DNA of 64,000 nt. Source: Bryopsis sp. KO-2023 (lineage: Eukaryota; Chlorophyta; Ulvophyceae; Bryopsidales; Bryopsidaceae). Both the position numbers and the translations under genes were made by a program. Each line of letters opens with the position of its first letter. Position 1 is the first letter of the stretch. This document shows positions 1 through 64,000 of the stretch, piece after piece. The DNA is taken from assembly GCA_030272585.1 (NCBI GenBank), contig BSYQ01000010.1, positions 3,906,001 to 3,970,000 on the forward strand. The letters are read 5' to 3'. Below the pieces are notes generated by a model. The model was not told the origin of the DNA and made no database searches. It saw only the letters and a list, made by a program, of their open reading frames with translations.

Positions 1-690
1 AACCTCCGAAGAGCAGACAACATCTCGCAGCGGTGTTCGACCCCTCGTCAGAGAAACATCCACCGCAGAAACTAATGCAATGTAGTTTTTGCAGTTTCTC
101 CATCGATCGATCGCGTCGTACGCGTTTTCGCGTTTTGGTCGGGACTAGGACGAGACTGAATGCGCCATAATCTCCCTGCATGATCCAACTCTAATGTCGG
201 CATGGTCTGGATAGGAACATGCACCTTGGGAAAAATGCTCTTCGTGGAGTTGCGACTCCAGATGGTTCTGAGATTTCGATCAGACCCGTTCAAATCGAGA
301 AACAAAAACGATCATAACTGGTATGAGTGCTGCTCAAATTATGTTACACCGTTGCTTGACCAACAAGACACCAACTGTTTCAAGTGTGCAGAATTTTCAG
401 CCAGACACCACCAATATCTAACCATTGTTGCTTTTTCCCCTCCCCAAAGAACAGCAACAACAATATCAAACAACACTTCCTTTCTCTTTTGGCTGGAAAA
501 AGCTGAGCCGCAATGTCAAAATCAAAATCGTTCTTTGAACACCCCTTCCCAAAGTAAAACGCAACGCATGATGGCACTCGAAAAAGCAGGGCTGTGCATT
601 TCACACCAGAATCAAAACCAACCCAACTTCACACAAGTCGCTGCCTTATTTCTCACTGTTGTCATTTGCTTTTCGAGGAGCCAACATGCA
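1..690. other. 3' flank of acyltransferase gene, no gene seen
   Basis: This stretch lies downstream of the minus-strand acyltransferase stop codon at 691. Open frames on both strands are short, mutually overlapping and show no recognisable domain or splice-consistent exon, so I read it as 3' untranslated and intergenic DNA. Confidence 0.6.
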
Positions 691-2672
691 TTACGAGGCT
701 GGTTTGTGGTTTTTGATCATTGCATGGTATACTTTCTTGTCGCTCAGCCCTGAATCTGACGATTTGAGCTGGCTGAATTTGAGCATGTAATCTCGGACGT
801 TGTTGGCGAAAAGTTGAGGGTCTTTCTTTTCCTCCTCCGAAGGCACATAGACGGGGAGAACAAATATTGTCACCGAATGCCAAGGTGAAGTTAATAGAAG
901 GAACACATGGTCCATTCCTACATACACGCACACATTAATCAGATATAGAAACACAAAAGCCTCAATTCGGATGATGAATATCCTCCAGAGTCTCAACAGT
1001 CCGAAACATGAGGGTGTGAATTCTTCCTAATTGAAAATGGAAGCTTCCTCCCCACAGAGGGGGACCAGCTGATCGAACTGATCCGAGTCCTAAATATATT
1101 TCCAAAGACGGATACGCACATATTTATTAGAGAAGCCCTGAAAATAGCCCTGCTGGAGTTTTGCATCGTTGCGCAATCCTGCCCAATCAGTTCTTTGTGT
1201 CGCTCGCAACGGGAGTGCCCCTTTAAAATATGCATGAAATCAGTCCTCACCTCCAATAGTTTCCCAAGCTGGAGACATCCATTTTGAAGTGTATTTGATA
1301 ATTGTGGGTTGGACTGGCACTCCAGCCAGAAAAGCCCCCGTTTTAAAAGGAAGCAGGTAGTTGCCATTTGTTGTCGTGCCCTGAACCACATCATCCATCA
1401 GTTAATCAGTGATAGTGTTTTTTTCTCAGCCTACCGCTCATTGTATTTTTTCCTCGGTGTAATTCTTGGCACAGGAAATTTGGAAAAGCAACGGCCAAGG
1501 CACTGAACTTTTCTAAACGAGTCCATTTCCTTCATCAGACCACTCAAGTTCATCAAAAGTTGATGGCTTCTATCAATTTTTCTACCTCTGGGAACAGCAG
1601 CATGCGGCCATAAGGAGATCCTGATTCATAAGTTTCCAACATTCTTTGCTTCACTTGCCCCGCCACACCCTGAAGTCAGACATGCACAAATCCTTTGCAT
1701 TGATCCAAAGAAAAAGAAAAAAGTTCGAAAAAAAACTGCCCTCGTATCCAATCGCAACAATCAAACGGATCAAAGAAGCTGTTTGTTACATTTAGAATAA
1801 ATTACAGTTAAATTGTATTGTTACATTTCCAAGAGCGATTCTGGAATGTAGGCATGCATGCATGCACCCATCCTTCCTATTTTCGATGGAGTAAATTGAA
1901 AAAACTCCAAAAGATAACTGAGAGAAGATTAGCTTTTCAGCCCAAAACCCACCACTTCGCCTTTCACTTTGTTTTCTCGCTTCACGTAAATGCATCCAAG
2001 CATTTGGCTGCAAAAAACAGGAAGAAATTATATGATTGAGGATATACTAAGCAGCATCTCATGGTCTAGCAGTTCGATCAACCCCTCCACCACAACCAAA
2101 CCAAGCAAATATCCATGCACAGGATGAAATTCCATCTTCAAAATTACAGCAAATGTTTGGAAAAACATATTAACATGATTCTGCATGTGATTTGAGCTCA
2201 GGGCCTACCTTATTAAACCCACCATGGGGATCGCCTTGGTCGCATCCTTCGCAACGAAACTGGGAAAAGATCGGGACATGTGCATCAAAATATCCACCCA
2301 AGACACGTGATTCGACACGATCGTGCAGAACTTCTCGTCCTTCTGAGCGTCCTCCACCTCCCGCCAATCGATCCAAAAAAAACCGCAAGCCAACAGACAC
2401 GTTCGGCTCAATATCCTCCCAACGGTCGCGACGAACGCGTTTGCCTGCGACTTTGGTAACAGCGTTCCGATGCAGCAAACCAGGTAGCAAGACAGAACGG
2501 TCAAAATCACGCAAAGGCTGCGCAAGGGAAACACGAAGATGGTGAACAACCAACGGCGAGCCATTTCGGCTGGTGGTTGTGGTGCTTTTCCCTCCCTGCC
2601 ATAACGATCGCTGCGACGAAACGGGTCGAATCGAGGCGAGTCCTCAGACAGACCCTCGTCTTTTTCAACCAT
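691..2672 (-). CDS. Lysophospholipid acyltransferase, LPEAT1/LPCAT-like (PlsC family)
   Basis: Predicted to transfer an acyl chain from acyl-CoA to a lysophospholipid, at the ER membrane by family analogy. I assemble five exons: 2672-2209, 2007-1953, 1669-1586, 1380-1251 and 917-691. They sum to 960 nt (319 residues) with phases that match at every junction and GT-AG introns. Residues about 41-72 form hydrophobic membrane segments. Acyltransferase motif I is NHVSWVD at 121-127 (His122, Asp127), and motif III FPEGTTTNG lies at 199-207, split by an intron. The C-terminal exon carries LPVYVPSEEEKKDP and a SDxGLxxKKVYH stretch that I recognise from plant LPEAT1-type enzymes. No EF-hand follows, which argues against the LPEAT2/LPCAT1 group. 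The start at 2672 gives a family-like N-terminus; the frame is open to 2828, so a longer start is possible. The gene is divergent from the Mg transporter. Substrate preference cannot be read from sequence. Confidence 0.85.
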
Positions 2673-3061
2673 TTGATCGAAACGCAATGGGAAAACCGAG
2701 AAAACACCACAGCAAGGACGCTTCAGGACAAAAGATTTTTTTTTTTTTCCCACAGAGCGATTTTCCCACCGTTTTTTTTTTGCGAGAAACCAAAAAGAGT
2801 GAGATGTGTGGACGTAAGATTTAGTCATAGCTTTCTTAGTTCTTTTTATTCAATTAACTCGGTTGGGTCCCCCAGTCCGTCATCTGAAAACAAAAGTTCC
2901 TGGACCTTGAATCCGTGAGTGTTTTTCTTGCTCCCCAGTCCCTTAGTCGGAGCTGTCCCTACAGGCAGCGTTTCTCTTCGGACAGCCATAATATTGCCAA
3001 TCGATTATAGACCGAACCTGCGCTTTCACGGAGTCAGTTGAAAGGTAGAGTGCTGTTTGGG
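2673..3061. promoter_or_regulatory. Shared upstream region of divergent acyltransferase and Mg transporter genes
   Basis: These 389 bases separate the two divergent start codons and must hold both 5' untranslated regions and promoters. They contain long T runs near 2740-2782. I see no clear TATA box. Confidence 0.45.
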
Positions 3062-6000
3062 ATGCGTATCCCGGCGGGGCAGCCCTTGGGCATGAAATGG
3101 AGGACGACCCCAGGATTCAGAGCTGTCAAAACGGGGTTGCGTCGACGTTTCCAGAACGGGCGACGTTTTGTGGACAAATTACCCGGCGGGCCGCTGCACA
3201 GCCCCATCGTTTTCGAAGGGGAAGCTCCGCGATATCGACAAGAAGTGCGATGTTCGAAATCCCCGAGTGGGACGCGGCTGGTGTCGAGCCTGACGTCCTT
3301 AGAAGATGACGACGATTTCGACTTCGTCGACCTGGCTGGGGAGCATGGATTGAAAGCTCCTAAATCTCGGGCTATGTACGAGGTATCACCCCCCACCCCA
3401 AGACGTAACTGAATTCGCGCGTGCTCGCTGTCGTCGAAAGTGTTTGATTGAAAGATCAGCCCGTGCAGACGGAAACCAACAAATTAGTTTGACTAAATCA
3501 CTACGGGAAACCCTGTTCTTCAAAAAATTCCCTGAAGGTGGCACTCCGCTCCTTCGACTGGGGTTTCGCTTACGGATACACTGAAAATGTGGAAATCGAC
3601 TCCCCCATTTTCCATTGCCACAGCATGACAGAAAATCATATTATTCATGATTTTGACTACATGTCTGATTAACCAAAGATTCATTTTGCTTGGATGGTCT
3701 GAACACTGCACATCACACGCTGAATCTTTAATTTTTTTTAATTTTTTTTTCAAGGTTTTGAGGTTGGACAAGAATGGCAAACATCGGAAAATTTTCGTGA
3801 AACGGAGAGATCTTTTGCGCAATTATGGCTTGATGCCAAGAGACATCCGAAGAATAGACCCCGCTCTGGACAGGGCACATTCTGCTGAAACGATCGTCAT
3901 AAAGGAACAAGCACTGCTGCTCAGTTTGGGGGGTGTGAGGTGGGTCAGACTATTTTTCTATTTTTTTTCTATTTTTTTTAATACATCGATGTTGTGAAAC
4001 ATGTTGGAATGATGCGGTTCTCGATGGTGGAAAGTTTTCTGAGAGGATATGATAAGCGAGCCTCCTTGTTTAAGCTTCGTTATTTTTAGATTTTTCGGCT
4101 CGTATCGCTCTTATCTGTCCTTATTGGACGGGTTACATGGGGCTTTCATGCTCGGTGCATGTTATTTGTTTTAATTAGTTTAGTTTTTTTGATGCGTTTC
4201 TGGGAAACGACAGAATCGATGAGTTTTATTCTGGAGCATTTGACAACACCATGAAATAAGGATTTAGAGAAAACCTGGCCACTATGCAAGTCGATGATAT
4301 TGCCGGTGGATGAGACTTGATACAGTTTCATTAATCAAGAAAAAACAAAACAAAAAACGAGCAGCAGCTTGGTCTGATTTTTTTTCTGATCTTTTTCCCC
4401 CCTGAATTCATATTGTGACGATGTTGAAATCCATGCACTCCGCATACGAGTTTTTTTCTTCTCGTCCAAGATTATTCACTGGGAGGATGAAATTTGGTTA
4501 TGAACAACACAGGTGCATTGTTGCTCCGGACAAATGTTTGTTATTCGAGTCGCAAGAGGCAGCCGCCAGCAAATTCCTGGACGTCGTTACGCCTCGGTTA
4601 AAGTCGGCTGCTGGCAGGCACTATTTAAAAGAGTTGAGTGGGGGGCCCCTTTCTGAATACGTTTACAACGGTGGCACGAGCGCTCGGGAGCACGAAAGCT
4701 CGCAAGCTTTCGAATTGGACATCTTGGAGGCTGCCCTAATAATAGCCACAGGTGAGTGAAGAGTTTCGGAAAATTGGTCAAAGAAAATTAGATTTGTTCG
4801 ATGGAGGAGGAAAAAACCTGGGATGAAAATCGAATTTTGGTTTTTTCGTCCCTGTTGCAGGCCACTTCTCTCAGAAAATAACGTTTGAATCATTTTTTTA
4901 AATATATATTTGTCTTATGATCAATGATGGTTTCTCTTCCAAGTCCCGGAAGCTTCCATATGATTTTTTTTATGGTTGGGAAAAACAGCACCTAGGTGGG
5001 CCTAGCAAAGAAAAGGGAATTTAATGGGGATGTGTTGGTGTTCATTCGTTCGTAGGGAAGCTGGATGCCGAGTTGGTGGTGCTGATGAAAAGAGCTCGAA
5101 GCTGCCTGAACAAGTTACCGTCCCAAATCAACCCCATCAATTTAGAGGAACTGAGAAGAACCAAGCAAGCCTCGGTGGAGCTGGAGTCGAAAGCTGAAAC
5201 CCTTGTGTAAGCAGCCCCCCCCCCTCCAAAAAAAAAGACACCAGCCAACCCCTCCCCAGAACAAAAAAAGCAGATTGATGATGCATTGAGCACAAACCTT
5301 GAAGGAATCTTCATGGACCCTTTTTATATATGTTCAGTACAAGAAACAATCCGCTTTGGAGAGGTTGCTCTTTCCGTTTTTGTTTGTTCGGAGGATGAGC
5401 ATCAACTCGGCATGGTGGTTCGTTTTTCTTGACTGCGCAGGGAGCTTTTGAACGAGGTCTTGGATGATGAAGAGGAACTTGCGGAAATCAATCTCAGTAG
5501 TCAGCCGTTGAGAGATGCCCGACAAAAAAGAAGAGAAAGGAATAGATTGAAACGAGAACATCTTGCCAGTGGGTGCGTCTGACATGCCATCGCCTCATTG
5601 CTTCTATTCTTACCTTCTTTTCTGTTTTATCGGCTTTTTGGAATATGTGTTCCTCACATGCACAGTGTGTGTGTGTGTTTTTTTTAAAGCGAATCAAAGA
5701 TCATCCCTGTTGACTTCATGTGAAAGAGAAGCATCCCCCAATTGTGCCGTCATGTTTCACGATTGAACAGGGCGATCTTTCTCCACGAACGAAAAGAACT
5801 GGATGGATGTTTTTCCAGGACGAAAGTGAGTTTTCAGGATGCGCAAGACGCTCTGGAAAAATTGGAGGACGACGAAGAGGAGGAAGAGGATATCGAGAAG
5901 GTGGAAGACATGTTGGAGTATTATCTCCAACGTGCCTCGGCGACTCAGAATCAAGCCGAGAGGGTGTTGGCAGGAGCCAGAGATCTGGAAGAATCCATAG

Positions 6001-6500
6001 GCGTTTCGTTGAGCGCACGAAGATTCGAGGTATTCATCATCATTATTCTTTTTTTTTTTCCCTCCAAAATTGAAATGTTTTCGAATAATACTTGCCGATT
6101 TCTGCTGCTCCAATAATAATCGTAGTAAAACTTGGCTGAGGACGTCAGCAGTTTTGGCTATTCCTTTTCACAGTTCATCGTAGATTGGTTTTCTTTCCAG
6201 TCTGACTGGCAATAACCGAAGCCTCAGGAACGACTCTAAGCATGGTGAATCACATCGGCTTGCATTGAATTTTTTTCGGGGGAAATTTTACAGGTGAACC
6301 GGTTGGAGTTGCTGCTGTCGATGGGTAGTTTCGCTGCTTGTCTGGGGGCAATGATTGCTGGCATTTTCGGCATGAACATGCGAAACACCATGGAGCTCAG
6401 CGTCTGGGGTTTCTACGGTGTCACCGGAGGCATCCTGTTGATGTGCATTTTGATTTTCATACTGTTGTTACGGTACACCAGGAGGAAAAGCATTGTCTAG
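3062..6500 (+). CDS. MRS2/CorA-type magnesium transporter
   Basis: Membrane Mg2+ channel of the CorA-MRS2-ALR superfamily. Seven exons: 3062-3382, 3755-3939, 4513-4751, 5056-5206, 5441-5572, 5819-6029 and 6294-6500. They total 1446 nt, 481 residues, normal for plant MRS2. The last exon holds the two transmembrane helices, with the GMN signature in FGMN (GMN at 439-441) at the end of the first helix. This is the ion-selectivity motif, with Phe where Tyr is more usual. The region LLNEVLDDEEELAEINLS in exon 5 matches the conserved MRS2 segment before the long coiled region, and exon 6 has an acidic run (DDEEEEEDIE). The N-terminus is rich in Arg/Lys and Ser, suggesting a mitochondrial or plastid transit peptide. 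I chose ATG 3062 because upstream codons in frame lack ATG and reach a stop near 3008. A basic, Arg/Lys-rich insert follows the acidic helix (about 330-345). Confidence 0.9.
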
Positions 6501-7727
6501 AGCACACAACACCCTTTTCTTTCTTTTTTGCCTTTTCCTCTTGTCTTCTTCTTAGTCAGACATGGAGCACTTTCTCTTCTCCCCGCATCCCTTTGTTTTC
6601 TTTCCTTTCCCTCCGCAATTTCGCTGCTCTTCGAAGCTGATTGATATTTTTCTGAGCAGGGGTATTATTTGTAATGTTATGGTAATGAGTTTGGGGGATT
6701 TGAGCAGCTTTTCTTTTTTTCTTTTTTTCTTTCTTTTTGATCGGGGAATAGCCTTCGATCGTTGGGGGATGAAAAACAAAACAAAAAAAACACAAAAAAA
6801 AACACCCCGTCTGTATTCTGAAATGGGGATGGATGGGAAGGAAGTGTGTAAACGAATTGGGGCGGAGTTTTTTGGGGGGGGAAGTATGGAGACATTGGCA
6901 ACTTCTCCGAAGCCTTTTTGAGATGATTTTACATTTGAACGCATGACAACAGGGGCTTGAGTCTATTTGGGTAGGGGTTGTATGATTTTTCAGAAAGAAA
7001 ATGGTGACGTTTAGAAAAATGGGGGTAGAGGTTTTCATCGATGGCCGTCTTTCGACTTTTCTGTGGGATCGACAGGAGCAAATATCCCATCTTTCTGTTG
7101 GAAGCAAGAAAAAATATATCTCTCTCTTATCAGTAACAAAGTACGGGGTTTTTTTGGTCAGGGACTGGATTTCATCCACCGGGACCAACTGCAATTTCGT
7201 GTTGGTTTTCTCTGAATGTGTGGTGATTCGGCTCTGGCATTGGGTATTGTGATGTTTGGGTATTTTTCAATGGTGGAGGGCATAAGCTCCGCTTGGTTGG
7301 GCATTATCTATGTAAGACTTGGGTTGTAAAGAGATGTTGGTGTATGGAATCTGTATGGTGTGGGCAGGTCGGGTTTGTCCAAGGTAATTGACAAGAAAAA
7401 AAAACCAAACAAGGAAGCAAAGAATGGACAAAAACCACCTCCAGCCGAGATAATAATCACAATTATTTTCTGGGTGTTTTCTCCGGGCCCGAAAAGGTGT
7501 TCAGCCAGGAGACGTTCCACATTTCCCTCAGGCACCTTTAATCAAATAATCTCTTCACACTGTGTTTGTGTGGAAAAGGGGGATGCTTGTGTCTGCGTGT
7601 CAGACTGCTACGCACCCTCCTTTTTGCTTCTCTATTGCGTTGGACAGACCGACGTTCGATTCTTCAAAGGGCAAAGGGACCCTTTGCAAGCGATTGCCGA
7701 GCTGCATTTCCAACAGAATCGAAAGCT
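6501..7727. other. Intergenic, T/A homopolymer-rich
   Basis: This holds the 3' flank of the Mg transporter and the 5' flank of the DUF1350 gene. Long T and A runs (for example 6710-6730 and 6780-6800) create open frames on the minus strand with Lys/Phe-rich translations that look like low-complexity artefacts. No domain or exon is supported. Confidence 0.6.
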
Positions 7728-9937
7728 ATGGCTCCCTCCTGTATGTCTAGACATGCCCGTCTTTGCGTCTTCAACAGGTCGACACCTGTTCGCAGCCAGC
7801 GGCGGCCAAGGCAGCCTCGTGGTAAGAGCCAGTTTTTCTCTTCTGGAACAGTTCTACTCTTTCCCTTAGTCCCGGGTGCGCGGCGAGATACAAAAACCAC
7901 AAAGATCTGTTAGGGATCTGGACTCTCTACCTTCCTTCCTACCAACTTTTTGCGGCGCTCGAGAACTTTCCTTGCGGGCCGCTGTGCCGGCTCGTTAGGC
8001 CGCACCACATATTTGTCCCTTGCACCCGGGTCGAAATTCGAATCCTTTTGTCCCCTGGATATGAGAGTGTGAAAGAGAAGGGTGCGATGGAGTACCCTGA
8101 TGCCAGAATTTCTACGGCCACGCGGTCCACTGACTTTCGCATTGTGTTGCAGATGCGCGTCGAGAGCGGCCTCTTCTGTTGCCACCGCCGACCGCTGCCT
8201 CTTCCGAGACGGTTGTGTGGAGCGATACCTCACGAAGAGCTGGGGATACATTTGCAGGCCTGGAAAAGATAGTCAAGGTAGCAGCAATGCCTGGCATCCA
8301 TTTTTTCTAGGGAAATTGTTAGTTCTGTGTTTTACTGGCAGTACCTTCAAAACTGGGTTGAAAAACACAATGAAGACACTGTTGTCAGAAGTGTCTCTGT
8401 TTATGTTTTTCACCAATCTGTTCATGCATTCCTCCGCACATAGGATATATTTTCTGGTAGCGGGCGTGGGGAGTGGGAAGAGATAGAGGGTTGTTGGGTT
8501 GTGAAGCCTGCTGAGGGCATCCAGCCACTGGCGGTGGTTCATTTCCTCGGGGAAGCGTTTGTTGGGGCGGCACCGCAAATTGTGTATCGAACGTTGCTGG
8601 AGGCCTTGGCTGAGAAAGGCGTCGTGGTAAGCAGCAAATACACAACTGGGACGGCGCATACAGAAGATACTGAAGTGAAAAAGCCGAATTTATGGTTTTA
8701 GTCTTGAAAACTAAAATTTCGAACTGCTGTTCAGGTAATTGCAACCCCATACAGCACCACATTCGACCACCTGCGGTCCGCTGATGAAGCGCAGTTCAAG
8801 TTCGACAATGCCATTGCTGCTCTTGGGCTCGAAGGAAAGCTCCCCGTCTATGGAATTGGTCACTCGCTTGGAGCTTTGATCCACACTTTGATCAGCTCGC
8901 GCTACTCTGTTGAGAGAAAAGGAAATGCTTTCCTCTCTTACAACAACAGGCCCGCTACGGAGGTAATTTGATACGGAAGCAGACGGATACATTTTCTTCC
9001 TCCCCGAACCACAACAAAAATCAAGTTGCGCACTTGAAGAAACACACATGAAAGATGAAATGTGGTTGTAGGTCATTCCTTTGCTATCCCAGCTGAGCCC
9101 CACCGCCAGACTTTTTGGGCCGATTCTCTCTCAGCTGTCGGCCTCCCCTTTCAGACCGAGCGCAGAACTTGTTCAGGATGCGCTGAAGAGCTTGAGCCCA
9201 TCGATCGTCAGGCAGGTGGTACCTCTGGTCGAACAGTTCGGCCCCATGTACGTGGACGCAGCTCAAGGCCGCGAAGAATTCTCCCCCTCTCCTCAAGAGC
9301 TTCGCGATAGGGTCAAGTCCTTCTATGGTGAGATCTTTGTTCGCCAACAGACATCACGCCCAAAAAGTTCTCGGCGCGCCTGACTTTTTCGTCTCTGTTG
9401 GTTAGGCGTCCGCCGAAACTTGCTGCTGAAGTTCACCGAGGACGGAATTGATGAGACGGATCAGCTCGCAAGTATGCTCCAGGCATCTGGGGTGGGAAGC
9501 ACGCTCGATATGACGACGAGAACTCTTCCTGGACAGCACACCAGACCCATGACGCAATCTTTTGCCGATGTTCCTCAACCTGTGGCCTCCTTTGCCAACC
9601 AATCGTTTCGCAACGGCGGGAAACTGATCGGTGGGTAACTAACTGGCGTTTGTTATCGGTACACTGTCCAGCACCCGCTGGAGTTTGATCTTCGGGGGTG
9701 AAACTGATTTTTGTTTTCGATGCAGAGGACCTCTCCCAGTCGTTGGCGTCAAGGGATGGCGGCAGTTTGCCTGAGTTGGACCGTTTGTCCAAGAGTGTTT
9801 CAGGAATGGCTACTCTGTTCGGGACGGAAAATGGCGGCCCAACCGCGTCAAGCTTGTCAGGACTGGTGGACGAACTGACCTCATGGATGGGTGTAGAAAA
9901 GAAGGGATCTGAGGTCATCACGACCACCACCAACTGA
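7728..9937 (+). CDS. DUF1350 alpha/beta-hydrolase-like plastid protein
   Basis: Member of the DUF1350 family shared by cyanobacteria and plastid-bearing eukaryotes; the biochemical function is unknown. Seven exons: 7728-7821, 8153-8277, 8444-8626, 8735-8962, 9072-9327, 9406-9630 and 9726-9937. They sum to 1323 nt (440 residues), all junction phases matching. Residues 1-32 are rich in Arg and Ser with few acidic residues, as in a chloroplast transit peptide. The conserved family block VVHFLGEAFVGAAPQ precedes a strand-turn with GHSLG at 176-180, a classical nucleophile elbow with Ser178, suggesting hydrolase chemistry. The C-terminal third (about 320-440) is Ser/Thr-rich and probably disordered or lineage-specific. 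The start was chosen as the first ATG giving a transit-like leader in phase with exon 2. Confidence 0.87.
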
Positions 9938-10531
9938 TTGGGAATGTTGTGAATAAGTGGCAGTTATATGGGGCTTGAAAGAGGGCCCCAAACGATCAGA
10001 AAAACTGGATGGTGCAGTGTAAAGTTGCGGTTGTATTGGAGCATTGTACGCGCGCTTTGCTTAGCTTTCGGCACACAATACTACTACATAGAACAACACC
10101 CTGAAGAGCCAAAAATTTCCAGAAATGAAAATCGCAAGAAAGGCTTAATGAACGATTTGATGGGTCTCTCCAGCGGAAAATGACAAAGGCCGTGAAAACC
10201 AAAACAAGAAAAACCCTTGGGCTGGAGCCTGATGAGGACCAATTCCCATCCCACAAACTCTCAACCTCGCAAATATCTCAAAAATTTGACAGCGTGACAG
10301 CAATATCTCACAAGAAAGATGGAACACGTCGAGAAAGCCACCCACCAAGGAAGGGTTTTGGGCAACAACCTTGTTGGATAAAATTGAATGATGGGGGAAA
10401 GAAAACCCCCGCAGTCTCGCAGAGGTTTATGACTCTTCGACGTCAAAACTTTTGCTGCTGAAGCGGGCCCCACGCGATCAGTTCGGCCAAAGGCAATTGT
10501 CTGGATCAGTTCCAGTTTCCTTTCCGTGATC
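9938..10531. other. Intergenic between DUF1350 gene and nitrate transporter
   Basis: About 590 bases without coding signal. They hold the 3' flank of the hydrolase gene and the promoter of the nitrate transporter. No TATA box or repeat stands out. Confidence 0.55.
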
Positions 10532-12432
10532 ATGCGTGGTGAGACGCAAACGTTGCAAGAAATTGTTGCCGATGAAAGCAGTTAAGTCGTCTGCAGTGTT
10601 TGAGTTTTCAACACGAGCTTTGCCTCTTTATTTGTCAGGAAACTTGAAGGCTGCGAGTTTCGTCCTGCCCGTGGACAGCGAGCACAAGGCGGCGGCGTTC
10701 AAGCCATGGAGGTTTCGCGGCGTTCATATGACGGCGTTCCATGCCTCCTGGATCTCCATGTTTATTTCGTTCATGTCCACATTTGCGCCGGCGGCGCTGA
10801 TTCCAGTCATACGCGACGATCTGGACCTGAAGACTAGCGATCTGGCGAACGCAGGCATCGCTGCTGTGACGGGTGTGATCGCGGCGCGGGCCATCATGGG
10901 GGCATTGTGCGACACTCTGGGACCGAGAATCGGACATGCGGGGTTGTCTTTGCTGACGGCGCCCGCTGTGTTCGGGATGGGTTTGGTCCGGAGTGCAGCT
11001 GGATTCGTTGGATGCAGGTCGGGGAAAATATTATCGATTACGTAATGAGGACCCGATGTCAGACTGTAGGATTCAGAAACCCATTTTCCTTGTGTTCTTT
11101 CTTTTCAGGTTCGTTATTGGATTTTCCATGGCAACCTTTGTGGCATGTCAATACTGGTCCTCCGTGATGTTCAACGTACAAATCGTTGGAATAGTGAATG
11201 CCACCGGGGCTGGTTGGGGTAACACCGGGGGAGGGGCGACGCACTTTCTGATGCCCATCATTTTCACAGGGTTCACGTCTTTTTACGATCCGTTTGTGGC
11301 CTGGAGATTTGCTCTGTGGATTCCTGGGCTGTTACATATTGCCATAGCCTTTGTGATTCTAGCGTTCGCTCAAGACATGCCAGATGGATCCTTCTACTCC
11401 CTCCAGGGAAAAGGACAAGGAGCTTTCAAAGCCATGAAGGTTGGGCTGACCAATCACAGGATGTGGCTGTTGGCATTGCTGTACGGGTACTCTTTCGGAG
11501 TGGAGCTGACGATTCAAAACGTGGTGGTGTCTTATTTCTTCGACAATTTCACCGTGAGTTTCCACAATGCAGGAATCTTGGCGTCGGTGTTTGGGCTGTT
11601 GAACATTTTTGCCAGAACGATCGGTGGGGCCTACTCGGATCTGGTCGGGAAGAAGTATGGCATGAGGGGTCGACTCGCTGCGTTTTGGGTGATACAAATG
11701 ATGGAGGGCATCCTTGTGGTTTGTCTGGGCCTTGCTGGGAACAACCTCCTGGGGACGATTCTGCTGATGGCAGTTTTCAGCATTTTCGTCCAAGCATCGG
11801 AAGGTGCATGCTACGGAATCGTTCCCTTTGTTTCGAAAAGGGCATTGGGTGTGGTGACTGGGTTCGTGGGGGCTGGAGGAAACATCGGCTCTGTGGTTTT
11901 GCAGGCTGCTTTCTTCCGAAGCCACGGGTAGGTACCTTCGTTTATTGCATCATTCCCAGAGCACATTCGGAGCACAAAGTCGTTTTCGATCCATGGGGCG
12001 ACAGAAAATGAAAATTTCAGAATTTCTGTCTGTAACGTCACCTTGCTGCTGCGTGTTTTGTGGTTTGGTGTTTCTTGAAAGAAGATTTTCCTCATGGGAG
12101 TTTTTTCAAACAGAATCGACACGGACAGAGGCTTCATTCTGATGGGGATCACAGTCATGGTGGTCACCCAAGCCATCCTGTTCATTCGATTCCCTCAATG
12201 GGGGGGTGTTTTTTCCCGGGAGGATGTGGGCTGCACCGAAGAAGATTACTATCTTGGGGAGTACAGCCAGGATGAAATCGCGCAAGGGCTGGCCAATGCA
12301 TCCATAGTTTTTGCAAACGAAGCCATTACACAACGAGGTGAGGTGAGGTTGGTCCGTGAGGCGGAAGCTTCCAGAGCGGCTTCCAGATCAATCGAGGTTT
12401 TTGACATTGCACGTCCAGTCACATCCATTTAA
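10532..12432 (+). CDS. NRT2: High-affinity nitrate/nitrite porter, NRT2/NNP family
   Basis: Plasma-membrane nitrate-proton symporter of the major facilitator superfamily. Four exons: 10532-10538 (only 7 coding bases, M-R-G), 10639-11017, 11109-11927 and 12114-12432. Total 1524 nt, 507 residues, the usual length. The family start LPVDSEHKAAAFKPW is at about 11-25. The segments HASWISMF, AGWGNTGGG and GFVGAGGNIGS are hallmark NNP blocks, the glycine-rich ones being nitrate signature regions between helices 4-5 and 10-11. The C-terminal tail (about 430-507) is hydrophilic and acidic then Arg/Ser-rich, as in algal and plant NRT2 proteins. The tiny first exon is inferred: an ATG followed by a GTGAGA donor in exactly the needed phase, and the second exon has no upstream ATG that fits the family N-terminus without crossing a good acceptor. 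Confidence 0.92.
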
Positions 12433-14362
12433 AAAAACAAACAGTTGTATGGAGTTCTGAGGGCTGTGGAGATAGTGGTGGCCAAAAAAATGAAAACAAA
12501 AAGGGTTGACGAAAATTTTCGGTGTTTTCAAAACATGATTTAGAAAAATATTAATAAATTTGCTTTTCACTTCATTACTTGAGTTTCCAAAGACGTGGGG
12601 CCTTTGGGGGGGGGGGGGGTTGGTTAAGAATGGGGAAAAAAATGGTGGAAATTAATTTGGTGCATGCACCGAGAAGCCTAGAGATTCTATCTTTGGAAGA
12701 TTTTGGCTGTTTTCCCATGTTTTTTTCTTTTCCTGTACTGAAAAAAAAAAATGATATCCTAACGATAATTTTTCTGGACGCTTTATTTATAAATATATGT
12801 ATATATAAATTCCTCTTTTCTTGAGATGATGAGGATTTCTCCAATCGTTACGGCGGGAGGGGAAAACCTTTTCTTTTTGTTCGACTGTCAAAAAACAAAA
12901 AATGGAAAAAAAAGCATCAAGAAAATCGGATTGTTGTTGAGTTTAGTACGTGTCATTTTTTTTGCATATTGATTTTTCTGTGTGGAAATTATTAGCACTC
13001 GGTCCCCCTCCTTTTCTTTTGGTTTGAGTTGAGTTGCTCGACCGAAAAGTGGATTTCCATTTTAGAAAATAAGATCATCTAAAGACGGAGGGGGAAAGCA
13101 ACAGGGGCACTTCTTCATGAGCCATGTTCGAAGTAGCATGGTAAACCTTTGTTGAGTTTTGAGGTTTCGGAGTTTTGGAGTATTTAGTGCAGGGGGTTGT
13201 GATTCTTTTAGGTCCTTTTTTCTTTTCCACAGTATTTTTGGTTTGTGGTAGATTCTATCTACACTCGCAGTGCAACAGTGCGGAGGTTTTGAATCATTTC
13301 ATTCATCCTGATCCCATGGAAGGGTGGGTTCTCTAACTTTTGAGGCATTGGGGCCGTTTTTTTTTCGGGGGGGGGGGGCAAGGGGGACTTGCGTGTTTCA
13401 TGTTGTCTGTTTGCTTGGGCCAGACAGTGTGGCAGTCCAATGATTGATGTAAACGAAAGAAGCATACCCCTTGCAATCATTGTTCCACCTAGGCCCAATT
13501 ACACCCCGATATTCACAAACTGAAAGCAGAAGACTGTTCACGATGCATCAGTGAGTTGGTTGTTCAAATATGGCTCCAAATTTTTAAAAAATGTATGGAT
13601 CAAAAGTTTAGTAACATCAACATAGTCTCTTGCTCATCTGGAGGGCCTTGAGTCTGGCACAATGTACCCATCGAAGGGGGGCGGAAAATATTCAAGGGAA
13701 ACCTTGGTCCAGAACACATGGAACTGCACTGGATGATTTTTTTTGCTTGACATGCAAAGAGGACATCTGCTTCAAAGGAAACACCCAACTATGAGAAAGC
13801 TATCTTGATTTAAAGAAACGAACTTGTTCTTTCAGGAAAGAAAACAGAAAGAGCTGTTTCCTGAAAATAAAATCAACTGGATCATTGATAATGTATGATG
13901 AAGAAAAAGGCTGTCTGACAGATGGACCCACCAACCCAATCTACTTCACACCTACAGGTTTTTTTTTTCATTTCTTGTTTTTGGATCTGTTAGGGGGAGG
14001 AGTCTGTTTGCCCATCACCAGCCTTGACCAACACAAGATCCAGTCGTTTAAGGTGTCTTAAACGAATGTTTGCTAGGATCTTTCCTCGTGGGGTCTATCC
14101 TAGTATCCTCTCCTTTCTCCTTTTGATCTTCTCTCTCCCATCTCTTACCTCTTTCTTATTTGCAATCTCACTCTTTCTCACCCTTTATCACTCCGTTTAA
14201 TCGATTCATATCCATGATTGATATAGCACCACTCATGATCGATGAACTTGAACTTTTCAAACGTACTGGGCTATTGAACTTCGAGTGACAAGCCCTTTAG
14301 CGAATCGGCCCACAGTACCCAGCGTATCGTAGAACCGCCTTCCGAAGCGGAGCGGAGCCTCC
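12433..14362. other. Gene-free intergenic region
   Basis: Nearly 2 kb with no supported exon. It contains a long G run at about 12607-12620, another near 13368-13379, A/T homopolymers and a purine/pyrimidine-skewed stretch. Short open frames show no family resemblance and no splice-consistent partners. Confidence 0.6.
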
Positions 14363-14596
14363 AGAGAGTACCTGTTGCGCTTGGGTTGAGTCGTTTTTCG
14401 AGAGAGCCGCGCGGTTGTCTCTCTCGAGTATGCGTGCGCGCTCAGTGTTCCACAGCCTGCATCCGAGAAGCTTCACAAATGTTATCAAGCACCTTCCGGT
14501 GACGTTCGCCGCCTTGATACGTCAGGCGGATTTCGCACGAATAGGTGCTGGTGTTGTATCTCGAGGGGGGTTGGACCATCTCGCAGGCAAGGAGCG

Positions 14597-14805
14597 ATGT
14601 CGACGTCTACGGTAACCGCACCAAAGCTCCCACACTTCTCGGCTTCTGGAACAAATAGTTCTGCTCAACCGCTGATGAAGGTCGCCAAAGCCGTTATCCG
14701 ACGGTTAGGGGAGGCTCAAAAGCGCCGATATCCTGGTGTTCCCTTGACCCACCCTTTCGTTTTGGCAAGAGCTCGGAATATTGCATTTGGAGAACTTCCT
14801 GACGG
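14597..14805 (+). other. Short reading frame conserved in both arms, function unknown
   Basis: A frame starting MSTSTVTAPKLPHF and continuing through KVAKAVIRRLGEAQKRRYP is kept in the other arm (reverse strand, about 56445-56640), where the KVAK...HPFVL block is identical. The nucleotide sequence in this block is also almost identical, so conservation says nothing about coding. It lies upstream of the permease TATA box. It may be an exon of an unrecognised gene captured in the duplication, or noncoding. Confidence 0.2.
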
Positions 14806-15248
14806 AGGACTGACAGAGTTTCACAAAGGAAGCAAAGGATGCATGCTTTGCAAGGAAACGCCCATGCGGACACAGGAAAGTTGGGCTCCGCCTGGATATC
14901 GGGGCGGAAGCGCGGAGGCAATGCGCTCGCGGCGGAGGCAAACGCGCAATCCTCGCGCTTGCAACGGGCAGGATTATTCGTGAAACGTGAGGGGCGTTTC
15001 AGGGGACTACAGGAAAAGACCGTCGTGACCCCTCGCGACCTCACCCATACACACCGTGGCGTGCTGGAATACGCCGAGTCGACGAAGGAGGTCACCATCG
15101 CCTCGAGATGGAAGGTGAGAGTTTGATGGTTACACATCGAGCATCTGTTGCGCTACGGTTGACCCCATCGTTTCAACCTCGGGTGTGGAACATACTTCGC
15201 TCGGGGAGGTTGTTGCTGGGGTGGCGCTCTGTCTGGACTTACCTCGGC

Positions 15249-15274
15249 GACGTCGACGTCATATAAGGGACGTC
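15249..15274 (+). promoter_or_regulatory. TATA box flanked by GACGTC palindromes, permease copy 1
   Basis: ATATAAGG at 15261-15268 lies about 70 bases upstream of the permease start codon and is bracketed by GACGTC palindromes at 15249-15254, 15255-15260 and 15269-15274. GACGTC/TGACGTCA is the core bound by CREB/TGA-type bZIP factors in plants and animals. The arrangement is kept in the other arm with one core degraded, although the sequence around it has diverged. Confidence 0.55.
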
Positions 15275-15329
15275 TTTTTCTCTCTGACGACTTTACGTCA
15301 CTCTTTTTAGTGATCCAGGATTGACCATC

Positions 15330-17472
15330 ATGAGTTCATTGTGGCTGATGTTGCAGGGGTCCATGATTGCCCCAATGTTACTCATCATGGCATTCCTGCT
15401 CATGAATGCCAGGCTCCACTCCGGCAACCCACCCAACATCCAGGCAGTGGTTTGGGTGTGGGCATACACATGGCCCATGGTGGCCCTGGCTGGATTCGCC
15501 AGGCTGCTGCCAGCGATGAAAATTGCCCGACAGGTACCGAATTCATTTTGTGTGCAAAATCAGAACTCAATTTCATGACTGTGGTTCATGCCACCCCCCC
15601 AATCTTCATGCGGTGCCATTTCCACCTTTGATGAACAAAATAGGTATCCAATATGTGACAATTGGCTTTTTTCCCATCGATGTCAAGTGCCTCATACTTG
15701 TGTGTTTTCGACCAGAGATGGCACAGCCCACAGCCCCAGGCAGACCTCAAGAAGATAATGGGTGCTGCGCTGCTGGTGGCTGGCGGCACCGTCGGAGCTG
15801 GCATTGTGGCGCTGCCAGTGAAGACTGCAACGGTGGGGCTGCTGCCATCAGCAGCAGGGCTGGTTGGTGGCTGGGGCTACATGCTCTTGACGGCTTTCCT
15901 CATCGTGGACGTCAGTGAGCACTGTGGCCCCGGCGCCAACTTCACGACCATGGCGGCCAGGACCTTGGGCAAGCGGTGGAAGGCCGTCAGTGCGGCACTG
16001 TACATTTTTGTGTACTGTGCCACACTGACGGCCTACATCGCGGAGAGTGCCACGTTCATCGGTCCTCCGGTGGCGATGGTATTGGGTGAGTGAAAGCTTC
16101 TGAAAGATTGGCAAACAATTCCATTTCTCCCTTTTGTGCCGATGTGTCCATTTTCCTTCATGTGAAAATTTTCATAGTTTCTTGGTGTATGAGAAATTTG
16201 AGCAACAGGGCAAAAGTGCATGAGTTGGTGGATGGACTTGGTGAACTTCTGGGAAAGTGGAAACACAAATCACCGCAGTCAGGATTTTCAATTCTAAGAC
16301 ACTCTGAATCTCATGGTGGTTTGGTCATGTGGCCAGGATATGGGCTGCCCCCCGCCACACTCTCGGCCCTGTTCGCATTGGCATTCGGCGGGGTGATTGC
16401 CATGGGGTCGAGGGCTGTGGACGCAGTGAACACCACCTGCGTGCTGGTGGCCCTCGCAGCCTTTGGCCTGCTGTTGGGGATCGGGGGCACGGGACTGAGC
16501 TGGGCCTCCCTGGCCTATTGCAACTGGTCCGGGGCTGTCAGGACAGTGCCGATCATGATTGTGGCATTCACATTCCACAACATGATCCCCTCACTGTTCG
16601 ATTACTTGAAATCGGCAGCGGCAGTGAGGGTGGCACTGGTCATTGGTGAGTTCTCTTCCTTTTTGAACCTGCTTTATCTGCTTTCTTTTGATGTCTGTCT
16701 TGTTTCTGTTGTGGATCAACTTGGCTGAAACATAGTGTGTGTGTTTTGTTGCAGGGACTTTGATCCCTTTGGCGATGTACCTCCTGTGGGAGGTACTGAT
16801 CCTCGGCAGCCTCCCCCCAGGAACGAGGTTGGCCAGCGTCGGGGACCTTGTGCAGATGATGGGTGGTGCCGGCGCTGTGCCGGTGGCAATCAATGTTTTC
16901 TCATTGTTTGCTATCATCACCTCGTTCCTGGGGGTCGGCATGGGCTGCATCGACTTCGTCAAGGGTGAGTTGATCGAAATGGGTTCTTCTGTTCACTTGT
17001 TTGCTTGAAACAGTCCGAATGTCACTTCCTCCGACATCAAGTTACGGGGATCTTGTGCTATGCTGCAAAACACATGCGGATGGAACGTTTGGTTGAAAGG
17101 ATTGGCCAGGGAAAAGGAAGGAGGAATGCCTCGAGAATGAACCAATAATGATTTGTTGATTGTATTCCTATGACAGACCTGGCTGGGAGGCCCACCAAGG
17201 GCAAGGGGGAGTCAGGGAGTTTTTGGGCAGTGGTGGCGACAATGGCTCCCCCTCTGTGCATCGCCTGCTTGTGCCCAAAGCTATTTGTGGCAGCGTTGGA
17301 GATCTCGGGGATGTTGCGGCTGGTCTTGTTTGCAATCATCCCCACAATGATGGTCAGGACCAGCATGAAATCGGAGGCGAGAAAGGGGTGGATAGCAGCA
17401 GGAGTGGCAGGAATTGCAGTGCTGATAATTCTGGTGGACGTGGCCGGCAGGTTGGGGCCTGTCCTTGCATAA
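15330..17472 (+). CDS. Aromatic amino acid (Trp/Tyr) permease family protein, copy 1
   Basis: Multi-pass transporter resembling the tryptophan/tyrosine permease family (AAAP group, bacterial TyrP/Mtr and plant plastid homologues). Five exons: 15330-15533, 15716-16085, 16337-16645, 16755-16964 and 17177-17472. Total 1389 nt, 462 residues, all junctions in phase. Exon 2 contains the family first helix GAALLVAGGTVGAGIVALP (about 79-97), with its glycine-rich unwound segment. Exons 3-5 add further helices, including FTFHNMIPSLFDYL. Exon 1 (68 residues) encodes two extra hydrophobic segments ahead of the family core, unlike the usual transit peptide. Copy 2 at 53771-55905 keeps the same exon lengths apart from one extra codon in exon 2. 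I count 15 of 68 differences in exon 1 but only 2 of 103 in exon 3, 1 of 70 in exon 4 and 5 of about 98 in exon 5. Substrate and membrane are not determinable. Confidence 0.83.
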
Positions 17473-17795
17473 CATTGTACAACAGCAGTTCATTTCATTT
17501 CATTTAGTGCAGAAGTGGCAAAAATTGCAGTAGGAAAAATTAGAGTGGCAGTTTGGGACCTGCTTTTGTATAACATTGTACAACAGCAGTTCAGTGCATT
17601 TCATTTTAGTGCAGGAGGGGCAGAAATGGCAGCGGGAAAAATTATAGTGGCAGGCTGGGGCCCGTCCTTGTACAACATTGTACAACAGCAGTTCATTTTG
17701 GTGCAGAAGTGGCAGAAATTGCAGTAGGAAAAATTATAGTGGCAGGCTGGGGCCTGTCCTTGTACAACATTGTACAACAGCAGTTCATTTGGGGG
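17398..17795 (+). repeat. Tandem repeat derived from the permease 3' coding end, arm 1
   Basis: Four units of about 95-105 bases. The first unit is the end of the permease coding exon itself, from the GCAGGAGTGGCAGG of the last helix through the stop codon and the following CATTGTACAACAGCAG. The next three are diverged copies of it (GCAGAAGTGGC, GCAGGAGGGGC, GCAGAAGTGGC), each ending in the same TTGTACAACAGCAGTTCA. The later units contain a near-palindromic doublet of TTGTACAA. Arm 2 has five units. Confidence 0.85.
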
Positions 17796-19930
17796 AAGCG
17801 GGATATATCTTTTTTGCTTCGGAACAGCAGCATTTGTTCCTTTTTTTATTTTTTCTAGTTGCTCCACTGCAGTGGTGGCTTTTTTATTTGGGTGGGGGGT
17901 GGGAAGGGGGATTCGGGATTTGGGATTTCAGGATGAAAGGAAAAAGGGATGGGGAAAGAACATTTATTTTCAACAAAAAGGTGGGATGCAAGTGACTAAT
18001 GAGAGGGTACGATGAAGGGGAGGTATATTTGTTGCAGAATGAACAAGACGGAAAGGTTTTCTTTTCTTTTCGAAAAAAAAAAAGGAGAACCAAATAAACA
18101 GGAGGATCTGCAACTCTGGATTCTGATGGAAGCATCACAATTTTTTGGGGGTTACTTTTTTTGTTGAGTTTTTCAACAAAAGAGAGATGTGATTTCAAGA
18201 TGTCCGCATCTTGAATAAAAGAAAATACTTTTTTTTTTTTTTGAAGAGGGGGAGGGGGGGGTTGATGGGATGGGACGGAAAATGGAGTTTTTTTTTGGCT
18301 GCAAAAATCAGTCAGGATGGATTGCTGGCTCTTTTTTCTTCCCTGCACCATGAAGATAAAGAAAAAGGAAAAAGGTCGGTGAAATGGAACAAAAGGAATG
18401 CGAAATCAGGGGTTTGAAAAGCAAATATTTGAACAAGAAAAAACAGAGGGGAACACCGTGGGACGTGTTTTGAGGGGGTGGAACAACAGTCTACATTCTT
18501 GGATTGCTACATTGGAGGTGGAAATTGAGGTAAATAGAGGTATTGATTGCTCGGCTCTGCACATTCGACAGAGCTGATTTGTTTTCTTTTGTGAGAGATT
18601 TTGTCTTATTTTGTGGGGTTTTTGGACGGCCGGTCCATCGTGATTTTTCACGAGGGAAAAAAGCAAGAAACTGGAGCAAATGGAGACGGACCATGTGCAT
18701 ATGATGGATTGGATTCGCTGGCAATCAAAAACAGAATCGATTTTTTTCTTTCCTTTCGTGGAGCGATTGGACCGGTGCTACGTGATGAGTCATGAGTCAT
18801 GACAACAGAATAAAACGGAATTGGAGGGAAATGAAAGCTATTGTGTGCATTCGTGCATGCTATTTGTATATCAGCACTACTGGATATTCGTAGAGCTGGC
18901 GTTTTGTCTTTGGTGAAGTATATGGCCGAAAAGTACATCACACCAAACGGATAAAAATGGAAGGGTCGGGGAAATGCTTCTGTGAATTTATTTGGGGACC
19001 GTCCATACATCGGCAGTGAAGGATGAGGAATTGGAGGAGAATGGTACAGACACTTGGGACTGACTGGGAGGCACATCGATTGCAATACTGCAGCAGTGAG
19101 CAAAAAGGGATTGGGGTGAGGAGCTGGATATATATATATTTTGCTTGGTGAAGGAGATGTTGGAGAGATGACACATCGTGGTTGTCGCGGCTGCGAAAAG
19201 AACGGATATGGGAGGGAGGGTTCCTGGTTTTTTGTTTTCCATTTTTCAGTCAGGTACATCGCGAATTGGGCGATAGGGAAAAAAAGGGAAAAAAACAGCT
19301 ACGGTACGTTTTCTTTCTGTCAGTTTTTTTTAAGGCCAGCACACCACGGAGTGTGTGAAAAGGAAAAAAAGAGAGGGAATTGGATGAAACAGCCGGTGTA
19401 AATTTGGTAGATGTGCCCATAAAAAAAAAGACATGCCACCTATCAGTGTTTGATTTTCATCCGTGTGTGGGATTCACAACACCCCTGTCAGGCAAAAAAA
19501 TATATCTATTTTTGCTGGCCAGATGAGTTTTCCACCCGATGGTGTCTTTTCACACTTCTGCTTTGCAGGTGCCCACCCTGATAATGTTTTATCAAAAGGG
19601 AACCCTTTGCTGCGGACTGTATATTCAAAAGAGAGAAGCAATGCAGCAAAAAGAATGCTTGGTATTTTTTTTCTTCTATTTTTAGCAAGGTAACACAAGA
19701 CATGTATGGTTTGCTTTCATCTCATTGCAGAAGTCTGATTGCCTGGTGCATTTTGTTCAAAAGCAAAAAGGCAATTTTACAAGAACACCACATCATATTG
19801 CCCTTCGTCCTTAACCTCCTATTGCACTTCATTTCATGAATTCATTGTTATTGCTCAGCAAAATGCAGCCACATTGTCAAAACTGCTGCTTAACGAAATT
19901 CCACACTATGTGGGCACACGATGCACTCCA
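17796..19930. other. Noncoding remainder of left arm
   Basis: Downstream part of the duplicated segment, purine-rich on the + strand with long A and G runs. A 203-codon minus-strand frame at 18648-19259 is broken by an indel in the other arm, so it is not treated as a gene. An extra block of about 84 bases near 19645-19730, bounded by GCAG, is absent from the other arm. Confidence 0.6.
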
Positions 19931-20032
19931 CAACACCCATACCAATCGCTACAGTATGTAGACATATTTTTAGCTATTTCGAAAAAGAGGATATCAAACC
20001 ATTGCTTCCCACCCAAACCCTCTGGCATTACT

Positions 20033-23000
20033 TTAATCATCATCCCCCGAATCATAACGCCTCCTGACAACTCTTCCAGATTCGTCGTCGTCGTCGTCAC
20101 CCCCATGGTGGCGGCGTTTCCGCTTGGGGAACTTGGACTTGGAACAATCGCCGCAGCGAAATTGAGACGTCATAATCTTGACGCCATAGCCTCCAGAAAT
20201 TGAAGTAGACCTACCCCCCACCACGTTGACCTCACCCCCAGCAATCGCCGAAGTGGGACCCGAGGCACGATTCATTTCACCTCCAGCCACAGACGAGCCC
20301 TTGCCTTCCGCAGCGTTCAAATTCCCTCCTGAAACAGTGGCGAACGCACCTATCGCTCTGTTGCTGTAGCCACCAGAAACGGACGAACACGTCCCAAGGA
20401 CCCCTCCGTTGCAGCCACCACAAATCGAAGCCGTTTTACCAGTACCGGTGTTGTTTTGGCCACCAGCAATCGTCACCATTTCCCCGGTGGCGTTGTTCCG
20501 GCTTCCTCCAGCAACGGTCGCCCGCTGGCCGCCGACAAAATTGTTTTCACCGCCTAATATCGCGGTGTGGTTACCAGACGCGGTGTTGTTCAACCCTCCG
20601 CCAACAGACGAATGGTTCCCCACCACGTCGTTCGAATACCCAGCAGATATGGACGAATAGTGGCCACTCACACTGTTCCTTTGACCACCCGTGACAGTCG
20701 AATGATCGCCGCCGGATTCGTTTTCGTTCCCCCCGACAACGCATCCAGCCGCGCCAGAGGCTACATTTTTGCTCCCACCAGAAACAGATGCACCCGAGCC
20801 AGACGCCGAGTTCTCAATACCACCCGAAATCGACGCACCAATTCCTAAGGCGTCATTTTGCAGCCCTCCAGATACTGTCGACGCTGCCGCCGATGCATTG
20901 TTCAAACTTCCCCCAGTGACCGAGGAGCTCGGCCCGAACGCCACGTTGGCCTCTCCGCCACCAACGAATGCGCCATGTCCAAAAGCGGAGTTTCCAGCAC
21001 CGCCAGCGCTGCATGCTCCAACACCAGAGGCCGAATTGCTGATACCCCCACCAATCCACGCCGTCGCACCCGAAGCGGTGTTGTCCGCACCCCCACCCAC
21101 GGATGCGCTCGGCCCAGAGGCGTAGTTACGGACACCGCCAGCCACGCTTCCACCAGAACCTGATGCAGTATTGTTCATTCCCCCCGCAATTGACGAGGCA
21201 AAACCTAAAGCGATATTCCTTGCACCACCAGATACACCCGCAGAAGGACCAAACGCTATATTGTAATGCCCACCCTGAACAGATGACGTCCCGCCTATTG
21301 CTTGGTTCCCACTGCCCCCAGACGCAAAGGCACCTACGCCAACTGCGGCGTTATCCATTCCTCCAGCGACCACTGAATTGATGCCCGAAGCAAGGTTCTG
21401 ACGTCCGCCAGAGATAGACGCACCACTGCCATCCGCAGAGTTCACTTGGCCGCCCGAAATGGACGAGTAATTTCCGCTGGCAGTGTTCCAAGTCCCACCA
21501 GAAACCGACGCTCCAAAGCCCTCCCCAACATTGCCTTTCCCACCGCCCACAGAGGCATAAGTCCCGATCGCTGAGTTCTCATGGCCCCCTGCAACACCGG
21601 AAAAATCTCCCGATGCCGAGTTGTGTCCTCCAGCGGTCACAGCAGAAAATCTACCTGGGGACGTATTGTTATATCCACCAGCGAAAAACGCGTGGCTCCC
21701 CGCCGCGATGTTATTCTTGCCACCGCTCCCTGCTGCGCTGGTTCCAGATGCAACATTCATGGCGCCGCCAGACACGGACGACCAACTCCCCATCGCCAGA
21801 TTTCCAGCCCCGCCTGATACCGAAGCCCATTCACCCGACGCCTCGTTCGCGGAACCTCCACTCACAGTCGACGACCTACCCAAAGCTTGGTTGCCTTGAC
21901 CACCAGCCACAGCAGACCATCGCTCCATCGCTTTGTTCTGCTTCCCACCCGCCACGGAGGAATAATCGCCGCCAGCGGTATTGTTGAAGCCACCCAAAAC
22001 AGCTGCAAGGTAGCCGCTCGCTGTGCTTTCCAGTCCCCCTGATATCGTGGCTCGAAATCCTGTCACCATGCACCTTTCGCCTCCCAAAATCGTCGACCCA
22101 TCGCCAACCGCATCGTTGTTCCCTCCGCCGAGTACTGTCGAGTAGACGCCTGAAGCCTTGTTTTCGGAGCCAAACACCACCTGTCCTTCACCAGACGCAA
22201 CGTTTCGCTTGCCACCGATGATGCAGCCGTTGCCATTGTAGTTATGGCCGTCTCCGGCGACGAGGTTGTGAGACCCCTTTCCGAAACCACCATCGTTGAA
22301 CCCCAAAATCAGGTTTCCCAGGCCGTTCCTCGATCTGCTGCTCTGTCCATTGTTAATATGCACATTGACCCCATCGAAGGTAACTTGTTTGAGGGTATCA
22401 TCGTAGGCGACGTGGGTGAGTTTGGTTTCCAAATCGGCAACGCGCTCTTCAATCTGCGCCGCGTTTGGTGGCCTGCCCAGATCGAATGTCAAGTGAATAA
22501 TGCATTATTCGACATGAAAGAGTGAAAAATAAGCTTGCTTCACCCCAAAGCAGTTCGCAAATCTCATTGCTAGAAAAAGTGTTCAGGTAGAAAGAACCCT
22601 CAAAACTCCCAAAACCAAATCCTTCAGTTGCAAGGTTCATTTGAAGGCATGCATCACATCAATGTATCACCATTGGAAGGCTCCTGGAGCTTTTTTGGCC
22701 AGACTGACAATGAGTGAAACAGTTCATGTACCCTGTTTTTCTCAACTGATGAGCTCCATTGGGTCAAGTCTGGTAAATGTTTTATTCTTGAAATAAAAAA
22801 GCTACAAACCTTGCGTTCCTGGGGTACGATGACTCCAAAACAATAACCCTCTGCTTCAGTGCAACATTTTCCTCATGCAAGGACAGTAGGGACTTTTCCA
22901 AGACATCCAGCCGCTGAAGAATATCAGAGCTGTCCAACGTGGCACGATTGCCTGAGATCACAGCACCCATTTTCAAATTTTCCTCTGTCGATGCACCCAA

Positions 23001-23269
23001 AATTGTTCAATCGATCGAGGTGTGAATAATGATCAGTGAATTGCGCACCATAGCGCGAAAACGACGCCCTTCTTTTGAAAGAAGGTTGTTCCAGGGCTTT
23101 GTTCATACGATTTTACCCAAAAAAGCCCACTCTTACCGGGTACATGAGTTACAGCTGCAGGGTGGGCCCACGACGAATGAAGACACGTCAAGAGCACCAA
23201 GAATATCGCTCTCAGGCCCTGACGAACGGGGAGGCCGTGGAGACGGTCATGAAATCGCATTCCATGCAT
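20033..23269 (-). CDS. Secreted trimeric-adhesin-head-like repeat protein (YadA/Hia type)
   Basis: Three exons: 23269-23137, 22984-22810 and 22472-20033. Total 2748 nt, 915 residues, both junctions in phase with GT-AG introns. Exon 1 encodes a signal peptide: basic residues, then the hydrophobic core AIFLVLLTCL, ending near SSWA at about 37. Residues about 60-125 form two heptad-like coiled-coil stretches (LQRLDVLEKSLLSLHEENVA; IEERVADLETKL). Residues about 153-866 are some 47 tandem 15-residue repeats of pattern SGGxxNxASGxxSxV. These resemble the left-handed beta-roll head repeats of bacterial trimeric autotransporter adhesins. The tail (about 870-915) has a CGDC pair, the basic cluster KFPKRKRRHH and runs of Asp. 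There is no beta-barrel membrane anchor. I infer an extracellular trimeric fibre. The spliced signal peptide means the gene is adapted to a eukaryotic host. Alternatives are a scale or wall component. Function is unknown. Confidence 0.8.
20200..22320 (-). repeat. 45-base coding tandem repeat inside the head-repeat gene
   Basis: The repeat region of the secreted protein is a degenerate 45-base minisatellite, about 47 units on the minus strand. Each unit encodes 15 residues and no unit shifts frame. Units differ at many positions, so the array is old or under selection rather than recently amplified. Confidence 0.8.
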
Positions 23270-24244
23270 GGCTGCGCTTTCGATGATCCACTTTCCACCC
23301 AAACAACAGTTTCGAAACACAAAACTTTGGCTGTGAAGCCTCCAATGATGGCACAGGTCTAGTCTTTGGGGCCGCGTGGAAATCTGGCTGACCCCCTGTC
23401 CGCCTTCCTCAGTGAGGGGACTGGTCATCCAGTACAAACTTGGCACCAGTCGTGCACACCCACTCAAGTGAAAATTCTTGGGGAGTTTAGTTCGTATTCA
23501 GTTGGTTTTGAGCGACTCTTGTCTTTGTCGGTCCATGCAAGCCCTTCGTTCAGCTGATTCATGTCAGAAAAGCGCAGGGATTCGTGCATCGGTTAGCTCT
23601 GGGTTCAGTGCAGAAACCCACGGAACTTATTTTCGCTTAATTTGAAGTTTGCCGTGTCCAAAATATGGTACCACGCACGTTATGACTTGCATGAGCCCCG
23701 CAAAGATCAGGGCGTCGGTAGGAAGCATGTCAGAGGATTGATTGATTGGCTCGCACACTAACACGAAACGGATTTGGAAAACTGCTTCCCCAACTCTCCT
23801 CCATACGACTGATTCCTTTCCACAGCAGCAGAGCCCGAACACCAGTCCATCGAACAAAGCACCATTTCATCGGATGCAAAGCCGCCGCCCCTTGCCTGTA
23901 GACCACATACAAAATCCCCCGAGTCACCCTCTGCGGACCAGCCAGCCTGACGGCACGGCTGCTCCATAGAGGGTTAGTCCGCAAATTTTGGGTGCGTTTC
24001 CCGCACAAACATTGATGCCGAAATCGAATCCACCGAGCACCCACGATCTTTCAACAACAACAACAATGGTTATGTTTCACAGAACAAGCCAGATGTTTCA
24101 CTGCACTCAATGCCAACCACGAACTTCGCACAGTCCAATGGTTCTTGTCACCTCAGAATGCTCGGAAAGAAGCCTGGAGCGTTCCGATCCACCCTCCCAG
24201 TCGAAGACAGCAAAACGTTCCTGTCCAGCAGAAGCGAATTGGGC
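23270..24244. promoter_or_regulatory. Intergenic region between divergent adhesin-like and wax synthase genes
   Basis: About 1 kb holding both promoters. The frame upstream of the wax synthase start is open back to an ATG at 24110, so part of this may be coding or 5' untranslated. Overlapping short frames on both strands show no domain. Confidence 0.45.
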
Positions 24245-27200
24245 ATGAATCTCTTGCAAGACATCATTGCGGTGTTTGCGCATGGATTCATAACAGCCTA
24301 TTGGCTCAGGAGATTGTGCTGTCCATTGGAATCTGGGTGGAAGAGGTTTCTTGGGGCTTTGCCTGTGATTGTGGCAAACACGCTACTGCCGTTGGTGTTC
24401 CATGGGAAGTACATCGCGCAAGCATCGCCATTTGGCGGCAAAATTATCGAGATCTATGCTGGGTTTCTTTTCATGTGGCTGGCGAACTGCAAGGTTGCGT
24501 GTAACCAATGGAATCTTTTTTAAACATCATTATCTTTCCCCATCTACTTTCTGAAAAACATACGTCTTGATACATATACATTTCCTGCTCATGTGATTTG
24601 ATTTTATGAAAGACTGCCATGAATTGAATTTCTCATTGTTGTTTCACTGATTGAAGATCCTCGGTGCTGAATGCAAGGTGCCATTGGACACTGTCGTAAA
24701 CCAATGGCAGCATTACTCATTTCTTTATCAGTTTTTTCGGGGAAAGGATGCGGAAATATGCAAACATGCATGCACATATTGTTTGAATGACGTGCATGTG
24801 CTGGAGTGGTGATCGTTTTGAGCTGCCCATTCAGGTGGTCGCTTTCAGTTTGAATCGAGGATTTCTTGCTGATGTGAAAAACTGGTCCTACTGGAGGTTT
24901 TCTGCTGTGTACATGTTTCCAATCATCCCAAAGACAGGCAAGAAATGAACACATGTAGATGTATTTGATAAGAAAAAATTCGATACGGAACTTGCACTGT
25001 GTGTTTCAACTCCTTAATTTGGAACAGTCAGCTAAATAAATAAAATAAATAAGGTATGCATTGACCGCTCGGAGAACAATATGTTGTTTTTCGTGAAATT
25101 TTAATGTGTGTCTTGAAAACAGAAAGTATGAGCACTTTATCTGAAGGCAGCGATCTGGACTCCAGAAAAAAATTAAAAGAAATCTTCAGATGGCTTGGTC
25201 AGTTCATTTTCAAAATGGGTAGGTTTGTTTTCCATTCGAGGCACTCTTGCTGAAAAAAAATAATTCGTCTGTGGTCTTGCTAAAAATATATAATAAAATT
25301 CAATCCTTTTATCTATTTTTTTTACAGCAGAGTTATTTTTTTTGGGGGGGGGGAAGACAGAACAGGCAATGAATGCTCACCACGGTGACTAATATTTTGA
25401 TACTTAATGCTAAGAAAATTCCACTGGTTTCAGGATTTTTGGTTGATTTCTTTTTTTTGTTGTGATTTTAATCTTTTCTCTGTATTTGATTGCAACATAG
25501 GAGTGCTTCTTATGATTGCATACATGCTTTCTGTGAAGCAGGCAGGCTTGCCTTGGAAACAAATCATGCATGGTAATGAAAAAAGAAGACAAAAAAAAAG
25601 ATAACAGTGGACATGTAACTCTGTATTTCTTCATCTGGCTTTCACATTGTATGCTCTTTTTGATCTTCCTTCCGAAAACAAGTCGATCTTTTTGAATCTA
25701 TCCGCATATACAAATGTTCTGTTTTTCCAGGATCCCAAGCTCAGTTTCTCCTCCAGATGTTTTCTTGAATTATAAATCGTTGCTGAAAAATTGTATCTTG
25801 TTCAGTGCCTTTTGCCCGCCCCTCCTTCCCTTTTTTGTTTTGTTTAGAATTTATGGCGAATTTTTTTTCTGAGTGTGTTTGTGTGTGTTTTAGGTTTTGG
25901 GTTGTGTTTCTGGCTGGGAGGATGCTTTGATCTGATGCAAGCTGTTTCGCTAGCTTTTTTTGACATCGATACCATTGATTCGTTCGATTATCCATGGATG
26001 GTAAAGTCCATTTTTTTAAACCTTATGTTTGTTATAGAAAAGTATGTTTTCATGTAAAACCAATCAGCTGATTGCAAACCTTGACCCATTGCAGCCGAGC
26101 TCTTGAAAGCATAAATCCTTTACGGAAACTTGCTTGATCTAGTAACCTGGATTTGTCTGTTTCAGTTATTAGTTGAGCAGTTCTTTGAATATTTTGCATT
26201 CGGAGTACGAATCATGTTTTTCTTTTTGTCTTCGGCTTTTTGAATTCTTTTTTCTGATTTTTTTTTTCTAAACTTCAGATTCAAATTTCTAAAAATTCTT
26301 ATTTTATTTTTTTTGAAAGGGGGGGGGGAAGGAGGTTTGCTCAATGTGTGTAATTCGAAGTTGTGTTTTTTAATTAGTCTCAGGACTTGAGCGAATTATG
26401 GAGTAGAAGATGGAACCTCGTGACTGCTAAAGTACTAAAGTTCATTTCGTATGACCTGATAATGGAAGGTGACTTCAAGCAGGAAAATGCATACATGCAT
26501 TCTCAATTTTAACATTTCCAAAATGTTTCTTTTCGGAAGTGTTTAGAATTCAGCAATGGTAAATTTTCTTAACACATTGATTAGGACGAGCAAAAATTTA
26601 AAATTTAAAAGAAAGACTACTTGAAACTGCAACCCTAAAGTTTTTTTCTGCCAGAAAATTGGCATTTTGACCAGTTTACACGATTCAACTGAATTGGTTT
26701 AATTTTGGATGTATTGCAGGCACGCTGATAGCCCACAGCGAAAAGGACGTTATAAAAACAAAAAAACCAGAATGGAGAAAGGCACTGGCTGTGTGTTCCA
26801 TATTCCTGCTGAGTGGAGCCATGCATTGTATTCTCTTCTGGTGCGATTTTTCCCTCCGGATTTCGGATTGAATTTAAACCATTGGTTTAGTATGCCGGCT
26901 GCCCTGTTGCTTTTTGCACCAATCACACCTCCCCCACCTATAAAAAATAAACTAAAAATAGAAAACCAAGAAAAAACCTGTCACAGTCCTGATTCAGGCA
27001 CCATAATAGTGCAAATGACAAATTCTTTTTTTCTTTTAAATTCTCCACTTCCTTTCATTTTTTAAATATATTTTTCAAAGGGGTTAAAACAACTTTCTGT
27101 TGCAAAATTGGTCCCTCGCTGAATTCGATTTTTGACAATGATTTTCGACAGGTATCTCTCGCGAAAATGGGTTTGGGAGTGGATGGTGTTTTTTGCCATG

Positions 27201-27401
27201 TTTGGTCCTTGGGTTATAGCCGAAGGCCTGCTGAAAAAAGTGTTTTCCAATAAATTTGGATTCAAACCCCTCCCCGCTGCTCTCCGAGTTTTTTTAACAT
27301 TCGGATCGTTTACAGTTCTGGCGGGTTGGCTGTTTTTTCCCCCTGCCGAAAAAATCAGGATGGTTAACTTGGCCTCCAATTTTCAAAAATTAATTTCTTG
27401 A
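24245..27401 (+). CDS. Wax synthase-type membrane-bound O-acyltransferase
   Basis: Predicted acyl-CoA:alcohol O-acyltransferase of the plant wax synthase (MBOAT-2) type, an ER multi-pass enzyme. Eight exons: 24245-24493, 24835-24937, 25123-25218, 25501-25572, 25894-26000, 26384-26468, 26720-26840 and 27152-27401. Total 1083 nt, 360 residues, close to plant wax synthases. Recognisable blocks are FLFMWLANCK before exon 2, ELWSRRWNL (Arg-Arg-Trp-Asn at 217-220) and FLLSGAMHCILFW, with the putative catalytic His273. The last helices start WEWMVFFAMFGP. Exon 2 ends in a GC donor (AG|GCAAG), since a stop follows in frame with no GT before it. ATG 24110 would add 45 residues; 24245 fits the family length better. 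The segment between exons 5 and 6 is about two residues short against plant enzymes, so a missed microexon is possible. Substrate is not known. Confidence 0.82.
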
Positions 27402-28565
27402 CTTTCTTTTCTATTTGAAAAACATCGTGTTTTACCAAAACAATAAAAAGTTGGTTGAAACTGCTGGGCAGTCTGTTTTCTTTGTTGTTTTGTTTTGTTT
27501 TGTTTTGTTTTTTATTTATTTTTTTTCCTCAATGACATGCGCAGGCTGTGATTGAATGTTAAAGCTGTAACTGTTTTTGCTTTATGACCTGAAAAAATAG
27601 AAAGAAAGAATCAACCCTTTTATTTGTGGCATTGTATTTTGGAGACTCTTCTCGGGCTCATTTGAGGGGGATATAGATACTGTTGACAAAATTCTTCCAG
27701 CCAAAGTTGAGATGTCGATAAAAACACACAATTCTTGTGCAGAGAAGAGGAAGAATAAGAATCGAGAACACTAGAGAGGTTATTTTACAACCCTTCAAGT
27801 CCAGCCAAATAACCCAGCAATCATCGGAGTGCGTAAGTTCCACAGTTCAACAATACACTCAACAGCCTTGCTCCTGACCCACTCCATTCAATCCAATTAA
27901 ACTGCAGCTCCCTTTTTCCTTCCCCAGTATTTGCCCAGCACAGTTCACGGCCGAAGCTCACCCAAGGGTGAAGAAGCAAAGGAAGATTAGTTGTTTCTCA
28001 AAGAAAGCATTCTTTTGTTTTCCTTTTTTGGATTAGACCAGACCATGGATCCATCACAGATACGTCGAAGCGATGGTCGGCAGAGCATCTGTGTTGCACA
28101 TAATTCAATTCGTTGAAAAAAAGGTATCTTTTAAAATTTCCACAAACATTTCTGTGGAAATGTGAGTAACTGCAGCTCAGATACAGGATTTGGCAATCAA
28201 TTTAATTCTTGGCGGTTCTTATTTATCTATTTTGACACACATCTGCAGCCTGAATTCCTGGGCCCACACAGATAAAAAGATCCGCAAAACTGTTTGAAAA
28301 ACGAATTACAAAAGCTTCAAGAAACCAAAACCAAAACCAAAAACTCAATTCTTGCTTCTCTTTCTTCTCTTCTCGATGCAAATGCAAAATGCAAAAACGC
28401 CAAAAACAAAATTCTACGAGAGCCGCCTTAAAACATCTCAAATTCAGGACTCTTGAGGGAAAAAAAACAAGAATCTCAAAAAACGTTTCTTTGAGGAGAC
28501 CCCCCCACCCCCCCTCCTTTCAAACAAGATACCCCAACAAACACAACTCCATCAGATTGCTTAAA
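27402..28565. other. Intergenic between convergent wax synthase and PsbX-like genes
   Basis: Contains a short TTTTG microsatellite at about 27485-27512 and A/T-rich DNA. It holds the 3' regions of both flanking genes. No exon is supported. Confidence 0.6.
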
Positions 28566-29587
28566 TCAGGTATCTGACCCAGAAAAAACAATTCCGAAAA
28601 GAGCGAGGCAGGTGAAACCCGCAACTAGAGTGAACAGCAAATTCTTGATCGAAGGCGTCATCTCCATGGCTGCGTGAGCTTCCAGTGGGAAAGCAATATT
28701 TGCTAGCACGGCTGCTTGCATGACCTGTCCACCGACAGACTCCCAGCGCTCCTCAAACCTAAACCATCGATTGATAACATCAGAAAATCACGATTCACGA
28801 AAAATCGGACTTCTATCGGCATCCCGTTACCCGTCAGCTTGATGTAGTCAAAACGCGTTGCAACATCGAAAATGGCACAGTGGCAAACAGACACAGTGGA
28901 GCTTTTGAATGCACTGTGAAGTATAGCATCCTGTCCGCTGCCAATGGTATTTCATTGGGTGACTGCCATTGAACAGAGACCTGCAGTTGCTGAATTAATG
29001 ATACGTGTACAGTTTTTCTCAGTTACGAACAGACACTCAAAACGAAAGAACCTGCCTTTGAGCTGATGGCTGCAATTTCTCCAAGCGCTTAGCAGGCAAA
29101 CCTTCAGAAGCAAAAAAAAAAGTGTTTTAATTTCATGAATAATCAACAGCCTATCGAGACATAAAAAACAAACAAAAAAGAACCAAAAACCAACAAAAAG
29201 CACCACCCCAGATTCCATTTGTGAAGAAGACCAATCTAGCTGCTGCTACTTTACAATTAGTGAAGTTGCTATGGTCTTATTTGTAGTTTGGATTGAGGCA
29301 AATAACTAAAAAACCAAAAAAAACACAACGAAAAGAAACAGGGGCAGCTTATCAAAACCGTTCCATTACTTGATTGAGGCAGTGGGGTGGGGTCGTTCTC
29401 CACACAGGAAAAATCCCCAAAACAGTGGGCAGAATGTGACCAACACCACCTAATCTGTTTTCTTTGTCATAATGTCATAATTCCAGGTTCGATTCTTCTT
29501 TCCACCTCTGACTCCGCGCGAAAAAGCGGGTCGGGCGGTGAGTCGACCATCGACTCGAGCGCCTGCTGCTGCGGAGGTCGAACACAT
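28566..29587 (-). CDS. Small thylakoid membrane protein, PsbX-like
   Basis: Three exons: 29587-29506, 29101-29052 and 28724-28566. Total 291 nt, 96 residues, all phases matching. Residues 1-44 are rich in Ala, Arg and Ser (transit peptide). Next comes a hydrophobic stretch ending in the AxA-type site AHAA, as in bipartite presequences that pass the thylakoid membrane. The mature part would be about 33 residues with one helix and starts MEMTPSIKNLLFTLVAG. That resembles the MTPSLxxFLxSL start of cyanobacterial PsbX and aligns with the neighbouring PsbX (SVKALLGSVVNGG). It lacks the usual C-terminal FDPxxR tail, ending SGSDT. The acceptor of the last exon has a weak pyrimidine tract. The gene is head to head with psbX. 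It could be a second PsbX or another low-mass photosystem subunit. Confidence 0.55.
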
Positions 29588-29888
29588 CGCTGCTGCCTGG
29601 ATCCGCGCTGTGAGAAATCGAGGGACAGGGGAAGGAAAAACAGCCAGTGCTAGCCGATTCGCTTGATGGCTTCTGGAGAACACCACGTCAGCGTTGGTTG
29701 AGGGACGAAAGCTGCATTGATCGAGGATCTCGTATGCGGAGCCTTTTGCCCCAGTCCGTCAGTCGTCGATGAGCTATATCTTTTCAGTTGTACGCTCTCC
29801 TTGACTGCCTGTGTCTTCTGCGTCTTGCGTTTTGCCTCCACACCCCCTGTTTTGTTACCTTCGCGCTCCTTCTCGCACCAACAAGAAA
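29588..29888. promoter_or_regulatory. Shared promoter region of psbX and the PsbX-like gene
   Basis: Only 301 bases separate the two divergent start codons, so both genes probably share regulatory sequence, which would suit co-expression of two thylakoid proteins. No TATA box is obvious. Confidence 0.5.
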
Positions 29889-30626
29889 ATGGCTTCTTTC
29901 GCTGCCGCCTCCACCACCAGGGCTTTGGTCACCCGCAAGACCATCGGCATGCCTGGTAAGAGCTGTTTTTTTGACGCTCGCTGATCGGAAGGGCATCCGG
30001 GTTGTCAAGAAAATGCGTGCAAAAAATTGTCCTCGTCGGTTCGCGTTTTCGACGACATAAGGCATGGGTTGATAGTCGTCGAAAGGGGGTGGATACTCTT
30101 TTTTATTCTCGTCAAGAATATTTTGAGGGCGAGGTGGGTTTTGGATTGTCGGTTGGAGAATTTTCTTTTTGTTCCTTTTGCAGCCGTCCCCGCTGTCAGG
30201 AGTAGGTCCGCCCGAGTGACCCAGACCGTCCGCGCCAGGTGAGGAAAAGCTGTTTTATCTTGAACCATTCCGCTTCATATTTGTTCGTTCTATTAGTTCT
30301 TCTGGTATAGACTCCCAACTCGATCCCATTCCACGGGGTTGCAGTTCGCAGTCCTCAGACGATAATTATCGTCGGAAACTGATCTCTTTTCCTGAACGGG
30401 TCGTTTTCTGTAATGCAGCGCCCAGAAGGAGAGCTACGTCGCCCCCGTTGTGGCCGCCGCCGTCGTTGCTGCCACTTTGGTCGCTCCTGAAATCGCCTCC
30501 GCTACCGAGGCGTCCGCATCCGTCAAGGCTCTGTTGGGATCCGTTGTCAACGGAGGTATTGTGCTTTTGGGAATCGCTGGAGCCATCTCTTTGGTCTCCG
30601 GATTCGATCCCGTTGCCAGGAAGTGA
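29889..30626 (+). CDS. psbX: Photosystem II protein PsbX, nuclear-encoded precursor
   Basis: Single-helix subunit of photosystem II. Three exons: 29889-29955, 30184-30238 and 30419-30626. Total 330 nt, 109 residues, in phase throughout. The N-terminus MASFAAASTTRALVTRK and the Arg-rich exon 2 form a chloroplast transit peptide. The Ala-rich hydrophobic stretch VVAAAVVAATLVAPEIASA is a thylakoid transfer signal with an AxA cleavage site near residue 69. The mature protein (about 40 residues) has SVKALLGSVVNGGIVL followed by the helix and the characteristic end SGFDPVARK, matching the plant PsbX ending SNFDPVKR. Codon use is strongly biased to C-ending codons (GCC, GTC, ACC), unlike most neighbours, as expected for a highly expressed gene. 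Confidence 0.88.
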
Positions 30627-32630
30627 AGGCACTTTTTCTTTGTTTTTCCCCCTGGGAAAAATTATAATTTAAAGTCAGACCGAATTGAACATCTCTTTGA
30701 GGAAGAAAAAAGGAACCGGATGTCGAAAGAGATCAACGAAGTGGTTTGGATTTTTGATGGGGCGTTGGGGAGCGCAGCAACTATAGCACTTGGGCGAGAA
30801 AATGTTTGTATTCATTTGATATGGACGCAGTTTTAAAACAACTGGTGTGGTTTTGTCTTCGAGCAGACTGGAAAGAATTGTTAGTTATTTCATTGAGGAT
30901 TTCTGTGAAATATTGAATAGTTCTCAGTATTCCAAAAAAGAAGAAACTTCGGGCTGATTTGTGCAAATGGGTTGAGAGAAAATACCCAAGCTATGCAATC
31001 AATAGTTTTTCTAGAGAGATAAACTACTGTAGTTTATATCTGTAGAAAAAGGGAAGGGGGGGGAGGGAATCAAAAATGTGCTAGCGCTCTATGTGGTGGT
31101 GGAACATGCTGCTCTGCCACTCTGCAGCAGCACTTTCTAGGAGTGGTTAAAAGCCTGAAAATGCTAAGTCTATCTTGGGTGTAGCCATGGAGTTCTTAGG
31201 TCAGGAAAGCTGCAAGCTGCAACAAACAGGGAGGATCAGTGAGTCTTTTCTCTTGGTCAGACAGTGAGGCTGTCAGCGAATGACATCTCCCTGATCTTCG
31301 TCTTTCCAAGGCACCTTGACAAATGTTAGATAATTACAACAATGTATCTACAAACTGTTACATACCTCATCAGACTGGACTATCTGTCCAATCTTTCCAA
31401 GATTGGATCCCTCAGGATGGGTGACTTGCCTCCCAAAGATTATCTGCAATCAACCCTGACTCGTGCCGCCGCGACTTCTCTTGGAACCTCTCTCCCGGTT
31501 GCTACGGAATTCCTCACCGTCCTCCCTACCGCCAGACAACGTGTTACGAAAGTTTGGACATACCCCATGACGAAGATTTCGGACAGTTTGGCGGGTCAGT
31601 AACCCCGCTCACCTCGCACAACATAAATCGACTCGCCGCCTCCACAGCCGCCAGCACATCAATTGGAGGACAGCCCAAATATGACTCGTACCCACTGGCA
31701 ACAACACCTCATTTTCCTCGCAAACGGGAACACCGCCACCGTCCGTTGGGCTGCTGCCTTCTTTTCTGTACATATCACAGGAGCCATCACAGTTTCGCTT
31801 TGATGCCCTCCAGTATGACTCACCCTGTTCTTCGAGTTTGGAAAGCAGTGACGCAATACATCACCGAGTGTCTGCAAGCGCCAGCTCCCACTAGAACTAC
31901 CCCTCCACCAGGGACGCAGCCATTCTGACAAAAAACACTGAGCGTCGAACTGCAGCACCCTCCCCCGCAGAAAGATTGGTTATCCCTTGACGGTCTGGGT
32001 GCCCCCTTCTCTGCGAATCACCTGCGATCGCCAATCGGCGAGGTGGTGTCCTCGAGAGCGAGACTTGTTACACTAGTTCCTGATATATCCCGGGGGATTT
32101 TTATACGTCGGGTACAGCAGCAGGGGTTTTTCTGACTCGAAACATCGCGCCAGCGGTTGATTCGGCAAGAGTCGTCATCCGTTTTGCGTCGCTCCCAGGG
32201 CTTGGATTTTCTGAATCTGGCGAGTGACCATCAAGTGATAAACAAGGCGCCGAGAGCTGCCGACACAAACGAACCCAGTACGTGAGCTGTTTGTTTTTTC
32301 GGTCGTTACTCCGTTTGGCGCCTATGCCATGTGTTGCTCTAGGCCAGTTCCTGGCCATATTCGGGGTTGAGTCAATTTTCTCAGCGTGAAAAGCGCGAAG
32401 TCCGTTTTCCGGCCTCGGGACCTGCAGAAACGTTCGGGTGTCTGTGGGGGAAAGGGTGACTCGTTTTGGTTTTCGGAAAGGGTTGTTTTGAAGTGCGTTT
32501 GGAGTTTGGATTCCTCCGTGCGCAATATAACGTTTATCTCAGCAAGAGTCATCAGACGCCGTGAGCCCCCCTGACAAAAAGCAATACCTTGGTTTCTGTT
32601 CGCTCTATTTTGGCAGATATTCACTCAAGA
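30627..32630. other. Intergenic, no supported gene
   Basis: Two kilobases between psbX and the next gene. The part from about 31340 to 32350 is richer in C and G and carries overlapping frames up to 124 codons on both strands. None shows a domain, a consistent intron pattern or biased composition. It could contain a decayed element. Confidence 0.5.
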
Positions 32631-34231
32631 ATGGCTGATACCAACAAACGACGCGGGCCGTGGGGGTGGGCTTCGAAGTTCTTTCGCATGCACGACGAGG
32701 ATGATTTTGACGCGTGGACGGAGTGTTCTTTTCAAGATATAGAACACCTCGTGAAAAGAGCGCAAAGCGCCAGGGAGGGCGCCGCTGGTTTTCCGGAGGA
32801 GTTTCTGGCCGCCAGGGAACGCCTGTTGCAAGAGTGGTTGAACGAAGCGAGGCCAGACTTCAAGGAAAACCTGAACGAGTGGCCCGCAGTGAAGTCTTGC
32901 GAGAAGAGTGAGATAGCGCCGTTTCGGAACGTTTTCAAGCGGTTGATATCTGCAAAAGGGGAAAATAAAGGTAACGATAGTTGGAAGAGCGACTCGACTT
33001 CCTTGGTTATCGTCGCTTTTTCGTGTTTTTGTGTTTCGGTGGGTTGTCGACGGTGCTGAGCTGCCGCGCCTGCTTTTTGGGGGACAGCGTTCGCGTGTTA
33101 GGAAAGTACAGGTAGAGCGGTCGCTGTACATCGATCTCGTTGTATCTTTATTTCTGTCCGTCGGTCTGGGGAACCCCACGCTTTCGCTGGCGCCGCAGCA
33201 CATCCAACACACACACACACCAGGGGTAAATCCAAAAATAACGGCAGCTTCCATTGTGATGAGATGGAGGAATTGAAAATGATTGGACTGGCTAGATGTA
33301 TTGGATGTTGCTGGAAAAAATAAGATTTTTTATCTTCGATAGTCCATGATATCCACAGTGATGCTTATTTGAGGTCGTCAGCTTTCCACCGATTTCTGCG
33401 AACATAGCTAATCGTGGATGAGGAAGTACAGTAGAAAAACACAAACTGAAACCTCTGAAAATGCAAGGCGGCAAATGTCTCCACAGAAACATTTGTAGTC
33501 GGTTGGGAGAAAACAAATTGGAAATTGTTTTGGGGGAGTCCACGTTCGAATTTCCTGGATTCAACAAAGATTGAATGGGGCCTTTGGTTGGAGGGTTGGC
33601 ATGAGCTCTTTCCATCTTACTTGTTCCACCAAGCATTTTCTTATGGACAAAGACAAATGAGAGCAATATATATTTACTGTATATTTATTCATGTTTTGTT
33701 TTCCTCATTAATTTGTTTGTTTGTTCAGGAACTGTGCATCTCAGGAGCCACAGCGTGCCAGCAGAGATGCTGGGCTCTCTTTTGCCTTCCCCTTATGAAA
33801 GCCACGACAGCGCGAGTACGATGAATTCCAAGGGGGAGCTGCTTTCGCCGACCGAGCTCTTGTCGGTTCCGGATTTCCCGGATTCGAAAAATCGATTGCT
33901 TGGAAGGGGCAGCGACGAAGTGATGGCGGCTGAGCCCAGGGTGGACAGTGCATTTTCACCCACAATGAGACTCAAGTCGTTCAGAGACAAGGTTCAAAGG
34001 GCGTTCAAAAGAACAGGAAGCGGGTGAGTCGCATTTCCAAGGGTGGAAATCAAAAAGGGGGGGGGGGGGGGAGAAGAGGGTTGATGATGCAAAAAAAAGA
34101 ATAAAAACTGCACAGGGAGGACAGAAACGAAGTTGGAAGTGTTTTTTTTTTTAATTATTGAACACAGCTTTGATGTGTGTTACAGGGAGACGCCAGAAAA
34201 TGACATGTCTCCTCTTTTGGACGATTACTGA
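32631..34231 (+). CDS. Hypothetical protein, 226 residues
   Basis: I do not recognise this protein. Three exons: 32631-32970, 33729-34023 and 34186-34231. Total 681 nt, phases 1 and 2 matched, good GT-AG sites. The N-terminal half is charged and helical in appearance, with WGWASKFFRMHDEDDFDAW, then a Glu/Arg-rich helix around RERLLQEWLNEARPDF. The second half is Ser/Pro-rich and probably disordered, ending in a basic helix MRLKSFRDKVQRAFKRTG and the acidic tail SPLLDDY. There are no transmembrane segments and no signal peptide. The Trp-aromatic N-terminus and amphipathic basic helix might contact a membrane, but that is speculation. Confidence 0.6.
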
Positions 34232-37200
34232 TCACTCGGTGGATGACCAGTTTTTTGTTTTGGTTCAATAAGGTGAGACAGGTGGGCGGGTTAAATAAAA
34301 AATGAAAGACAAAGAAAACGTCTGCATCTTGTCAAAGATATCATTCTGGACATGCAACTCCCCAGAATGCCAAAGAAAAAACACAATTGCTGTGCTTTTC
34401 CAGCGTTTTTTGTTTTTGTTTGTTTGTTTTTTGCAAAAACGAAATACTTTGACCTCATGGTTGGCGTATCTTGAGGCTGATGTGTGTGGTTTTTTAAATA
34501 GCGAAAATGTTTTCTGTTATTTTTATATTTATAGACAAATATATATATTTTTTTGAATTGAATTGAAATTATGTTACACAAGGCCAAAAGACCCAGTGCA
34601 GCCTGTTGAGGGAAATAGTCTGACTGAGAGAGAAACCACCGTATCATCACAATGTTCATATCTAGCTCATTACCCCAGAGGTAAACTGATAAGAAGAAAC
34701 TGATTCGAAAACCCTCAGAAAAAAAGCTATTTTTTTTTTGTTATTTCAATGTTGTGATATGGTGTGCTTTTATTTTCAATTTTTCGTAGGGGTGTTTGAA
34801 TGGGTTTAACAACCGAAAGCCTCGATGTCGCTTCAAGTTCAACACGAGGCATGTATTTTGCAACTGAAACCCCGGAGCTTTTTGCTTTTTACTTATTTTC
34901 GACAGATTCTTATCCACCGAGGGCGAGGGAATCTTTTATTTTTACATTTCCAAAAAGAAGTGAAAAGAAAAAAGAGGAGGAAAAGAGAGAGAGAGAGAGA
35001 GAGAGAGAAAAGAAAGTGTATATAGATTGGAGGGGGGGGGGGGAAGGAAGAAAAAAGTGATAAAAAAAAGGTAAGAGCAAAAAAAAAAAAACTACGGGTA
35101 AGGTTATTTTTGGGGGAAAAAGAGAAACAAGGAAAAAGGAAGAAAAAAAAAACGGACATGGAAAGAAAAAAGAAAAAAAGTGACGGGTATTTGATGGGGA
35201 AGATTTTTCGAGAGAGGGGGGCATTTCTACTGGAAAAAAAAGGAACAGGAAGCAGAAAAATAGCTGATTTATGGCACCCCAGATTGAAAAAAAAAAAAGA
35301 AGAAATCACCAAGGGGAAATGGAAAAAAAAAGGGGGGGGGTGGGAAGGTGAGAGAAATCGTTGTTAAGTTTTCAAGAGCATTATTCCAATGGAATGGATT
35401 ATTTTTCGATTTCTGGATCTTTCTCTGCAGATATGCATATATTTTTCTTTTTCTCTTTTTTTTCATTTTTTATGTGTGCTTTTTTTTAGTTCCTTTTTTG
35501 AAAAGAAATGGTAGTATTTGAGGGCCGAAGACTGGTGAAAATGAACATCAAATGCCCATCTTTGAGAAGGAAAAAAAAAAAATTGGTAGTGGTTAGAACA
35601 TTATCTTGGACCAAAAAAGAAGTATTTTTTTCCTTCTCCAGAAATTTTCTTTGTTCGTGGGGGGAAAAAAGATGGGTTAGTCATTGGGGGCAAATTATTT
35701 TTTTACTCAAAACTTTTTATGTTGTGATCCGAAGTGATGTTTTTTTTCTTTTTTTTTTTTTTTGCAAAAGAGAGGTTGGGGCATTTTATGAAAATGAAAG
35801 AGTTTGACCTCAAAGTGTAGCGAGGGGAAAAGGAAAGGTCTTAAGAAAAAGGAAGAAAAAAAAAAGGAAATAAAAAAAAAGAAGAAAAGAGAAAGAAAAA
35901 GGGGGACTTGTAGAAGTGTGAGTTGCTTTTTTTTTTTTTTGGTTTGGAAAGTGATGCGGAAAGAGGAAAAAAAAATAGTGTTTTTTTTTTCAGGATTTCG
36001 TTGCTTGGGCAAAATAGAAAGGTAGAGTGTAGAGGAGAGCAGAGGGAAAAAGGGGAAAAGGAAAAAAAAAAAGAAAAAAAAAATTCTTTGTTTTGTGTCA
36101 GATGTTAGAGAAAACATTTGGTTTTTTTGTTTTCTTTTTTTTTAAATGGGGGGAGGAGGAGGAGGAGGATATTGAGATATTTCAACAACGAAATGTCCTT
36201 TACTGTTGTGATGCCCGAAAGCAAAAAAAAAAAAAAATCGTTGGAAAAAGAAAAAAAAAGAAAGAAAGAAAGAAAATCCAACTTGTTCTGGTGTTTTAGT
36301 GATATTTTGAGTTTTCCGGAGACCGTTCAATCCAATGGGTATTGATGAGGTCTTAATGATAGATTTTCTGTTCGAAAAAAAAATCGACCCTTCAGAAAAA
36401 AGAAAAAAAAAGAAAAGTGACAAAAAGAAAAGAAAGAAGAGGCGAAAACAAAAGCGAGATCAAAAGAAGATCTCCGCTATAATTTTTTTTCGCCAAAGGA
36501 TTTTTTTTTTATAAACCTTTTCAAAAAGTGTGGGCGATAATTTTACTCATTGAAACAAGAAAAAAAAAATCCGAAAAGAATGCAATTCCCTGCCGTCCTC
36601 AACTGTTTTCAACACAGGGTTTGCTGTTTCTTTTCGCTTTATTTGAGCAGGTTATTTCTTTTCGATGGGGCTGGTTGCAGGTTCGAGTACGTTATTATCC
36701 AAAAATCTTTTAAAAACAAGGAAAATTAAACTAGGGAGACAGAGAAAAAGTGTTTGTTTTTTTTGGTGGGGAGGGGAGAGGTGGCAGAGGAATATTATAT
36801 TAAAACAAAACCAACAGGTGGATTAGAACCTCGACCCCTTCTTCTACAGCAGTTTTCTTAGCTTACCTGGTGATCCTATTTATGCTGATGTTTTTGGCCC
36901 AAAAAAAAACAAAGTAGTAAAATTCAAGGGAGTTGGAGTGGCAGTATTGAAACATGCAGCTTTAGGAGAGTTTGACAGTTTATGTTGGGTGAAAGGGTTA
37001 TTTAGAGGGTTTTTTCCCTCCCTTTTTTTTCCCTGACAATACTCTCCCCCTCCTTTTCTTTATTCCCCTGAGATTAGAAGAACTTAAAAAAAAAAAATTG
37101 CCCTAAAGATCGATTGACAGTCGAGGGAAAGGTTTAAAAAAAAAAAAAGAAAAAAGAAAAAAACGTCGACTTGAAGTATTATAGTATTACAAGTTGTGCT

Positions 37201-39979
37201 GGAAAAAAAGAAAAAAAAAAGGAAAATTGAAAAAGAGAAGAAACGTGTTATTCCAGGTCATGTCCAAGAAAAGAAAAAAAGAGTTTGGGGGGTGGGGGGG
37301 AATCAAAGAGAAAAGGACTGGATGTATTGTGACTGAGGTTTCGTGCTGGTGCTAGGATTCACGCGATGTATTTACTGGAGATATTGAGTGGGTGATTAAA
37401 AGGGTAGGATAGGGAGAAATCAAACAAGGGCATCAAAGGATTGCTATCTGGATTTGAAGGATTTTGCACGATTGTGGCGGGGGGGGGGGGGAGAATTCGT
37501 GGGTCGGAGATTTTAGAGGGAAAAATTCTTTAATGTTGTGTTTTGAGACTTGCATTTTTCCATCAAGGTGCAAAAAAAAAAGCAAAAAAAGAAAACACAG
37601 AAAGAACAGACAAAGAAATCGAACCGACTGTAACCTTGTTTTCTTCCTGTAAAAAGAAGTTCGTTGCCTTTTTTTTTTCTTCCTGAGTTGCGTGATTTTT
37701 TGGGGGGGGGTTAAAAGAGAGGAGGTCGCCATGCGTTTGTTACACCGAGGAAAGAGAGAAAAGGAAAAGGACGGAGAATGAAAATCGGCCTGAGTTGATA
37801 TTTTTGGTGATATATATATAAAGGGTTTGATTTTCTTTGAAGCAGAGAAATGGGTCTGACATTTTCTGTGTTTTTTTCAATCATGTTCAACGAGGGCTAG
37901 TCCTTGATCATCACTTCTGTATCCATATTTCTTGGATATATATCCTTATTTAGACGGAAAGAGGTCAACAGAGGTCTTCTCTCTTTTTTTTTCTTTTCTT
38001 TCTCTTTTTTCCTTTTGAGAAACTTTTTTCTTTTTCTGGCAGGGGAAGGAAGGGGAAATGGAAATCAAAAAAAAAAAAAAAAAATTCAAATAAAAAATAT
38101 GCATATACTAAAAAAAAAAATGTGGGAAGTAAAATCCATGGGATCAAAAACCGAATCGCTTGATCAAACTCCCCCCCTTGTTTTTGGGAAAATCGTAATC
38201 TTTCATTTGAAAGAGGGGGAAAAATGAGGAAGTTTTAAGCATAAATCTAGATAGTCTCTTTTTCAATCACAGTTCGCATTTTTTTTTCTTTTTTTTTTTT
38301 AATATGTTAATAACACAGGGATTTTCTCTCTTTCGTTTCTGTTATGATTATTATTTTTTTTTGAAGAAAGAGGGGGGGTGGGTGGGGGGGCAGTTAAAAA
38401 GAGGTAGAGTTTTGTCAGATTTATTTTTTATTAGGTGCTTGTTATGAGAGGTATCCGATGCTTTTTCTGCATATCGCGACGAAAAAAAAATTAGTAGATA
38501 TATTTTCAAGTGCATGGTTTGCTTGGGTTGATATGTTTCTTTTTGCTTTTTTTTTACTTTTTAGAGGGGTTTGCCAGTTTTGAACAGAAGTTATGCCACG
38601 AAAGAAAGAAGAAGAAAAAAACTTTTCCAAGATTGTTGGCAGAAATAGGTGAAACTGAAAGGAGGCATGGGGGTACAGGGGGTGAAACACAGCGGAAGTC
38701 TCTGTGTTGGGTTTTCACAGGATAAATATAATTTTTGGTTTCTTCCGGAAACCAAAAAGGTGGTGAAAAAAAAAGGTTGTGTTAGTTCACAGGAGGTCGG
38801 TACGCCAAGGAAAGTCAAGTAGTTGCACAGATATTTGCACAGGGGAAAATACTGGCAAAACTTGCTTTTTTTTTTAATCTTTTTGAGTTCCGTGGGGTGG
38901 TAATCAATGAAACAAGAGTTTCGATTTTGGTGAGACGTGGAAGGGGATGGGGGGGGTTTGGGAAAAACAAAGAAAAACAGATGAACAAGACGACGGTGAT
39001 GTTTCAATTGAACACCTCGGCATGTTGTGCATGCATCTTTGATTCTTTCGAAAATGTCGCTACCATGAACAGTCATTGGGGGTTTGGGCTTTAAGGGGGA
39101 ACCACAAATTTTGTTACACATGTGTGTTTGTGTGTCCCTTCTGTTTGCATTGCAATTAATTTTGGCCTTAAAATGAATTCCAAAATGACAATTAAAGGAC
39201 TGCGAGGTCGAAATGCATACGAACATAATAATAATCCGCCCCAGCGAATTTCTTGGAGAATATCAGAAGTTATTGTTATCAGAAGCTGACTTGACTGAAT
39301 TCCAGCGCCCCCCCTCAGAAAATTGCAGCTTCATTGGATGATGGTGTTTTGGTGAGACAGAAATGAATCACCATTTGATTTTCAAGTTATGAGAACTCCA
39401 TACTTTTTTCGTGCGGCCACTTTTCTTCTTCTGCAAAAAAAAAAAGTTTCTGTAGGTACAAAAACTGAAAAAAAACTGAAAGGTTGATTCTCAGCCAAAG
39501 CAATGAATGAATGTGAATGTGATTGGTTGAGCATAACTTCCACTGACTGGGGGTGTTTTTTTCGAATAAGTTTGGGAACTTTGGATAACTCTTTAGATAA
39601 TTCAGTTCGACAACAGTTCACTGTGGGTCTGCACACGAGTTGAAGTCAGTCAAAAAAATCTTGATCTACAATTGCAACAGACCAAGAAAGTTAAAAAAAC
39701 AAACCAAAAAATACAGCACTGCTCCCTAAAAAGTGCTGGCTTGAAAAACCTATCTCCAAAGAAGACCCCCAACAAATTGAAAAAAAAAAATACTCCTAGC
39801 AGTCCAATCCAGCAAAACCGGAGAAGGTGGAACTGCATCAATTTTCTTGATTTGCAAAATATGTATCTCTATATTGCGGCTTGGTTCAAAATTCATCTTC
39901 CCCCTTTCAAAATTAGAAAAAAATTGTCACACACCAAAACATGTTAATCCAACCCAAACGTCTTTCACTCCAAGGGGCT
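34232..39979. other. Long gene-free region with strong purine bias on + strand
   Basis: About 5.7 kb with no supported exon. From about 34920 to 38780 the + strand is dominated by A and G, with runs such as (GA)n at about 34987-35008, G runs at 35034-35043 and 37479-37491, and many A runs interrupted by single G. Open frames here translate to Lys/Glu/Arg- or Phe/Leu/Ser-rich strings and are composition artefacts. Confidence 0.65.
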
Positions 39980-42568
39980 TCACCCTGCAAACATGAAATC
40001 AAAAGTGAAAAACAGTTTTTGGAACGCTATTGATGTTTTCTGATATCTAAGATTTCTGAGTAAAAAATGCATGCTGCCAATAGAAAGAAATTAAAGTACT
40101 AATTTAAACTGCTCAAGAAACTCAACAATGCTTTTTGGGTAAAACATGCAGAAACCATTCAACAAAAGAAGAATAACCTGAAAGAATGCTTCAACATTCT
40201 CTTACCCAGAACTTCCACCTCGCACAAAGTCAAGTACCGCTCGTTTCCAGGAATTCGAACAGAAACGAACCTCCCCGTTGTCAGACACTCAAACTCGTAT
40301 GTTTGCCCCCTGGGGACCGCCAGACCTCCCCCACACACCCCATTCTGCTGGCCTCCACCCGATGGCCTCGTGTTCCCCACTCGAATTTCAAAATTGGATA
40401 ACCTTTCTGCACAGCAATCTGATCTATTAGTCACCCTGATCCGCTTTATCTTTTGGGGGGACCCCAGATCCACCGCCCACCAGGGGTTTGACGAGAGGAG
40501 GGTATGTGTGCAGCTTCCCCCTGAGTAGACACCTCTCTTGTTGCCATCCACCGCCCTACCACTCAAGCCTCCCCAGCCAGTGCTCGACTGAAATGTAGGT
40601 TTCGACTGGCTGAGGAGAGTTTCCTCATTCACCGAGATGCCACTGTGCGCTGCATAATAGTCACAAAACATATATGTTACGTACTGCCTAAATCACTGAG
40701 TCTTTCAGTGGTTCATCAAATTTCAAGATTCACCTTCTGCATACACCTCCACCTCGCACAGGGTCAAGACCTTGGCATTCCCAGGGAGCCGCACAGTGAC
40801 GTACCGACCAGTTATGGTGCACACGATTTCCAGTGTTTCACCCCCTCCTATTATCAGCCCACTGGAGCACAGAGGATTTTGAATGGAATTGTCTTTGCTA
40901 CCATCCCCCAGCGGTTTCACATCGCCAACCCGAATCTCAAAATTGTTCAAACGGTCGCTGCAGCAATCCCCTCGATTGGTGACTTTGATACGGGTGACTT
41001 TTCTGGATGCACCGAGGTCCACTGCCCACCAGGGATTTGGAGTGGCATAGTCTTCCTCACTGAAGCCTAAAATAAGTGAAGGGAGAAAAAGTAAAGGAGG
41101 CCTTGGTAAAGTTTTGCTCTTATACACTCAAGGTATTTTCTGATTATTAAGGTTTCAAATTGATGAATTCAGGAAGGAAATCTGGTATCTTTTTACACTT
41201 GAGTAGGTCGCTTTGGCCGTACAGCTGGGGGCTGTTTCAAGTTTCAATCAATGAGTTGTTCATGTGCACCATCATCCAGAAGGACTTTTTTTTTGGAAGA
41301 ATCCCCCCCCCCTTTGCGAAACAAAAAAGCCTATGGACACACCTGTGTGAGTGCAGCTGTTTCCCCCATAACTTGAGTCTCGGTTTCCATCCACTGCGCG
41401 GCTGCTATCTCCCCCAAATGCAGTTGTAGATTGAAATGTGGGACGGCGCCGACTGACTATTTCCTCAGGGGGAGCTGAGGGAAAACGAAAATCATAAATC
41501 ATAAATCATAATTGTTTTGGTGAGGGATGAGGTGGGGGTGCAGGTTCAGCGGAAAAAATAACTCTCAATAACTGCACTCTCATTTTTGCACAACACTCTT
41601 CATGAGAGTTCTTCCCCTGTTTTATTGTTAAAATATGTAAAAAGAAAATCCTGGAGTGGAAAAAGAAAACAGAGAAATATGTTTTCTGGGATGAACTGTG
41701 TAGAACTAACGTGAGGGCATTGGAGGTGGGGGTGGAGGTGGCGGCTGTGGGACTGTGTCGACAGCTTGCTCCTCGCAAGCCAATCTTGTCTGTTGGTCGA
41801 AAGCATCCAAATCATCGTACCACCCCTCATAGTATGGGCCCCTCTCCAGAAGCTCCCGACATTCAGCCAAAGTATCCAGGGTAAATGCCGCTGTGAAACT
41901 GGATTCCAGACAGGTTCCTTCAAAAATGATTGAGCATATCTCCTCCAAGGCGCCATTCATCATAACTGCACACCAGCAACACTCAAGCATCCAGACATAA
42001 TTTAGATATGTACACAGCGTTCCAAAAAATCCAGTCAAAATAAGAAATTCCATAAGGTTCAATGCAGCAGGAAAATCTCTTTATTTTTGAATCTGCAACC
42101 ACTGACGTGATTTGAGCGTGCCATCGCACTTTGTTGATTCTATCGACACCCAACCAACAAATTCTGATATTTTATTGATCGCTTCTGACGATATTGCCTT
42201 AGATCTGTTGTTTTGCGTGTCCAAAACGAGTAGCAGCAGCTCACCATCAGGAAGAGTCGATCCGACGTCGAAAGTAGGGCGGGAACTCGTATCGGATCTG
42301 GACGGTGGATTTCGCTCGAGAAGGACGGCGCACGCCGCCTCTGCAGCGAAATCTCCCGAGTCGAAACCAATCCTCTCGCATTCATCGATGAGCGCGCTGT
42401 AGTCTCGTTCTGTGTCCCCCAACAAAGCGAGTTGATCACGGAAACATCTCCAGAAAACTTTGCCTGTTGGAATCGATCTGGCTTCGAATATCAACGAAAA
42501 CGCTCACGTGCAGCAGCCCCAAGTTGGAGTAACGCCAGGAGGCAGCACCACACGATTGAGTTCCGCAT
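39980..42568 (-). CDS. Secreted protein with two F-type lectin (fucolectin) domains
   Basis: Seven exons: 42568-42508, 42463-42107, 41965-41711, 41474-41343, 41066-40734, 40649-40206 and 39984-39980. Total 1587 nt, 528 residues; every intron is phase 1, typical of shuffled extracellular modules. Exon 1 encodes a signal peptide (MRNSIVWCCLLALLQLGAAA). Exons 2-3 (about 21-215) are an unrecognised acidic, Cys-containing region. A hinge of eight prolines follows (about 214-226). F-type lectin domains lie at about 230-378 and 385-526. The second has the fucose-binding pattern H-x26-R-x-D-x4-R exactly (His428, Arg455, Asp457, Arg462) with the adjacent Cys pair DCC. The first has Arg300, Asp302, Arg307 but a longer spacing from His267. 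The final exon of five bases is uncertain; read-through into the last intron would end after KRMLKHSF. A role in binding fucosylated glycans outside the cell is inferred. Confidence 0.82.
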
Positions 42569-43681
42569 TGTGCTCTTCCGCTCGCCTGAGAGGGGTTTCC
42601 AGAAACCTGGGGAGGGGTGTCAACGAAACTGATGCGCCTTTTTCGTTTGAAATGAATTAGGGACGTCTTCTCAGACATGCCAACTAAACCAAAGCAATCG
42701 CACCAACCCCAGCCCAAGACGGAGATTTAGATCAAGAACTGCTCGATGGATGCTCCTCTGAGAAGATGTGTTTGCGTCCACTTGGAGGGGGAGCTCTAAT
42801 TCCCTTGGTGGTGATTGGGTTGGTCTATGGGCAGAAAGAGAGACTTGCAATTGTTTGGCAATTATTCGTTTGGATTTGTGGATGATGGAAACCGAGCAGG
42901 TTTTGAAAGTGGGTGTCGGGGGTTTGATGGTTGCTACAAAAGGAAACTGCAAGAGATGAAAAACCTTGGGCCCCTTGTACCCTTAGCATTGAAAACACAG
43001 TAAAATCTTGCTCAATTTAATCGCTCCGTCCAACATCCAACGCCTTGAGCACCTGATGCTAAGGAAACCCACCACAAAGTTTTTTTTCCCTGTTGTTGGG
43101 CTGTGGTTAAAGGCTAGGAAAGACAGTCAGTTTTAGTGGATGTGTCAGTGAGTCATACTGCAAGTGGCAGTCATAGCTTAGTAAGGGAATCACAGAGCAT
43201 AACAAGGGAGTTGAGAGAGGGAAAACCGACTTCTGTAAAAAGTTTGGTTGCAACTTCAACCCTGCAAAAAGTTATACTGCCTGGTTGGATTGCAACACAC
43301 GAACCGCCAGCGTCTCTGTTGGGCCACATTCTTTCTGGAGTGATTTTCCAAATTTCCTGGTCGAATCGTGTGCTGACTGGACGCATCGCCCACAAAAACA
43401 CTCAGCCCAACACGCACACCGAAGAGAAAAGGGACTTCTCAAAACAGCTGCCAGCTAAGTTCCTATCTGAACTCGAAACACCTCGTTGAATCGCTCGCTG
43501 GCACGGGCTCGCCGAGCGCGGTGCGGCAAAAAGTCGGAGGAAAACGACAAATTCTGAGACGTCAGAAGGATCTGTTGTGTACTCTGGCAGATTTTCCCCC
43601 GTTGTTTCTGTGCGGATTCGTTGGCCTCTTTTTGCGGAGGTTGTTGGGTTTGTGTCTCTATCAGCCGTTTGAGAAAAAACC
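42569..43681. promoter_or_regulatory. Upstream region shared by divergent lectin and villin genes
   Basis: About 1.1 kb between the two start codons. It must hold both promoters and leaders. No TATA box or repeat is clear; the frames present overlap each other and show no domain. Confidence 0.45.
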
Positions 43682-46600
43682 ATGTCCGTCTCTGGTTTGG
43701 AAGCGTTCGATGGTGCGGGAGACTCGCTGGGTGTACTGGTGTGGCGGATTGAGAATTTCAAACCCGTCAAGCAGGACACTATCGGGGTCTTTTCGGAAGG
43801 TGATCCGAGCTCCAGTTCTCCTGCGATAATGAATCGTGCACGAAGCTGTCCCCCAGTTGGCACTTGATGAAAGACAGGGATAGATCTGTCGAGTGTGTTT
43901 CTATTGGTACCGTCTATATCCCCGTCCAGGCGGCTTCAACGCTCATATTTCGCTGGGCCTCCCAGCGTTTGGGGTTTTTGTTCTCGATTTTCTTTTTCCG
44001 TGTTCCGAGATCTGTTTACCACAGCGGAGCCGAGCGCATCACGAAACCGCCACTCTTTCATCATACTTGCGTTTTTCACGTATTCTTATTATCCGTTCCT
44101 TTGTTTTTTTCAACGTCTCGCCTCACTTGGGTTTTTCTATCCCCCGCGTCGACCGTTGTTTTTCGTGTTTCCTTGTAATTCGAATCCAAAGTTCTCCTTT
44201 CCATTTTTGATTTTTTGTTTTGCTTTTGCTGTTCGATGGCCGCATTGGAAAAAAACAGGCGACTCGTACATCGTATTGAACACATTTGAAAGGAGCAACC
44301 AAAAGAAGTACAACCTCCATTTCTGGCTGGGCAAAGACACCTCCAAGGTACAGTCACCCCCCCCCCCCCCAATTGAAATCCAGCAAATCTCAAATCTTTT
44401 ACACTCTTTCTTCCTCCACCCACTCCCCCCAAAACAAAACAAAAATAAAAATATCTCAAAATATACATAGATTTATTTATTAAAAGAAATAATTCCTGAT
44501 GAGATCTTTACTATTCATTGAGTTGCCCATCAGTGCAAGGGTTAAACCACAATGGATTCTGTGAAATCATCATAGTCACTGGCTGGACGGGTGTGCACCA
44601 TATTGGTGTACTCATGCAGAGTGTCCTTAAATGATGGAAACAGAACTCGGAAGTTATTGAGTGTTCAGTCAGCAATCAAGGCTTATGAGGCTGACATCTC
44701 AGCATCGACTCAACACTCTTTTCTTCCATCTTAGTGCATACAGTGTGTCTTTTTTTGTTAGACCTTGGCACCGCTGTTTCTCTATAAGGGATGATTATGT
44801 TCTCTTGGATGTCTTTTGGGTGTTTATTTTTGAGCATATTGCATTGAGGTTAGTACTCTCGTAGCCTTTCCACTGTTCGTATCGATGAATTGGTGAGTTT
44901 CTTTTTTTCCTTTTTACAGGATGAGTCTGGCACCGCAGCTGTGCTCTCGAGCCTGCTGGACGAAAAGCTTGGAGGGATGGCAGTCCAGTACCGTGAACTC
45001 CAAGGAAAAGAGACGGATCTCTTTTTGCAGGTAGATTTTGCAAAGATTCAACTCCCCAACACTCTACTCTGGACTTGCTTCAAATCATGTCATGTGCATG
45101 TGGTGTTTTTTTGTTTTTGTTTTTTTTCTGCTCTGTTTCAGTATTTGTTTTTCCCCTGCAATGGAACATGCTGACCTCATGAGAACACGAGTTGAATCTC
45201 TATTCAGTGAAGTTTTTCGTTGTTACTCTTTCCATCAATGATTGTCGACTTTTTGGGGGGGGGGGGAAGGTTGTGCCTGAAATGATTGATTCAGAATTTT
45301 TGCCGCATTGCAGGTCTTCCCTCGTGGAGTCCAGTATCAACACGGTGGTGTCGACAGTGGATTCACACACGTAGAAGAAGAGAAATATGAAACCAAGCTG
45401 TTGCACATTCGGGGAAAGAGAAACGTTCGAGTCGCCGAGGTCCCTTTGTCGGCCGATTCTTTGAACAGCGACGACTGTTTCGTGTTGGATGATGGGTTGG
45501 TGCTGTACCAATGGAACGGGAAATCGGCGAACAGGGCTGAGAAGTCCAAAGCTCTGGACGTTACTCTGGGAATCAAGGAAACACGTTCTGGAAAACCAGT
45601 GGTATGTCTGTGGTGGGGAGTTGGTATGATCAATTCGAGTTTTACATCTTTTTTGCCCTTAGGGGTATATCAAAGATGATATGTGGTGGGGAGCTCTTTG
45701 GATTTACTTTTTTTGTAGATAAGTAAAGGCACCTACAGAGTCGATTAGAAATTATTTGTAGAGATGAGCTTGATTGGGTTTGATTTTTTTTTGAATCCCA
45801 GTGTGGCTTTCTCCTGGAAATGCGAAAAATATCTGACCTGCACATATACACTTGTGTGTGTTTATTTTTCCAATTATTGTAAGAATAAAGGAACGTAATG
45901 GATTTCTGTGTTTTTTTTCCTGCCCTCTGTAGATTCTCGTTGTGGAGCAAGATGATGGCAGCGAAGAAGAAAAAGCCTTTTTTAATGAATTAGGAGTCAG
46001 CGATCCATCCTCCGTCACCATTGCTGAAAACCCCAAAACTACGGCGGAGGCCCTGTTCGCACCACCAACATTGTTCAAGGTAATGATCAATCAATGCAGC
46101 ACGGTAGAGGCTTTCTTGGTGTCCATATATGTAGCTGATTGGAAAGCTGATTGATTTTTGCTACGTTGATTTCCTTGAAAGTTACAGACAAATGCTTCAT
46201 TTTTGATGTTGAAAAAAAAAAAAGACAAAATAGTTGGGTTTAAATAACTTCAGCCAGAATGACAGAGATCTTCTTTTTCAACTGTTTTTTTGAAGGCTGC
46301 GGATGGAGGTTTCGAAGAGGTTGCGAAGGATACCTTGCAGAAATCGATGCTCACTTCTGATGGGGTGTTCGTCTTGAAAACCTCCACCAAAGTGGTGGTT
46401 TGGTTGGGAAAGGATGTGTCTGCCGACAAGAAGAAGGAGGGTTTTGCCACTGGGGCAAGCTTCGTCGACAGCAAGGGCCTCGGGGACATCACTGTTGAGG
46501 TGAGTGGAAGACAAGTACACTACTTACTTGAAAAATAAGTCCAGTCTTTTTTGTATGGTGATTAGAATTTGGGCTACCTTTCTAGAAGTTCTGTTGGGGA

Positions 46601-49600
46601 TGGATAAACACAGAACAACTGGTGACATGTATTTTTACCTGTCCATGGGGTTTGTGTTAAGAGGGGGTTAAAAGAGGCTGCTGGGGGAGAGTGGGAACAC
46701 CAGGGGAGGACTCTGCTTGGCTTTGTTTTTGACTGGACTTGGGTCTATGGGTTGTGTGGCTGCAGGTTGTGAAGGAGAAGCTCGAGGATCCCCTGTTCAA
46801 ACAAAACTTCAAGCGGTGGGATGTCGAAGAGTTCCGATCCACCATCGAAACTGCGAAGAAAGCTACTGCTGAAGACAAGAAAACAGAGGCAAGAATTGGA
46901 ACAGGGGGTGGGGTGCAGAGTAATAGATCATTTTTGCTTGGTTCGATTTGTCTTTTTTGAATAAAAGCTAAAAGTTTGAAAACAACTCACACTCAGGCAT
47001 GTGCGCGTGTGTGTGCTTCTTCCTTCACAAATACCATAAAAGTGACATGGCACGGTCAAAAAGCTGGGAGGTTTTTGCATCCTGAAAACGTATATCACTT
47101 CCGTGTTTTGAAAGTTTTATTTTCCCTTTTAACCCTTTTGTAGGTGGATGTCGCTGCTATGGTTGCTGGAAAGACGGGACAAGTCGCAAAAGAAATGGTT
47201 GTGGACGATGGGTCTGGCTCCGTGACTGTATGGAGAGTGGAAGATTTCAAATTGAAACAGCTGCCAGAAGACAAATATGGAATGTTTCTTGCAGGCGATT
47301 CGTATGTCATTCGATACTCCTACAAGAAGGGAGGTATGTTCTCGCCCCACACTCCCGTCCCCCAAAAAAGAAAGTAAAAAAGAAAAAAAGAAACATCATT
47401 TCTTCAAGAAAATTAAGCAGAATTGCATCCAGCCACATTTCTCCCCCCTAGTTGTTTTTCTATATTTTGGATGCTCGAAACCTGAAACCAAAGAACTGTA
47501 CTCACATAAAGAAAAAAGATCATGTGTTACAACTTTACACTTGTTTCCAGTTTTTTCTTCTAATACAAGTGAATATGTAAGAAGTACTGTGTGTGTTTGT
47601 GTGTCTTCAGGGTCTGAGAAGCATATAATCTATTTCTGGCAAGGCCGAGATTCTTCCCCAGATGAGAAAGGGACTGCTGCAGCTCTTGCGGCAACCATGG
47701 ACGAAGAACTTGGTGGCCTCCCTGTGCAGGTATTGTTGTGCACCTTTCTGGAAGTCAGATAGTCAGGAAAAGTACGGTTTTGCATTCTCCCCCCTCCCCC
47801 CCCCAAAAAAGAAGGAAAAGAAAAAACAGAAACAAGAAGCAAGGCTGTGTATGCAGCCTGGTGCAAAATTTTGGCAAGGTAGATTTTTCACAATTATGGA
47901 GATCTGCCCCAATTAATGAAACAATCCAGTTTCAGGAGCTCTGTTGAGTCCAACAGAATTCGGCACCTTCAAGATCAGCTCCTTTAGCTTTCTCCTGTTG
48001 GAGCGTTTCTCTGTTCATCTGCCCGACGTTAAAAAACACTGAAAGCAAGAGATCTTGTCGCAAAAACTTTTTTTTTTTGCTCTTTGGAATGGTGTAGGTT
48101 CGTGTTGTGCAAAACAAGGAGCCCAATCATTTCTTCAGAATGTTCGAAGGGGGCATGGTGGTTTCCCTTGGAGGCTTGAAGAATGCCGACGAAGGAAAGA
48201 CTGGACCTAAGGGAGAGAAGCTGTATCACGTCAAATCCACGGATCCCCATGACACACATGCAGTGCAGGTGATATGTGTCTGACGTACGCAGATCTGTTT
48301 GCCCTCCACCCCTTTCTTTTCATCATTTTTTTAAATGCATCGGGTAGAATTGATGCGTCAGACTGGAAGCTGAGCCCCCCCCTCCAGTGTTAGTCATAAT
48401 ATTTCTTCAAAACACCCCCCACACACACGTACACACATGTGTGCAAAACGATAGAATTGAAAAAAATGAATGCTCGATTTTTGTCGAATTGTTTTTAGGT
48501 AACCAATACAATGATGATATTCGAATGTCGTGGCAGGTGTTCGAAACAAAAGACCAAATTGTTGAAAATATATCTCTGCTCGGTCGTTCAGGTCAAGACG
48601 GCAGCACAAAGTCTGAATTCTGGGGACTCTTTTGTGCTGATCGATGAGAAATTGGCGACTGTGTGGCATGGAAAATTGAGCAGCCCCGAGGAGAGGAGCT
48701 TTGCTGAGAAAATCGCTCCTCGCATCGCCGGGTCGAAGCCCGTCAAAGTAGTCAAAGAGGGAGAAGAATCTCAGGTGTTCTGGGGAAAACTCGGAGGTGA
48801 GTTTTGTCTCCTGTTAATCTATGCTTGCGGGTCTGCTTTGCTTGGATTATGAGTAGGTTTTTTTTGTCCTTCTTTGTACCAGGGCGATACGAAGCTTTCA
48901 TAGATGGTTGTATGTATGAGCAGCTTCCCCCTGACCAGTGGTGTTTGTTTCCATGTTATGTGCAGGAAAGAAGAATTACCCCCGAATGGGACTCTTGCCC
49001 CCTCCAGAAATGCCACCACGTCTGTTTCAAATCAGCGATGCTACGACTGGTGGTGAAGGTGTGGTCGTCGAAGAAATCTTTACCTTCGATCAAGAAGATC
49101 TTAACGACGATGATGTCATGCTTCTTGATACCTTCAGAGAGGTAAAGACCATTATTTTTATTTACTTGCTTAGCTTTTTTTATTGTTTTGTTTTTTGTTT
49201 GGGGGGGGGGAGAGGGAGAGTGGGGAAAAACTAACGACAAGAGGTAGATCATTGCTTTTGCTTCTTTTCTGCCTTTTTTTTTTTTGTTTGGGGGAGAGTG
49301 GGGGAAAAAGTCACAAGAAGACAAGGGCTTAGGATGTTGTTGTAGTGTGTGACGCAGCAGATTTTTGGTGAAGTTTGTGAATGCGTTCGAAAAACAAACA
49401 AACTGTGGCCTGGAATGGCATAGTCTCCGAGTATATGAACATACGTGTGGTTGGTTGGTGTTCCTCCAGATTTACCTGTGGATCGGACGAAACGCTCGTG
49501 ACGAAGAGAAATCGAATGCTATTGCTTTGGCAAAGAAATACCTCGAACAGGGTAACAAGGTCAATGGAAGAGATCCCAACGCAGCCATCACAGAGATCAA

Positions 49601-50274
49601 GTCCGGAATGGAGCCTCCCATGTTCACTTGTCACTTCTTGGGCTGGGACGACACAAGGAATGCAGATTTCGTCGATCCTTACCTTGAGAAACTCAAGAAA
49701 TTGAAGGAAGAGCAGGGAGATGTGAGTTGATTTTCTTATCCAATTTTCCTAAACCCGGACTGGAAAACAAAAAAGGAAAAAAGACAAGAGGGTTTCTTTC
49801 TCGGATTTTTGTAATCACGGTTTCGTTACATAAGTCAACCCCATGCCTTTTTTTTTTTTTTTTTTCATTTTCTAAAGGGTATTTTTTTGTTCCTTGCTTG
49901 TTGTTCAGACATCCCACTTGCTGAAACTGGCTGAAGAGAGGAAGAAGAACTTTGTCGATCCTTTGGCCGAGAAAGCAGCAGCAGCGGCGGCGGCAGAACC
50001 AGCTCCTCCGCCAGCTAAGCCTGAGAGCGATGAACCGAAGGGTCCAGCAACCCCCCCTCCAGATCGCGAACTCAAATTTGTGCCTCTCAAGGATTTTATT
50101 GCGTACGAAGAGCTCAAGGAACTGCGTTCGGAAGACGGAATTGACCCAGCCAGGAAAGAACAATATCTGTCAGACGAAGATTTTGCCACCATTTTCAAGA
50201 TAAGCCGAGACGAATTCAGCTCTATGCCTGCGTGGAAGCAGACCAGGGCCAAGAAAGATGCTGGATTGTTTTAG
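43682..50274 (+). CDS. Villin: six gelsolin domains plus villin headpiece
   Basis: Actin-bundling, capping and severing protein of the cytoplasm. Fourteen exons: 43682-43799, 44259-44347, 44920-45030, 45314-45601, 45933-46079, 46296-46499, 46766-46888, 47144-47333, 47611-47729, 48098-48268, 48592-48796, 48966-49141, 49470-49721 and 49909-50274. Total 2559 nt, 852 residues, all junctions in phase. Gelsolin repeats G1-G6 follow in order; G1 and G4 start with the matching VWRIENFK and VWRVEDFK, and each shows a FWLGKD / FWQGRD / YLWIG type core strand. A linker rich in Ala, Pro and Glu (about 745-785) leads to the headpiece, with [10 protein letters not shown], the F-actin-binding [10 protein letters not shown] and the terminal GLF. 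The exon ending 46888 uses a GC donor. Length and architecture match plant villins. Ca sensitivity is not assessed. Confidence 0.93.
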
Positions 50275-51324
50275 AATCGGAAGTTGATGCGATGGGTTGT
50301 TTTTTGTTTTTCCCTTTCGGAGAGAACAGAAAGGAAAAGGGGGGGAAAGGGTTTGGAGTGAGTGAAAAAAAAAACATTATGGAGGGTGTTTTGACTGTTA
50401 CTTGATGAATTTTGACCTTTTTTAACTTTGAAATGAAAAGGAAAATCTTAGAAGATCAAGGTAGGGGATATGGTGCGATGAAAAGATAAGATAAGGGGAA
50501 AGAGAAGAGGGTAGGGGGAAAACTTTTTCTTTTTATTGGGCAGTTTTGTCAACAAGAGTCTGTTGGTTTGTTTTAGCCCCAGTTTCGGCAAATGTGTTGG
50601 GTGGTTTGGATTGAATTTTATTTGATCGATTTTTTTGTGTGTGTCATAAGGGGAAATATATCGATATATGAGTTTTATGAGGGATGTTTTTTTGTTGTTT
50701 TGATTTATTTTGCGGATGGATGTTCTGCTGGATTTTATTTTTGTTTTGGTTCCTGCAACGAATGTAGCCTGTCTCAGCATAATGCAAACTTTGTTTTTGC
50801 AAAAAAAAACCCAAGACCAAAGGAAGCTGTTGTATAGAAGGGAAGGAAAAAGGGAGAGAAATTGTGGCTGATATATTTTCTTCTCCGTTTCAGTGAGGCA
50901 AAAGAAGAAAAAAAAAGAAAAATTGTGGGGGGGTTGTATCAAGATTCGGCAAGGTTGGCAGACTTTTGCTGTGTGTAAGAAGCGTCAACGGTGTGCTTTG
51001 GATTAATCGATTTTTTTTTTACAGACTAGTGTCGGGGAGTGTCGATGTCCTTTTCGACTTTCATATTTTCTTTTTGGCAGTTGGGATAACTGAGGTCTAT
51101 TGTTCACCACCTTGAAACGCAGCTCAAAAAGCATGCATCATCTCGAAACTAACCAGTAGCTGATTCACGACACAACTGAGGACCTACCAAAATGCATGTC
51201 TTGAAACCATTGGACTTATTCTAAGATCCCATTGAAAAAGGATGTGGAGTGGTTAGGTTCAGAGTCTTGACACTGACTCGGAGACAAAAAGTTGATGAGA
51301 AGGGGGTGATGATTGCAGGGAGTT
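50275..51324. other. 3' flank of villin up to the right arm
   Basis: A/T-rich with poly-purine patches; no exon or repeat is supported. Confidence 0.6.
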
Positions 51325-53325
51325 GTGTGCAGCACATGGTGTGGCATTTCATTAAGCAGCAGTTTTGACAATGTGGCTGCATTTTTCAGAGCAATAACAA
51401 TGAATTCATGCAATGAAGTGCAGTGGGACGAATGGCGGTCCGATGTAAAAATGCCCCCTTGCTTTTGAGCAAAATGAAAAGACAATCAGACTTCTGCATT
51501 GCTTCTCTCTTTGAATGTACAGTCCCTTTCAATAAAATATTATCAGGGTGGGCACCTCCAAAGAAAAAGTGTGAAAAAGACACCATCGGGTGGAAAACTC
51601 ACCAAACCAGCAAAACTTAACATATACGTTTTGACTGACAGGGGACTTCTGAATCCCACACATGGGAGGAAAGAGAAAAATGCATCAAAATGAAGCACTG
51701 ATAGGCAGCATGTCTTTTTTTTTATGGGCACATCTACAAATTTTTACACCGGCTGTTTCATCCAATTCCCTTTTTTTTGCACACTCCGTGGTGTGCTGGC
51801 CTTAAAAAAACTGACAGAAAGAAAACGTACCGTAGCTGTTTTTTTCCCTTTTTTTCCCTATCGCCCAATTCGCGATGTACCTGACTGAAAAATGGAAAAC
51901 AAAAAACCAGGAACCCTCCCTCCCATATCCGTTCTTTTCGCAGCCGCGACAACCACGATGTGTCATCTCTCCAACATCTCCTTCACCAAGCAAAATATAT
52001 ATGTATCCAGCTCCTCACCCCAATCCCTTTTTGCTCACTGCCGCAGTATTGCAATCGATGTGCCTCCCAGTCAGTCCCAAGTGTCTGTACCATTCTCCTC
52101 CAATTCCTCATCCTTCATTGCCGATGTATGGACGGTCCCCAAATAAAATTCACAGAAGCATTTCCCCGACCCTTCCATTTTTATCCGTTTGGTGTGATGT
52201 ACTTTTCGGCCATATACTTCACCAAAGACAAAACGCCAGCTCTACGAATATCCAGTAGTGCTGATATACAAATAGCATGCACGAATGCACAAAATAGCTT
52301 TCATTTCCCTCCAATTCCGTTTTATTCTGTTGTCATGACTCATGACTCATCACGTAGCACCGGTCCAATCGCTCCACGAAAGGAAAGAAAAAAATCGATT
52401 CTGTTTTTGATTTCCAACGAATCCAATCCGTTGTATGCACATGCTCCGTCTCCATTTGCTCCAGTTTCTTGCTTTTTTCCCTCGTGAAAAATCACGATGG
52501 ACCGGCCGTCCAAAAGCTCCACAAAATAAGACAAAATCTCTCACAAAAGAAAACAAATCGGCTCTGTCAAATGTGCAGAGCCGAGCAATCAATACCTCTA
52601 TTTACCTCAATTTCCACCTCCAATGTAGCAATCCGAGAATTTCCAAGAATTTTCACCTCCTCAAAACACGTCCCACGGTGTTCCCTTCTTTTTTTCTTGT
52701 TCAAATATTTGCTTTTCGAACCCCTGATTTCGCATTCCTTTTGTTCCATTTCACCGACCTTTTTCCTTTTCCTGTATCTTATGGTGCAGGGAAGAAAAAA
52801 AACCAGCAATCCATCCTGACTGATTTTTGCAGCCCAAAAAAACACCATTTTCTGTCCCATCCCATCAACCCCCCCCCCCTCCCCCTCTTCAAAAAAAAAA
52901 AAGCATTTTCTTTTATTCAAGATGCTGACATCTTGTAATCTTGTCTCTCTTTCGTTGAGAAATTCAACAAAAAAAGTAACCCCCCAAAAAATTGTGAAGC
53001 ACCACCTCACATGGAGTTGCAGATCCTCCTGTTTATTTGGTTCTCCTTCTTTTTTTTTCGAAAAGAAAACCTTTTGCCGCAGTAATTATACCTCCCCTTC
53101 ATCTTACCCTCTCATTAGTCACTTGCATCCCACCTTTTTGTTGAAAATAGATGTTCTTTCCCCATTCCTTTTTTCCTTTCATCCTGAAATCTCAAATCCC
53201 AAATCCTGAATCCCCCTTCCCACCCCCCACCCAAATAAAAAAGCCACCACTGCAGTGGAGCAAAATAAAAAAAAAGGAACAAATGCTGCTGTTCTGAAGC
53301 AAAAAAAAGTACCCCTCTTCCCCCT

Positions 53326-53850
53326 GCACTAAAATGAAAATCACTGAACTGCTGTTGTACAATGTTGTACAAGGACAGGCCCCACCCTGCCGGCCATATC
53401 CACTATAATTATCCCCACAGCTATTCTTGCCATTCCTGCACTAAGTAAAACGAAATGAACTGCTGTTGTACAATGTTGTACAAGGACGGGTCCCAGCCTG
53501 CCACTATAATTATCCCCACAGCTATTCTTGCCATTCCTGCACTAAGTAAAACGAAATGAACTGCTGTTGTACAATGTTGTACAAGGACAGGCCCCAGCCT
53601 GCCCCTCTAATTTTTCCTACTGCAATCTTTGCCACTTCTGCACCAAAATTAACTGCTGTTGTACAATGTTATACAAAAGCAGGCCCCAACCTGCCGGCTA
53701 TAAATACTCCCACTGCCATTTCTCCCACTCCTGCACTAAATGAAATGAAATGAACTGCTGTTGTACAATGTTATGCAAGGACAGGCCCCAACCTGCCGGC
53801 CACGTCCACCAGAATTATCACCACTGCAATTCCTGCCACTCCTGCTGCTA
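53326..53850 (-). repeat. Tandem repeat derived from the permease 3' coding end, arm 2
   Basis: Five units of about 90-110 bases, each with the core CTGCTGTTGTACAATGTT on the + strand (reverse of the arm 1 core). The rightmost unit is the coding end of the permease. Two neighbouring units near 53400-53560 are nearly identical to each other, pointing to a recent duplication in this arm only. Confidence 0.85.
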
Positions 53851-55905
53851 TCCACCCCTTTCTCACCTCAGATTTCATGCTGGCCCTGACCATCATTGCG
53901 GGGATGATTGCAAACAAGACCAGCCGCAACATCCCCGAGATCTCCAACGCTGCCACAAATAGCTTTGGGCACAAGCAAGCAATGCACAGAGGGGGAGCCA
54001 TTGTTGCCACCACTGCCCAAAAACTCCCGGACTCCCCCTTGCCCTCGGTGGGCCTCCCAGCCAGGTCTGTCATAGGAATACAATCAACAAATCATTTTTG
54101 GCTCATTCTCGAGGCATTTCTCTATCTTTTTTTTCCCTAAACAATCCTGTCAATCAAAGGTTCCATCCGCATGTGTTTTGCAGCACAAGAGTCCCATAAC
54201 ACGATGTCAGGAGGAAGTGGCATTCGGACCGTTTCACGCAAACAAGTGAACAGAAGAACCCATTTCGATCAACTCACCCTTGACGAAGTCGATGCAGCCC
54301 ATGCCGACCCCCAGGAACGAGGTGATAATGGCAAACAATGAGAAAACATTGATTGCCACCGGCACAGCGCCGGTACCGCCCATCATCTGCACAAGGTCCC
54401 CGACGCTGGCCAACCTCGTTCCTGGGGGGAGGCTGCCGAGGATCAGTACCTCCCACAGGAGGTACATCGCCAAAGGGATCAAAGTCCCTGCAACAAAACA
54501 CACACACACCATGTTTCAGCCAAGTTGATCCACAACAGAAACAAGACAGACATCAAAAGAAAGCAAATAGAAAAGGGTTCAAAAAGGAAGAGAACTCACC
54601 AATGACCAGTGCCACCCTCACTGCCGCTGCCGATTTCAAGTAATCGAACAGTGAGGGGATCATGTTGTGGAATGTGAATGCCACAATCATGATCGGCACT
54701 GTCCTGACAGCCCCGGACCAGTTGCAATAGGTCAGGGAGGCCCAGCTCAGCCCTGAGCCCCCGATCCCCAACAGCAGGCCAAAAGCTGCGAGGGCCACCA
54801 GGACGCAGGTGGTGTTCACTGCGTCCACAGCCCTCGACCCCATGGCAATCACCCCGCCGAATGCCAATGCAAACAGGGCCGAGAGTGTGGCAGGGGGCAG
54901 ACCATATCCTGGCCACATGACCAAACCACCATGAGATTCAGAGTGTCTTAGAATTGAAAATCGTGACTGTGGTGATTTGTGTTTTCATTTTTCCCAGAAG
55001 TTCACCAACTCCATCCACCAACTCATGCCTGCTGGCTCCATGGCTCAAAATTCTCATACACCAAGAAACTATGAAAATTTTCACATGAAGGAAAATGGAC
55101 ACATCGGCACAAAAGGGAGAAATGGAATTGTTTGCCAATCTTTCAGAAGCTTTCACTCACCCAATACCACCGCCACCGGAGGACCGATGAACGTGGCACT
55201 CTCCGCGATGTAGGCCGTCAGTGTGGCACAGTACACAAAAATGTACAGTGCCGCACTGACAGCCTTCCACCGCTTGCCCAAGGTCCTGGCCGCCATGGTC
55301 GTGAAGTTGGCACCGGGGCCACAGTGCTCACTGACGTCCACAATGAGGAAAGCCGTCAAGAGCATGTAGCCCCAGCCACCAACCAGCCCCGCTGCTGATG
55401 GCAGCAGCCCCACCGTTGCAGTCTTCACTGGCAGCGCCACAATCCCAGCTCCGACGGTGCCGCCAGCCACCAGCAGCGCAGCACCCATTATCTTCTTGAT
55501 GTCCATCGCTGGGCGCTGTGGGCTTTGCCATCTCTGGTGGAAAACACATAGGTTGCAATTGGCATCGTTAAAAATATGCCAATTTGTCTTACACTGGATA
55601 CATATTTTGTTCATCATGGCACCGCATGAAGATTTGGGGAGCGGAATTAATCACAGTAATGAAATTGGGTTTTGAGTATCCCCACAAAATGAATCAGTTA
55701 CCTGTCTGGCCATTTTTATTGCTGGCAATAGCCTGGTGAACCCAGCCAGGGCCAACATGGGCATGGTGTAGGCCCACACCCACACCATTGCCTGGATGGT
55801 GGGTGGCTTGCCTGAGTGGAGCTTGGCATTCACCACCAGGAATGCCATGATGAGAATGATTGGGGCAATCATGGACCCCTGCAACACCAGCCATATTGAG
55901 CTCAT
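53771..55905 (-). CDS. Aromatic amino acid (Trp/Tyr) permease family protein, copy 2
   Basis: Paralogue of the gene at 15330-17472. Five exons: 55905-55702, 55533-55161, 54908-54600, 54487-54278 and 54066-53771. Total 1392 nt, 463 residues, one codon more than copy 1 at the start of exon 2 (RWQSPQRPAMD against RWHSPQPQAD). From KKIMGAALL onward the two proteins differ at only about nine positions. In exon 1 they differ at 15 of 68, mostly conservative hydrophobic swaps (Leu/Ile, Met/Val, Arg/Lys). Such changes suggest exon 1 is translated and constrained. No stop or frameshift is present, so both copies look functional. The two genes point toward each other across the spacer. Confidence 0.83.
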
Positions 55906-55963
55906 GATGGTTAATCCTGGATCACTAAAAAGAGTGACGTAAAGTCGTCAGAGATAGAAAAAA

Positions 55964-55983
55964 GACGTCCCTTATATGACGTC
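55964..55983 (-). promoter_or_regulatory. TATA box flanked by GACGTC palindromes, permease copy 2
   Basis: On the minus strand ATATAAGG lies between GACGTC at 55978-55983 and GACGTC at 55964-55969, the same arrangement as in copy 1. The third core is degraded here to AACGTC. Confidence 0.5.
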
Positions 55984-56875
55984 AACGTCGCCGAGGTAAG
56001 TCACACTTTCGAGACAGAGCGGAACCCCAGAAACCTCCTCCCGAAGAAAGCATGCTTCGCACCCAAGGTTGAAACTGTGGGGCAAACTGTAGCGTAACAG
56101 GTGCTTGCTGAACACCCATCAAATTCTCACCTTCAGTCTCGAGGCGATTGGCACCTCCTTCGTGGACTCGGCGTGTTCGAGCACGCCACGGTGGTGTGTA
56201 TGGGTGAGGTCACGACGATCTTTTCCTGTGGTTTTCTGGAACGCCCCTCACGTTTCCCGAATAAGCCTGCCCGTCGCAAGCGCGAGGATTGTGCGTTTGC
56301 CTCCGCCACGAGCGCGTTGCCTCCGCGCTTCCGCCCCGATATCCAAGTGGAGCTCAATTTTCCTGTGTCGCCAAGGGCTTTTCCTTGCATAGCATGCATC
56401 ATTTCCTTTCTTGCCAATCTGTGTATCTTCTGTCAGTCCTCCTCTCCAAAAGCAATATTCCGAGCTCTTGGCAAAACGAAAGGGTGGGTCAAGGGAACAC
56501 CAGGATATCGGCGCTTTTGAGCCTCCCCTAACCGTCGGATAACGGCTTTGGCGACCTTCATCAGCAGTCGAGCAAAACTATTTGCTCCAGAAGCCGAGAA
56601 GTGTGTGAGCTTTGGTGCGGTTCCCGTAGACGTCGACATCGTTCCTTGCCTGCGAGATGGTCCAACTCCCCTCGAGATACAACACCAGCACCTATTCGTG
56701 TGAAATCCGGCTGACGTATCATGGCGGCGAACGTCACCGGAAGATGCTTGATAACATTTGTGAAGCTTCTCGGATGCAGGCTGTGGAACACTGAGCGCGC
56801 ACGCATACTCGAGAGAGACAGCCCCGCGGCTCTCTCGAAAAACGATCCAACAAAAGCGCAACAGGTGCTCGCTCG

Positions 56876-57715
56876 AGCCTGATGTCGCAATGCACAGGCA
56901 AGCTTCTAAACGAGAGCGAAAATCCCTCCGCCAACGGATCCACACCTGTTCACTCCCGATCGGAGGTACGTCACAGAATCAGAGGAAATCAACACGTGCA
57001 GGATTTCTTTCCAGAAGTGCATATCTTTGCAGGGATCATCTGTGCTGAAATCCACAGAGTGATGGCGGTGCTGCAAAATCTCTTGAAAAGGTAGGGGAAG
57101 TGGTATGCAGATGTTGTTCATTGGGTTGTGCCAGAGCAACAGTTGGCCAGTACCGTTCTCCAAGGAATGAATGCGCCGTTACGGTTACGCTTGCGTTGGC
57201 GCGGCGCACTTGGTTACGCGTTACAGCTGGGGTGGCGCAATTTCAAAATGAATTTTTGAATTTTTGTGTTGAGCTGCAGCAACGAAGTTTCGTTAGGAAA
57301 ACAAGAAGTCGAAGCGAGTATAAAAGAGACGTCTTCGGACTTTGTAACTTTTGGTTTTGTAAAGACTTTTCGACAAGTCTGAGTATTCTCCCAGTTTCCG
57401 ATCTTAATCTAATCGTGTGACAACGGCTAAGCAAACCACAGCCCGACAAAAACTGCGACCCAAAATCGCGGCCAGAAAACACAGCACGACTCCCACTTAC
57501 ACAGTTCTGGCCGCAAACGCAAGCAACACCCGCCAGGACCACAATCACACGCAACTTCATCATCTATCAATAATCCCTAAAGATTTTCGCTTGTGTTTGT
57601 GGCTGTTGATGGTCGGCGAGAGCACATGAGGGACGGAACGGCCTTGTAGAACTCGTGAACACGAGTCTTGTAAAAGCACCCTGCTCTAACCCGTTCTGTC
57701 GTTGTCGTGGCTATC
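56876..57715. other. Region between right arm and retroelement cluster
   Basis: Contains a TATAAAAG box on + at about 57320 and, on the minus strand at 57563-57501, a possible first exon. That exon encodes a signal-peptide-like MMKLRVIVVLAGVACVCG followed by a GTAAGT donor. No second exon was found, and no complete gene is supported. Confidence 0.4.
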
Positions 57716-57959
57716 TGTTATGACGTCACACGCGTGTGTCACGGTGTGTCGCCACGTGTACATGTGTGTCGCCACGTGTGTCACCTGTCGTGACACATTT
57801 GCATCTGTCCCCACACGGTGGTAGCAGGGTCCAATCACCAAGTATGGTGATTGCTACCATGTGTACTAGCAACGCTCATAAAAGGCGTTGGTACACTCTC
57901 TTTCCAGGTTTTGGTTTGAGAAAGACTTTCACTGCCACTGAAAGTCAAGCAGCACAACA
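57716..57959 (+). mobile_element. Candidate LTR (A) of a retrotransposon
   Basis: Starts TGTTATGACGTCACAC and ends GCACAACA, that is TG...CA with TGTT/AACA inverted ends. It is followed two bases later by TGGTTTCGGAGC (57962-57973), which would pair with a tRNA 3' end GCTCCGAAACCA as a primer-binding site. Inside are TGACGTCA, two CACGTG boxes in a tandem TGTGTCGCCACGTG repeat, a hairpin at 57820-57858 and a TATA-like CATAAAAG at 57877-57884, about 80 bases before the end. No second copy of this LTR was found in the window, so it is a candidate only. Confidence 0.45.
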
Positions 57960-58650
57960 TTTGGTTTCGGAGCGAAAGGAAAGGAAAAGGAAACGATAAG
58001 GAGGACAACAAGGAGGGAGCGCTTCTTGTCGAGTAAGGAAACGCCCTTGGCGAAGGTGTGCGCTTTGGGGCAAAGGTGACTTACTCTTACCTTTGAGATT
58101 TTTGTTTTTTTTTCTTTGGGATCGTTGGTGGTGAGCGGTCGTCCGCCACGGTATGCTTGAAAGAAGGTCATAGAGGACCTTAAAAAAGTGTTTCGAGTTG
58201 GTTGTGAGTGGTCGCCCGTGTCGGCCAAGTTGAGGAAGGGTCTTACAGGGCCTTTGGAATTTCTTGATTTGTTTGTGGGAGGTCGTCCGGTTCGGTTGAC
58301 GTGAAAAGAGGTCGTAAGGAACCTAAGGGTAGTGGTATAGAGTCGTTTAGAAGCTAGCCCGTGTCGGAAAAGGTTTCTGTAGGGTCGCTTGACGTTTGTA
58401 GCTTTAGATCCCATTTTCAGAAAGTGTGAGAGTGGAGATCTCGACTTTCTTTGGGGTTTCGACCACTTCTTGCGAGATCGCCAGCACTCTGGACGTGCTT
58501 TGTTAAAGCTAGTCGACTTAGCTCGACGTTTTTCCAGAGGGTGGTTGGGTGGCTCGGTAGTTGGGTCGAAAAAGGCTACAGGGGTCGTCAGTTTTTGCCA
58601 GGAATGACAAATTCGAATTCGAATTCTGAAGTGTGAGAAACGACAAGAGT
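57960..58650 (+). mobile_element. Leader-like region after LTR A with degenerate ~68-base repeats
   Basis: After the primer-binding site comes a purine-rich stretch. Then, from about 58125 to 58600, there are four or five degenerate repeats of about 65-70 bases. Each contains a GGTCGYCCG block and, about 30-35 bases later, a GTCxTAxAGGxCCTT block. On the minus strand they keep a 269-codon frame (57929-58738) with Arg/Ser/Thr-rich repeats. I see no gag. The element seems interrupted at about 58650-58750. Confidence 0.4.
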
Positions 58651-59114
58651 ATGAATGATAAGACGTGATCAAAATCTTACAACAACCTGTTCGCTTGTCC
58701 ACACTTAATACTTCCCAATTCGGCATGACAGTAACCAAACACTAACTGTCCTTCTTCCCGACCACTCATAATCCTAACCCTCCCAACTAGAACATACATT
58801 CACTCCTCCAGTACAGGCCTCCCCCACAATGCTTAATCGTGCCCTCACGATTTACTCGACAGCACATACTCCCACATCTTTTCTGGAACTACAAAAATTC
58901 CCAAACTTTTTCCTTCCCTCTGTTTTGCCTATTGCAAGACATATTGCCCACTGACATCATATCATCCCTCACACAGTTCGTAAACAAAAGCCCATACAAA
59001 TCCCTTGCCTACCCATTCATTCCATTTCACTCCATCGTCAAAGAAAACAACTTCCCCTTACCACCTTTTTTTACTCATCATTACTCACTCAAAAAAACAG
59101 GTTGGAAAAATGCC
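58651..59114 (-). other. 3' flank of the minus-strand pol ORF, purine-rich in its own sense
   Basis: Read in the pol direction this is an A/G-rich stretch with several candidate polypurine tracts, for example GTGGGGGAGGCC near 58820-58832, after which TGTACTGG could open a 3' LTR. No matching LTR copy was seen, so the end of the element is not defined. Confidence 0.3.
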
Positions 59115-61748
59115 TTACTTCATCGTTTTTATTTGCCAATTGGCAAACAACTTACCCTTTACACGTACCGCTCCTCGCTCTCCAACCCACTCAACCTCGT
59201 ATGGCCCTCTCCAGTGGACCTCCACCTTGCTCCTGTGTTTTGGATCAGTCAGTACCATGACTTGATCTCCTTGCTTGATCTGCTCTGTGCTTCCATAAGC
59301 ACTATTCTTGGCCCATTGGTCCCTTTTCTCACTCATGACATCCAGTGCATGGTCCCGAATCAATCCCAAGCAGCCCAATTCTTTTCTCACTTCCATCACT
59401 GGAACTGCCACTCCATTTTCTGCCATCCACACTTCTCCTGGGAGTCTTGGTTTCAACCCACACATCAACTCCAATGGCGAATGAACATATGTCTCCGTTT
59501 GCCTGGTATTGATGGCAAAGCACGCTGCTGCAACATACTGATCCCAGTTCTCGTTCGTGACATTGTATCGACGCAGTCGCTCCAAAATCAAATGGTGTGC
59601 ATTCTCCACTTTTCCATGACTTTCAGCCCTGTAAGGAATCGATTTCTTTTGTTTGATCCCCAGCTTTGCGACCAGATCAGCGACTTCACCTTGAAAATGC
59701 GATCCATTGTCCGAATACAGCACCTGGGGTGTTCCAAAAACGAGGAACACTCGCTTCAGCAGAAATTGAGCCGCCGTGGTACTGTCATAGTTTGGGGTTG
59801 CCTCCGCGATAACATAGCCACTGGCACAATCCACCAGCGTCAATAACGCGACATTCCCAGCTTGCGATCGTGGCATTCCAACGCAGTAATCCACCTCCAA
59901 CACTTGCCAAACTGAACGCACAACCATTGGTTCAATGCGACCTGGCCCTCTCCTTGGTTCCACCAGCTGACAGTTCACACACCGACGCACGTATTCTTTC
60001 ACATCGCGAAAAAGGGTTGGCCACCAAAAGGTTTCCCTGATTCTCATCGCCGTTGCCTGCACTCCAAAATGGCCCACGCAGTGTGCAACCTGAATTGCAC
60101 TTTCCACATCCTTGCTGCGCAAACACTGACGAACCGCCCCATCGCAATTACGATGCCAAAGTCTGCCCTCCTGGACCATGAATTCCGATAATTCCTCCTC
60201 CGTTTCGCCTTGCACCAACAGCCCAACAACCTGATCATACCAATCCACGCTGCGCCATTGCACCCTAGCGCTTCGCACCACTTCCATTTCTGACTCTTGA
60301 CAGCGCAATCGGGACAACCCATCAGCATTGCGATGTCTGATTCCTGCTCGGGTTATCATTTCCAGCTCCGTATATTCTTGGATTTGACACTGCCATCGTG
60401 CCACCCTGCCTGTAAGGTCCACTTTCCTGAATAGACCGAGCAATGGCGCATGATCCACTCGCAGGGTAATTCTTTCGCCCAACACATATGGTCTGAACGC
60501 CTTGAGTGCGTGTATGACCGCCAATCCCTCTCGCTCGGTGGTACTGTAGTTTCGCTCTGTCGTAGAAAACATCTTGCTCGTGTAAAACACAGGTCGTTCC
60601 ACGCCATCTTGAATTTGGCTGAGCACTCCACCTGATGCATATTGCGATGCATCCGAGTCGATAATGTACGCCACACCCGCTTGAGGGGCTGCCAACACTG
60701 GCGTCGTCGTTAATGCACCTTTCAGATCGTTGAATGCATCCATCCTCTCTTTCGTCCACTCAGGAAAAGGTGTTGTAGCGACCATCGTGTGCAACACTTT
60801 GGCTCGAGCAGCGAACTTCGGTACAAATCGTCTGTAGTAAGACGATAATCCCAAAAATGATTGTAATTCCTCCCGATTCCTTGGTGGTAATGCCGCAGCC
60901 ACTTTCTGCACTTTCTGAGCTTGAGTACTCAATCCCTGACGCGATAAACGATGGCCCAGGAATTCAACGGTGGGATAACCCACGTGACACTTCAACGGTT
61001 TGCAGCGCAGTGCTGCTCCAGCCATTTTGCTCAGCAACGTCTCCAGATTCGGTGCAATAGCTTTTTCAGTGTCTGCGCCTTGACAAATGTCGTCCACAAA
61101 CGCAGCCGCCTCCTTCACACCCAGCAGGGTATGATCGATGATCCGCATATAACAGGCGGGCGCATTTTTGACTCCAAAGGGCATTACTCTCCACGAGTAA
61201 ATACCGAATGGGGTGAGAAAAGCAGTGAGGGGCTGCGATTCTGGTGCAATTTCCACGGAATGATACCCTGCCAAACAATCCAGCGTGGTGTAAAAGGAAT
61301 GTCCGGCCAATTCGTCCAATAACATATCCGTCCTGGGCAGCGGATATGGGTCATCCAATGTTGCCTCATTCAATTTTCTGTAGTCCACACAGAATCGAAG
61401 CAAATTCCAGTCGCCAGTCACTGGATCCTTCTTTGGAACGACCGTTGCTGCTGCCAACCATGTCGTTGTATTTGTGGGGACTATCATATTCGCCTCCAGT
61501 AATTTTTCGCAGTGCTCTTTCATGAACGCCACCTCTTTGGGTGCATATCGTCTCAGTCGGCCACACTTCCAAGGCACAGCGCCCGGTTTCAAGTTAATGT
61601 GAAACTGCGCAGTCGTCGTGACAGGCATCTGCGTGATATCCGAAGTGAAAACGTAGCTGTACTTGGTCAACACTTCCCAAATATCGGCCTGTACTTCCTT
61701 GGATAACTCCGTATGATACCAGCTGCTGACGTCCAGGGACGTCAGACG
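59115..61748 (-). mobile_element. pol: Ty3-type retrotransposon pol ORF: RT, RNase H, integrase
   Basis: One uninterrupted frame of 877 codons from just after a TGA at 61751-61749. The numbering below starts at the GTG at 61673. The RT domain has RFCVDYRKLN (about 91-100), TTLDCLAGYH, the MPFGVKNAP turn and the catalytic FVDD (about 190). RNase H shows DSDAS, TTERE and DHAPL. The integrase follows with an HxxxxH...CxxC zinc finger and a DDE core (EVDYCVG, YSDNGSHF, ESHGKVENAH). The C-terminus has a GPYEVEWVG motif, as in Ty3/Metaviridae integrases. Domain order RT-RH-IN places it in Ty3 rather than Ty1/copia. There is no protease or gag upstream in the 270 bases before candidate LTR B. The first ATG is inside RT (61628), so it would normally be made as part of a longer polyprotein. 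The intact frame suggests recent activity. Confidence 0.93.
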
Positions 61749-61791
61749 TCAAAAGCGTCATGCATCTGACGTCTGTGAAGCGTCAGATGCA
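61728..61791. repeat. GACGTC cluster and 11-base perfect inverted repeat
   Basis: TGCATCTGACG at 61761-61771 is matched by CGTCAGATGCA at 61781-61791 across nine bases. Next to it are three GACGTC palindromes between 61728 and 61775. The cluster sits at the broken 5' end of the pol frame. Confidence 0.7.
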
Positions 61792-62020
61792 TCCCCGGTG
61801 AATGACAGCATCCTCCCAAGGAGGTACTACTGAACTACAGCGAGGAAACCACCGCAAGAGCACAGAGTCAAGACAGTGGTTCGATCAGCCAGATTAGGAC
61901 TTGCGAGACTGAGGTCTTGTGTTCGAGTCTGAGTGGGAACGTGCTTTGGACTGGGCCTGTGTGTGAGTGTGTGAGTGAGTCAGGAGTAGAACTGGCGGCT
62001 GTGAGTCAGGGTAGTGGGAG
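61792..62020. other. Sequence between pol ORF and candidate LTR B
   Basis: About 230 bases with a GTGTGTGAGTGAG-type simple stretch at about 61960-61980; no coding signal. Confidence 0.4.
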
Positions 62021-62226
62021 TGTTACGGGTGGTTAGTCACCCTCGGGAAAGTCGAACTGGGAGTTAAAGGATGGGACGCTTGATGTAACCTTGCTTTTCA
62101 GTGATCTGTTGGTGTGACCCCGAGTCTGTGACCCGTGCGATTTTGTGTGACCGTTCCGCCGCCGCCTCACTCTTTCCCGAGATAGGAGACGTCGCTCGCG
62201 GACGTCAGTCCTCTCGAGCGATAACA
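62021..62226 (+). mobile_element. Candidate LTR (B) of the right-edge retrotransposon
   Basis: Begins TGTTACGGG and ends GCGATAACA (TGTTA/TAACA ends), with TGGTTTCGGAGCCCGAAGG four bases later at 62231-62249 as a likely primer-binding site. The first 12 bases are the same as after LTR A, but the LTR bodies and leaders differ, so these are two families using the same tRNA primer. The left boundary is less certain than the right; the 3' LTR would lie beyond the window. Confidence 0.42.
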
Positions 62227-62695
62227 TTTTTGGTTTCGGAGCCCGAAGGAACCGACTGGACTGGAGCTCTCCGCTGGTTTGACCAGCAGGTTTGTTCGAG
62301 GCGCTTAACGCCAGTCGTAAGGTCGTGGGAAAACGGAAAAAGGCAAACGCAGTGAACGGGAAAAAAGGAAAACGTGTGGTAGCAACGTTGGAAAAGAATC
62401 ACACCCATAAAAAGAGAGAAAAGAGGGTGCCAACGTTCAGTCGTGTGACAGGACGTTTGGGAAAAAGGTTACCCTGTAACCTGCGTCGCTGTCAGCGAAC
62501 TGTAGTACTCAGGTTCGAAGGGTTAGAGTCGGACGTGAAGGGGTATAGTAGTATTACGTATAGTAACTCTCACGGCAAGGGCACGTGGGTTATCCGTTCA
62601 CAGTTCGGCAAGGACAGGTCGTGGCGCGAAAGTCAACGGTCTACAGTTGACAGTAACCGTTGCCTGGAAAGTCAACTGAAAGTCAAGCGACCAGA

Positions 62696-64000
62696 ATGGC
62701 TCTGGTTCCGGTCGTTACAGAAAGCGACATGGTCGCGATAAGCGACGAAGTCATGGAAGGGTCAGAAGTGCAACCAATGGTGCACCAGCAAATTCAGAAT
62801 ATACAGATCAATGGTTCTGATCACACTGAAATGCAAAGACAGATTGAGGTCTGGGGTGGAACAGTAACCAACCACCTCCAGCAATCATTGACCTCCATGC
62901 AGAATCAGGTTCAACAAGTCCAGGTTGAACTGTATACACACAGAGAGCAAACAGAGCTACAACAGTCAACTCTAAAGGAAGAGTTGCAGTCAGCCTTAGT
63001 GCACAGTCTGGAAGAACAGAGTCGAAAACTACAGCAGACTCAGGAGCTACATGCAAAGGACTTTTATCAAAGCCTCACTGCAAATACAAACACTCAACTG
63101 AAGGATCTGGGTGAACAGTTGAGAAGCACAGGAAAAGAACATGCTGTAGGCATGGCTCAGTGGAAAAATAAGAACCAAACAGAGCTGGAACTATTCCAGA
63201 AGAAGCAGTTAGCTCTACAGGAGCAACTGATGTTGGTTCAAAAGAAACAGCAGGAAGATATTAATGCCCAATTATATGAAGTGTCTCAGCACATGCAAAG
63301 AATGCAAAAACAGCTGATGGAAGAGAGGGAGAGTATGACAAACACAATGACTAGCATACTGCAAGGAGAATTGGACTCCTATCCTGCAGTCATTCAGAAA
63401 ATGGTAGCTACAGCAGTGGATGAAACCACCACAGCTATTGAAGACAAGTATAACAATGCTGAAGGACAGAAAGCAGATCTAGAAGAGACTAGATGGGCTT
63501 TAACTGATCCAGACTATCAGAAAGCAGTTGATGGCTGGATGAAGGATGGAATTCTGAGAGCACCTATTCCTCCACAAGTGATGCAAGTGCATATGATGCA
63601 AGCAACACAAACAGTACAGAATACAGAGGAAGGAGAAACTGAGGGACAAACTCAGGATATCCCAACATCTGGTCAGCCACCAGTACAGCAAGTTATACCT
63701 GCCACAAGTACTGGAGCAGTCCCTCCAGGACCCTCTTCTTTAGGTCTAATAGACCTCACTTCAGGACAACAACTGTCCATGGGATTACCACCCCCTATAC
63801 TGCAACCACCAGCAGTAACTATAGCACCTCCAGCTACCTTTACTGTAGGCACTACCCCAGCACCATCAGGAATGGGAATTAGACCACCAAATCCCTTTGA
63901 ACAGTTAACAAGTCAAAGAGCATCCAGTGGTGGTGCACCTGGAGGAAATCCAGGGGATCCAAATGGATCAAATGGACCAAATGGCCCAGACAGACCAGGC
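62696..64000 (+). CDS. Gag-like coiled-coil ORF, open at the window edge
   Basis: A frame of 435 codons with no stop up to the last base. It lies 470 bases after the candidate primer-binding site of LTR B, where gag is expected. Residues about 30-250 are Gln/Glu/Leu-rich with heptad-like spacing (for example QTELQQSTLKEELQSAL), a long coiled coil. Residues about 265-400 are Gln/Pro/Thr-rich, and the last 30 turn into Gly-Asn-Pro repeats (GGNPGDPNGSNGPNGP). No zinc knuckle or major homology region is visible before the edge, so the call rests on position and composition. It could instead be another structural protein. Codon use favours A-ending codons, unlike the host genes. Confidence 0.5.
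   Translation, partial: MALVPVVTESDMVAISDEVMEGSEVQPMVHQQIQNIQINGSDHTEMQRQIEVWGGTVTNHLQQSLTSMQNQVQQVQVELYTHREQTELQQSTLKEELQSALVHSLEEQSRKLQQTQELHAKDFYQSLTANTNTQLKDLGEQLRSTGKEHAVGMAQWKNKNQTELELFQKKQLALQEQLMLVQKKQQEDINAQLYEVSQHMQRMQKQLMEERESMTNTMTSILQGELDSYPAVIQKMVATAVDETTTAIEDKYNNAEGQKADLEETRWALTDPDYQKAVDGWMKDGILRAPIPPQVMQVHMMQATQTVQNTEEGETEGQTQDIPTSGQPPVQQVIPATSTGAVPPGPSSLGLIDLTSGQQLSMGLPPPILQPPAVTIAPPATFTVGTTPAPSGMGIRPPNPFEQLTSQRASSGGAPGGNPGDPNGSNGPNGPDRPG

What the first reader, a model, noticed from the sequence alone, without database searches (positions are those of the whole stretch)
20033..23269. Secreted eukaryotic protein made of about 47 trimeric-adhesin head repeats
The sequence shows a spliced gene whose first exon is a signal peptide, whose second and third exons form coiled coils, and whose long exon encodes tandem 15-residue repeats of pattern SGGxxNxASGxxSxV. 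Repeats of this kind belong to YadA/Hia-type bacterial surface adhesins. No membrane barrel follows, so it cannot be an autotransporter. I infer a horizontally acquired or convergent beta-roll fibre adapted for export by an alga.
Basis: partly seen in the sequence, partly recalled or inferred. Interest (0 to 1): 0.88.

Follow-up and report, generated by a model that had tools for sequence, protein, structure and literature searches.

The report
Bacterial-type adhesin fibre in green alga
A green alga appears to carry, in its own nuclear genome and with introns and an export signal, a single gene for a long three-stranded surface fibre of a kind otherwise seen here only in bacteria and their viruses.

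Summary
The host is a chlorophyte-like green alga; the gene is single-copy on a 5.1-Mb contig that also bears RbcS genes. The interpretation needs changing. No YadA-head or anchor family matches the protein, so it is not a YadA/Hia autotransporter. Convergence is unlikely: between coil and repeats lies a non-repetitive cap of about 70 aa that matches a profile of 84 bacterial and phage-contig caps at 66.7 bits (best of 2000 shuffles 10.0). That cap-plus-roll family is widespread in bacteria (320 loci), and 76 of 78 closed relatives have no room for a barrel. The algal coil carries three RhxxhE trimerisation motifs; 36 of 84 relatives have one. Best reading: an old bacterium-to-alga transfer, now a secreted trimeric left-handed beta-roll rod about 22 nm long. 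Splicing, expression, trimer and function are inferred. The Pfam name 'grass antifreeze beta roll' more likely reflects fold than ice binding, which is not excluded.

The parts
23137..23269 (-). Exon 1: start codon and signal peptide
   Evidence: In-frame with exons 2 and 3 through a GT-AG intron; most hydrophobic stretch of the protein, AIFLVLLTCLH. Cleavage after SWA is my inference.
22985..23136 (-). Intron 1 (GTAAGA...CGACAG)
   Evidence: Sequence and frame; no transcript
22810..22984 (-). Exon 2: coiled coil with RhxxhE motifs RLDVLE and RVIVLE (residues 69 and 90)
22473..22809 (-). Intron 2 (GTTTGT...GGGCAG)
   Evidence: Sequence and frame; no transcript
20033..22472 (-). Exon 3 with stop codon: second coil, cap, roll, tail
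   Evidence: 2440 nt, open
22427..22444 (-). Third RhxxhE motif, RVADLE (residues 113-118)
22220..22420 (-). Non-repetitive cap (residues 121-187)
   Evidence: 66.7 bits against a profile of 84 bacterial and phage-contig caps; best of 2000 shuffles 10.0
20198..22219 (-). 45 beta-roll repeats (residues 188-861)
   Evidence: AlphaFold roll of the first part at pLDDT about 98
20036..20197 (-). Hydrophilic charged tail (residues 862-915; 13 K/R, 11 D/E), no membrane stretch

Best explanation
The gene descends from a gene of the bacterial cap-plus-beta-roll family, taken up from a bacterium or through a phage or other carrier, and was fixed in the nuclear genome of a green alga, where it has introns and an export signal. 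The protein enters the ER by its signal peptide. Two coiled-coil stretches with RhxxhE motifs bring three chains together. The cap leads the coil into the roll, and each chain winds 45 layers of a left-handed parallel beta-roll: a rod of about 22 nm (45 x 4.8 A) that ends in a charged tail. Without a membrane anchor it is released to the wall or mucilage, where it most likely works as a multivalent structural or adhesive rod. Shown by computation: gene model, cap homology, repeat statistics, motif counts. Inferred: splicing, expression, direction of transfer, trimer, location, function. My estimates: shared ancestry with the bacterial family 0.95; transfer from bacteria, direct or carried, 0.85; secreted 0.85; trimer 0.7; structural or adhesive extracellular role 0.5.
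For: In-frame three-exon model. 45 repeats far beyond shuffles; repeats 41% identical in protein, 57% at codon positions 1+2, 29% at position 3, and no DNA tandem array listed in the exon, as expected of an old array kept by selection. Cap profile 66.7 bits against 10.0 for the best of 2000 shuffles. 320 encoded relatives in prokaryote genomes; the 80 kept have bacterial titles. The gene lies on a contig with 6 of the 10 RbcS exon matches, is single-copy, and its GC3 of 0.548 is like that of three window ORFs, 0.528-0.597. Three RhxxhE motifs in the algal protein; 36 of 84 relatives against 1.0 expected and 14 of 25 database proteins against 0.2; motif defined in PMC3653964, passages. 40 of 120 listed homologues carry PF13884 Peptidase_S74, which I recall as a chaperone of trimeric fibres. 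UspA1 head 3pr7 is the best solved-structure match, 67.8 bits. Roll modelled at pLDDT about 98.
Against: No transcript, no trimer model, no assay. The cap is modelled at pLDDT about 50. [quoted passage not shown] Pfam's only match over its cut-off is LbR_Ice_bind, and the shorter UspA1 entry 3ntn scores the same 25.5 bits as the ice protein 3ult. The alga has no supported place in the cap tree (30/69), so the donor and even the direction are not read from the tree. No other eukaryote with the cap was seen, so vertical history cannot be tested.
Confidence: 0.65

Rival explanations
1. It is a secreted ice-binding (ice recrystallisation inhibition) protein, a long relative of the grass antifreeze beta-roll.
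For: LbR_Ice_bind is the only Pfam family over its cut-off, E 4.3e-14, 52.8 bits, cut-off 30. The grass protein 3ult matches at 25.5 bits and the cap-plus-repeat profile A1 matches it at 25.8 bits.
Against: The same family label fits 49 of 58 scanned members, of which 57 are bacterial and many come from ordinary sediments. UspA1 3pr7 scores 67.8 bits. Only one conserved Asn per repeat (N6 41 of 44; S/A at position 13 in 39 of 44), whereas I recall xxNxVxG on both turns for the grass protein. Coil and cap are not part of that family as I know it.
Confidence: 0.1
2. The gene reached the alga through a virus (phage-like or algal), not directly from a bacterium.
For: 5 of 59 pattern matches in viral contigs encode the cap. 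Of 10 neighbouring ORFs examined on four of those five contigs, 5 match PHROGs families, among them a virion structural protein and a replication protein. PMC12906663 (passages) reports trimeric autotransporter adhesins (YadA) in prasinoviruses of green algae.
Against: The whole P0001 found nothing in 50,697 phage records. The viral caps do not group with the alga with support, except that L083 falls in the same weakly supported set (30/69). The prasinovirus proteins were not compared here.
Confidence: 0.12
3. Bacterial contamination, a chimeric assembly or a dead gene.
For: The family is otherwise bacterial in all named hits that I saw, and there is no transcript evidence.
Against: The gene lies inside a 5,138,194-base contig with RbcS genes, next to intron-bearing or transposon sequence, and its own model has two GT-AG introns and an open 2440-nt exon. 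Conserved residues persist while third positions are near random.
Confidence: 0.04
4. Convergent evolution of a simple Gly/Ser/Asn-rich repeat protein in the alga.
For: Short glycine-rich repeats arise easily and the roll alone can be reached from many starting points (general knowledge).
Against: The non-repetitive cap matches the bacterial profile at 66.7 bits against 10.0 in shuffles, and the repeats-only sequence is not among the rows shown. The order coil, cap, roll is shared, and so is the trimer motif just before the cap.
Confidence: 0.03

Closest known systems
Unnamed bacterial cap-plus-beta-roll proteins (e.g. P0122; P0116 and P0106 of Myxococcota; L001 of a Deltaproteobacteria MAG)
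   Same: Coil, cap and roll in the same order; the 13 other caps in A1 are 39-48% identical to the alga; RhxxhE before the cap in 36 of 84 loci; in 76 of 78 closed loci at most 43 residues follow the last GG
   Different: The proteins that I read have a further N-terminal region before the coil; 41 of 78 closed loci end in a [WY]x[AVG]G motif that the alga lacks; the alga has introns and a charged tail, and its roll has 40 GG..N against at most 24 in 78 loci and 30 in 45 cap-bearing database proteins
UspA1 head (PDB 3pr7), a trimeric autotransporter adhesin
   Same: 15-residue repeats (PMC9543794 passages) and the best solved-structure match, 67.8 bits
   Different: The cap profile matches 3pr7 only in its repeat part, positions 82-118. 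Coil and roll order are reversed, and the alga has no anchor
Repeat proteins with a Peptidase_S74 chaperone (phage-tail-fibre-like)
   Same: Same kind of repeats; 40 of the 120 listed homologues carry PF13884
   Different: The algal protein has no S74 domain
Grass ice-binding beta-roll (LbR_Ice_bind, PDB 3ult)
   Same: Same broad fold by profile, 52.8 bits
   Different: One conserved Asn per repeat, coil and cap present; weaker match (25.5 bits)

Membership tests
Trimeric autotransporter adhesin (YadA/Hia type) | C-terminal membrane-anchor barrel (YadA_anchor) | tested here: not met
   No such family in the Pfam scan of P0001 up to E 10 or of the spliced protein; the tail is hydrophilic
Trimeric autotransporter adhesin (YadA/Hia type) | YadA_head / Hep_Hag repeats (PF05658) | tested here: not met
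   No match in the protein or the genome. UspA1_rep matches only at E 1.1, 10.1 bits, cut-off 27
Trimeric autotransporter adhesin (YadA/Hia type) | Left-handed parallel beta-roll head | tested here: inconclusive
   Sequence match to UspA1 3pr7, E 6.3e-18, and a regular short-strand model; handedness and fold were not compared because the fold search was off
Trimeric autotransporter adhesin (YadA/Hia type) | Trimer | tested here: inconclusive
   Three RhxxhE motifs, but no multimer model or experiment
Bacterial cap-plus-beta-roll family (described here) | Non-repetitive cap (GxN...NGLGNL...GSHN) | tested here: met
   66.7 bits, best of 2000 shuffles 10.0
Bacterial cap-plus-beta-roll family (described here) | Coil before the cap, roll after it | tested here: met
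Bacterial cap-plus-beta-roll family (described here) | C-terminal [WY]x[AVG]G ending | tested here: not met
   Found in 41 of 78 closed loci, so it is common but not defining; the algal tail differs
Grass ice-binding beta-roll (LbR_Ice_bind) | Pfam profile over its cut-off | tested here: met
   52.8 bits, cut-off 30; also in 49 of 58 members scanned
Grass ice-binding beta-roll (LbR_Ice_bind) | Two xxNxVxG faces per repeat (recalled) | tested here: not met
   One conserved Asn per repeat; position 13 is S/A in 39 of 44
Grass ice-binding beta-roll (LbR_Ice_bind) | Ice-binding activity | not testable with these tools
   Needs an assay

The most novel reading that the evidence does not exclude
A eukaryote exports a working trimeric beta-roll adhesin rod of bacterial descent through the ER, without any autotransporter barrel, and has lengthened it to 45 layers as part of its own cell surface or matrix.
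Probability: 0.45. Interest if true: 0.78.

Novelty: new variant of a known kind. Interest (0 to 1): 0.62.

Why it matters
Trimeric beta-roll heads are known as bacterial surface adhesins. A spliced copy with a signal peptide in a green alga would show that the roll can be exported by the eukaryotic ER and reused at a eukaryotic surface. It also draws attention to a widespread bacterial family (cap plus roll, mostly no room for a barrel) for which I found no named function.

Tried and rejected
Convergence: rejected on the cap. YadA/Hia membership: rejected. Further copies in the genome: PF21300 also hits C9:3129899-3130576 and C3:1473132-1473317. The frames printed around the C9 place are low-complexity repeats, though I did not confirm which frame matches; the C3 match has 8 stops. 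I take both as chance. Donor phylum: tree unresolved. NCBIfam: nothing; PHROGs: one weak match, E 0.089. Host genus: PsbO points to chlorophytes. I suspected Bryopsis sp. KO-2023 from memory of genome size; the genome paper is not held, section 3 of PMC12509668 gives no host genome size, and a search on 91 Mb gave one sponge paper. The genus stays unproven. Literature: the listings showed no eukaryotic protein of this kind; they cover open-licence PMC papers only and I read titles and abstract starts.

Full report
WHAT IS THERE. On the minus strand, 23269-20033, three exons join in frame through two GT-AG introns into a 915-aa protein. Exon 1 gives a signal peptide with the most hydrophobic 11-residue stretch of the protein. 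Exon 2 is a coiled coil. The repeats exceed chance by a wide margin: GG..N 40 times against a shuffle maximum of 11. They average 41% amino-acid identity, 57% at codon positions 1 and 2, and 29% at position 3, close to random, and Tandem Repeats Finder lists no array in the exon. So the array is old as DNA and, by inference, kept by selection on the protein.

WHERE IT IS. The genome has 91.1 Mb in 28 contigs. It has nuclear RbcS (10 exon matches, 6 of them on C10, the gene's own contig) and PsbO at two places. Against solved structures PsbO matches best 6kac at 226.5 bits, which I recall as Chlamydomonas; entries that I recall as land plants reach at most 186.7 bits. I conclude a chlorophyte-like green alga; the genus is not established. 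The only match of the protein in the genome is itself (candidates are limited there). GC3 is 0.548, like three other window ORFs (0.528-0.597). Of 30 window ORFs scanned with Pfam, 7 match at the limits used, two of these below cut-off; they include a Ty3/gypsy-type polymerase, two amino-acid permease fragments, an MFS transporter, a galactose-binding domain and a gelsolin repeat.

WHAT IT IS RELATED TO. A search with exon 3 gives 2429 proteins at E <= 1e-3 among the 8000 candidates scored; 120 are listed, and those with an organism name are bacterial. The decisive part is the cap, because repeats can converge and the cap cannot easily. It was recognised in 28 of the 122 proteins then held, P0001 included. 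A scan of prokaryote genomes gave 320 encoded relatives among 353 pattern matches; the best 80 have bacterial titles, many from Myxococcota and other former Deltaproteobacteria, Gammaproteobacteria, Planctomycetota and Bacteroidota. Five of 59 matches in viral contigs also encode it. A profile from 84 of these 85 loci (one, truncated, dropped), made without the alga, scores 66.7 bits on the algal cap; the best of 2000 shuffled controls scores 10.0. In alignment A1 the 13 other caps are 39-48% identical to the alga. In an 85-row tree of 78 columns the alga has a long branch (1.46) and no supported place (30/69), and bacterial phyla are mixed. So the donor is unknown, and transfer from bacteria is argued from distribution, not from the tree. 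Searches with the N-terminal part gave 1 hit among 66 candidates and 17 among 4664. The two named ones are bacterial, most have no name, and I saw no eukaryotic relative. These searches reach only sequences that share exact words.

BARREL OR NOT. Of 78 loci with a closed 3' end (of 85), the residues after the last GG have a median of 22; the largest values are 164, 102 and 43, so in 76 of 78 there is no room for a YadA-type anchor of about 70 residues (size recalled). The two exceptions were not examined. Pfam over 58 members (the alga and 57 of the 80 genome loci) gives LbR_Ice_bind in 49, UspA1_rep in 12, several coiled-coil families, one Collar and one Collagen; YadA families are not among the 25 of 37 families shown.

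HOW IT PROBABLY WORKS. [quoted passage not shown] PMC5940361, one passage). It occurs three times in the algal protein, each time in the coil: RLDVLE, RVIVLE, RVADLE. The shuffles were made on a slice that cut off the third; its 2 motifs were reached in 3 of 5000 free and 6 of 5000 pattern-keeping shuffles. Among relatives, 36 of 84 loci have it in the 60 residues before the cap against 1.0 expected, and 14 of 25 database proteins against 0.2. Many of these sequences are related, so the counts are not independent. Against the trimer, 48 of 84 lack it there, and an Asn at an apparent a position of the exon-2 coil is something I recall from dimers.

The best solved-structure match is the UspA1 head 3pr7 (67.8 bits, residues 241-519); a shorter UspA1 entry, 3ntn, and the grass ice protein 3ult both score 25.5. 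PMC9543794 (passages) says that UspA1 repeats are mostly 15 residues and that beta-roll layers rise 4.8 A; 45 layers would give about 22 nm. The AlphaFold model of 240 residues (32-row alignment) has mean pLDDT 81.5 and pTM 0.75, with a regular roll at about 98 and a cap at about 50. A cap that orders only in a trimer would look like this, but so would a poor model.

LENGTH. The algal roll has 40 GG..N against at most 24 in 78 cap-bearing loci and at most 30 in 45 cap-bearing database proteins. It is not the longest of its kind overall: 19 of 136 database homologues have 40 or more, up to 51.

TAIL AND FUNCTION. The best 19-residue hydropathy after residue 40 is 1.09, so I see no membrane or GPI signal; 11 N-glycosylation sequons lie in the roll. 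I expect a secreted rod held in wall or mucilage. Adhesion or matrix building is inference from the bacterial analogues, and the function of the bacterial cap family itself is not known to me.

WHAT IS NOT SHOWN. Transcription, splicing, secretion, trimer, function, donor, and presence in other algae.

VERDICT. Observation confirmed. Interpretation partly supported: beta-roll yes, bacterial descent likely, YadA/Hia membership no. New variant of a known kind, interest 0.62.

Noticed in passing
14359-19919 and 51325-56877: Inverted segmental duplication: arms of about 5.5 kb, 89-92% identical, each with an amino-acid-permease fragment (PF03222) and a ~100-bp tandem repeat, flank a 31.4-kb segment; the fibre gene lies just inside, its stop codon 114 bp from the left arm's inner edge.
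   Followed up: partly
40159-40692 (-): Galactose-binding F5/8 type C domain (PF22633, E 2.7e-20), possibly a lectin-like secreted protein, in the same 31-kb segment.
   Followed up: no
59115-61748 (-): Ty3/gypsy-type retrotransposon polymerase, open over 877 aa.
   Followed up: no
47256-47762 (+): Gelsolin repeat fragment (PF00626, E 3.5e-7).
   Followed up: no
P0002, P0123: In some relatives the cap recurs inside one protein (five and three NGLGN words), so cap plus roll seems to be a reusable module.
   Followed up: no
L082, L084, L085: In three viral contigs the cap gene lies downstream of a ribonucleotide reductase gene, and their caps fall in one set with Planctomycetota and Nitrospinota caps (91/80).
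   Followed up: no
L062: A MAG titled Klebsiella pneumoniae holds an 811-aa cap-roll ORF that lies apart from the other gammaproteobacterial caps; a mislabelled bin is likely.
   Followed up: no
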